A DNA stretch of 37,588 bases from a virus. A program made the position numbers and the translations under genes. How positions within the stretch are numbered: the first letter of the stretch is position 1; every line of letters starts with the position of its first letter. The notes under the pieces are model-generated. The model was given only the letters and a program-made list of their open reading frames with translations. It was not told the origin of the DNA and did not search any database. The stretch covers positions 1 through 37,588 of the IMG/VR virus record IMGVR_UViG_3300046323_000406; one strand, written 5' to 3'. Below are positions 1 to 37,588 of the stretch, piece after piece.

Positions 1-9
1 GGTGTGGGT

Positions 10-41
10 GGGCTCAGGGAACTTCGCGGTTCTCTGGGCCC
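10..41. terminator. Hairpin terminator between convergent genes
   Basis: A 13-base-pair stem (10-22 with 29-41) closes a six-base TTCGCG loop; two of the pairs are G-T wobbles. It lies between the end of the tail tube gene (if the ends are joined) and the end of the minus-strand gene at 51-242, which is where a bidirectional terminator is expected. The T tract after it is weak, so efficiency is uncertain. Confidence 0.6.
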
Positions 42-50
42 TTGCCATTT

Positions 51-242
51 CTACTTCGAAGCGCGTTTGACTAAGTATTTTCTAGGAGCGTTTAACGCAC
101 CGTGAGTTATCCACATGGTGATGTTACCACCAGCGTACTGCTCAGCTAGGAATATAATCCTATTCTTATCCTTCTCACTAATACGGCATTCAAGTCTTGT
201 AAGTGGATCTTTTTTGTCTAGCTTGCGGCGTGTTCTTTTCAT
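51..242 (-). CDS. Small ribbon-helix-helix-like DNA-binding protein
   Basis: A 63-residue basic protein. Its N-terminus is lysine- and arginine-rich. It then shows a short strand (residues about 16-20, RLECRIS), a charged helix (EKDKNRIIFLAEQY), a turn at GGN and a second helix (ITMWITHGALN), the pattern of MetJ/Arc-type RHH proteins. The ATG at 242 is chosen because AAGGAA lies eight bases upstream; a longer reading to 293 would overlap the divergent gene. It is one of only two minus-strand genes, lies inside the structural region and is divergent from the tail chaperone. I infer a transcriptional regulator. The target is unknown, but a GTACATA heptad lies in its upstream region. Confidence 0.7.
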   Translation of the reverse strand: MKRTRRKLDKKDPLTRLECRISEKDKNRIIFLAEQYAGGNITMWITHGALNAPRKYLVKRASK

Positions 243-292
243 GTGTATATTTCCTTGATTGCCGTACATAATCCAAGGAGAAATAAAATACA
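243..292. promoter_or_regulatory. Divergent intergenic region with a GTACATA heptad
   Basis: Fifty bases separate two divergent genes. GTACATA at 264-270 is the same heptad that occurs twice in tandem at 26865-26878. An AAGGAG at 274-279 serves the plus-strand gene, with a rather long 13-base gap to its ATG. I do not see convincing -35/-10 pairs; the closest minus-strand candidate matches only three of six positions in each box. Confidence 0.4.
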
Positions 293-778
293 ATGTTGAA
301 CCTAGAAGATTTAGTTCGTGAGCCTTCTGAATTTACTCTGTCAAAGACTGGTAAAACCTACAGACTAAATCCTTGTAGTTTAGCTGACGAGTCTTGGATG
401 CAGCGCACATTTGGAAAAGACATCGAGAAGATTTTTAAAGAGATGCGAATGCTAGAGCTGTCGAGACTTGTTTACCGTCTGATGGACGATGAATCTAAAG
501 AGTCCTTGGCACAGCAAGAAGTAACTGTGTACGACGAAGAAGGCGTAAAGACAAAGCAGATGATGGGTGGAGCTACTTTATTCCAGCACTGTGTTGTTAA
601 TACCAAAGAGAAGATGGCTATCGTTGAAGCGCTTCTAGTCACGATTGGTTTTAGTCGACCAGTTCAAAAAGAACTCATGGAAGGCCTTGAAAAAAAAAGC
701 CCGATAAACCCTTCGATTGGGGAGTTGTCTTCCACACCCTCTCCTCAGCCTACGGATGGACTACCGAGTACACCTTAA
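293..778 (+). CDS. Tail assembly chaperone, short form (G-like)
   Basis: A 161-residue protein directly upstream of the tape measure, the position of the lambda G/GT chaperones in siphoviruses. The short form would bind and protect the tape measure during tail assembly and is normally absent from the virion. The N-terminal half is helical and charged; the last 25 residues are proline- and serine-rich and of low complexity, as expected after a bypassed shift site. A run of nine A at 690-698 lies in the frame needed for a -1 slip. Identification rests on position and the frameshift arrangement rather than recognised sequence similarity. Confidence 0.85.
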   Translation: MLNLEDLVREPSEFTLSKTGKTYRLNPCSLADESWMQRTFGKDIEKIFKEMRMLELSRLVYRLMDDESKESLAQQEVTVYDEEGVKTKQMMGGATLFQHCVVNTKEKMAIVEALLVTIGFSRPVQKELMEGLEKKSPINPSIGELSSTPSPQPTDGLPSTP

Positions 779-1005
779 GCCGTACTACTCGCGAGATATT
801 TCAACGACTTGAGTTTATCGCAGAGGACAGAATGAATGATCTTCGCTTCAATGCGAAAATTCATAATTTCAACCTACCAGAAGTGAGTAAACCCGTAGAT
901 AATGAGAAGGTAGAGCCGATTGATGTTTCTAAGTTAGAGAACGCAATGGCACAAGCAAGAGAGCGCAAGCTCAGGGAGAAGTCGGATGTCAGAGCTAATC
1001 ATTAA
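293..1005 (+). CDS. Tail assembly chaperone, -1 frameshift product (GT-like)
   Basis: If ribosomes slip back one base at 691-697 (A AAA AAA), reading continues open in the -1 frame to the TAA at 1003-1005. This gives about 135 residues of the short form plus 102 new ones. The new part begins KPDKPFDWGVV, contains AYGWTTEYTLSRTTREIF and ends in a charged helix (ARERKLREKSDVRANH). It has no start codon or ribosome site of its own and fills the otherwise empty gap before the tape measure, overlapping its start by 20 bases. This matches the T-domain extension of lambda GT, which recruits tail tube protein to the tape measure. The open frame is directly seen; the shift itself is inferred. Confidence 0.85.
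690..698 (+). other. Ribosomal -1 slippery site (nine A)
   Basis: The run is read GAA AAA AAA AGC in the zero frame. The heptamer A AAA AAA at 691-697 allows both tRNAs to re-pair after a one-base backward slip, after which AAG is read at 697-699. No upstream Shine-Dalgarno stimulator or downstream pseudoknot is obvious by eye. Confidence 0.8.
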
Positions 1006-3190
1006 GATAGGCGGTGAGGCAGACGATTTTAAAGAAGCACTTGCCGACGTTAAAAAGCAAACCGAATCACTTGAAGGTCAGCTTACAAGTATCGCAGCAG
1101 TCAGCGCTGTGGCTTTTGCAGCTCTTACAGCAGAGGTTTATCTAAGCGTTAAAGCTTTTGGCGTTGAGCAAAAAGCTATTGGTGAAGTGACTCTTGCACT
1201 TCAAAACCAAGGCATATTCACACAGGAATTATCTAAGCAGTATAGAGCTGCAGCAGAGGCTATCGAGAGAAAGACTGGCATTGATTCAGACGCAGTCAGC
1301 ACAGGACAGGCATTAGCCCAGGGTCTTATCGGTCAGACAAAGATTACCGATGAGCTCACACAGGCTGTCGTAGACCTTTCTGTAGCCAAGAAAATTGATT
1401 TAAGTTCTGCGTTTGAAATAGTTGGAAAAGGAATCGCTGGTAACACAGCTGCTTTGAAGAAGATGGGAATTGACCTAGACGAGAACGCTACGAAGGAAGA
1501 GCGTCTTGCTGCTGTTACCGAGAAGCTTAATCAGAAGTTTCAAGGGCAAGCAGAACAGGCTGCAAAAGCTGGTGGCGGTTTAATTCTTTTAGACTCTGCT
1601 GTAGGAAATCTTCAGAAGGCTATCGGAAGTCGTTTAGAGCCAGTTCTATCGAAGGTAGTTCAGTCGCTTACGAACTTTGTGAATGCTGTAACTGAGAACG
1701 GTCCACTTGTGGATTTTATTGTCTCAGTAGGAGCTGGTGCTTTGGCATTTACAGGTCTTGTCACAGCTGTAGCTGGTGGCGTGTTGGCGTTTGCGAAGGT
1801 AAGAGCTGCTATGATTGCAGCGAATATTGCCATCGGTGGCACCAGCATAGCTATCAAAGGCCTCATAGGCGCGACTGGTATCGGTATTCTCGTGATCGTT
1901 TTAGCTGAGCTCTACTTGAACTGGGAGAGTGTCTGGCCTCGTATGCAGGCTGTATTTGAGACGTTCGTAAATAACATTAAGCCTCTAGCCACTGGTTTAG
2001 GTAAGGTTCTTTTCGGTGCATTTTCCTATAACCTTGTCTCGTTAAAAGAAGGCATCACGGAGCTTAAGGATGCTTTTAAAGTTGGGTTCAAAGAGTACGG
2101 TGATCTCGTTGATAAAAAGATAGCCGAAGATAAAAAAGCGGATGAGACTCAGAACGCCGATAAAGCAGCAGCAGCAAACGAAGCAAATGCTATTGAGGTA
2201 GCTGCTTTAAATAGGTCTAGAGCACTTCGCGCTGCAGAAGCAGACCTTCTTCGCGCAATGGCGAACGATGAATCAAAAGCCATTATTGATTTGAAGAAGC
2301 AGGAAGTTGAGCTTTTAAAACAAATTGAAGATGACAAGAACGAAGCTATTCGTGGCTCTCTTATGCAGCGCCTTGAAGAAGTTCGCTTGCTTGAAGCTGA
2401 GGCTATCGAGATAGACCGTGAACAGAGACTGTTATTGCAGAGTGAAATTCTTGCAGAGAACGAAGAGTTCGCAGCTCTTACAGCAGAGCAAAAAGCTCTT
2501 TTCAATCTTCAGAGTACAACTGACCTAGCGACTCAGATTCAAACCGAGTCACAGTTAAGAATTGCAGCAGCAACAAAGACTGCCTCTGACCAGATTAAAT
2601 TCAACAATGAGTATCTTGAGAACCAAAGAAAGTTTGGCAAAGCATACGCAGATTTGCAGTTTGCACTTCGTCAAAAAGAAGTACAGGGATCTCTACAGGC
2701 AACGAACGAACTGGCTGCATTACAATCTTCAAGCAACGCTACGCTTTTCGGGATAGGTAAGGCTGCTGCGATCGCAAACGTATCTGTTAAAACAGCTGAG
2801 TCTGCAATGAACATTTATGCAGGTTTCTCAACGATTCCGATCGTAGGACCAGCGTTAGGTATAGCTGGTGCTGCTGCTGCTGTGGCCTTTGGTGGTGAGC
2901 AGATTAAGAAAATTGCAAGCACACCTAAACCAGTGAAAGCTGCTTCTGGTGGTTTGATAACCGGAGGTATTCCAGGTTTAGATAGCGTACCAGCAATGCT
3001 GATGCCAGGAGAGCTCGTAGTTCCTACAAGAAACTTCGAAGAAGTTGTGGGTGCTGTTTCTAGCAACAGGTCAGGTCAGCAGTCTGGAAGCATGGAAATT
3101 GTTTTAAAACTCCAAGATAATCTTATGGATTTTATTGAAACGAAACTTGTAGAGCGTCAGAACCTTAACTTGAGCATACAGGGAGTCTGA
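986..3190 (+). CDS. Tail tape measure protein
   Basis: A 734-residue protein that sets tail length and is threaded through the tail tube. The N-terminal part has amphipathic helices and the typical segment around residues 95-200 (TGIDSDAVSTGQALAQG, GKGIAGNTAALKKMGID). Two hydrophobic stretches lie at about residues 245-275 and 285-310, with long charged coiled coils at about 370-560. The C-terminus is glycine-rich and carries the family-like ASGGLITGG...SVPAMLMPGELVV. At roughly 1.5 angstrom per residue it predicts a tail near 110 nm. Its start overlaps the frameshifted chaperone, as is usual. This is among the surest calls in the window. Confidence 0.93.
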   Translation: MSELIIKIGGEADDFKEALADVKKQTESLEGQLTSIAAVSAVAFAALTAEVYLSVKAFGVEQKAIGEVTLALQNQGIFTQELSKQYRAAAEAIERKTGIDSDAVSTGQALAQGLIGQTKITDELTQAVVDLSVAKKIDLSSAFEIVGKGIAGNTAALKKMGIDLDENATKEERLAAVTEKLNQKFQGQAEQAAKAGGGLILLDSAVGNLQKAIGSRLEPVLSKVVQSLTNFVNAVTENGPLVDFIVSVGAGALAFTGLVTAVAGGVLAFAKVRAAMIAANIAIGGTSIAIKGLIGATGIGILVIVLAELYLNWESVWPRMQAVFETFVNNIKPLATGLGKVLFGAFSYNLVSLKEGITELKDAFKVGFKEYGDLVDKKIAEDKKADETQNADKAAAANEANAIEVAALNRSRALRAAEADLLRAMANDESKAIIDLKKQEVELLKQIEDDKNEAIRGSLMQRLEEVRLLEAEAIEIDREQRLLLQSEILAENEEFAALTAEQKALFNLQSTTDLATQIQTESQLRIAAATKTASDQIKFNNEYLENQRKFGKAYADLQFALRQKEVQGSLQATNELAALQSSSNATLFGIGKAAAIANVSVKTAESAMNIYAGFSTIPIVGPALGIAGAAAAVAFGGEQIKKIASTPKPVKAASGGLITGGIPGLDSVPAMLMPGELVVPTRNFEEVVGAVSSNRSGQQSGSMEIVLKLQDNLMDFIETKLVERQNLNLSIQGV

Positions 3191-3192
3191 TA

Positions 3193-3990
3193 ATGGCGCA
3201 GCCGATTGTATTTTTAAACAAAAACAAATTAGACATCAGCAATCCAAACGTGACTCTTACAGCTTCTGAAGGCCAGGACTATGTCGACCTAGTAAGAAAT
3301 AGAAGCAACACTTCCGCATGGGTAACGACGGATTCAGATGACGCTGACTTGACGAATATTGTTTTTGATTTCGGTGAGACGAGAACGCTGTCTGAGATCA
3401 TTCTAGTGAAGCACAATTTAAAGTCCTACACGATTCAGTATTGGAACGGTGCTACTTATGTTAATTTTTCAACTATCATTGCACCTACAGCTAATGCTTT
3501 AGATACTACGCATCACACATTTACACAGGTCGAGACCGATAAAATTAAGTTAGTCATCAACGGTACGATGGTAGCAGACGAAGATAAGTACATTTTCCAG
3601 GTGATAGCTACGACAAGAATTGGCCAGTTCACCGGATACCCTATTATTAGCGGTTTTGAGATCGATAGAAACCGAGTCATCAATCAAATGCTCTCTGGGA
3701 AGAAATCAATTATCGAAAACATTGGCGGGATTAGTTTCGATCTATCCGTGAAGTTCTGGAATATCGTATCCGATATTGGAATCGTTGAAAGCCTTTATGA
3801 TGCAAGTGAAGGTTTCATTGTTTGGGTTTGTGGTGGTCAGGAATCGCAGTTCTTTACTCCTGTCAAAGGCTACCGAGTAGAAGATATGATCCTTATGAAG
3901 TGTGCGAATGAATACAATCCAGACTTTGTTAAAGGATGCTATTTGAATGGTTTAGATTTAAAAATAAAACTTGCTGAGGTCGTCGACTGA
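3193..3990 (+). CDS. Distal tail protein with an N-terminal beta-sandwich region
   Basis: A 265-residue protein directly after the tape measure, the usual place for the distal tail (Dit-like) or minor tail protein. Residues about 50-100 (IVFDFGETRTLSEIILVKHN, then YTIQYWNGATYVNFS) resemble the discoidin/F5/8C galactose-binding-like fold. The C-terminal half (from GQFTGYPIISGFEI) looks like a separate domain. I infer a ring at the tail tip with possible sugar contact. It ends by overlapping the next gene at its TGATGG junction, suggesting coupled translation. The exact family is not recognised. Confidence 0.65.
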   Translation: MAQPIVFLNKNKLDISNPNVTLTASEGQDYVDLVRNRSNTSAWVTTDSDDADLTNIVFDFGETRTLSEIILVKHNLKSYTIQYWNGATYVNFSTIIAPTANALDTTHHTFTQVETDKIKLVINGTMVADEDKYIFQVIATTRIGQFTGYPIISGFEIDRNRVINQMLSGKKSIIENIGGISFDLSVKFWNIVSDIGIVESLYDASEGFIVWVCGGQESQFFTPVKGYRVEDMILMKCANEYNPDFVKGCYLNGLDLKIKLAEVVD

Positions 3991-5204
3991 TGGGGTTTTT
4001 TAAAGTCTATCTTGCACCATTTGACGACGAGGGTAATTACTTACCATTTGAAGACATTACAAAGTACGTCAACGCTGGTGCTCTAGGTGATATTCAGGTG
4101 AGCCTTGACGGTAGCGAGTACCAGGTAGGAGTGTTCACGTTCTCAAATTTAAACCTAAGACTTAATAACGTCGGTGGTCAGTTTTCAGACATAGACCAGT
4201 CTCAGTCATTCTTTAGGTTCCGTCGAGGTGATTCGAAGGTAAAGGTTACGTGGCAGTTCACTGACAAAGACGAGTGCGGTGTGGTGGATGTTGACGACGC
4301 ATGGCTTGCAGAAGAGATAGAAATTTATAAAGGATTAGTGAGTGATGAGAGCTTTGCTACAGACCTAAAGACTCAGCAGGTATCCGTCACTGTTCTTGGT
4401 TTTGAGTCCATTTTTGCTAAGACAATCGTTCCGTTTGATACGGTTAGTGCGAGTGATTTAGTTTCCACAACTATTTTCAACATTCTAAATCAGGCAGCTA
4501 TAACGAATCTTCTGACTTTAGACATCGCAAACATTACGCCGAACATTGACCAAGCGATAGATAGTATCAGCAGCCTTCAAAACAAGACTGTGAAGGAGGG
4601 TTTAGATACTCTTCTTACCTGTTCAAACTCTGTTCTTTATATTGTGAACGATACGATTTACGTAGCTCCTAGAACGCCTTCTGCAGCTGTTGAGGCTACC
4701 TTTTACGGTCAGGCTTCTGCTGCTGGTGCTGAGAGCATTGTGGATATCAACGACCTTCGCAACGGTGTGTCTCGCGTGTTCAATTTTATTACGTGGAAGA
4801 ATGCCACGAACTCTGTGACCTCTGCTGAGTCTGTGACTAGGTACGGAAATAAAAAGAAGGAGTTAGATTTCACAATCTTCACTAACTCCACGAAGATAAA
4901 CAATATTCTAAACTCAATTCTCGACGAGTTTGCTGACGCAAAACAAGAGTTCAATGTCGTTGTGGCTTTAAACTATTCGACTTTGGATCTGAAGCTTTTG
5001 GATCGAGTGATCATTGACTACCCTACGGTGTACGTGAACTCTGAAACTGGTCTACCTATTTGCGGAATCGCAGAGTGGGGTGACTTTGTTTTACCAGCAG
5101 CTCTATGGTCGCTTACGATCGATGACGACGCACCTTATAAAATCATCAATAAAAAAATCAACTGCAAAAACCAGACGATTACGTTTAGAGTGCGAAAGAT
5201 ATGA
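3990..5204 (+). CDS. Tail tip or baseplate hub protein
   Basis: A 404-residue protein with no signal peptide, rich in beta strands and asparagine. It begins GFFKVYLAPFDDEGNY. Position between the distal tail protein and the collar proteins suggests the hub or tail-associated structural protein that closes the tube. No peptidase or lysozyme motif is visible. It overlaps its upstream neighbour by one base and the next gene by four. Family assignment is by context. Confidence 0.6.
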   Translation: MGFFKVYLAPFDDEGNYLPFEDITKYVNAGALGDIQVSLDGSEYQVGVFTFSNLNLRLNNVGGQFSDIDQSQSFFRFRRGDSKVKVTWQFTDKDECGVVDVDDAWLAEEIEIYKGLVSDESFATDLKTQQVSVTVLGFESIFAKTIVPFDTVSASDLVSTTIFNILNQAAITNLLTLDIANITPNIDQAIDSISSLQNKTVKEGLDTLLTCSNSVLYIVNDTIYVAPRTPSAAVEATFYGQASAAGAESIVDINDLRNGVSRVFNFITWKNATNSVTSAESVTRYGNKKKELDFTIFTNSTKINNILNSILDEFADAKQEFNVVVALNYSTLDLKLLDRVIIDYPTVYVNSETGLPICGIAEWGDFVLPAALWSLTIDDDAPYKIINKKINCKNQTITFRVRKI

Positions 5205-5857
5205 GCGTAGATAATTTAATAAGTCGGGTGAACGGACAAGTCATAGACGAGACTTGGTTTGCAAGAATGAAGAGAGCTATCACTGGCGTCTTCGTTCCTC
5301 GAGACGTTACAACTCTCGACGCTTCGGACGAAGCTGGTAGCCTTGGTTCTTCGACGTACCGATTTAATAGAGCTCATATCACCAGCGGATATTTGAGCGT
5401 CGGAATGATGAAATACAAATACGTCTACACAAGTATTTCTCCAGTGCTTGAAGCTGGTTGGATGCTGTGTGACGGTCGAGTAGTTTCAGAAGCAAATTAC
5501 AATACTGAGCATGGTGCAAATACTTGGGCATCAGAGGTGGTCAGCTCACCTATCAACGGTCTAAGACTTCCTGACTTTAATAATAGGTACATGCGAGGTG
5601 TGAACGGTAGTACTCAGTCAGGCGCTTCGCCTATCACAAGCGTTGGTAATGGAAGCTTAAGTATTTCTCACGCTCACGGTACGAACTACACTACTGGAGC
5701 ACCAAACAACGCTGGTGTGTCTCGAGGTAGTATTGCTGGTGTAACAAACTTCTCTGACGGTACGCATTCGCACACGTTTACTTTAACGACGCAAGACCCA
5801 GGCGGTGGACTTGATCCTCAGTACGTTCTTCTTAAAGTTTACATGAGGGTTATCTAA
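5201..5857 (+). CDS. Tail collar-domain protein, copy 1
   Basis: A 218-residue protein. Residues about 1-40 hold a short module (SRVNGQVIDETWFARMKRAI) shared with the next three genes. Residues about 85-150 carry the phage tail collar hallmark, GWMLCDGRVVSEANY followed by LRLPDFNNRYMRG. The C-terminal part has the histidine pairs HAHG and HSH seen in metal-binding short-fibre domains such as T4 gp12. The likely role is a receptor-binding or tail-tip fibre. It overlaps its neighbours by 4 and 1 bases and is the first of three tandem paralogues. Confidence 0.8.
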   Translation: MSVDNLISRVNGQVIDETWFARMKRAITGVFVPRDVTTLDASDEAGSLGSSTYRFNRAHITSGYLSVGMMKYKYVYTSISPVLEAGWMLCDGRVVSEANYNTEHGANTWASEVVSSPINGLRLPDFNNRYMRGVNGSTQSGASPITSVGNGSLSISHAHGTNYTTGAPNNAGVSRGSIAGVTNFSDGTHSHTFTLTTQDPGGGLDPQYVLLKVYMRVI

Positions 5858-6507
5858 TGGGAATTGAGACAATACCAGATAGAGCAAGTGGCCAAACTCC
5901 TCAACAGAGCTGGATTAATAATTTCAGAGATGTTCTGAGTGGAAACTTTATTGCTAGGTACTTAACTGGTGCGGTTCGTGCGAACTACGGACGTTTAGGA
6001 ACTCAGACGTATCGTTGGAAACGGCACCACGTCTTCACAGGTGACATGGGTGTAGGCGATATCATGCCTTGGTACGATTACAATGGTGGGTATGATTTGC
6101 CTCAAGGTTGGATGCTGTGCAATGGAGTGATAATTAACGAGGCTAACTACGACGCTCAACATACAACAGGAGACTGGGATAACTACGTAGTGTCTACGGT
6201 TTTAAACGGTATTTATTTACCAAGTATGGGCTCTAATTTCCCTCGTGGAACAACGGCAGCAATGCAGTCTGGTACTTCACCAATAACAAATGGTGGTATT
6301 TCAACTTTAAATCTAAGCCACACTCACGGATCACCAAGAACTACTTCAGGGCCATCGCCTACTTTTATTAACAGAACTTCTGCTGTGGATAGACTTGCTT
6401 ACAACGCTACACACACACATACTGTGACGATTCCTTCTGACCTTTCTTCTGTTCAAAATATTGAACCTGAACATTTACTGATAAAGTTTATTATGAGGGT
6501 CGTATGA
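5857..6507 (+). CDS. Tail collar-domain protein, copy 2
   Basis: A 216-residue paralogue of the genes on both sides. The N-terminal module reads DRASGQTPQQSWINNFRDVL, the collar core GWMLCNGVIINEANY followed by YLPSMGSNFPRG, and the C-terminus SHTHG and THTHTV histidine clusters. The THTHT segment is written by a CA dinucleotide run at 6409-6419. Sequence divergence from copy 1 is large outside the hallmark residues, so the duplication is old or under diversifying pressure. A fibre or adhesin at the tail tip is the likely role. Confidence 0.8.
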   Translation: MGIETIPDRASGQTPQQSWINNFRDVLSGNFIARYLTGAVRANYGRLGTQTYRWKRHHVFTGDMGVGDIMPWYDYNGGYDLPQGWMLCNGVIINEANYDAQHTTGDWDNYVVSTVLNGIYLPSMGSNFPRGTTAAMQSGTSPITNGGISTLNLSHTHGSPRTTSGPSPTFINRTSAVDRLAYNATHTHTVTIPSDLSSVQNIEPEHLLIKFIMRVV

Positions 6508-7178
6508 CGCTTTTAAATTTAACTGAAGTAGTCGCGATAAAAACAGATCAGTCAGCCTTTAACAATGTTCAAGATGCAATCACTGGCGATGTGTACCCAC
6601 GTACAGCAGGACTCGCTACAGACAAAGCTGGTGATTTAGGTTCTGCGACTTATCCTTGGTTGGCTGCAAACGTTGTGTCTGGATACATTCCAGGCGGTGC
6701 TACGATTCCTTGGTACGACTTCAATGGTCTTTTAGATATCCCACAAGGGTACATGCTCTGCAATGGCGATGTTGTTAGTCGATCAACTTATAACATTCAG
6801 CACAGAACAGGTGTTTCAGACACCACAGACTACTGGGCACTGTACATTGGGAGCTCACCTTTAGAAGGTCTTCATTTGCCATCGATGGCTTTGAGGTATT
6901 TTAAAGGTACAGTTTCTTCAACACAGGCTGGTAGCTCAGCTTTAACGTATGCTGGTAACATAGGAACAGTGGTTAACCTTCAACACAATCACGGCAGCGT
7001 TGTCACGACGAACGCTGTGGCTACAGTGAACGAAAGTAATGCTGGTCTTTTAACTTACATAGAAGCGACAAGTGGAACACACACACACAATGCTACAATC
7101 ACAAACGACCTAAGCACAGCTCAGGACATCACGCCGCTATCTATCGACGTGAAATACCTGATGAGAATTTTGGAGTGA
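6504..7178 (+). CDS. Tail collar-domain protein, copy 3
   Basis: A 224-residue third copy. The N-terminal module is the most diverged (AIKTDQSAFNNVQDAITGD). The collar core is GYMLCNGDVVSRSTY followed by HLPSMALRYFKG, and the histidine clusters are HNHG and THTHN. A CA run at 7077-7089 encodes the second cluster. It overlaps copy 2 by four bases (ATGA), so the three are probably translated in coupled fashion. A homo- or hetero-trimeric tip is possible but cannot be judged from sequence. Confidence 0.8.
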   Translation: MTLLNLTEVVAIKTDQSAFNNVQDAITGDVYPRTAGLATDKAGDLGSATYPWLAANVVSGYIPGGATIPWYDFNGLLDIPQGYMLCNGDVVSRSTYNIQHRTGVSDTTDYWALYIGSSPLEGLHLPSMALRYFKGTVSSTQAGSSALTYAGNIGTVVNLQHNHGSVVTTNAVATVNESNAGLLTYIEATSGTHTHNATITNDLSTAQDITPLSIDVKYLMRILE

Positions 7179-7182
7179 TGCA

Positions 7183-7653
7183 ATGAGCTTTAGCGATATT
7201 CCTTTAAGAACTAACGGTCAGAAGATTCTATACTCGTGGTTCAATGATATTCGAACTGCTGGTCTAGGATCCGGTGGGTGGACTAAATACACCGTGGCTT
7301 ATACTGATCTTTCTGCTGCTGCTCTTACAAATAACATCACACTTTTAACGCTTCCTATTTTAGGTAAAATTGAAGGTTTAGTTATAAAACACAGCGCTTC
7401 TTTTACTGGTGGAGCTTTGAGTGCTTATAAAATCGACGTTGGTATTGTAGGAGAGCTTGATAGATACCTAAGCCAGTTCGATGTGTTTCAAGCTGCTGGT
7501 GCTGCAGTGTTTAATTCAGTCGATTTAAATGAGATACCTAGTTTTACAGCTACAACTGCTGTTAAGATTCAAGCGACTTCTGTCGGAGCAAATTTAAGTG
7601 CTGCGACTGCTGGTAGTTTAGATATTTGGGTTAAGACATCAACACTGCCTTAA
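7183..7653 (+). CDS. Tail-tip protein sharing the collar genes' N-terminal module
   Basis: A 156-residue protein. Residues about 5-27 (DIPLRTNGQKILYSWFNDIR) match the N-terminal module of the three collar proteins, but the collar domain is replaced by an unrelated beta-rich region with many alanine and threonine residues. This suggests that the N-terminal segment is a docking module for the tail tip and the rest is an interchangeable head. It lacks any signal peptide. Its exact function is unknown. Confidence 0.6.
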   Translation: MSFSDIPLRTNGQKILYSWFNDIRTAGLGSGGWTKYTVAYTDLSAAALTNNITLLTLPILGKIEGLVIKHSASFTGGALSAYKIDVGIVGELDRYLSQFDVFQAAGAAVFNSVDLNEIPSFTATTAVKIQATSVGANLSAATAGSLDIWVKTSTLP

Positions 7654-7669
7654 TGGAGGAATGTTCTAC

Positions 7670-9757
7670 GTGAAACAATTTTTAAAAGCGTTACTACTCT
7701 TAACAGTTTTTCAAGCTTCTGCTGGTGAAATAAACACAGACGCTCTCAGACTCAAGCCTGGTACTTTGCCAACTGCTGCAGCTAACGGGACTTTGAGAGT
7801 CGACAGCTCAGACGATAAGTTAAAGAAGTACTCAACTACTTCTAGCTCTTGGGCACAGATCTCTGGATCTGGTGGTGGTTCTGGTAGGAATTATATTGAT
7901 GCAAATCCAGACGCAGAATCAGGTACGACTGGTTGGGTTACTTACGATGACGGTTCAGCTGCTGCACCTGTAGACGGAACTGGTGGCAGTCCTATTACGA
8001 CGACTTTTACTAGAAGCACATCGAGCCCACTTCGAGGTGTAGGAAGTTTTCTTTTAACTACCACCGCTGCAGATTTGAGAGGTGAGGGAGTCGGTTATGC
8101 TTTCACTATTGACGCAGCAGACAAGGCTAAAGTTTTAAGTATTAGTTTTGATTACTCTACAGACGTAACTACGGTAACTGGTGATTTCGGCGTTTATATT
8201 TATGACTTAACAAACGCTCAAATTATTCAACCAGCAGGGTATCAGATTCAAGGTAGTGTGAGTGGCACTCAGTACAAACACATTGCTAGTTTTCAAACTG
8301 CTTCAAACAGCACAAGTTATAGATTGATTATTCACAGAGCAGTCGTTACAGCTCAGGCTGTAAATTTAAAACTTGATACGGTAGTTGTTGGACCAGAGGC
8401 TCGTTTATATGGAGCTCCTGTCACGGATTGGCTTAGTTATACTCCTACTTATACAAATTTAACCGTTGGAAACGGTGTTAGCAGCGCAAAATGGCGTCGT
8501 GTAGGAGATTCGATGGAAATTGAAGGCTCATTCACAATGGGTACTACGTCTAGTATGGGTACAACGCCAACTATGTCTTTACCTTCTGGGTACTCTATTG
8601 ATACTTCTAAGCTAGGATTTAACTCAACTGAAAATACTCTTGGTGTAGGTAATGCTGTTAAAAGTGGAGCAAACAACTACCCATTATATATTTCCATATC
8701 AAACTCAACTTCTGTATTTGCTAGACCATTATACGATAGAGCTGCTGGTGTTGGCTTCATTGATACAGGAACAGTTATTAGTTCAGTCCAGCCTTTTATT
8801 TGGGCAACTAACGATGTAATGGTTTGGAGTATAAAAGTTCCCATCACCGGCTGGTCCTCATCAGTCCAGATGTCTAACGATACGGATACGAGGGTGGTTG
8901 CTGCTAGGTATTCTAACACAGTGTCTATTCCTGATAACTCACAGACTCAGTTAACCACTCTATCAACTGCCTACGATACTCATGGCGCGGTTGTTACTGG
9001 AACTGGATTTGTCGCTCCTGTTCCTGGTTATTATGATTTTGATATTTTCACTGAGTGGCAAGCTACTGTTAACTGGAACGCCACAGGTAAATATGCGTCA
9101 GTACGATATCAGGTAAACTCTGGCGGCGTTAGTAAGCTCGTAGAAATTCCAGTAAACAACAACTCGGCTGCTTTCTCTCTTACTCTAAACGGAAAGAGTG
9201 CTGTTTATTTGAACGCTGGAGATGTTCTTAAGTTTTATCTGTATCAAAACAGCGGCGGCAGCATGGCTCATGCTACTAACATTACTGTCAGTAGAATCTC
9301 CGGCCCCTCCGCAATTGCCGCTAGTGAGACGGTGGCTATGAGAAGCGGCACCTCTAACGCACAAGCAATTGCATCAGGAGGCGGTTCTGTAATAACAACA
9401 TGGACTAATCAGTACGATTCTCATGGAGCTTTTAATGCTACCACTGGAGTATATACGGTACCTGTGTCTGGTAAATACAGAATCGCGTGTCATCTTTTAC
9501 CTAATTCTACTTCTTTTACATCTGGATCTAGTCGATACGCGTATCTTCAGGTGTCTGGAACAAAATCATTTGTCGTTGGTATGCAAACAGTTTGGGCTAC
9601 ACTAACTACATTTTTAACTCTAGGTGGAAGTGGGACAAATACATACAATGCTGGTGATACGATCAGCGTAACAGTCCAAAACCAGACAGGATCTACATTG
9701 ACTTTAAATGCTAGTGTTTTTGAAAACTGGATTAGTATAGAAAGAGTAGGTAATTAA
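7670..9757 (+). CDS. Signal-peptide-bearing fibre/adhesin with C1q-like domains
   Basis: A 695-residue protein. The GTG at 7670 is chosen because GGAGGA at 7655-7660 lies nine bases upstream; an ATG at 7661 would abut that site. The N-terminus is a classic signal peptide (VKQFLKALLLLTVF, cleavage likely after QASA). Next come a short DALRLKPGTLPTAAANG segment often seen in fibres, a carbohydrate-binding-like region (from NYIDANPDAESGTTGW) and two C1q/TNF-type jelly rolls near residues 420-545 and 560-695, each with a VPVSGKY- or APVPGYY-type strand and an NAGD turn. Phage tail fibres normally have no signal peptide. Either it is exported to the host surface or it is a host adhesin captured by the phage. 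Confidence 0.7.
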   Translation: MKQFLKALLLLTVFQASAGEINTDALRLKPGTLPTAAANGTLRVDSSDDKLKKYSTTSSSWAQISGSGGGSGRNYIDANPDAESGTTGWVTYDDGSAAAPVDGTGGSPITTTFTRSTSSPLRGVGSFLLTTTAADLRGEGVGYAFTIDAADKAKVLSISFDYSTDVTTVTGDFGVYIYDLTNAQIIQPAGYQIQGSVSGTQYKHIASFQTASNSTSYRLIIHRAVVTAQAVNLKLDTVVVGPEARLYGAPVTDWLSYTPTYTNLTVGNGVSSAKWRRVGDSMEIEGSFTMGTTSSMGTTPTMSLPSGYSIDTSKLGFNSTENTLGVGNAVKSGANNYPLYISISNSTSVFARPLYDRAAGVGFIDTGTVISSVQPFIWATNDVMVWSIKVPITGWSSSVQMSNDTDTRVVAARYSNTVSIPDNSQTQLTTLSTAYDTHGAVVTGTGFVAPVPGYYDFDIFTEWQATVNWNATGKYASVRYQVNSGGVSKLVEIPVNNNSAAFSLTLNGKSAVYLNAGDVLKFYLYQNSGGSMAHATNITVSRISGPSAIAASETVAMRSGTSNAQAIASGGGSVITTWTNQYDSHGAFNATTGVYTVPVSGKYRIACHLLPNSTSFTSGSSRYAYLQVSGTKSFVVGMQTVWATLTTFLTLGGSGTNTYNAGDTISVTVQNQTGSTLTLNASVFENWISIERVGN

Positions 9758-9758
9758 A

Positions 9759-9893
9759 ATGAGATATTTTTATGCAATGTGTATCGCTTTTACTTTAGGT
9801 TTTATTCTAAGTGGATGCTCATCTTTGAAACTTCAATACTGCCCAAAAGTAGTTAACGAAGAAGAGAAGCTGTACAAATGCAAGAAACCTTAG
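9759..9893 (+). CDS. Small lipoprotein (44 residues)
   Basis: The reading frame gives MRYFYAMCIAFTLGFILSGC, a signal peptide ending in the lipobox LSGC, then a 24-residue mature part with two more cysteines and a lysine-rich tail. It follows the fibre gene closely and overlaps the next gene by 16 bases. A membrane-anchored lipoprotein is a safe reading; a role in lysis (outer-membrane spanin) or superinfection exclusion is only a guess. It was too short for standard detection but has a clean start. Confidence 0.65.
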   Translation: MRYFYAMCIAFTLGFILSGCSSLKLQYCPKVVNEEEKLYKCKKP

Positions 9894-10633
9894 AACAGAT
9901 CCGTGAAGATTTTTTCACTTATTGGGTAGACTCTCACGGTCTTGGTCTTCTTGAGCGTCAAGGAACTACAAACGACAACGGTATATTGTTTCTTGTTTAC
10001 TTTCTGATCCTATGTCGGAAGCTCGACAAAGAAGGAAAGTATTACCACGAAGACAAGCAGCGATTTATTGCAGCTGTCACACTTCTCATCGTTGTTCGTG
10101 ATGGTGGATATGTAAAAGGCCTATTCAATAGAAGGCCAAATGATCCTACTCCAGAGGCTCACGACAACTACACCGCTATCACAACGGGAGCTAGAATCTT
10201 TGACTGCCGTGAAATCATAGACGACATATGTGACTACGCAGATAGAAACGGTGGGATATTTGACAACGACGGTAGTGGGTTTTCGTTCAATCAAATGCGT
10301 CAGGGATCAGAAATTGCCTACTATAGAGTCCTGGCTAATCGTATACCAAGCGCTTTAGACCTCATCTGGCTTGCTGGTGGTTTAATATTTAACGCTTTGT
10401 TTGGTAACTACTCTTCTAAGAACTTGGGGCTATTAAGAACGATCGGACTAAACTACTCTCTACCTAAATCTAAACTTCCAGACGTTTATGCTTTGCCTTT
10501 ATTGTTATCTGTGATGCTGTGGGACTTAATTATTTTATCTAAAGGTGGTATTAAGAAGAACTTCGAAAACTACTTCTTGCCTACGCATCCGATCAGAAGA
10601 CTTATTTTACTTATCGAAAAGGAAAACAAATGA
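9878..10633 (+). CDS. Unknown protein with a hydrophobic C-terminal half
   Basis: A 251-residue protein that I do not recognise. The N-terminal 40 residues include a hydrophobic stretch (GILFLVYFLILCRKL). The middle is polar and acidic with FDCREIIDDICDYADRNGG. The second half has hydrophobic segments (SALDLIWLAGGLIFNALF and ALPLLLSVMLWDLIIL) that could be membrane helices or buried core. It sits between a lipoprotein gene and the peptidoglycan enzyme and overlaps both by a few bases, so it is probably part of the lysis or late operon. Confidence 0.6.
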   Translation: MQETLEQIREDFFTYWVDSHGLGLLERQGTTNDNGILFLVYFLILCRKLDKEGKYYHEDKQRFIAAVTLLIVVRDGGYVKGLFNRRPNDPTPEAHDNYTAITTGARIFDCREIIDDICDYADRNGGIFDNDGSGFSFNQMRQGSEIAYYRVLANRIPSALDLIWLAGGLIFNALFGNYSSKNLGLLRTIGLNYSLPKSKLPDVYALPLLLSVMLWDLIILSKGGIKKNFENYFLPTHPIRRLILLIEKENK

Positions 10634-11205
10634 TACCAGCCAAAAAACCACAGCGAGGCTTTGATTGGATAAGTCAGATTCTTCCACAGGTGAAACTTAA
10701 GAAGACGGATAAGATTCTTCTCATTGGTTTCAGAGGGTATTTTTTAAACTCTATGGGTGTTCTTGAAAAGAACGATCGAGGTATCTACGACGACGCTTTA
10801 GACTGGGTTGAGCTTGAGACTGGCATCGTTCACCAGTTTAATGGAAACGTCGATCCTAGTGCTTACCGAAAAGGTAAAGGCACAGGTTCTTCTAAAGGAA
10901 TGGCTTCTCTTAAAAACGGCACATGGCGTTATAAGATCGGTATGCATAACGGATCGGTTCCACACATGGCGTACCGTCAAGCTGCTGACGTTACGGTGAT
11001 TCGAGACGGCAATCCGAACTATGAGGAGACTGGGCAGTTTGGAATTAACATTCACCGAGGTGGTCGCACTGGGACTTCTTCTTTAGGATGTCAGACTGTT
11101 CCTCCATCTCAATGGGATGATTTTAACGCTACTGGAACACGTCTTTTAAAAGCTGCTAAGCAGCAAAATGATTTCCCATATCACTTGTGTGAGATGCAAG
11201 GCTGA
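10630..11205 (+). CDS. L,D-transpeptidase (YkuD)-like peptidoglycan enzyme, candidate endolysin
   Basis: A 191-residue protein whose C-terminal third carries the YkuD-type catalytic signature: His142 in NIHRGG, then Ser151-x-Gly153-Cys154 in SSLGCQTVP. In this family the cysteine is the nucleophile and the enzyme acts on the peptide stems of peptidoglycan. No signal peptide is present, so export would need a holin, and a holin-like gene follows. I infer a lysis role from the neighbours; relatives can make rather than cut cross-links, and the substrate cannot be told from sequence. It overlaps its upstream neighbour by four bases. Confidence 0.7.
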   Translation: MIPAKKPQRGFDWISQILPQVKLKKTDKILLIGFRGYFLNSMGVLEKNDRGIYDDALDWVELETGIVHQFNGNVDPSAYRKGKGTGSSKGMASLKNGTWRYKIGMHNGSVPHMAYRQAADVTVIRDGNPNYEETGQFGINIHRGGRTGTSSLGCQTVPPSQWDDFNATGTRLLKAAKQQNDFPYHLCEMQG

Positions 11206-11239
11206 CTTGTTTAATCAGGTTTTAGCCTGTACGATTATT

Positions 11240-11245
11240 TATAAT
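11240..11245 (+). promoter_or_regulatory. Consensus -10 box upstream of the holin-like gene
   Basis: A perfect TATAAT stands in an AT-rich 58-base gap. No good -35 hexamer lies 16-18 bases upstream (AGGTTT is the best), so this is a candidate only. The strong AAGGGG ribosome site of the next gene starts five bases downstream of it. Confidence 0.35.
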
Positions 11246-11263
11246 TTAAAAAGGGGAAAAATT

Positions 11264-11452
11264 ATGGAACCAGTAAATACACCGTTTTACAAATCAAAGC
11301 GTTTTTATCTCAACGTTCTCGCTGTCGTTGCAGTAGTTGTTCCTCAGACTAGATCATTCATCGAGGCATACCTTGTTGAATCGTCCAGCATCTGGGCTGG
11401 ATTGAACATCGTTCTCGGGTTCATTTCTAAAGGTAAAATCTCAATCTCGTGA
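11264..11452 (+). CDS. Holin-like small membrane protein
   Basis: A 62-residue protein. The ATG at 11264 is preceded by AAGGGG; longer readings run back into the previous gene. Two hydrophobic stretches (RFYLNVLAVVAVVVP and SIWAGLNIVLGFIS) are separated by a short polar loop, with a lysine-containing tail. Size, two membrane segments and position right after the peptidoglycan enzyme fit a class II-type holin, which would let that enzyme through the inner membrane. The specific family is not recognised. Confidence 0.6.
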   Translation: MEPVNTPFYKSKRFYLNVLAVVAVVVPQTRSFIEAYLVESSSIWAGLNIVLGFISKGKISIS

Positions 11453-11658
11453 TTGCGTTTTTTTCTTCTCTTGCAGCTGTGTGGCCAGTCATCAGTAAAC
11501 TGCTTGATTTGGCCACGACAACAGACACAGAGAAGCTTGCTCACGTAAACAAAGCGTTACTTGAGTACATGGAAGACATCAGCATCGGACTTAAAAAAGC
11601 AAAGGAGACTAAGGGTGACACTTCAGAATTGGAAAAGATTCTTAACCGTCGTCGCTAG
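11449..11658 (+). CDS. Small membrane-anchored coiled-coil protein, possible inner-membrane spanin
   Basis: A 69-residue protein starting with GTG at 11449, overlapping the holin-like gene by four bases. A short hydrophobic N-terminus (MIAFFSSLAAVWPVISKLLDL) is followed by a charged helix (HVNKALLEYMEDISIGLKKAKE). A lipoprotein gene is embedded in its 3' end in another frame, the arrangement of lambda Rz and Rz1. It is shorter than typical inner-membrane spanins, so the assignment is tentative. Confidence 0.5.
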   Translation: MIAFFSSLAAVWPVISKLLDLATTTDTEKLAHVNKALLEYMEDISIGLKKAKETKGDTSELEKILNRRR

Positions 11659-11893
11659 TCTCCTGCTGATCTCTTGTGCTTCGGCTAAGGGTTCGCGTCC
11701 TCCTAAAGACATCAAGGTCTACACGATTCAAACAAAGGACGACTACTGCCAACCAGTTCAGGAGTGGTGCAGAGGTAAGATTGGTCTTGTTCGAAAGCAG
11801 GCTAAGGAAGTTAAATCCTTTCAGTCTTCAGATGACTTTATCGCTATCTCTCCTTCTGACTTTCAGCTAATAATCAATTCATGTCCACGGTAG
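11615..11893 (+). CDS. Lipoprotein overlapping the previous gene, possible outer-membrane spanin
   Basis: A 92-residue protein. The GTG at 11615 has AGGAG seven bases upstream; the in-frame ATG further back has no such site. After MTLQNWKRF the signal segment LTVVASLLLISC ends in a good lipobox, with cysteine as residue 21. The mature part has further cysteines and no proline-rich stretch, unlike classical Rz1. It overlaps the coiled-coil gene by 44 bases and the next gene by 13. Lipoprotein status is well supported; the spanin role is inferred from arrangement. Confidence 0.6.
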   Translation: MTLQNWKRFLTVVASLLLISCASAKGSRPPKDIKVYTIQTKDDYCQPVQEWCRGKIGLVRKQAKEVKSFQSSDDFIAISPSDFQLIINSCPR

Positions 11894-12177
11894 ACCGTCA
11901 AATTCCCAACGAGTGGAGACGTCAGAGACTGCTTCGAGTGGTCGATGGTGAGCAAGCTCTATTCGTACACGCCCACCAATGGAACAAGCTTAGGCGCTGT
12001 GACGAGTTTTTAGACTGGTTAATACGTCATAACCTTACAGGTAAACGCCTGCACAAGTGGCTTAGAGAGCAGTTTCAAATGAAATCACTAGCACCAGCTC
12101 AGTGGGTTTTAATGAAAATCGACGGGGATAAAGAAACAAAGGCTATCAGGGTAGGACGAGATTTCATTTTGGGTTAA
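11881..12177 (+). CDS. Small basic protein of unknown function
   Basis: A 98-residue protein, rich in arginine and tryptophan, with no signal peptide or known motif that I can name. The sequence reads as a compact helical protein (WNKLRRCDEFLDWLIRHN, then KRLHKWLREQFQ). It overlaps the lipoprotein gene by 13 bases and lies just before the two short fibre-linked genes, so it is part of the late operon. Confidence 0.55.
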   Translation: MSTVDRQIPNEWRRQRLLRVVDGEQALFVHAHQWNKLRRCDEFLDWLIRHNLTGKRLHKWLREQFQMKSLAPAQWVLMKIDGDKETKAIRVGRDFILG

Positions 12178-12186
12178 ACTGTTTTA

Positions 12187-12432
12187 GTGATCACAATAAC
12201 CCAAATACTAGCTAGAGCGTTCGTATCGGCTTCAAACGCTATTCGTGTAACGCAAGGTGGACCGTTCGCTGCTCCAAGTGGAACAGACGCTATTACTAAA
12301 ACTTTTCCTTCTGCGACTGTTGAGGTTTGGAGTTATCGAACAGGTGGAGAGTTTGGGACTGTGTTAATGACAGTCACCTACACATTCACTGATTCTACAA
12401 AATGCACTTGGGAAAAGGCAGTAGTAACGTGA
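12187..12432 (+). CDS. Short beta-rich protein, fibre-associated
   Basis: An 81-residue protein starting at GTG 12187. It is threonine-rich and beta-like (ATVEVWSYRTGGEFGTVLMT, then VTYTFTDSTKCTWEKA). It couples to the next gene by a GTGA overlap and precedes the large fibre. A fibre accessory or virion structural role is inferred from position only. Confidence 0.5.
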   Translation: MITITQILARAFVSASNAIRVTQGGPFAAPSGTDAITKTFPSATVEVWSYRTGGEFGTVLMTVTYTFTDSTKCTWEKAVVT

Positions 12433-12629
12433 GTTCTCCTGAGATCGATCCTTTTACTGGGCAGTTAGTATTTTATCAAAAATGCTGTATCAACACTTCT
12501 ACACTGCTTGGTTCTTTAATTCCAAGTGGTGAGTCTATGACAGTTCAAGTGGGGTCAAATATTCAGATAACAAACTATCTCGATCTTCAAGGTGACTTGA
12601 TTGTCGAGGGAATATTCGGGGTTCAATAA
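12429..12629 (+). CDS. Short fibre-linked protein
   Basis: A 66-residue protein. The start is GTG at 12429, overlapping the previous stop (GTGA); an in-frame ATG 27 bases earlier is less likely. The last 25 residues, NIQITNYLDLQGDLIVEGIF, have the repeating pattern of a short beta-helix or trimeric fibre shaft. It overlaps the large fibre by one base. The role as a fibre adaptor is an inference. Confidence 0.5.
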   Translation: MSSPEIDPFTGQLVFYQKCCINTSTLLGSLIPSGESMTVQVGSNIQITNYLDLQGDLIVEGIFGVQ

Positions 12630-15412
12630 TGGCTAAGATTGATTTGACAAACGGCGCGGCTCCTGCGACTCCAGCGGCTGGTAAGGTTTCGATCTATACT
12701 AAAGCGGATAAGAAGATTTATATTAAGGACGACGCTGGACTCGAGACTCCTTTAGTGGATGCAGGACTGGCTTCGATCACAGCTTTAACTGGAGATGTAA
12801 CTGCTACGGGACCTGGTGCTGTCCCAGCTACGCTTGCAACGGTAAACGCTGGGGTAGGTTCATTTACTAATGCAAGTGTTACGGTAAACGCTAAGGGACT
12901 TGTTACGGCTGCATCAAGTGGCGCGGCTCCCATTACGGATCACACTGGACTAACTAGCATCGGTATTAATACTCACCTGCAAATTGATACGCACATCGGC
13001 TCTACCTCTAACCCCCACTCTGTAACTAAAACACAAGTAGGGTTAGGGAACGTCGATAATACTTCTGATGTAAACAAGCCTGTCTCTACTGCGACACAGA
13101 CAGCTCTTGATGGCAAAGTTGATGAGAATGCTCCTATCGCTGGAGCGACAAAAACCAAGATTACCTACGACGCTAAAGGTTTAGTTACGTCTGGAGCTGA
13201 TGCTGCCATTGCTGACATCGCAGGACTTGCTACAGCTATCGCAGGACTTGTTCCATACACAGGCGCAACGGCCGATGTGGACATTGGTAGTAATAAATAT
13301 ATCGGCCTAACGGGGACATTTCAATTTTTAGAAAATAGCTTTGGCGATACTGTATTTGAATTAGACTCAAGACAAGCTTTTGATTCTACTTTTGTGTTGT
13401 CAGCGGATTTACAAGCAAGATCATTATACCGAGCTGATGGGGTTGAGGCTTTTAACTGGACAAACGGCCCGTATATAAGACTTGACCCCACTCCTAACAC
13501 TTCAAGTATTTTCTTTGAGGGCGGCACCACACCGTACTTTGAATATTCCCCAGTTTTAGACAGAATGACAACTGGCAACTACACAACTTTTAGATTTAAT
13601 AATCCACAAGTTAGTTTTGACACTGTTATAGACTCATTGGATTTAAAAGCGATCGAAGCGAATACTTCCTTTCGTTGGCTTTACGATTTTGGCGGCTCAT
13701 ACCCAAGCGTAGATTATGGTAACTATACACTTTTAAATATCGGGATTTCTAACACAGTACCCATGCTTGATTGGGGCTTGGCGGCGGGCGGTGGCGTTAA
13801 GATCTACCAAGGCCAATACAACGTATGCGTAGGAGATTTTACAAACCTTCAGCTCTTAGATTTAAATGGTAATTTAATTGTTGATTGGTTAAATTATTAC
13901 CTTTACGACAATTTTAACTCAGTCTCGGTAGACTTTAATTTTCACACGCTTCAATACTTAGGTGACATCAAATTAAATTGGGAGTTGGGACTTCTTCAAA
14001 CTGGCGGCTCAACTCAGCTTGACTGGATTGGGGGCACTCTTCAAAATGCTGGGCAAACGGTTCTTAGCTGGGCCTCAAACGCGCTAATTGATACTACCTC
14101 GGTACATGCTTTACGCTGGGAAACCAGAAGACTTGTAAGCTCTCTTAACATTGAGAATCTAAATTGGGAATCAACCTATGTTCAGATCAAAGATCGAATG
14201 GGTATTTCCAATACTAACATAAGCCCGACAAATGCTTTGCAAATTGATTTAGGAAACGCTACGGCTTCCGCTCTTAAATTCACCGCAGGAGCAACGACGG
14301 GGCAAACGGTTAGTGATGGTTTTGATGTAGGTATTTCTGCTACCGGAGTAGGAGAGATTCGGCAACGAGAAAATCTAAGCTTAGAGCTTTACACAAACAA
14401 CACGCTTAGAGCGCAATGGTCGGGATCTGGTAACTTGTTTTTAGATGGCTCAACACAAGCGCGCGGTGGCGCGGGATCTGCGGCAGTTCCTTTCTGGGGG
14501 TTCACATCAAGTTCAGATTGTGGAATGTTCAGAGGGACTGGTTCAACTGTAGGACTTTCTACAACAGGGACGCAGCGATTATTAATCTCGTCTGCTGGGT
14601 CGTGGGATTTTACAAACAGCACGCAGTTTCTAACTCCCACGGGATCAGTTGGAACTCCGATGTATTCGTTCGCTGGTGATTCAAATACCGGGATGTACAA
14701 CGTCGGAGCTGACCAAATCGGTTTCGCTGGTGGCGGCGTAGTAAGATTTCAAATCTTCACGGCAGGAGTTGAGAGTGCAGCTCAAGTTCGTGGCGCGGCT
14801 GGTAGCGCAGGGACTCCTACTTTTGTACCGAGTAACGATACCAACACAGGTATGTTCGGCGCAGGCGCTGACATACTTGGCTTCTCAACAGCAGGAACAG
14901 AGAGACTACGAATAGACGCGGCAGGAAAGACTACTATCTTCCAAGGAACAGCTCTTCGTGGGGCGATGGCGACGGTGTACTCGCAGATAAACTCCGTCGG
15001 TAACGTAGGAGTTGGCGAAGATACTCTACATACTGTAACGACTGCATCGGGAGCTTTCGCAGCAAATGGTGATTCTTTTGAAGTTGTCTGCTCTGGGACA
15101 TTTGCAGCCAATGCAAACAACAAGCGAGTCAGATTAAAGTTTGGCGCTATCACATTGTTTGACACTACGGCACTGGCTTTTAATACAGGCGACTGGGAAA
15201 TAAAAGCACGCATCTTTAGAACTACCACCACCACTGGTAGGTCGATTGTGACTTGGACTTGCAGCAACGCAACGCTAACTACCACTTGCGATTATCAGGC
15301 TTGGGCTTTTAACTTTTTAACAACCAACGCGCTATTCGTGACAGGCGAAGCAACGAATGATAACGATATTGTGCAAGAATTAATGCAAGTATTTTGGGTC
15401 CCAGTAGCATAG
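12629..15412 (+). CDS. Large mosaic tail fibre
   Basis: A 927-residue protein. N-terminus: an alanine- and threonine-rich shaft with a tail-fibre repeat (VTKTQVGLGNVDNTSDVNKP, residues about 130-155). Middle, roughly residues 220-530: repeated short blocks of the LNWE/LDWI/LSWA/LRWE type. Then three copies of a GSAGTPTF...DTNTGMFxxGAD...GFSTAGTERLRI motif (about 610-780, the first and second degenerate). The C-terminal 150 residues (from NVGVGEDTLHTV) form a probable jelly-roll tip. No signal peptide is visible. It is the best candidate for the long receptor-binding fibre. Blocks of GGC- and GCG-rich codons in the middle suggest acquisition from another source. Confidence 0.8.
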   Translation: MAKIDLTNGAAPATPAAGKVSIYTKADKKIYIKDDAGLETPLVDAGLASITALTGDVTATGPGAVPATLATVNAGVGSFTNASVTVNAKGLVTAASSGAAPITDHTGLTSIGINTHLQIDTHIGSTSNPHSVTKTQVGLGNVDNTSDVNKPVSTATQTALDGKVDENAPIAGATKTKITYDAKGLVTSGADAAIADIAGLATAIAGLVPYTGATADVDIGSNKYIGLTGTFQFLENSFGDTVFELDSRQAFDSTFVLSADLQARSLYRADGVEAFNWTNGPYIRLDPTPNTSSIFFEGGTTPYFEYSPVLDRMTTGNYTTFRFNNPQVSFDTVIDSLDLKAIEANTSFRWLYDFGGSYPSVDYGNYTLLNIGISNTVPMLDWGLAAGGGVKIYQGQYNVCVGDFTNLQLLDLNGNLIVDWLNYYLYDNFNSVSVDFNFHTLQYLGDIKLNWELGLLQTGGSTQLDWIGGTLQNAGQTVLSWASNALIDTTSVHALRWETRRLVSSLNIENLNWESTYVQIKDRMGISNTNISPTNALQIDLGNATASALKFTAGATTGQTVSDGFDVGISATGVGEIRQRENLSLELYTNNTLRAQWSGSGNLFLDGSTQARGGAGSAAVPFWGFTSSSDCGMFRGTGSTVGLSTTGTQRLLISSAGSWDFTNSTQFLTPTGSVGTPMYSFAGDSNTGMYNVGADQIGFAGGGVVRFQIFTAGVESAAQVRGAAGSAGTPTFVPSNDTNTGMFGAGADILGFSTAGTERLRIDAAGKTTIFQGTALRGAMATVYSQINSVGNVGVGEDTLHTVTTASGAFAANGDSFEVVCSGTFAANANNKRVRLKFGAITLFDTTALAFNTGDWEIKARIFRTTTTTGRSIVTWTCSNATLTTTCDYQAWAFNFLTTNALFVTGEATNDNDIVQELMQVFWVPVA

Positions 15413-15421
15413 GAGAATAAA

Positions 15422-15595
15422 ATGGCAGTTGTATATACCAAAGACGCAGACGGTAAAATCGTAGCAACGGAAACAAAAGCTATCGAGCAGAAGTTTGACA
15501 TCAAAGATTTAAAGCGCAAGAAGCAATTCTTGCAGGATAAACTTGCAGAGATTCAGCTTCTAATTGATGAAGCTAAAAAACTTAACGTGGAGTAA
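15422..15595 (+). CDS. Small coiled-coil protein after the fibre
   Basis: A 57-residue protein (MAVVYTKDADGKIVATETKA, then a lysine- and glutamate-rich helix ending DEAKKLNVE). It follows the fibre by nine bases with an AGGAG site. Small genes at this place are often fibre-assembly helpers, but nothing here proves that. Confidence 0.55.
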   Translation: MAVVYTKDADGKIVATETKAIEQKFDIKDLKRKKQFLQDKLAEIQLLIDEAKKLNVE

Positions 15596-15597
15596 AA

Positions 15598-15744
15598 ATG
15601 GAAAAAGAAATTACACCACAACAAGCATTAATTCATTTAGCTTCACTTGCTCTTGAGGCTCCTGCTTCTGACAAAGTTCATACGATGTCGAAGAAGTGCT
15701 TTGAAGTTATTAAAAAATTAATTGAAGAGAAAAAAGAGATCTAG
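15598..15744 (+). CDS. Small helical protein of unknown function
   Basis: A 48-residue protein beginning MEKEITPQQALIHLASLALE, with a lysine-rich C-terminal helix. It is separated from its upstream neighbour by two bases and abuts the following gene, so it belongs to the same operon. It is not recognised. Confidence 0.5.
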   Translation: MEKEITPQQALIHLASLALEAPASDKVHTMSKKCFEVIKKLIEEKKEI

Positions 15745-15957
15745 ATGGCTGACGAATCTTGGGAGTCATGGGGTAAACACGTTATTCGTGAGCTTGAGAG
15801 ATTAAATGCAAACATGGAAAAAATTGAGCAGAGAATACTTAAGTCTGAAAGTATGAAGGTCGACATCGCCACTCTACAGGTTAAGTCTGCAGTGTGGGGT
15901 GCTGCTGCTGGAATGATTCCAGTGGCGCTCGTTATACTGATAAAGTATTTCACATGA
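15745..15957 (+). CDS. XhlA-like coiled coil with a C-terminal membrane segment
   Basis: A 70-residue protein. An N-terminal helix with heptad pattern (HVIRELERLNANMEKIEQRI) leads to a C-terminal hydrophobic segment (SAVWGAAAGMIPVALVILI) ending KYFT. This is the layout of haemolysin XhlA and related phage lysis accessory proteins. A second holin-like role is possible, but the main lysis group lies 4 kb upstream. It overlaps the next gene at ATGA. Confidence 0.55.
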   Translation: MADESWESWGKHVIRELERLNANMEKIEQRILKSESMKVDIATLQVKSAVWGAAAGMIPVALVILIKYFT

Positions 15958-16208
15958 GCTCAGAGCCAAAGAAGAAGAAGTTCTACATATCAAGAACTGA
16001 CGGTCTTTGGCTTGGTTGGATCTTCGCTGAATCGTTTGAGGTAGCCGTACTAAGGTCTGAGATGGTTTGGAGACAGGAAATATTTGAGTTTGGTATCTGT
16101 ATAAAACAAAGTAAGTCGGGTATGTTTTCTCGTAATGGAAATCGAGTCAAAAAAGATAACACTGGTCGACCCGAACAAAGTCACTCTCAATCCGAAGAAC
16201 AGAAATAA
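15954..16208 (+). CDS. Unknown small protein overlapping the methyltransferase gene
   Basis: An 84-residue protein starting at ATG 15954 (ATGA overlap). It has a basic start (MSSEPKKKKFYIS), an aromatic middle (GLWLGWIFAESFEVAVL) and a polar, low-complexity tail whose last 74 bases are shared with the following gene in another frame. No domain is recognised. Confidence 0.5.
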   Translation: MSSEPKKKKFYISRTDGLWLGWIFAESFEVAVLRSEMVWRQEIFEFGICIKQSKSGMFSRNGNRVKKDNTGRPEQSHSQSEEQK

Positions 16209-17403
16209 ACACCCTGAAGAACAAATAGATCACCTTGCTGATGTGATCCGGTATCAGGGATTTAGAAATCCAATTGTGATTTCTAATTTGTCAGGTCACG
16301 TAGCTGCTGGTGAGGGTCGTGTATTGGCGGCTCGTAAGCTTGGTATGAAACATATACCAGCTATTTTTCAAGACTTTAAAAACGAAGAGCAGGAGTGGGC
16401 GTTTGGTATTTCAGACAACGCTCTAGCGCTTCAGAGTGATTTAGATTTCTCCGGTATCAATGCCGACCTTCCAGAGTTCGGTCCAGAGTTTGATATTCGG
16501 ATGCTGGGTATTGAGAACTTCGAAATTGATGTTGCCGACCGTGAAGGTTTAACAGATCCAGACGCTGTACCACCACCTCCAGTTGATCCTGTAACGAAGC
16601 TCGGTGATTTGTGGATCCTTGGAAAACACAGATTACTATGTGGAGATTCCACAAATGTACAACACGTCGAGCGTTTAATGGATGGCTCAAAAGCTGATCT
16701 TGTTTTCACGGATCCACCGTATGGAGTTAACTACGATGGAGGCCACGCGCAGAAGGGTAAGAGGCGTGAAAAATTAGCCAACGACGAATCGACTGAAATT
16801 TACACTGGTTCTGTTCCTATGATGGCTGCATTTTCATCAGAAAAAGCCGCGCTATATCTTTGGTTTGCTGCCACTAAAAGTCTTCAGGTTCTTCAGGTTC
16901 TTCAGGATAACCAATACGAGATTAGAAGTTGGCTCATTTGGAATAAGAACATGGCTCAGTTTGGTGCTATCGGTGCACAGTATAAACAGAAACACGAGCC
17001 ATGCCTATACGCCTACAAGAAGGGCTGCGCTCCTTTTTGGTACGGTCCTAATAACGAGGTGAGTGTTTGGGATGAGAAAAGGTCTTCGGTTAACGAATTT
17101 CATCCTACTCAAAAGCCAGTAGAACTCAGCAAGCGTGCGATCAATAATAGCTGCCCGAAAAACGGAATTATTTTAGACCTGTTCGGTGGTTCTGGTTCCA
17201 CTATGATAGGTGCGGAGTCCACGGGTAGGGCTGCTAGACTTATGGAGCTTGAGCCTAAATACTGCGATGTGATCGTTTCTAGGTGGGCACAGTTTACAGG
17301 GCTCGACCCAGTGCGTGACGATGGGGTTACTTGGTCAAGCCTAAACTCCGGCAAACCAGCGCCTAAAAAGCCCGAAAAGAAGCCTAAGAAAAAGAAAAAA
17401 TAG
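16135..17403 (+). CDS. ParB-like domain fused to a DNA adenine/cytosine-N4 methyltransferase
   Basis: A 422-residue protein. Residues about 8-80 form a ParB/sulfiredoxin-like domain with the box GHVAAGEGRVLAARKLG. The methyltransferase follows with DPPYG at residues 193-197 (catalytic motif IV) and, later, LDLFGGSGSTMIGAE near 346-360 (motif I, AdoMet binding), the permuted beta-class order. The C-terminus is a lysine-rich tail. No restriction endonuclease lies next to it, so protection of phage DNA from host restriction, or marking DNA for packaging or expression, is likely. The target sequence is unknown. Three tandem 9-base units at 16882-16908 encode LQVLQVLQD. Confidence 0.9.
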   Translation: MEIESKKITLVDPNKVTLNPKNRNKHPEEQIDHLADVIRYQGFRNPIVISNLSGHVAAGEGRVLAARKLGMKHIPAIFQDFKNEEQEWAFGISDNALALQSDLDFSGINADLPEFGPEFDIRMLGIENFEIDVADREGLTDPDAVPPPPVDPVTKLGDLWILGKHRLLCGDSTNVQHVERLMDGSKADLVFTDPPYGVNYDGGHAQKGKRREKLANDESTEIYTGSVPMMAAFSSEKAALYLWFAATKSLQVLQVLQDNQYEIRSWLIWNKNMAQFGAIGAQYKQKHEPCLYAYKKGCAPFWYGPNNEVSVWDEKRSSVNEFHPTQKPVELSKRAINNSCPKNGIILDLFGGSGSTMIGAESTGRAARLMELEPKYCDVIVSRWAQFTGLDPVRDDGVTWSSLNSGKPAPKKPEKKPKKKKK

Positions 17404-17482
17404 ATCGTAAGCATTTGATTTTAGTGGCTTAACACAACATTAACTTTACTCGAGAAACCTAATGTAGCACATTGGTAACACG

Positions 17483-17989
17483 ATGCATAAAGTTATACCA
17501 CAAGAGATTCTTAAAATTCTCGAGCAAAAGTTAAAATCAAAATTAGTGGTGCAGCCAGGTACTCATTGTTGGATCTATCAAGGCCATATTATGGTTAAAG
17601 GCTATGGTTCGATTAGTCACCAATTCTATCAAATTTTAACTCATAGGCTTGCATGGCAAATTGCCCACGGTCCTATTCCAAAAAAAATGTATGTCTGTCA
17701 CCATTGTGATAACAGGCCTTGCTGTAATCCTGAGCATCTTTTTTTAGGAACGGCACAGGATAATATAGATGACATGATAGCTAAAGGTAGAATGAAACGC
17801 GCCTTTGGTGAGGAGCATCACTCGGCGAGACTTTCAAATTATAACGTTATTTGGATACGAGAGGTCTTCATTCATGGAAGTGAACGGTTCGGTTCTAAAG
17901 CTCTAGCCAAAAAGTTCAATGTGACGGAAACAGCTATTAGGAAAATTATATTGCGTAAAACGTGGAAGCACGTCGACGCTGATGAGTAG
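17483..17989 (+). CDS. HNH endonuclease, free-standing homing type
   Basis: A 168-residue protein. The HNH core lies at about residues 50-100: THRLAWQIAHGPIP, then VCHHCDNRPCCNPEHLFLGT, then NIDDMIAKGR. The C-terminal part has a helix-turn-helix-like segment (SKALAKKFNVTETAIRKI) for DNA recognition. This is the common phage HNH_3-type homing enzyme. It has its own 79-base upstream gap and no clear ribosome site, and it is AT-richer than its neighbours, both typical of an inserted mobile gene. Neither adjacent gene is visibly interrupted. Confidence 0.85.
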   Translation: MHKVIPQEILKILEQKLKSKLVVQPGTHCWIYQGHIMVKGYGSISHQFYQILTHRLAWQIAHGPIPKKMYVCHHCDNRPCCNPEHLFLGTAQDNIDDMIAKGRMKRAFGEEHHSARLSNYNVIWIREVFIHGSERFGSKALAKKFNVTETAIRKIILRKTWKHVDADE

Positions 17990-18018
17990 TGCCCAAACAA
18001 TTACCGAAAGGAATGCAA

Positions 18019-18378
18019 ATGAAAAACCTATCAATCTTAACCCTAGCCCTATCCACCGCCTGCGCTCCGCAATTTAACCACCCCACGGATCAAGAAATAA
18101 TGCAGCGTCAGCAAACCATCTGTGTGAACCAAAGGATCCAGGTAATGCGAGACTGCGACCGTACCTTCCTGCACGTAGTGGGTTCGACATACGAGGTGAC
18201 GGCTTCTGACTTAGTGCAGCTTCAGGATGGGGTTAATGATTTCAGCACACCACAAAAATGGTGCAAAATTGGTATTCTCAGAGGTGAGCGAGTAGACGGC
18301 TGCCACTTTCAAGAAGGTGAGACGACTCCTAGCTACCAGGAAATCTTAGATGCAGCAGAAGCTTTGAGGTCAGAATGA
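18019..18378 (+). CDS. Cysteine-containing lipoprotein
   Basis: A 119-residue protein. ATG 18019 has AAAGGA six bases upstream; a GTG reading from 17989 overlaps the previous stop and adds a non-signal prefix. The signal peptide MKNLSILTLALSTAC ends in a lipobox (cysteine 15). The mature part contains several cysteines (ICVNQR, RDCDR, KWCKIG, DGCHFQ), probably two disulphides, so it folds outside the cytoplasm. Superinfection exclusion or surface alteration are possible roles; none is proven. Confidence 0.65.
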   Translation: MKNLSILTLALSTACAPQFNHPTDQEIMQRQQTICVNQRIQVMRDCDRTFLHVVGSTYEVTASDLVQLQDGVNDFSTPQKWCKIGILRGERVDGCHFQEGETTPSYQEILDAAEALRSE

Positions 18379-18647
18379 ACATAAACGACTTTGTAACTTT
18401 GATTCAGAAAACCAAACAGAACGAAGATGGCACTACCACGCTACCTACCACCGTCATCAGGCAAATGATGCAGCAGCTTTGTCAGACGGCAATGCCTCAA
18501 TTGCCTGACGATTACAAAGTAAAGCTCGAGGCTCTTCGTCGATCTAAAGAGTGGACATCTATCTGGTCAAACCAACCCAAATCTAAGCAGGATTCCTACT
18601 ATGAAGGATTTCTAGACTGCATTAAATGGCTAGGAGATAAGAAATGA
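18375..18647 (+). CDS. Unknown small protein
   Basis: A 90-residue soluble protein (MNINDFVTLIQKTKQNEDG..., C-terminal YYEGFLDCIKWLGDKK). It overlaps genes on both sides by four bases (ATGA-type), so it belongs to a coupled run. No domain is recognised. Confidence 0.55.
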   Translation: MNINDFVTLIQKTKQNEDGTTTLPTTVIRQMMQQLCQTAMPQLPDDYKVKLEALRRSKEWTSIWSNQPKSKQDSYYEGFLDCIKWLGDKK

Positions 18648-18962
18648 AAATCTTCGAAGACACTGGCTGGTCAGTAGATAAGAAGCGAACACCTCCATGC
18701 ATAAAGGACTTCACTCGAGTGATGCTGGTGGAATTCCCACCTTCAAAGATCTTCATTGAGACTGTCGATAAAGATAAACCTGGAGCTTTTTGCTTCAATT
18801 TCAAAGTCGACAATGTTGGTATTTACTACCGAGTCACATTCCGATGCGTTCATGATAGTTCAGACTGATGATCCAGAGGAAGCTTTGAGGCAAGGTAGGG
18901 GATATTCCCCAGACGGAGTTCGAAGTTTTATAATGCAGTACCACGCCTGCCTTGTAGTGTAG
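18644..18962 (+). CDS. Unknown small protein, probably frameshifted
   Basis: The first frame (18644-18868) gives 74 residues ending VGIYYRVTFRCVHDSSD. From about 18840 the +1 frame stays open to the TAG at 18960-18962 and reads AFMIVQTDDPEEALRQGRGY and then SPDGVRSFIMQYHACLVV, which looks more like true protein than the 3' end of the first frame. One missing base after TTCCG would join them into a protein of about 106 residues. It may be a sequencing or natural indel, or a programmed shift. A GTAGG/CCTAC hairpin starts at the second stop. The function is unknown. Confidence 0.45.
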
Positions 18963-19192
18963 GGCTTTAACCTACGAGTCTCGATACCCCGCGTGAGGGG
19001 ATGGGCGGTCTTGAAACGTTCTTAAGCGCCATGTTTCCGCTGTAGAGATCCCTGCTGTCCCAATGGTCCGTCGGTCGCCCGTCGTCATGGTGAGGCTTTT
19101 GTGGCTTGAAGTCTTTCATCCAAGCTTGTCGACGTCATTTGGTTTCGGAGCTACGTCTTGGAGGCCCCCCCCCAATATTCCAGCTTCGGCAT

Positions 19193-19220
19193 TTGACACC
19201 GTGATGTTCTTCGTGAGAAT
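19193..19220 (+). promoter_or_regulatory. Promoter candidate: TTGACA-N16-GAGAAT
   Basis: A perfect -35 hexamer at 19193-19198 is followed after 16 bases by GAGAAT (19215-19220), four of six matches to the -10 consensus. It lies about 230 bases upstream of the Gp157-family gene and just before the palindrome at 19263. Confidence 0.45.
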
Positions 19221-19262
19221 CTCTCAGACGGGTTCTTTGCAGTACTCATCTAAGCATGAAAA

Positions 19263-19278
19263 GTTTACCCGCGTAAAC
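19263..19278. promoter_or_regulatory. Operator-like palindrome
   Basis: GTTTAC and GTAAAC form a perfect six-base dyad across four bases (CCGC). Spacing and size suit a dimeric repressor. A partial copy (GTTTAC, four bases, GTA) lies at 19354-19366, over the -35 box of a promoter candidate. No CI- or Cro-type protein is recognisable, so the binder is unknown. Confidence 0.5.
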
Positions 19279-19354
19279 CTAGTAGTGCTTCTTTATTCCT
19301 TGCCACCTAGCACCAATCTTTCGCAGGGCAACAGAAAATAGTTTAAATTACTGG

Positions 19355-19383
19355 TTTACATTAGTACGGCATAACGGTATTCA
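19355..19383 (+). promoter_or_regulatory. Promoter candidate: TTTACA-N17-TATTCA
   Basis: Five of six -35 positions and four of six -10 positions match, with ideal spacing. It lies 65 bases upstream of the start of the first early gene, and its -35 box overlaps the partial operator copy, which fits a repressible early promoter. Confidence 0.45.
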
Positions 19384-19447
19384 CTCCATCACTCAGCGAG
19401 ATTCACACCTATTGACAGGTAGCCTGAGATAAAAAGGAGTAGATTTA

Positions 19448-20125
19448 ATGTCATCACCCCAACCCTCACTGTTTTCAAAGTCCACCGAAAGGTGTACTAC
19501 AAAATCTACTCCGACCAATACGGAGTCAACCTCGCTACTGGAACCCAGCCACAGTAGCGTTGCCGTAATGGAAGTAAATACTCCCGACACTGCGAGTCTG
19601 GAACGCAGTTCGGGAGCTCTTCGTTCAATCACGATGCAGCTTCACGAAATAGAACTAGAACTCATCGAAAGCGGTGGAGTGCTAACCCCATACCTTGAAG
19701 GCAGGCTATCCTCTGCAACACTGGCTAAAGAGAAGAAAATTGACGCCTATGTAGCTATTTGGAAACGCGCTGAGTCGATCGCTATCGAGTACGGTGAACG
19801 AGCTGACAAGCTTACCGCGGTTAAAAAGGCAGCTACCACTCTCGTTAAAACGCTAAAGGATAATCTTAAAGAAGCCTCAAAGATCCTCGGCATTGTTGAA
19901 CTTGAAGGTGAAAATAATAGAATCAAGATTTCAGACTCGGCACCAGAGCTGCAGATTATCGATATGAATTTAGTACCACCTCAGTACACGAGGGAAGTCA
20001 CGACGCTCGAGGTTGATAAAGAGGCTCTATCAAAAGCATTAGCTAGAGGCGAGAAGGTGCCAGGTATTCACTGGGAACCAAAAAAACGAATCAACATTTA
20101 TCCAGTGAAGGGGAAATTAAAATGA
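19448..20125 (+). CDS. Siphovirus Gp157-family protein
   Basis: A 225-residue protein. AGGAG nine bases upstream supports ATG 19448. The first 60 residues are polar and low-complexity. The rest shows the Gp157 pattern: helical N-terminal part (MQLHEIELELIESGG), a central coiled coil (ERADKLTAVKKAATTLVKTL) and the C-terminal NRIKISDSAPELQIID followed by VPPQYTREV. In other phages this family sits beside single-strand annealing or recombination genes, as here, where it overlaps the ERF gene by four bases. Its biochemical role is not settled. Confidence 0.75.
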   Translation: MSSPQPSLFSKSTERCTTKSTPTNTESTSLLEPSHSSVAVMEVNTPDTASLERSSGALRSITMQLHEIELELIESGGVLTPYLEGRLSSATLAKEKKIDAYVAIWKRAESIAIEYGERADKLTAVKKAATTLVKTLKDNLKEASKILGIVELEGENNRIKISDSAPELQIIDMNLVPPQYTREVTTLEVDKEALSKALARGEKVPGIHWEPKKRINIYPVKGKLK

Positions 20126-20757
20126 GGTCCGAAAGTATCAATGAGCTTGCGACAGCTATGGCTAAGGCACAGGGAGATATTTCTGGTGCGATTAAAGATA
20201 GTCAGAATCCTTTTTTTAAATCAAGCTACGCCGATTTAGGATCAGTGTGGGACGCTTGTAGGGCTCCTCTTAGTAAAAATGGGTTATCAGTTATTCAAAC
20301 TATTGAGTGCTCAGGATCAGAGCGGTGGCTTAAGACGACGCTTGCACATTCATCAGGGCAATGGATTGAATCACTGGTGCCTATCAATCCAACGAAAGAC
20401 GACCCTCAAGGATTAGGATCTTGTTTAACCTATTTACGTCGTTACTCGCTTGCTGCTATCGTTGGTGTCTACCAAGAAGACGACGATGGTAACGCTGCTA
20501 CTAAACCAGCACCAGCTAGGCATTCGCCACCTAAAGGCGACGTCGCAGCACCAGCAGGCGTTATCAGTGAACCAATGCTCAAGAGACTTTGGGCTATTGC
20601 AAACAAGAGTGGGTATAACGATAAGACCGTACACGCGCTTTTAGGCACGAAAAACATACAAAGCGTGAACGCATTAACCCGTCAAGATTACGACGCTCTT
20701 TGTAAGTACATGGAAGCCAATCCTAAACAGCAAGACATGGGGAATCTTCCTGAGTAA
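20122..20757 (+). CDS. erf: ERF-family single-strand annealing protein
   Basis: A 211-residue protein with the ERF core at residues about 10-120: ISGAIKDSQNPFFKSSYADL, then APLSKNGLSVIQ, then LGSCLTYLRRYSLAAIVGVY followed by the acidic QEDDDGNA. ERF proteins bind single-stranded DNA ends and anneal complementary strands, promoting recombination and genome circularisation. The C-terminal third is a separate helical tail. The gene is coupled to the Gp157-family gene upstream and the unknown gene downstream. Confidence 0.9.
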   Translation: MRSESINELATAMAKAQGDISGAIKDSQNPFFKSSYADLGSVWDACRAPLSKNGLSVIQTIECSGSERWLKTTLAHSSGQWIESLVPINPTKDDPQGLGSCLTYLRRYSLAAIVGVYQEDDDGNAATKPAPARHSPPKGDVAAPAGVISEPMLKRLWAIANKSGYNDKTVHALLGTKNIQSVNALTRQDYDALCKYMEANPKQQDMGNLPE

Positions 20758-21149
20758 TGAAGCGTGTAGGTAAGAAGCTATCAGCTAAAGACTTCAAAGC
20801 TACCGTTGAATCCATGAGGCACTGGACGGATCCATTTAGAAGAATGGTTTCCGCTCTAGTTCTTCACACCTACGCTCTACAAAAGCAAGTTGACGATTTA
20901 GAGTACGAACTTAAAAAGTTCAGACAAACAGATGTTTTTGATCCACCCGTATTTAAAGCAGGAGCACAAGAAGTCTATATGGAAAAGGGACAGAGGTACT
21001 GGGAGATGATTAAAAGTGGAATGCTACCAGCCTATTTAAAATACAACACAGACGCCAACCCAAGTGAGATCATTCGAGAAGCAAACGAGTGGGCGAGAAA
21101 AAACAATAAAGAACCAGTAGGTGAGAACACCGAGTTAGGTGCTGAATGA
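20757..21149 (+). CDS. Unknown early protein
   Basis: A 130-residue basic, helical protein (MKRVGKKLSAKDFKATVESM) with a coiled-coil stretch (LQKQVDDLEYELKKFRQ). It follows ERF with a one-base overlap, so a recombination-accessory role is plausible but unproven. No enzymatic motif is visible. Confidence 0.55.
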   Translation: MKRVGKKLSAKDFKATVESMRHWTDPFRRMVSALVLHTYALQKQVDDLEYELKKFRQTDVFDPPVFKAGAQEVYMEKGQRYWEMIKSGMLPAYLKYNTDANPSEIIREANEWARKNNKEPVGENTELGAE

Positions 21150-21307
21150 ATTGGGAGCTCTTCTATCTCTACATAAACACCGCTATTGTTTGCTGGTGGA
21201 TAGGATTTGCTGTAGGTAGGTTTTCAAAACACCCTGTTGAAGTAACGGTTCATCAGAAGTTTCACGGACCTTACAGTCAAAATCCTGCCGAACAAAAAGA
21301 GGCTTAA
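21146..21307 (+). CDS. Small single-pass membrane protein
   Basis: A 53-residue protein (MNWELFYLYINTAIVCWWIG, then FAVGRFSKHPVEVTV...). One hydrophobic segment at the N-terminus is followed by a polar tail. It overlaps the previous gene at ATGA. It is too short for a firm call, but the frame and coupling are good. Confidence 0.5.
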   Translation: MNWELFYLYINTAIVCWWIGFAVGRFSKHPVEVTVHQKFHGPYSQNPAEQKEA

Positions 21308-21325
21308 TCATGTACTCTGAGAGGT

Positions 21326-21553
21326 ATGTGGAGATTCATAGCGATTCTTCTAGCAGCACTATCTCTTTACCTCTGGCTAAATCCTACGATAGAAATAAAG
21401 TACAAGACAAAAGAAGTCGTGAAGATCAAGACGCCTTCTTGCCCACCAATCGAGCCTTGTGTGGTAGAGATGAAACCAGCCGACATTGTGTACGTCTCGC
21501 CTTCATGCGACCCTTGTCGGTGCGACGACGAAAGCGACGACTCCGATTATTAG
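21326..21553 (+). CDS. Small membrane-anchored cysteine/proline-rich protein
   Basis: A 75-residue protein with an N-terminal anchor (MWRFIAILLAALSLYLWL) followed by a lysine-rich stalk and a tail with six cysteines (SCPPIEPC, PSCDPCRC) and a DDESDDSDY end. ATG 21326 is preceded by GAGAGG. It converges with the metallophosphoesterase gene on the other strand, with a short GACTC/GAGTC inverted repeat (21539-21557) at its end. The function is unknown. Confidence 0.55.
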   Translation: MWRFIAILLAALSLYLWLNPTIEIKYKTKEVVKIKTPSCPPIEPCVVEMKPADIVYVSPSCDPCRCDDESDDSDY

Positions 21554-21591
21554 AGTCTAGCGAGTCCAGCATTATAGTAATTCCGATACCT

Positions 21592-22512
21592 TTATTTCTC
21601 GCGGACATCTGGCAGCCCGAATGTTTTCCAGTGAGAGAACTTGTTGAAGTTCAGAATCTCTCCTGTAGGCATAGCGATAGCAAAACCGTTGAGCATGAAC
21701 GGCATATTCTTCATGTCAGCTTGCACGTAGCTCATCAAATCGATGTTAGCCAAACAGCCCACTTCGATAACTTGGAACTTGCCGTCCTTACTTACAGTAG
21801 TAGCGCTGTGGTGGTGGTGGCCTGTTACCAAATGACATTGGTAGAGCTGGGCTATTTCAGAGGTGTGTTTGCCTCTTATTTGAGAATACCCTCGAGGGTG
21901 GAGAACCCTGACGTTATCGTTCAAAATCATCCAGGTGCTAGAAGATATTTTCAATTTATCATTGTCGTAGATCATCTTCAGGAGTCGCTGAATGCTGAGC
22001 TCTCCGTTGGACATGCGAATGAGCCTAGCGGTGTGATTTCCGAGCGTGTAGTAAACTTCGTCAAACGACTCACACATAAGCTCAAGAAACTTTTCAGCAG
22101 CATCCATGTCGTCTTCAAGAACCGCTCTACGACGAAACTCGAGACCGTGGTAGCTGCCTATCTGGTCAGCGTTGATCAGGTCCCCGTTAATGATACAGGT
22201 ACGGCAGCCAAACTTATGAGCTGTGATAAGAAACTGTTCAGTCCACGGTCCCGACTGCATAGGGCAGTGAATGTCACCAGCGATAGCTGTAGGGTAGCCA
22301 GAGATGAGATGTTTGGCGGCCTCGGGAGGAGGAGGTGCCCACGCGAGGCCGCCTTCGATTTTAGACCTCAACATCTTAAGGTCGAGTTCTCTTTGATAAG
22401 CTGGTTGGTAGCCATCTACCGTGACCTGGCATTTTTTACTGCAGTATGGTGGAACTCTGTCTATTCTCAAAACGCCATTACAGACTGGGCATACTTGAAT
22501 TTTTTTACTCAC
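21592..22512 (-). CDS. Metallophosphoesterase with an N-terminal zinc ribbon
   Basis: A 306-residue protein on the minus strand, starting with GTG at 22512. Residues 8-28 hold CPVC and YCSKKC, a likely zinc ribbon. The calcineurin-like phosphoesterase motifs follow in order: GDIHCP (Asp80, His82), INGDLIN (Asp111), GNHTAR (Asn159, His160) and TGHHHH (about 231-235). Such enzymes cut phosphodiesters of nucleic acids or nucleotides, or dephosphorylate proteins. The large plus-strand frame over this gene is a shadow. Its orientation against all neighbours suggests a separate promoter and perhaps separate acquisition. Confidence 0.88.
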   Translation of the reverse strand: MSKKIQVCPVCNGVLRIDRVPPYCSKKCQVTVDGYQPAYQRELDLKMLRSKIEGGLAWAPPPPEAAKHLISGYPTAIAGDIHCPMQSGPWTEQFLITAHKFGCRTCIINGDLINADQIGSYHGLEFRRRAVLEDDMDAAEKFLELMCESFDEVYYTLGNHTARLIRMSNGELSIQRLLKMIYDNDKLKISSSTWMILNDNVRVLHPRGYSQIRGKHTSEIAQLYQCHLVTGHHHHSATTVSKDGKFQVIEVGCLANIDLMSYVQADMKNMPFMLNGFAIAMPTGEILNFNKFSHWKTFGLPDVREK

Positions 22513-22547
22513 CTAAATCAGGGTGGGGTAAGTCGTCAGAAAACACA

Positions 22548-22563
22548 CGCCAACAGTTTGGCG
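22548..22563. promoter_or_regulatory. Perfect dyad between divergent genes
   Basis: CGCCAA and TTGGCG form a perfect six-base inverted repeat across CAGT. It lies in the 64-base gap between the start of the metallophosphoesterase and the start of the transglycosylase gene, immediately before the ribosome site of the latter. It may be an operator or an RNA hairpin that limits translation. Confidence 0.45.
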
Positions 22564-22576
22564 AATGGGGGAAAAT

Positions 22577-23281
22577 GTGAATAAATATTTATTACTTTTT
22601 TTATTAACCGCTTGCGTAAGTGAGCAACCAGCACCAATTCAATCCATACCACTTGACATAGCTGGTAGTGATTGTGTGCGTCATATCTGGAAGGACCGAG
22701 GAAAAGCACCTCTGGCTTTTATTGAAGGCATGGTTAATGTTTACAAGTTGAATTGTAAAACACCAGTCAAACCAGTAGGCAGCTCAGATAGAGATGTGGT
22801 TTCCTATTACGGTCTTCAGAATACTCAGCTTGATTTGTATACGTTTTTAATCGGTCTCGGGATGCGTGAGAGCTCAGGGAAGTATTGCGAAGGTCGAGAC
22901 ACTACGGCAAACAACATCACAGCTTCAACTGCTGAGGCTGGTATGTTTCAATTCTCATACAATTCGATTTCAGCTGACTACGGTACTGCTGCAGAGTCTC
23001 GCCTTCGAGAACGGTATGCGTACTACAAAGCGAATCCTTCAGCCTGTGATCTACCGACCTTCTCAAAAGGCGTTACCTGTAAACAGAATGATTCAACTAT
23101 CTACGGAACAGGTGAAGGCGCTACTTTCCAAAAGCTATCTCGTAACTGTCCACGCTTTGCTGTGGAGTACGCAGCTATTTTAGTGAGAGTTCTTCGAAAG
23201 CACTTCGGTCCAATCAACAGAAAAGAAGTTGAGATTGCTCAATCATGTAGGACTTTACTGGAGCAAGCTTGTGGTAACTAA
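22577..23281 (+). CDS. Lipoprotein lytic transglycosylase (SLT-like)
   Basis: A 234-residue protein. GTG 22577 is chosen over an ATG at 22565 because the G-rich site lies just before it. MNKYLLLFLLTAC is a lipoprotein signal with cysteine 13. The catalytic glutamate is likely Glu98 in GLGMRESSGKYCEGRD, and GMFQFSYNS near residue 121 matches the second conserved block of goose-type or SLT transglycosylases. These cut the glycan strands of peptidoglycan. Being a lipoprotein in the early block, it may act on the host wall before lysis, assist lysis, or alter entry by other phages. The next gene starts within its 3' end. Confidence 0.75.
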   Translation: MNKYLLLFLLTACVSEQPAPIQSIPLDIAGSDCVRHIWKDRGKAPLAFIEGMVNVYKLNCKTPVKPVGSSDRDVVSYYGLQNTQLDLYTFLIGLGMRESSGKYCEGRDTTANNITASTAEAGMFQFSYNSISADYGTAAESRLRERYAYYKANPSACDLPTFSKGVTCKQNDSTIYGTGEGATFQKLSRNCPRFAVEYAAILVRVLRKHFGPINRKEVEIAQSCRTLLEQACGN

Positions 23282-23864
23282 AAAAATTATTCTACTCAGC
23301 GGAACTCAGGGAGCCGGAAAAACTACACAGTCAGAGCTATTGAAGAAGCTTGCTGTTGTTTATGATTATGTACCTAGAGTTTTTAAATTTGCAGAACCAC
23401 TTTACGAAATGCACAATGCGTGTTTGCCGATCTTAAAAAAGTACGGAATCATTCCTGAAACGATGACTAAAGACGGTGAGCTTCTTCAGGTGCTTGGGAC
23501 AGAGTACGGTAGAAGATACAGAGGCGAGAAGGTATGGGTAAACGTCTGCCGTAAGCGTGTAGACGAGTGGCTTGCTTTAAGTGATAACCACATAGGTATA
23601 ATTGACGACTGTAGGTTTCCAAACGAGGTTGATGGTTTCACAGATGCACTTTGTATTAGGCTAGATGCACCTGAAGAGATGCGAAAAGAACGATGTTCGT
23701 ACTGGAGAGAAGGACATCATGAAAGTGAAACTGCTCTTGATGAGTATGTACGCACAGGTAAGTTCAGCGGTCTTTGGTCAGGAATAATGTCGACCGAAGT
23801 AGTGCGTCCTGAGATTACAGCGCAGAGAATCTGGGAGAGACTTTCAACGGGGTTTAAATTTTAA
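23271..23864 (+). CDS. Deoxynucleoside monophosphate kinase-like P-loop enzyme
   Basis: A 197-residue protein. GTG 23271 has GGAG seven bases upstream; it overlaps the transglycosylase end by 11 bases. The P-loop GTQGAGKTT is at residues 11-19. LLQVLGTEYGRRY and IDDCRFPNEVD match the T4 gp1-like dNMP kinase family. It would phosphorylate deoxynucleotide monophosphates to feed DNA synthesis; the base preference is unknown. Confidence 0.82.
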   Translation: MVTKKIILLSGTQGAGKTTQSELLKKLAVVYDYVPRVFKFAEPLYEMHNACLPILKKYGIIPETMTKDGELLQVLGTEYGRRYRGEKVWVNVCRKRVDEWLALSDNHIGIIDDCRFPNEVDGFTDALCIRLDAPEEMRKERCSYWREGHHESETALDEYVRTGKFSGLWSGIMSTEVVRPEITAQRIWERLSTGFKF

Positions 23865-23866
23865 TT

Positions 23867-24127
23867 ATGACAGATGAAGAAATGCTAAGCGTCTACATGA
23901 AGTCTACATCAATGAGATCAGCGGCTAAGATTTTAAACATCGACCCTTGGAAGCTTCGAAGAATAAGAGATGCACTTAACTGGCCAAAAAAGTCTTCTTC
24001 GTATGTTCGTAAGAATGGTTTAAATCGTAAGGATAGAGTTTTGCCACCTAGACCTTACGGCACGAGTATCTACGACGCTATTCAAACAGACAAACCACTC
24101 ACACAGGAGCAGATAGATCGATTATGA
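23867..24127 (+). CDS. Helix-turn-helix-like small protein
   Basis: An 86-residue protein. Residues about 14-38 (SMRSAAKILNIDPWKLRRIR) have the pattern of a helix-turn-helix. The C-terminus is polar. It overlaps the next gene by four bases. A transcriptional or DNA-binding role is suggested by the motif only. Confidence 0.5.
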   Translation: MTDEEMLSVYMKSTSMRSAAKILNIDPWKLRRIRDALNWPKKSSSYVRKNGLNRKDRVLPPRPYGTSIYDAIQTDKPLTQEQIDRL

Positions 24128-24489
24128 ATTGTCCATACTGCGAAAAACCAGTTGAGCTTGTAAGTGGAAAGCAAATGTATCCACACATGCAGGACTTAAA
24201 AGAAAAGCTATTCTATAGATGTGAGCCTTGTGACGCACACGTAGGCTGTTATCCGAATACAGATAAACCACTTGGTCGATTAGCCAACAAGGAGCTTAGG
24301 AAATGGAAGATTAGTGCACACGCTGCATTTGACCCATTGTGGAAATTCGGACGGTTATCCAGGACAGAAGCTTACGCACGTCTGGCTAAGTCTTTAGGAA
24401 TTAGGAAATCAGAAGCTCACATAGGAATGTTCGACGTACCTACATGTCAGAAGGTAGTTGAGATTTGCAGAACTGCGGTGACTTTATGA
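24124..24489 (+). CDS. DUF3268-family zinc-ribbon protein
   Basis: A 121-residue protein. Two CxxC pairs (NCPYC at residues 2-6 and RCEPC near 36) bracket a ribbon fold, followed by GCYPNTDKPLG and a helical part (ELRKWKISAHAAFDPLWK, then SRTEAYARLAKSLGI). This is the DUF3268 pattern common in phage early regions. Its function is undefined; zinc binding is likely. Confidence 0.7.
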   Translation: MNCPYCEKPVELVSGKQMYPHMQDLKEKLFYRCEPCDAHVGCYPNTDKPLGRLANKELRKWKISAHAAFDPLWKFGRLSRTEAYARLAKSLGIRKSEAHIGMFDVPTCQKVVEICRTAVTL

Positions 24490-24734
24490 ACGCAAGACAT
24501 AAGGCTCAAGAGATAGTGGATTCTTGGGATTTAGATGAACGACTTCCAAAGCAAACTTACGAAGGATTAGTGTCGGCGATAGTTGTAGCCATCCAAGAAG
24601 CGGCTAAGGTTGAGTGGCCTGATTCAGACACATTTACACAAATTGCTACGGAATTATTTGGCGGAGAAATATCATCAAATAATTTTAGAATTCTTTACAA
24701 CACACTCCGCTCACGCGTGAGCCGAGAGGGGTAG
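24486..24734 (+). CDS. Unknown small early protein
   Basis: An 82-residue protein starting at ATG 24486 (ATGA overlap with the previous stop). The sequence (MNARHKAQEIVDSWDLDERL) is helical and acidic. No domain is recognised. Confidence 0.5.
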   Translation: MNARHKAQEIVDSWDLDERLPKQTYEGLVSAIVVAIQEAAKVEWPDSDTFTQIATELFGGEISSNNFRILYNTLRSRVSREG

Positions 24735-24737
24735 GGG

Positions 24738-24863
24738 ATGTGCTTAGGTATATTTCATAAATGGTCTGATTGGATGTGGTTTTGTATTCAGCACGGTAAC
24801 GGACATCTAATTAGGTATTGTAAAAAATGTGGTTGTGCACAAGTCACCAAAGAAAGCGAGTGA
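24738..24863 (+). CDS. Tiny zinc-ribbon-like protein (41 residues)
   Basis: The frame reads MCLGIFHKWSDWMWFCIQHG and then NGHLIRYCKKCGCAQVTKES. The CKKCGC group with an upstream cysteine-histidine set suggests a half zinc ribbon. A GGGG site precedes it, and it lies three bases after the previous stop. Small size keeps confidence moderate. Confidence 0.4.
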   Translation: MCLGIFHKWSDWMWFCIQHGNGHLIRYCKKCGCAQVTKESE

Positions 24864-24868
24864 GTAGG

Positions 24869-25081
24869 ATGAGAAGTTACATAGCAGAATTAAGTAATGA
24901 GTTGAGGCAACTTGCCTCAGATTTACACTCAAGTAACGAAGCTGATTTAAGAATCTACGCTCGTGAACTGGCGCGAATTGAAATGCTATTACAGGCAGCG
25001 CGTAGCCTTTTAGAGGCGCGTTTATTTGAAGCTGAAATTGATATTATGAAGGCAGCTAAAGAGAAAATGAGTGCTGTATGA
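24869..25081 (+). CDS. Small helical protein, unknown
   Basis: A 70-residue protein beginning MRSYIAELSNELRQLASDLH. It is almost entirely helical with long runs of leucine, alanine and glutamate, and coiled coil is likely. It overlaps the next gene by four bases. No function is suggested. Confidence 0.5.
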   Translation: MRSYIAELSNELRQLASDLHSSNEADLRIYARELARIEMLLQAARSLLEARLFEAEIDIMKAAKEKMSAV

Positions 25082-25359
25082 CCCATCATAAAACGTCAGA
25101 GGAAGAGTTGGAGCGGTTGGCTAATGCAGAATGTAAATATTTAGACGACAAAGAAAATTACATTAAAGGCTACCGAGCTGCCGAGAAAGCCCACCAATCG
25201 CAAACCGAGTTGCTGCGGAAGCGGGTGGAGAAGTTGAGGGAGGCGGTTGCATCTTGCTGTTACTGTTTAGCTGAAATAGACAACATGCCATGTGATCCAT
25301 GTAAAGCCCTAGCGGGTGACAAAGCATCTGGGGGTGTGGTGGTAAATGAGACTTTATAA
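25078..25359 (+). CDS. Small coiled-coil protein with clustered cysteines
   Basis: A 93-residue protein. The helical charged segment (TELLRKRVEKLREAVASCC) leads to SCCYCLAEIDNMPCDPCKAL, a possible metal site. Codon use in the middle (many GAG and GCG) is richer in G than the neighbours. It overlaps its neighbours by four and 14 bases. Confidence 0.5.
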   Translation: MTHHKTSEEELERLANAECKYLDDKENYIKGYRAAEKAHQSQTELLRKRVEKLREAVASCCYCLAEIDNMPCDPCKALAGDKASGGVVVNETL

Positions 25360-25690
25360 ATCAATTAAAATTAAAGGCCATAACAAATACCGCGCTCCAA
25401 TCCCAAAACGCAGAATGCAAATTTCAGCAGATCTAAAGATGTCAATTGTTGAGCATAAAGGCAGATGGGTAATAGCCTTCGTTCGAGGCTGGGAGCATGA
25501 GTTCAATGGATGCGATACCCTGAACAAAAGCGACGCTTTGAAAGCTTTGAACTTCTTATGTGATTATTTAAATCTAGTCGCGCCAAACGACGTTACGATT
25601 TTAAATGCGAGTATGAGAGCTAGGACGCGAGGACTATTAAGAGATGCAGAGAAATTAACTGCAGTGGCTGCTTTAAAGGATAGCAAATGA
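25346..25690 (+). CDS. Unknown basic protein
   Basis: A 114-residue protein with a basic start (MRLYKSIKIKGHNKYRAP), mixed beta strands and a C-terminal helix. It overlaps the previous gene by 14 bases and the next by four. No domain is recognised. Confidence 0.5.
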   Translation: MRLYKSIKIKGHNKYRAPIPKRRMQISADLKMSIVEHKGRWVIAFVRGWEHEFNGCDTLNKSDALKALNFLCDYLNLVAPNDVTILNASMRARTRGLLRDAEKLTAVAALKDSK

Positions 25691-26103
25691 GACAAACGAG
25701 TATTGAAACATACCACCAAATCAAAGAAGAAGGTTTGCTCAGCAAGCTAAGGCTTGCTGTTTATGAGGTGCTTTATCAACACGGACCACTAAGCACAGGT
25801 GAGATATTCAAAGAACACATGCAGTCCTTTCAGCAGAGCTGTATCACGCCACGGATCGCAGAGCTTGTTACGCGTGGAGTTGTGGAGAAGGTAGGAGAAA
25901 GGGATTGTAGAACCACAGGAAGAAACTTCTGCATTTGGGATGTAACGAGCAGCCTACCTAAACAGCCAGTTAGAAAAGCAGACAACGAAGCCACTCAAAT
26001 CATCAGAGACATTCGAAACAACGTCAGCGCAGCTTTTATGGGTAATGATCTAGCCAGGCGAATAGACAAATATCTAACGAACAAATCGAAAAGCTTAAGG
26101 TGA
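25687..26103 (+). CDS. Winged-helix DNA-binding protein
   Basis: A 138-residue protein. Residues about 15-80 read LRLAVYEVLYQHGPLSTGEI, then a recognition helix (ITPRIAELVTRGVVEKVGER) and a wing ending GRNFCIWDV. This matches the MarR-like winged helix of phage regulators or replication accessory proteins. The C-terminus is polar and basic. A role in early gene control or origin binding is inferred. Confidence 0.65.
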   Translation: MRQTSIETYHQIKEEGLLSKLRLAVYEVLYQHGPLSTGEIFKEHMQSFQQSCITPRIAELVTRGVVEKVGERDCRTTGRNFCIWDVTSSLPKQPVRKADNEATQIIRDIRNNVSAAFMGNDLARRIDKYLTNKSKSLR

Positions 26104-26108
26104 AAAAT

Positions 26109-26198
26109 ATGAACAAAATTAATTTTAACTATCAATACGAGCTACTGTTTTGGGCAGTTCTTACGATTCTAATTATGACGATTGTATGGCTATCTTAA
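26109..26198 (+). CDS. Tiny membrane peptide (29 residues)
   Basis: The frame gives MNKINFNYQYELLFWAVLTI then LIMTIVWLS, a single hydrophobic segment. It overlaps the HNH gene start by 13 bases. It could be real or chance; the clean start and overlap favour a gene slightly. Confidence 0.35.
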   Translation: MNKINFNYQYELLFWAVLTILIMTIVWLS

Positions 26199-26500
26199 AA
26201 CCAACGAGAACTAAAGACCCAGAGTTTTTAAAGGCCATAAGAGAGCTACCTTGTTTAGCTTGTGGAAGAGCGCCGAAGTCAGAAGCGCACCACATAAAAA
26301 CTAAAGGTGACTTTGGTGGTGATGACTTTTGGAATGTCATACCTCTCTGCACTGCTACGTGTCATGTGTTCGGCGCTAAGAGTTGGCACAAAATAGGGTG
26401 GAAAGACTTCTGCATTCTGAACCCTCATGTTTGGAAACATCTCAACTCTCTAGGTTGGGAGGACTGCTTTGGAAGACTCCACAACATCAATGACGTTTGA
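26186..26500 (+). CDS. HNH nuclease, recombination type
   Basis: A 104-residue protein. ATG 26186 (MAILKPTRTKDPEFLKAIRE) is preferred over the upstream frame start. The core is CLACGRAPKSEAHHIKTKGD, then DDFWNVIPLCTATCH, then the HKIGWKDF tail: zinc-binding cysteines, the paired HH and the final histidine of phage HNH nucleases. It lies immediately before RusA, as in many siphoviruses, where such enzymes help process recombination or packaging DNA. Confidence 0.78.
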   Translation: MAILKPTRTKDPEFLKAIRELPCLACGRAPKSEAHHIKTKGDFGGDDFWNVIPLCTATCHVFGAKSWHKIGWKDFCILNPHVWKHLNSLGWEDCFGRLHNINDV

Positions 26501-26855
26501 GATTAAAGAACTACCACCTACTCCGAATAAATTACTAGGAGCTCACTGGAGTAAGCGAAGCAAGTCAGCTACCAAGTGGCGAGACATCGTTTACTGGCAC
26601 ACAAGAATAGCGAAGAAGTCTTTTCAAGCACTCCCGTTAGACTTCGCTCAGGTCACAATGACAAGACACTCTTCAAGTGAGCCTGACTTTGACGGCTTAG
26701 TTGGATCCTTTAAACCGATACTAGATGCACTTGTAAGCTGTGGGATACTACTGAACGACACAATGAAACACGTAGAAGGCATCTACAGGTGGAAAAAGTG
26801 CGCACCAAAACAAGGCAAGATCACTGTCGAAGTAAAACCAAAGACCAAGACCTAA
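26490..26855 (+). CDS. rusA: RusA-like Holliday junction resolvase
   Basis: A 121-residue protein (start ATG 26490; a TTG 21 bases upstream is also possible). The region SEPDFDGLVGSFKPILDALV and the following NDTMKHV match RusA. Asp66, Asp68 and Asp90 likely correspond to the essential metal-binding aspartates of the E. coli enzyme. It would cut four-way junctions formed during ERF-promoted annealing. It overlaps the HNH gene and is followed by the promoter region of the terminase operon. Confidence 0.88.
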   Translation: MTFEIKELPPTPNKLLGAHWSKRSKSATKWRDIVYWHTRIAKKSFQALPLDFAQVTMTRHSSSEPDFDGLVGSFKPILDALVSCGILLNDTMKHVEGIYRWKKCAPKQGKITVEVKPKTKT

Positions 26856-26864
26856 TCAATCAAG

Positions 26865-26937
26865 GTACATAGTACATACTAAACTGTGTCGCTATGCAGC
26901 TCCGCGTCTAGCATAGTGGTCAAACTATGTATACAAT
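26865..26937 (+). promoter_or_regulatory. Operator-rich promoter region of the packaging operon
   Basis: GTACATA occurs twice in exact tandem (26865-26878). CTATGC/GCATAG (26892-26897 and 26911-26916) and CATAGT/ACTATG (26912-26917 and 26924-26929) are perfect inverted repeats. The -10-like TACAAT (26932-26937) overlaps the last part of the array, and the gene starts only nine bases after it. No good -35 box is visible. Short tandem heptads are the known binding mode of RHH regulators, and the next two genes encode RHH-like proteins. Confidence 0.55.
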
Positions 26938-26946
26938 CTAAGGAGC

Positions 26947-27186
26947 ATGGCAATCAGTGGGCTCAAGATTCTCGAGGACTTACCTAAAAGGCAGCGTCCT
27001 AAACCCAAAAAGACAGCAGTCTACATGAGCCCTGAAATGTGGGAGCTTCTCGTCCTGACCAAGAGGCACTTCAAACGCGAAGGAATGACCATCAATAAAA
27101 TAATAGTCGATGCTCTAAACCAGGTATTCACAAAGCCTGGAGTCAAAGAACAGATCCTCAGATGGCGAAACGAGGAACCCAAATGA
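26947..27186 (+). CDS. RHH-like regulator 1 (candidate autoregulator)
   Basis: A 79-residue protein. A lysine- and proline-rich N-terminus (KRQRPKPKK) precedes a strand (TAVYMSP), a helix (MWELLVLTKRHFKREG) and a second helix (INKIIVDALNQVFTK), the RHH order. The AGGAG site is only one base from the ATG, which is very short, and the start lies close to the predicted transcription start, so the message may be nearly leaderless. I infer that it binds the repeats just upstream. Confidence 0.6.
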   Translation: MAISGLKILEDLPKRQRPKPKKTAVYMSPEMWELLVLTKRHFKREGMTINKIIVDALNQVFTKPGVKEQILRWRNEEPK

Positions 27187-27404
27187 TATTCAAACTCCCA
27201 GAGCTCACAAACTTCGTTGAACGAGGCTCACGCAAAAAGGTAATCACTACCGTCTACCTTCGGCACGACCAAGACCACAGGCTCAGAAGACTCAGACTTG
27301 ACCACCGCTGTAACACCAGTGAGTTCATAAGAATCGCAATAGACAAGCTCCTAGATGAATGGGACAGGCAGCAGCCAGTTCCTTTTGAGGATCCAGATGA
27401 ATAA
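27183..27404 (+). CDS. RHH-like regulator 2
   Basis: A 73-residue protein. ATG 27183 overlaps the previous stop and has GAGGA at good spacing. The strand KVITTVYLRHDQ, helix DHRLRRLRLDHR and second helix CNTSEFIRIAIDKLLDEW give a clear RHH pattern. Together with the previous gene and the minus-strand gene at 51-242, it is one of three RHH-type proteins in the genome. It may act as a dimer or heterodimer partner of regulator 1. Confidence 0.65.
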   Translation: MIFKLPELTNFVERGSRKKVITTVYLRHDQDHRLRRLRLDHRCNTSEFIRIAIDKLLDEWDRQQPVPFEDPDE

Positions 27405-27870
27405 GCCAGTCAAAGTTAAAAAGAAACCAGGTCCAAAGCCAGGAACAGTTCTTAAAGACCCGTCGCATTATATTCAGTCCATTACTAATGCACTGCGGCT
27501 AGGGATGTACCTTGAGACAGCAGTCATTTTGGCTGGGACAACTAAAGACACCTTCTTCGAATGGATGCGTAGAGGTAACAAGGAACCGTTTGGTCCTTAT
27601 CGTGAACTTCTCGATGCTGTGAACAAGGCAGTAGCTGAGGGTGAAGCTAGGCACCTAGCAAACATCGACCGAGCTGGTAGGAATCAATGGCAGGCCTCAG
27701 CGTGGATGCTGGAGCGTAGGCACCACTCTAAGTGGGCAAAACGTGAGACACAACGCTTTGAACATGCCAACGCTGATGACAAACCTTTCAAGGTAACTAC
27801 CGATCTAAGTGAGCAAGAGATTGAGGCGAGAATGAAACTTCTACGCTCAAAGATTTCCGCTGAGGGATAA
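27397..27870 (+). CDS. terS: Terminase small subunit
   Basis: A 157-residue protein starting at ATG 27397 with GAGG seven bases upstream. The basic KVKKKPGPKPGTVLKD start is followed by a helix-turn-helix-like region (YLETAVILAGTTKDTFFEW) that would bind the packaging start site, a coiled coil and a C-terminal acidic tail. It overlaps the large terminase by one base. Confidence 0.82.
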   Translation: MNKPVKVKKKPGPKPGTVLKDPSHYIQSITNALRLGMYLETAVILAGTTKDTFFEWMRRGNKEPFGPYRELLDAVNKAVAEGEARHLANIDRAGRNQWQASAWMLERRHHSKWAKRETQRFEHANADDKPFKVTTDLSEQEIEARMKLLRSKISAEG

Positions 27871-29396
27871 TGGGAGCTGCTGAGAAACTAGAGTACGAAC
27901 GAGAGTTAGCGATACTCGACGATATGCAGCATCGGGTTAAAGCTCGTACCAGTTTTTTAGATTTCATAACATACACCAAACCAGATTATAAATTGTGGTG
28001 GCACAATAAAGCTTTAGCGGAAGTTCTAGGTAAGTTCGCACAAAAAGAAATCACGCGCCTAATAATCAACATGCCACCCAGGCATGGGAAGTCTGAACAG
28101 GTCTCTCGTCGTCTACCAGCGTTTCTTCTAGGCGTGAACCCAGACGCTCGTATCATTGCAGCGTCCTATTCTCGGTCACTTGCTTCCAGGATGAACCGAG
28201 ACGTTCAAAGGATCATCGACTCCAAATCGTACCAGAGAGTCTTCGCACACACCGATCTCATGGGACCTAACATGCGAACGAAGCCCACTAAAGAATGGGT
28301 GCGAAACAATAACGGCTTTGAGATTGTCGAACGTAAAGGAGTCTACCTTTCAGTCGGTCGAGGCGCTGGTGTAACTGGTGAAGGCGCTGATTACATTATC
28401 GTGGACGACCCAGTCAAAGACGCTCAAGAGGCAAACTCTAAAACGATCCGAGATGCCACATGGGAATGGTGGACCACAACGCTCATGACTCGAGGCGAGG
28501 AATCAGACATTGGCGGTGTATCTAAAGACGTAGGCGTTCTTGTGACAATGACTAGGTGGCATCACGACGACTTAGTAGGAAGGCTTCAGGAGCTAGAGCG
28601 TACCAATCCAGACGCTGACAAGTGGACTGTGTTTAGCCTACCAGCCACAGCAGAAGATGAGCTCATAGATATTGACCCTCGAGAACCAGGAGAAGCCCTA
28701 TGGCCTGCAAAGCGTGATGAGAAGACACTGGCCAAACTCAAAGCAAGCTTGGGGACTCGAGTCTATAACGCTATGTATCAGCAGAAGCCCAGTGCTGGTG
28801 TTGGTGATATCTTCAAGCGCTCATGGTTTAGATTCTACAAAGTACTCCCAGAAGGCATTCGTCAATTCACTCAAAGCTGGGACCTAAGCTTCGATGAAGG
28901 CGAAAAGAATGATTACGCGGTCGGTCAACTTTGGGGAAGGCTTGGTCCTAATTATTATTTAATTTCTCAAGTGCGAGACAAGATGGGGTTCACAGATCAG
29001 CAGCAGGCTATTCGAATGATGAGCTATGCACATGTCAAAGCGCTGACGAAGCTAGTGGAAAAGAAGGCAAACGGTGCAGCTATCATCGATACACTCAAAA
29101 GAGAGTTTTCCGGTCTCATAGCAGTTGAACCGAAGACATCTAAGATATTTAGAGCTGAGGCAGCTTCACCGTTATTTGAAGCTGGTAACGTTTGGCTACC
29201 TGACCCTTCTATTGCACCGTGGATTAACGATTACATAGAAGAGCTGATATCATTTCCTCGTGGCTCACATGACGACCAAGTCGACAGCTCAACTCAGTAT
29301 CTTTTGTGGGCTGCCAATAATGTCGCGGGTGAATATTCTCAGGACATGGTACAAAATAAAGGTAAGACAATTATTCAAGGAGGCGCTACTTGGTAA
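27870..29396 (+). CDS. terL: Terminase large subunit
   Basis: A 508-residue packaging motor. Walker A is in INMPPRHGKSEQ (about residues 66-77) and Walker B in YIIVDDPVKDA (about 173-183). The C-terminal RNase H-type nuclease is marked by QSWDLSFDEGE (about 334-345) and SHDDQVDSS near 466-474. It pumps DNA into the prohead and cuts it. The gene is in the standard place between the small subunit and the portal. Confidence 0.95.
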   Translation: MGAAEKLEYERELAILDDMQHRVKARTSFLDFITYTKPDYKLWWHNKALAEVLGKFAQKEITRLIINMPPRHGKSEQVSRRLPAFLLGVNPDARIIAASYSRSLASRMNRDVQRIIDSKSYQRVFAHTDLMGPNMRTKPTKEWVRNNNGFEIVERKGVYLSVGRGAGVTGEGADYIIVDDPVKDAQEANSKTIRDATWEWWTTTLMTRGEESDIGGVSKDVGVLVTMTRWHHDDLVGRLQELERTNPDADKWTVFSLPATAEDELIDIDPREPGEALWPAKRDEKTLAKLKASLGTRVYNAMYQQKPSAGVGDIFKRSWFRFYKVLPEGIRQFTQSWDLSFDEGEKNDYAVGQLWGRLGPNYYLISQVRDKMGFTDQQQAIRMMSYAHVKALTKLVEKKANGAAIIDTLKREFSGLIAVEPKTSKIFRAEAASPLFEAGNVWLPDPSIAPWINDYIEELISFPRGSHDDQVDSSTQYLLWAANNVAGEYSQDMVQNKGKTIIQGGATW

Positions 29397-30748
29397 CGAA
29401 AAATAAAAAGAACTCGGTTAAATTAGCCGAGGACGAAGTCCTCCAACAGGATCAAGAGAAAATTTCATTCGTGCATTTAGTACCACTTGGTTCTTCAGGG
29501 ACAGAGAACTACAGCGGTTATCCACAGGAAGAATATCTTCAAGCTCTACAAGGTAAAGAACGCGCCGATGTATTCGACGAGATGCGTCGCAGTGATTCTA
29601 ATGTGAAGATGTGCCTTTCAGCGGTCATCAATCCAATCAAAGACGCTGTATGGGAAGTTGAAGCTGGTGACGACACACCAGAAGCTCAGCTTCGCGCTGA
29701 CTTTATTAAGCACGTTCTATTTGACGACATGGACCAGACCTTCGAGCAGTTCATTGGTGAAGCTCTAACGGTGGTTCCTTTCGGTCACGCTGTGTTTGAA
29801 ATCACACACAAAGTTGTTCTAGGTAACGAGAAGTTTGGAAACTATAATGGAATTCGTTCGCTTGGATGGCGTTCGCCTAGAACTCTTGAGCGTTGGAATC
29901 TTGACAAGTCAAACGGTAAGCTTGCTTCTGTAACTCAGTACGCATACGGAGATCTCGACCGATCTGTAGATATGCCTGCTCAGTTTCTTCTCGTGCTAAC
30001 GATGGATAAGGAAGGATCGAACTACGAAGGCATCAGCTTACTTCGACCTTGCTACGGTAACTGGTATCGTAAGAACGTTTACTTAAAACTAAACGCTATC
30101 GGTGTTGAGAAGTTCGCTGTGCCTACACCTATCGCGAAGGTTCCAAACGGAACGATGAGCACAGAAGCACGTAACGCTTTAAAAGAAGCTCTCGAAATTT
30201 ACACAACGCATCAAGCGAACTATTTAATGATGCCAGACGGAGTTGATTTAGAACTCAAAACAAATGCGTACGATCCTGAGAAGGTAGAGAAGTCGATCGA
30301 CAATGAAGACAAGCGAATGACGAAGTCGTTCCTTGCAAACTTCCTTGAGCTTGGAATGGGAACATCTGGAAGCTACTCGCTAAGCAACGACCTAAGTGAT
30401 TTCTTCTTATCAGGTATCAACCACATTGCATCCGACATAGCTGGTGCTGTGAACATGAAGATCATCCCTGAGCTGTGCTCGATGAACTTCGCAGACAAGG
30501 TAGCAAAACCTAAACTTAAGGTATCAGGCATCAGCGACAAAGCTGGTAAAGAGTTGGCAGATATTCTTGTAGCATTAGGCGGTGGTAAATGGTTGACTCC
30601 TAGCGACCGAGACGAAGACCATCTTCGTAAGCGGTTAGCTTTACCCGATAGAAGCTTAGACGGGCAGCGCGTAGTGGAAGCTCCGAAGCAGTTTACTCCT
30701 ACGCTTGCTGAGAGAATTAGAATGGCTGGTACTCGTGAACGAAAATAA
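29390..30748 (+). CDS. Portal protein, DUF935 (Mu gp29-like)
   Basis: A 452-residue protein starting with TTG at 29390 behind an AAGGAGG site. Motifs such as RADVFDEMRRSDSNVKMCLS and VPFGHAVFEITHK, with FLELGMGTSGSYSLSNDLSD later, fit the DUF935 portal family typical of Mu-like heads. It forms the ring at the head vertex through which DNA enters. It overlaps the terminase end by seven bases. Confidence 0.85.
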   Translation: MVTKNKKNSVKLAEDEVLQQDQEKISFVHLVPLGSSGTENYSGYPQEEYLQALQGKERADVFDEMRRSDSNVKMCLSAVINPIKDAVWEVEAGDDTPEAQLRADFIKHVLFDDMDQTFEQFIGEALTVVPFGHAVFEITHKVVLGNEKFGNYNGIRSLGWRSPRTLERWNLDKSNGKLASVTQYAYGDLDRSVDMPAQFLLVLTMDKEGSNYEGISLLRPCYGNWYRKNVYLKLNAIGVEKFAVPTPIAKVPNGTMSTEARNALKEALEIYTTHQANYLMMPDGVDLELKTNAYDPEKVEKSIDNEDKRMTKSFLANFLELGMGTSGSYSLSNDLSDFFLSGINHIASDIAGAVNMKIIPELCSMNFADKVAKPKLKVSGISDKAGKELADILVALGGGKWLTPSDRDEDHLRKRLALPDRSLDGQRVVEAPKQFTPTLAERIRMAGTRERK

Positions 30749-30992
30749 AATCAACGCTTCTTTATCCATTGGCAATCAGGCAATAATTCACTTGTCTTTA
30801 AGTGACAACGCTCAATTGACAATAGACGCAATTATCAAAGGCGCTGCACTGGCTATTGTAAATATGGTTTACCAGCACAAAGTCGGCAAAGAAGAAATTC
30901 TAAAAGCTTTCGACATGGCAGTCTGTGAAGCATACGACGAGACTGACAAGATACACTCTGAATCGAAAGGTCCAAAGCTTGTCAAACCCTAA
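30735..30992 (+). CDS. Small unknown head-module protein
   Basis: An 85-residue protein (VNENKINASLSIGNQAIIHL), GTG start at 30735. It is inserted between portal and gpF-like genes with overlaps of 14 bases on both sides. The fold is unclear. It might be a head accessory protein or an early moron. Confidence 0.5.
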   Translation: MNENKINASLSIGNQAIIHLSLSDNAQLTIDAIIKGAALAIVNMVYQHKVGKEEILKAFDMAVCEAYDETDKIHSESKGPKLVKP

Positions 30993-31824
30993 GCAGAAGA
31001 AAAACGTCAGGTCTGATTTTAACAAGGCGAGACTTGCTCTTGCTGATGTGATGCGTGAGCACCTAGCGTTTATCTCTGGTGACTTAATTTCGCAGGTAAT
31101 GAACTACTACGATAGAGCGATTCCTAGTCAGCAAATCAACGCGCCAAAACACGCAAACATTCACGGTGTGATGGCGTACAAGGAAGCTCTGCGCGATGCT
31201 ATGAGCGTTGTATCTTTAGACGCTATGGAAAAGGCACGCAAAGAAGTACCTTCGAAGAAGAAGATTCGTCTAGCAGAGTGGTCAGATGACTCACTTCACC
31301 TGGCAGAGTTTGACCGACTACCTAAGAGCGTTCAGAAAAGAATCCTAAACCAGAGCTCTTTGATTATCGAAGCACAGACGGCAGACCTTCAGAAGGCAAT
31401 CTACTTTCAATTCGGCTCAAGCTTAGACTCAACTGACAGCTTCAGTATTCTTCAAGGCGACCTAGAAGAGTCAGCTGAGGACTATATTCAAGGCGCTGCT
31501 GTGTCTGCTGGTTCAGGAACCGAGGCCGCTGCTCTTATAAATAATGCACGAAATGCATTCTTCTTCACCGACGAAGTTCTTGAAGAGATTGAAGCGTTTG
31601 AATTTGTTAACGGTGATCCGGTAAGTCCCATCTGTGAAGACTTAGCTGGGACTGTATTTCCAAAGGATGATCCAGAAGCGGCAAGATACTATCCTCCACT
31701 TCACCACAATTGCAAAAGCTTTCTCGTACCAATTTTAGTTGGAAATCTAGGCAATAAAGAAGTTGGGAAGCTTCGACCGTCATCAGAACGTCTCGAAAAG
31801 TACATCGGACTGTCCGAAGTCTAA
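30979..31824 (+). CDS. Head morphogenesis protein (Mu gpF / SPP1 gp7-like)
   Basis: A 281-residue protein. TTG 30979 is chosen because AAGG lies eight bases upstream. The C-terminal block PICEDLAGTVFPKDD followed by YYPPLHHNCKSFLVPI is the signature of the Phage_Mu_F/SPP1 gp7 family, minor head proteins involved in portal attachment or DNA ejection. The N-terminal two thirds are helical. Confidence 0.82.
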   Translation: MSNPKQKKNVRSDFNKARLALADVMREHLAFISGDLISQVMNYYDRAIPSQQINAPKHANIHGVMAYKEALRDAMSVVSLDAMEKARKEVPSKKKIRLAEWSDDSLHLAEFDRLPKSVQKRILNQSSLIIEAQTADLQKAIYFQFGSSLDSTDSFSILQGDLEESAEDYIQGAAVSAGSGTEAAALINNARNAFFFTDEVLEEIEAFEFVNGDPVSPICEDLAGTVFPKDDPEAARYYPPLHHNCKSFLVPILVGNLGNKEVGKLRPSSERLEKYIGLSEV

Positions 31825-31889
31825 CAGTCAAAAATTTTAGTCGTCGCCATATGTTGACGTCAGGTGTTTGAACGGTCACGATGAAGTGA

Positions 31890-32933
31890 ATGATTAAACA
31901 CTTCAGATCTGCACCTATTCAGTTAGGCGAGTTCGCCGCTGTACCTGAGAGTGAAATCAACACAAAGATTCAGATTCTACGAGTGGGAACCTTCCACCAT
32001 CCTGAGTACGGTGTTTTCAATATTCGAAAAGAACACCTTCTAGCTATGCAAAAGAACTTCGACGCTAAGGTACGAGGCGTTGACGTAGCTATTGATTACG
32101 CTCACGAGAGTCACAAAGAAGCTGCTGCTTGGGTAAAGGCAATCCATATTTCTGATGACGGTAACTCTTTGTGGGCAGAAGTATCTTGGACTCCACGAGG
32201 AAAAGAAACGTTGATCAAGCGCGAGTACAGATATCTAAGCGCAGACTTTACCTTCGACTATCAAGACAACGAGAGCTTAGAGAAGTTTGGACCTGTGCTA
32301 TTTGGTGCAGGTCTTACGAATAGACCAGTGGTTAAAAACATGGCACCAGCCATTGAACTTAGCGAAGGAAAGGGATTGAAAATGAAGACCGAAGAAGAAT
32401 TGGCTGCAGAAAAGGCAGCAGAAAAGGCAGCAGAAGAAAAGAAGGCCGCTGAAGATAAAGCTGCTGCTGAAAAGCTTGCTTTGCCTCCTGCACCTCCTGC
32501 TGCACCAGCAGAAGAAGATGAAAAAGAAAAAGAAATCGTTGCTCTCAAAGCTCAGCTTGAAGAAATGAAAGCTAAATGTGCTGCATACGAAATCGAAGCT
32601 GGTAAATCCAAAGCTGCTGCTGAACTCGCAGAGAGGAATTCTGCATTCAACAAACTCATGAGCGAAGGCAAAGTAGTTGAAGCACAGCGTCAAGCGTTCA
32701 TGGATAACGATGCAGTTAAACTTGCAGAATTGTCGCAGCCTGTAAATTTGGGTTCACAAGGTAATGGAGCTCCACCTCCTGCTGCTACTGGCAGCGATCC
32801 TTCCGCTGAAGTGATCAAGCTTGCTGAACAGATCCTAGTTAAAAAAGAAGCGAAAACCCTTAGCGAAGCCATTTCTAAGGCTCTGCATGAGAATCCAGAA
32901 CTCGCAAAACGAGTTAAGGAAACTAGGGCTTAA
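31890..32933 (+). CDS. Head maturation protease with scaffold domain (Mu gpI-like)
   Basis: A 347-residue protein. Residues about 20-160 (LRVGTFHHPEYGVFNIRKEH, then VRGVDVAIDYAHESHKEAA) match the Mu I protease family; the DYAHES block likely contains the catalytic region. From about residue 165 a charged, alanine- and glutamate-rich coiled coil (EELAAEKAAEKAAEEKKAAE) forms the scaffold part. The 65 bases upstream contain TTGACG with a weak -10 (CACGAT). An internal start makes a separate scaffold likely. Confidence 0.85.
   Translation: MIKHFRSAPIQLGEFAAVPESEINTKIQILRVGTFHHPEYGVFNIRKEHLLAMQKNFDAKVRGVDVAIDYAHESHKEAAAWVKAIHISDDGNSLWAEVSWTPRGKETLIKREYRYLSADFTFDYQDNESLEKFGPVLFGAGLTNRPVVKNMAPAIELSEGKGLKMKTEEELAAEKAAEKAAEEKKAAEDKAAAEKLALPPAPPAAPAEEDEKEKEIVALKAQLEEMKAKCAAYEIEAGKSKAAAELAERNSAFNKLMSEGKVVEAQRQAFMDNDAVKLAELSQPVNLGSQGNGAPPPAATGSDPSAEVIKLAEQILVKKEAKTLSEAISKALHENPELAKRVKETRA
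32382..32933 (+). CDS. Nested scaffold protein (in-frame internal start)
   Basis: ATG 32382 is in frame with the protease gene, and AAGGAAAGGG lies seven bases upstream, a strong ribosome site. It would give a 183-residue protein beginning MKTEEELAAEKAAEK, all helical scaffold with no protease domain. This mirrors Mu I and Z and lambda C and Nu3. The start site is seen; its use is inferred. Confidence 0.65.
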   Translation: MKTEEELAAEKAAEKAAEEKKAAEDKAAAEKLALPPAPPAAPAEEDEKEKEIVALKAQLEEMKAKCAAYEIEAGKSKAAAELAERNSAFNKLMSEGKVVEAQRQAFMDNDAVKLAELSQPVNLGSQGNGAPPPAATGSDPSAEVIKLAEQILVKKEAKTLSEAISKALHENPELAKRVKETRA

Positions 32934-32964
32934 ATTTTAAATTAAAGAAAAGGAGAAATAAGAA

Positions 32965-33330
32965 ATGGCATCAACTCAAGAACCAATCATTCAAACCTTC
33001 CTAGCTGGAGGCGCGATCGTAAAAGGTCACGCTGTGAAAATCAGCGCAAACGATGGCAAAACTGTTATCGAATGCACTGCAGCTACTGACAAAGGATGTG
33101 GCATCGCTCAAAGCGACGCTGCTTCCGGCGCTCCTGTAGAAGTAGCTGTAGGAGGCGGTGCAAAATGCCTCGCTCAAACCACCGTAGCAATCGGTGATTT
33201 GCTTGCTTCGCACACTGACGGAACCATCAAACCAACCACGACTGCGAACGATCGAGTACTAGGCGTTGCTATGCAATCCGCTGTAGTAGGCGATATCTTT
33301 TCAGCAAACATTCACATCAGCAATTACTAA
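32965..33330 (+). CDS. Head decoration protein (DUF2190-like)
   Basis: A 121-residue protein, glycine-, alanine- and threonine-rich, with the beta pattern of small decoration proteins (VKGHAVKISANDGKT, then CGIAQSDAASGAPVEVAVGG). It lies between scaffold and capsid genes, as is usual. It would stabilise the expanded capsid. Confidence 0.75.
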   Translation: MASTQEPIIQTFLAGGAIVKGHAVKISANDGKTVIECTAATDKGCGIAQSDAASGAPVEVAVGGGAKCLAQTTVAIGDLLASHTDGTIKPTTTANDRVLGVAMQSAVVGDIFSANIHISNY

Positions 33331-33359
33331 AAAGAATTTTAGGGAAGGGGAAGAAATAA

Positions 33360-34295
33360 ATGTCACAGTTAAGAGCACAAGTAGATAAACTTCTGACCAA
33401 AGTCAGCAGTGGTTATTTTCCAAAGGGATATGTAAGCGAGGCAGTTTTGCCTTTGATTCAAGTAAAGCAGTATTCTGGTTTGCTTGGTAAGTACGGTCAG
33501 TCACACCTCCGCATCGAGAACTCGATCAAAGGTGGTCGTGGTAAATACCGTCGCGTTGAGACCCTAGCTCGTAGCACCACTACCTACTTGGTAGAAGGAC
33601 ACGGCCTTGAAGGTTTCGTTTCTAAAGAAGACTACGCGAACGTCGAAGAGCCATTCGATGCAGAGAAAGACGAGACCATTGGTCTTACCACCTCTCTCTG
33701 GCTTGAGAAGGAAAAGGTTCTCGCTGATTCATTGTCTGACACTGCAATCATCACAAGCAACACCACGCTTGCTGGTACTGCTCAGTTCTCTGACTATGAC
33801 AATTCGGATCCTATCGCAGTCTTTTCGACCGCTCGTGAGACGATCATGGGTAACGTAGGCATGATGCCTAACATTGCTATTCTTGACATCCTTGTCTGGA
33901 ACAAGCTTCGTTTCCACCCACAAATGCTTGATGCTCTCGGGTTCAAGTACGACCGTCCAGGCGGTCTTCGTGAAGACGAATTGGCTTCTGTTCTCGGCGT
34001 TGATAAAGTTCATCTTGCGATGGCTCGTTACAACAGCGCTAAAGAAGGTCAAGCTGACGTTCTTTCTGCTTGCTGGGGCAAGCACATTGTATTCGCAGTC
34101 GCTCCTGATTCTGCTGCACCTCAGCAAATCAGTCTCGGCTATCGCGTTCAAATCGCTGGTAGTGAACCTCGTAAGGTTTACAAATGGGACGTTAACAATC
34201 CTCCTGGCTCGAAAGCTATCCTCGTTGAAGACGAGTATGACTTCTTGCTGTCGAATGTTGGCGCTGCATACCTGATCAAGAACTCGATTGCGTAA
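33360..34295 (+). CDS. Major capsid protein
   Basis: A 311-residue protein. The start MSQLRAQVDKLLTKVSSGYF, the middle LGKYGQSHLRIENSIKGGRG and the C-terminal WDVNNPPGSKAILVEDEYDF are typical of an HK97-fold capsid protein in Mu-like and related heads. A strong AAGGGGAAG site precedes it, and a rho-independent terminator follows the stop, in keeping with high expression. Confidence 0.88.
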   Translation: MSQLRAQVDKLLTKVSSGYFPKGYVSEAVLPLIQVKQYSGLLGKYGQSHLRIENSIKGGRGKYRRVETLARSTTTYLVEGHGLEGFVSKEDYANVEEPFDAEKDETIGLTTSLWLEKEKVLADSLSDTAIITSNTTLAGTAQFSDYDNSDPIAVFSTARETIMGNVGMMPNIAILDILVWNKLRFHPQMLDALGFKYDRPGGLREDELASVLGVDKVHLAMARYNSAKEGQADVLSACWGKHIVFAVAPDSAAPQQISLGYRVQIAGSEPRKVYKWDVNNPPGSKAILVEDEYDFLLSNVGAAYLIKNSIA

Positions 34296-34312
34296 TTAGT
34301 TAGTAAAACTTT

Positions 34313-34345
34313 GGGGCTTGGGCTCTATGCTCAAGTCCCATTTTC
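34313..34345 (+). terminator. Rho-independent terminator after the capsid gene
   Basis: An 11-base-pair stem with two G-T wobbles (34313-34323 with 34329-34339) and a five-base loop is followed by ATTTTC. It lies 18 bases after the capsid stop codon. Confidence 0.75.
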
Positions 34346-34364
34346 ATAAGAAGGAAGCACGAAA

Positions 34365-35027
34365 ATGAGATACCTAATTTCAATTCTGATGCTTTTTACA
34401 GTTGCGGTTAAAGCTTCTCCTGTAAAGCGTCAGTTTCAAGACATGAAATACCCTACACAAGCAGCGATCGAGCGTCAGGTTTGGACTGATCCTTTACTTG
34501 CTGTTGCTACTCGATTGAGCACAGCTGCTTCTGGTGCAACATCTGCAGCGATTGCTACTTTGTCGTCGTTCTCTGCTCAACCTGATCAACCTCGCAACAT
34601 TGTCATCACTCCTGCTGGGACTACGACTGACATTGAGGCTTGTGTGATTGTGGTTAACGGCACGAACTTCTTCGGAGCTGCTATCAGCGAAAACTTCACG
34701 TTCGCAGCAAACGACACAGCAGCTCAGACTGGCGCTAAAGCGTTTCAGTCTGTAACCTCTGTAGTTTTCCCTGCTAACTGTGAGTCCGGTGCATTCGCTG
34801 CTACATGGAACATTGGGACAGGCGCTAAGCTTGGTCTTAAGCGTTGCATGAATCAAGCTGGTGATATGTTCCACGGTGTTGTGGCTGGTGTTAAAGAAGG
34901 CACAGCTCCTACAATCGTTGCAGATGCAGATGAGATTGAGAAGAACACTGCTTCGTTCAACACTGCACTAGATGGAAGCAAGGACGTTGACTTATTCTTC
35001 GTTCAGAACTTCCGTTGTTTCCCTTAA
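34365..35027 (+). CDS. Capsid-associated-family protein with a signal peptide
   Basis: A 220-residue protein. The first 18 residues (MRYLISILMLFTVAVKAS) form a signal peptide with a likely cleavage after KAS. The mature part (VWTDPLLAVATRLS, then PRNIVITPAGTTTDIEACVI) resembles a family of beta-sandwich proteins often encoded beside siphovirus capsid genes. Export is unusual for a virion protein. It follows the terminator, so expression may be reduced or have its own promoter. Confidence 0.65.
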   Translation: MRYLISILMLFTVAVKASPVKRQFQDMKYPTQAAIERQVWTDPLLAVATRLSTAASGATSAAIATLSSFSAQPDQPRNIVITPAGTTTDIEACVIVVNGTNFFGAAISENFTFAANDTAAQTGAKAFQSVTSVVFPANCESGAFAATWNIGTGAKLGLKRCMNQAGDMFHGVVAGVKEGTAPTIVADADEIEKNTASFNTALDGSKDVDLFFVQNFRCFP

Positions 35028-35036
35028 GGAGTTCAC

Positions 35037-35243
35037 ATGAAACATTTCGCATTGTGTAACTTTAATTGTGGGTTCCTCAAGCGTAAGGCTGGAGAAGAAA
35101 TCTCACAAGAGAAGTTTCTAGAGATGAAGACGGCAAAGCTAGACCTCAGTTCGTTAGTTCGTTCTGAGGGTTCTGAAGAGCCTACTCAGTCTGTAGAAAA
35201 GGAATTGGTTCAAGAAGAGCCAAAGAAAAAAGGTAAGAAATAA
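35037..35243 (+). CDS. Small unknown head-tail region protein
   Basis: A 68-residue protein starting MKHFALCNFNCGFLKRKAGE with a polar, lysine-rich end (EEPKKKGKK). It is preceded by AAGGAG and overlaps the connector gene by one base. A small head-tail region protein is expected here; no family is recognised. Confidence 0.55.
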   Translation: MKHFALCNFNCGFLKRKAGEEISQEKFLEMKTAKLDLSSLVRSEGSEEPTQSVEKELVQEEPKKKGKK

Positions 35244-35677
35244 TGGCGTATGCGACACAGGAAGAAATAGAAGGGGACTTCAAGAACGTTACGTTCACGA
35301 CGGCTACCTCTGTGACTACTGCTGATGTCGCACGTTTTATTGATGAAGCAAGCGCGTTGATCGATGCAAAGGTAGGTATGGTTTACACTGTGCCTGTTAC
35401 TGGTCCCAACGCGCTGCTTGTTTTGAAAACTATATGTATTGACCTTGTTTGTCCTCGCATCAAACGCATTCTCGATGTGAAGACTGGCGCAGAAGAGACC
35501 GAGCAAGGCGTTAAAGGTACCGTTGAAGGCGCTGCAATGCGAAGGCTCAACGATATTGTAGCTCGTAAGCTTTTACTCTCAGACGCAGTATCTCTTGAAG
35601 CAGGCGAAGGTGTATCGTCTTACGCTGTGAATAACTCCCTAGAACATACGTTTAAAAAAGGGGAGAGGCAGTGGTAA
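35243..35677 (+). CDS. Head-tail connector (DUF1320/gp36-like)
   Basis: A 144-residue protein (MAYATQEEIEGDF..., with VARFIDEASALIDAKVGMVY). The helical start followed by an LVLKTICIDLVCPRIKR block is the pattern of the Mu gp36/DUF1320 connector family. It would sit under the portal and link head and tail. Confidence 0.75.
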   Translation: MAYATQEEIEGDFKNVTFTTATSVTTADVARFIDEASALIDAKVGMVYTVPVTGPNALLVLKTICIDLVCPRIKRILDVKTGAEETEQGVKGTVEGAAMRRLNDIVARKLLLSDAVSLEAGEGVSSYAVNNSLEHTFKKGERQW

Positions 35678-36199
35678 ATGGCGTTTACATCGTATTCAGT
35701 CGATAACGATAAAGTCTTCCGCGAGACTCTTGACCGCGTTTCAGAAGAAGTTTCAGACTTAACTATTCCACTCACCCTCATTTCTAAAGATTTTTATAAG
35801 TCAGAAGCGGCTATTTTTAAGCTCTCTGGTCCTGGGAAGTACCAAGACCTTGCTCCTTCGACGAAGAAACGAAAGCAAAAAGAAGTCGGTTTTGTTTATC
35901 CGATTTTAAAAAGAAGCGGCGTGTTAGCTGATTCGATGACGGATCCTACGAACTCGAACGCTATTAATTTCATCGCAAATAAGAACACATTGGTTATTGG
36001 GACGAGAGTTCCTTGGGGTGTGTACCACCAGTCAGACGAAGCACGTTCTAAAATACCGCTCAGGAAGTTCTTGTTTATTGGTCCTGAAGCTTCACAGTTC
36101 GCCACCAGTGAGCAGCAGGGTCGCCTTGAGCGCTGGGTAGGTATCTTGAATGGATTCCTTGCACAGAAGCTCCAGCAGCTAGGCAAGGTGCAGTCATGA
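35678..36199 (+). CDS. Tail completion / virion morphogenesis protein (Mu gpG-like)
   Basis: A 173-residue protein. The part IFKLSGPGKYQDLAPSTKKR and the later PILKRSGVLADSM and WGVYHQSDEARSKIPLRKFL match the phage virion morphogenesis (gpG) family, which finishes tail or head-tail joining. It abuts the connector gene and overlaps the next by four bases. Confidence 0.8.
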   Translation: MAFTSYSVDNDKVFRETLDRVSEEVSDLTIPLTLISKDFYKSEAAIFKLSGPGKYQDLAPSTKKRKQKEVGFVYPILKRSGVLADSMTDPTNSNAINFIANKNTLVIGTRVPWGVYHQSDEARSKIPLRKFLFIGPEASQFATSEQQGRLERWVGILNGFLAQKLQQLGKVQS

Positions 36200-36669
36200 G
36201 AAAAGACGCTGAAGGTATTTTAGACCGTATCATTGCGGTCGTTAAGGCAGAGCTGAACACGAAGATCACGGCTATCAACGCTGAGAAGAATGACTCCGTT
36301 GTTCTTGATGCGATCGATGACATGGCTTACGCGGTTCAAGAGCTCAACGGCACTGTGCAAAACTATGATCCTTTTGTTTTGGTCGGCATAGACAACATTG
36401 AGAGCGTTGGTAAAGGTCCGATGACCTCCGAGCTTATCTCACTGACTGCTGTCGTAATTTTGGCAGATGCTGGTGAAGACTCAGAGATAGTTCGAAGACT
36501 TCTCAGGTACAATCGATGCCTGAAGGATTGTGTTCAAAACAATTGGTCGGATGCACACATGGGAACTCGTTTCGAGATTTCAAGTTTGGTTCCGATTCAG
36601 TTCAAGCTTGCTAACAGTAGTAAACTGTATCGGGCTGTAGGTATTCAAATTAAGACAGGCATAGGTTAA
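36196..36669 (+). CDS. Tail terminator protein
   Basis: A 157-residue protein in the usual place between the gpG-like gene and the tail tube gene. No strongly diagnostic motif is seen; the alternating strands and length suit a lambda gpU/Mu gp37-type tail terminator that caps the growing tail. The assignment is by context. Confidence 0.6.
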   Translation: MRKDAEGILDRIIAVVKAELNTKITAINAEKNDSVVLDAIDDMAYAVQELNGTVQNYDPFVLVGIDNIESVGKGPMTSELISLTAVVILADAGEDSEIVRRLLRYNRCLKDCVQNNWSDAHMGTRFEISSLVPIQFKLANSSKLYRAVGIQIKTGIG

Positions 36670-36694
36670 TTTAATTTAGGAAGGGAGATTTAAC

Positions 36695-37567
36695 ATGGCA
36701 CTATCAGCACCACGGGCATTTTTCGGAGTTCACTCCGTAGCCCCATACAACAGAACGACGGGGATTTTCTACGGCATTATGAAGGTCGTACAAGGTTCTT
36801 CTCTCGAGTTGACCAGCGAAATCATCGAGCTCAGCGGAGGAAGCCAGAAGTTTCCTTGGGCAGTTGAGAACGGATCTATGAACGCTGAGATGAGCCTGAA
36901 GGTTTCTCAGTTTGAAGACTTCATGTTTGAATTGTTCCTCGGTAAAGCACCTACGGCAAACGCTGCAGAAGCAAACGGTAACGTTTCAACTGCTGTTGAC
37001 GTATTCGGTGGTTCTATCATCGACGTCGCAAACGGTATCTCTGGAGTATCTTTGACTGCAGCTGACCAGGCTGACCTCAAGTTCGGCAAATATATCATCG
37101 TAGCTACGGCTGCTGGTACTGCTGACGTGTTCTTGAGCTCAGACGTTGACTTCGCACGAGGTAGCGACGGCAGCTATACGAGCGACTTGCTCAAAATCTT
37201 CTCGATCGACGTTAGCGCTGCGACTGCAGTAAATGCTGCTTACGGTTTGACCTTCACGAAGGTTGGAACCCCAGCATTCACCGTAGGTCACACTGCAGAG
37301 TTCTACGTTCGTCCTGTGAACACGAAGTCAATGACTGTACGTGTAGGTGCTTCGGCATCTCAGACGCTTCCTGAGTTCGGCGCTATGGTTTACGCTCAAC
37401 AGCGTGGCGATGACGCTCTTCTGGAGCTCGACGTGTTTCGTTGTAAGGCTTCTGGAATGCCTATCGGCTTCGAGAAGTTCGCATTCGCAGAGACAGAGAT
37501 CAAAGTTAAGTGTTTCTACGACAGTGCTAAAGATGGCGTGTTTGATTTACGCCATGTTCAAGTTTAA
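36695..37567 (+). CDS. Major tail tube protein
   Basis: A 290-residue protein beginning MALSAPRAFFGVHSVAPYNR, with beta-rich content and an alanine-rich middle. It is preceded by AAGGGAG. The order (terminator protein, tube protein, then chaperone across the join) is the standard siphovirus order. No sheath gene follows, so the tail is not contractile. It stops 21 bases before the window edge. Confidence 0.8.
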   Translation: MALSAPRAFFGVHSVAPYNRTTGIFYGIMKVVQGSSLELTSEIIELSGGSQKFPWAVENGSMNAEMSLKVSQFEDFMFELFLGKAPTANAAEANGNVSTAVDVFGGSIIDVANGISGVSLTAADQADLKFGKYIIVATAAGTADVFLSSDVDFARGSDGSYTSDLLKIFSIDVSAATAVNAAYGLTFTKVGTPAFTVGHTAEFYVRPVNTKSMTVRVGASASQTLPEFGAMVYAQQRGDDALLELDVFRCKASGMPIGFEKFAFAETEIKVKCFYDSAKDGVFDLRHVQV

Positions 37568-37573
37568 TTAGTC

Positions 37574-37588
37574 GGGGACGGGTGTGGG
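37574..37588 (+). other. G-rich right end matching the left end
   Basis: Three G runs (GGGG, GGG, GGG) sit at the right edge, and three more (6-8, 10-12, 17-19) sit at the left edge. The last eight bases, GGTGTGGG, equal the first eight. If the ends are joined, the stretch satisfies the usual four-run pattern for a G-quadruplex. The repeat may equally be a short assembly overlap. Confidence 0.5.

What the first reader, a model, noticed from the sequence alone, without database searches (positions are those of the whole stretch)
7655..9757. Tail-fibre-like protein carrying a cleavable signal peptide
GGAGGA places the start at GTG 7670, giving a textbook signal peptide before carbohydrate-binding and double C1q-like domains. 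Virion fibres are assembled in the cytoplasm and are not normally exported. In Bdellovibrio, exported fibre-like adhesins built from phage-fibre parts (mosaic adhesive trimer proteins) are known. This gene could be a phage-carried surface adhesin, a captured host gene, or the source of such host genes.
Basis: partly seen in the sequence, partly recalled or inferred. Interest (0 to 1): 0.75.

Follow-up and report, generated by a model that had tools for sequence, protein, structure and literature searches.

The report
Phage tail fibre with export signal
This virus, probably of predatory Bdellovibrio-type bacteria, makes a tail-fibre-like binding protein that carries a signal for export out of the cell's interior; unrelated phages, including a cultured one that kills Bdellovibrio, have done the same thing, which is odd because tailed phages are thought to be built entirely inside the cell.

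Summary
GTG 7670, nine bases after GGAGGA, opens a 695-aa protein: an 18-residue signal peptide (MKQFLKALLLLTVFQASA|GE), a CBM-like domain, a middle beta domain and two C1q domains. The window is a near-complete 37.6-kb phage, probably of a Bdellovibrionota host: its capsid protein is 44-47% identical to prophages there, at most 30% elsewhere. The protein is a phage fibre, not a captured host gene. Most of 62 scored relatives (51) lack an export signal; 9 besides the window carry a credible one. In several phages the signal peptide sits exactly where a cytosolic homologue has its first methionine; in the clearest case the docking end stays as conserved as in cytosolic orthologues. Exported forms carry about twice as many cysteines. 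Lytic Bdellovibrio phage phi1422 has the same order: fibre without signal (gp67), fibre with signal (gp68), then a small gene. The capsid-module protein at 34365-35027 also carries a signal peptide. Export is well supported by inference; its purpose is not. I favour attachment of the exported distal fibre to virions at lysis; a free receptor-masking fibre is the main rival. It is not a MAT member: the domain that follows the signal peptide in MATs is absent. No bench evidence exists.

The parts
7655..7660 (+). Shine-Dalgarno GGAGGA, 9-base spacing to GTG 7670
   Evidence: sequence
7670..9757 (+). exported tail-fibre / receptor-binding protein, 695 aa
7670..7723 (+). Sec signal peptide MKQFLKALLLLTVFQASA, predicted SPase I cut after residue 18
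   Evidence: inspection; permissive rule; signal peptide also in the syntenic orthologue of G004
7724..7891 (+). mature N-terminal segment (residues 19-74), low model confidence; too short for the MAT N-terminal domain
7892..8398 (+). CBM4/CBM22-like beta domain (residues 75-243)
8417..8863 (+). middle beta domain with RRVGDSxEI motif (residues 250-398)
8900..9301 (+). first C1q-like domain (residues 411-544)
9335..9754 (+). second C1q-like domain (residues 556-695)
7183..7653 (+). upstream small tail protein without signal peptide; its orthologue in phage G004 has one directly before the same N-terminal motif
9759..9893 (+). 44-aa lipoprotein directly downstream (small o-spanin-like), start of the lysis region
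   Evidence: sequence; 51-aa counterpart in G004
34365..35027 (+). second protein of the virion modules with a signal peptide: directly after the capsid gene, MRYLISILMLFTVAVKA|S, four cysteines

Best explanation
It is the distal receptor-binding fibre of a tailed phage of a Bdellovibrionota host. It is made with a Sec signal peptide, sent into the periplasm late in infection, cleaved and trimerised there through its C1q domains (relatives also gaining disulfides), and most likely added to virions when lysis mixes periplasm and cytoplasm. The proximal, virion-borne tail proteins stay cytosolic. Shown by sequence: a credible signal peptide, fibre ancestry, position, recurrence in other phages, exact fusion points in other phages, a conserved docking end in the clearest case, cysteine enrichment. 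Inferred: translocation, cleavage, trimerisation, attachment to the virion at lysis.
For: Recurrence: signal peptides on C1q/CBM fibres in nine other relatives, in two Bdellovibrionota prophages (L145, L149) and in lytic Bdellovibrio phage phi1422 gp68. Exact fusion: mature residue 1 of the L030 fibre matches residue 2 of cytosolic orthologues L037/L023 (54-57% identity), and mature residue 1 of the L010 445-aa fibre matches residue 2 of L027 (49%), with L140 also close (55%). Docking end: the first 50 mature residues of the exported L030 fibre are 56-72% identical to cytosolic orthologues, whose own pairs share 58-62%, while the remainder is 27-43%. A set: three consecutive fibre genes of G005 carry signal peptides where orthologous loci L023, L037 and L042 carry none. 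Position: the exported fibre mostly follows a tail gene without signal peptide and precedes lysis-type genes; I saw no other fibre in G004 and G003, and only the preceding adaptor-type fibre in MW202898 and phi1422. Export chemistry: cysteines 0.78 against 0.37 per 100 residues, p = 0.012; in the capsid-module protein C161/C218 are kept and C92/C139 come and go together, while the homologue without signal peptide in Microcystis phage Mwe-Yong1 has no cysteine. Sister phages of phi1422 on other hosts (56, PLPE, ZF40) have no signal peptide on the fibre genes checked.
Against: No precedent for periplasmic addition of a fibre to a tailed phage was found. The window phage also has a second, cytosolic fibre (12629-15412). 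On one 104-kb contig an exported and a tethered fibre are 87% identical over about 600 residues, which fits a soluble competitor as well. A conserved docking end could also mean the signal peptide was gained recently. The window fibre itself has a single cysteine. The upstream tail gene has a signal peptide in G004 but not in the window, so the proximal/distal rule is not strict. That the N-terminal end docks to the virion is inferred from position. Signal peptides were called by simple rules.
Confidence: 0.48

Rival explanations
1. The exported fibre is not a virion part. It is released as a free trimer that covers receptors on the dying cell, its debris or neighbours, so that progeny are not wasted or rivals are kept out.
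For: Export without any visible anchor; a nearly identical tethered twin on the same contig (87% over about 600 aa); the window phage keeps separate cytosolic tail and fibre proteins.
Against: In G004, G003, MW202898 and phi1422 the exported protein is the best or only receptor-binding candidate. The virion-side end stays conserved after export, and whole sets of fibre proteins are exported together.
Confidence: 0.27
2. A surface adhesin of the infected or lysogenic Bdellovibrionota cell (MAT-like), altering what the predator sticks to.
For: Host group uses exported fibre-like adhesins with TNF/C1q-type tips (PMC10769870); PblB, a phage tail protein with a predicted signal peptide, acts as an adhesin in Streptococcus pneumoniae (PMC4508584).
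Against: No MAT N-terminal domain; placed next to lysis genes; same arrangement in lytic phi1422; no integrase noticed among the proteins scanned; no lipobox or outer-membrane anchor.
Confidence: 0.13
3. The hydrophobic N-terminus is not used for secretion: the protein folds in the cytoplasm or uses the segment as a membrane-active or structural piece of the virion.
For: Other tailed-phage fibres are cytosolic; the window h-region is only 8 residues and a strict rule misses it.
Against: Divergent signal peptides with the same n/h/c layout recur at exact fusion points; cysteine enrichment and the co-varying cysteine pair point to an oxidising compartment.
Confidence: 0.08
4. A captured host gene passing through a phage.
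For: Bdellovibrionota have exported fibre-like proteins (PMC10769870).
Against: Relatives are overwhelmingly viral, the stronger Bdellovibrionota genome hits inspected lie among phage-type genes, and a cytosolic phage fibre shares the same tip as an exported one (87% identity).
Confidence: 0.04

Closest known systems
Bdellovibrio phage phi1422 gp67/gp68 (JQ177062), lytic phage of B. bacteriovorus
   Same: Fibre without signal peptide (gp67), then a fibre-like protein with signal peptide (gp68, 8 cysteines), then the small gene gp69. gp68 is 33% identical, from residue 1, to the signal-peptide fibre of Bdellovibrionota prophage L145, itself a hit of the window fibre's profile; gp76 is 45% identical to window 10630-11205.
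   Different: Myovirus; gp68 annotated only as hypothetical protein. I found no report of its signal peptide in the paper passages read.
MW202898.1 'caprin-2 domain protein' (uncultured podovirus, Manatee Spring)
   Same: 37% identical over 80% of the protein; signal peptide MFNKILIAIVFIITCLNA; follows an adaptor-type fibre without signal peptide.
   Different: Podovirus, host unknown; annotated start lies upstream of the likely one.
Mosaic adhesive trimer (MAT) proteins of Bdellovibrio
   Same: Signal peptide, fibre-like, TNF/C1q-type tips in some members.
   Different: Chromosomal, displayed on the predator, and with a ~130-aa beta domain after the signal peptide that is absent here.
PblB (phage SM1-like prophages of streptococci)
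   Same: Phage tail-module protein with a galactose-binding-like domain and, in S. pneumoniae NTUH-P15, a predicted signal peptide (PMC4508584).
   Different: Different fold and Gram-positive host; S. mitis PblB is described as released by phage-induced lysis.
Ordinary C1q-type receptor-binding tail proteins of phages
   Same: Same C1q and CBM-like domains; BFVD hits to minor tail proteins and PDB hit to phage TM4 gp23.
   Different: No signal peptide on most family members examined here.

Membership tests
Tailed-phage fibre / receptor-binding protein | homology and fold shared with phage fibre proteins | tested here: met
Tailed-phage fibre / receptor-binding protein | gene in the tail-fibre position of the structural module | tested here: met
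   synteny with G004
Tailed-phage fibre / receptor-binding protein | homotrimer | not testable with these tools
   C1q/TNF domains usually trimerise (general knowledge); no multimer prediction available
Tailed-phage fibre / receptor-binding protein | component of the virion | not testable with these tools
   needs proteomics
Tailed-phage fibre / receptor-binding protein | made without an export signal (usual, not strictly defining) | tested here: not met
Mosaic adhesive trimer (MAT) superfamily | N-terminal signal peptide | tested here: met
Mosaic adhesive trimer (MAT) superfamily | conserved beta-rich domain of about 130 aa directly after the signal peptide | tested here: not met
   only about 55 residues, mostly low confidence, before the CBM-like domain; definition from PMC10769870; MAT sequences themselves were not aligned
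Mosaic adhesive trimer (MAT) superfamily | fibre tip with S74, TNF/C1q or similar adhesive fold | tested here: met
   two C1q domains
Mosaic adhesive trimer (MAT) superfamily | displayed on the predator surface | not testable with these tools
   needs localisation
Lysogenic-conversion adhesin | temperate phage with lysogeny genes | tested here: inconclusive
   no integrase noticed among the proteins scanned; one weak repressor match at 27162-27404; not every ORF was scanned; phi1422 is recorded as lytic

The most novel reading that the evidence does not exclude
Some tailed phages, including those of Bdellovibrio-type predators, assemble virions in two compartments: heads and proximal tails in the cytoplasm, distal fibres (and a capsid-module protein) exported, in many cases disulfide-bonded in the periplasm, and fitted on at lysis, perhaps helped by the confined space of the prey ghost.
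Probability: 0.4. Interest if true: 0.88.

Novelty: new variant of a known kind. Interest (0 to 1): 0.72.

Why it matters
Signal peptides have been used to separate bacterial surface proteins from phage structural proteins: a survey of phage diversity-generating retroelement targets took their absence as support for phage origin (PMC6199706). Here phage fibre genes carry them repeatedly. Either some tailed phages build part of the virion outside the cytoplasm, or they release free binding tips to manage receptors. I found no report of either, and cultured lytic phage phi1422 makes the question directly testable. It also offers a route by which exported fibre-like adhesins of the MAT sort could arise from phage fibres by gaining a signal peptide.

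Tried and rejected
Wrong start codon: rejected, both in-frame starts include the signal peptide and relatives agree. Captured host gene: one genome-contig scan gave 4 weak hits. MAT membership: failed on the N-terminal domain. Feature unique to Bdellovibrionota phages: not supported; possible signal-peptide fusions also appear in two prophage regions of the comparison phylum (L152; L153, a phrog_240 head protein), the host of G005 could not be told, and several Bdellovibrionota prophages lack them. Single-sequence search of the window protein against PDB gave nothing useful; the profile was needed. Literature searches for exported fibres or Bdellovibrio phage fibres with signal peptides returned no precedent beyond PblB. 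An accession guessed for phage phi1402 was wrong; phi1402 was not examined.

Full report
What is there. The window is a 37,588-bp virus record. Its last structural gene (36695-37567) continues into the first (293-778) as in the syntenic phage G004, so it is probably a near-complete, circularly permuted genome; its two ends share only 8 bases (seen in the end sequences printed). ORF 7670-9757 has GGAGGA at 7655-7660 and GTG at nine-base spacing. The N-terminus reads MKQFLKALLLLTVFQASA|GE. A profile from 28 relatives matches C1q and adiponectin chains in the PDB twice along the protein. The AlphaFold model (mean pLDDT 72.5, pTM 0.40) gives a disordered stretch after the signal helix, a CBM4/22-like domain, a middle beta domain and two C1q/TNF domains. 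The arrangement of domains to each other is not reliable; the single domains are better supported.

Is the signal peptide more than chance? I wrote two rules because no predictor was at hand. The strict one misses the window protein (its core is 8 residues, not 9); the permissive one flags it. Relatives were gathered by similarity of the fibre tip, not by N-terminus. Of 62 scored relatives, 10 (strict) or 11 (permissive) are flagged, against 5 or 8 of 272 other long phage ORFs (Fisher p = 4e-5 and 9e-5). I judge one flagged relative, L078, a false positive, which leaves nine credible ones besides the window, L059 the least clear. Of the background hits, two to three are lipoproteins, two are fibre genes next to an exported fibre (L010, L030) and one is the window's own capsid-module protein.

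Host. The capsid protein finds two Bdellovibrionota genomes at 44-47% identity (283-294 bits); one of them, G263, carries a syntenic prophage. The same search in 349 genomes of another large phylum (that of an Algicola MAG, taken as Pseudomonadota) gives 35 hits, the best 74 bits and at most 30%; GenBank phages reach 24-29%. The protein at 10630-11205 is 45% identical over 136 residues to gp76 of Bdellovibrio phage phi1422. A Bdellovibrionota host is therefore likely.

Recurrence. Besides the window, signal-peptide fibres of this family occur in the syntenic phage G004 (L025), podovirus MW202898 (L004), L009/L034, L010, L030, L059, L064, L068 and L076, in Bdellovibrionota prophages L145 and L149 and in lytic phi1422 gp68. 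They mostly follow a tail or adaptor gene without signal peptide and stand before lysis-type genes. Virion types differ (the record title calls MW202898 a podovirus; phi1422 is a myovirus; the window phage has a tape-measure gene, so a long tail). In the phi1422 morphogroup, phages 56, PLPE and ZF40 on other hosts have no signal peptide on the fibre genes I checked, including PLPE gp63, which its record marks as virion-confirmed by mass spectrometry.

How the signal peptides got there. In L030 (phage G005) the mature fibre starts at the residue that follows Met1 in orthologues L037 and L023, with L042 within two residues; in L010 the 445-aa fibre does the same relative to L027 and closely to L140; in G004 the small protein upstream of the fibre has a signal peptide just before the N-terminal motif of its window orthologue, which has none. 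G005 has signal peptides on three consecutive fibre genes, where L023, L037 and L042 have the same gene order without any. After fusion, the first 50 residues of the L030 fibre remain 56-72% identical to the cytosolic orthologues, as close as these are to each other (58-62%), while the tips have fallen to 27-43%. The virion-side end thus still seems to matter, unless the fusion is recent.

Signs of an oxidising compartment. Signal-peptide fibres have 0.78 cysteines per 100 residues against 0.37 (Mann-Whitney p = 0.012; ten against 61 sequences, so modest; the window fibre itself has one). The capsid-module protein with signal peptide (window 34365, G004, L135) keeps C161 and C218 in all three; C92 and C139 are both present in two and both absent in the third; the homologue of Microcystis phage Mwe-Yong1 has no signal peptide and no cysteine. 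Three sequences are few, but the pattern is what disulfides would give.

Mechanism. Steps supported by sequence: fibre ancestry, tail/lysis position, export signal, retained docking end in the clearest case. Inferred: transport, cleavage, trimerisation in the periplasm, docking to virions when lysis opens the inner membrane. Bdellovibrio phages mature inside a predator that itself sits in a closed prey ghost, which could keep exported fibres and virions together after lysis; this is my speculation. The main rival, a free fibre that blocks receptors, is favoured by the pair of 87% identical exported and tethered fibres on one contig and cannot be excluded. A surface adhesin is possible but less likely given lytic phi1422 and the absence of an anchor and of the MAT domain.

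Limits. No bench data; home-made signal-peptide rules; no multimer modelling; fate of the protein after export unknown; not every window ORF was scanned for lysogeny genes. Confidence that the protein really carries a working export signal is about 0.85; that it ends up on virions about 0.45.

Noticed in passing
window 34365-35027: A protein directly after the major capsid gene has a signal peptide and four cysteines; orthologues in G004 and L135 also have signal peptides, while a homologue in Microcystis phage Mwe-Yong1 has neither signal peptide nor cysteine. An exported capsid-module protein is as odd as the exported fibre.
   Followed up: partly
L084:12087-14027 and L085:15349-18198 (same 104.5-kb contig): One virus contig encodes two fibres 87% identical over about 600 residues, one with a signal peptide and one with an ordinary fibre N-terminus.
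   Followed up: partly
L086 (G005), genes at 3471-4310, 3072-3446, 949-3063: Three consecutive tail-fibre genes all carry signal peptides; orthologous loci L023, L037 and L042 carry none.
   Followed up: yes
L153:10755-11267 and L152:1013-2794: In two prophage regions of the comparison phylum (taken as Pseudomonadota) a phrog_240 head protein and a collagen-like fibre also look fused to signal peptides, so the habit may be wider.
   Followed up: partly
L157:15870-16382 (phi1422 gp75): Second signal-peptide protein with fibre-like sequence in the cultured Bdellovibrio phage.
   Followed up: no
L133: An 11.5-kb contig from another sample is 99.9% identical to window 26094-37588: the phage recurs between samples.
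   Followed up: no
window 5201-7653: Four consecutive small tail proteins, three with weak tail-collar matches, begin with similar N-terminal stretches of about 30 residues (by eye); the fibre that follows has a signal peptide instead.
   Followed up: partly
window 19448-20125: A Mu Gam-like end-protection protein (phrog_253) in a phage in which no transposase was noticed among the proteins scanned.
   Followed up: no
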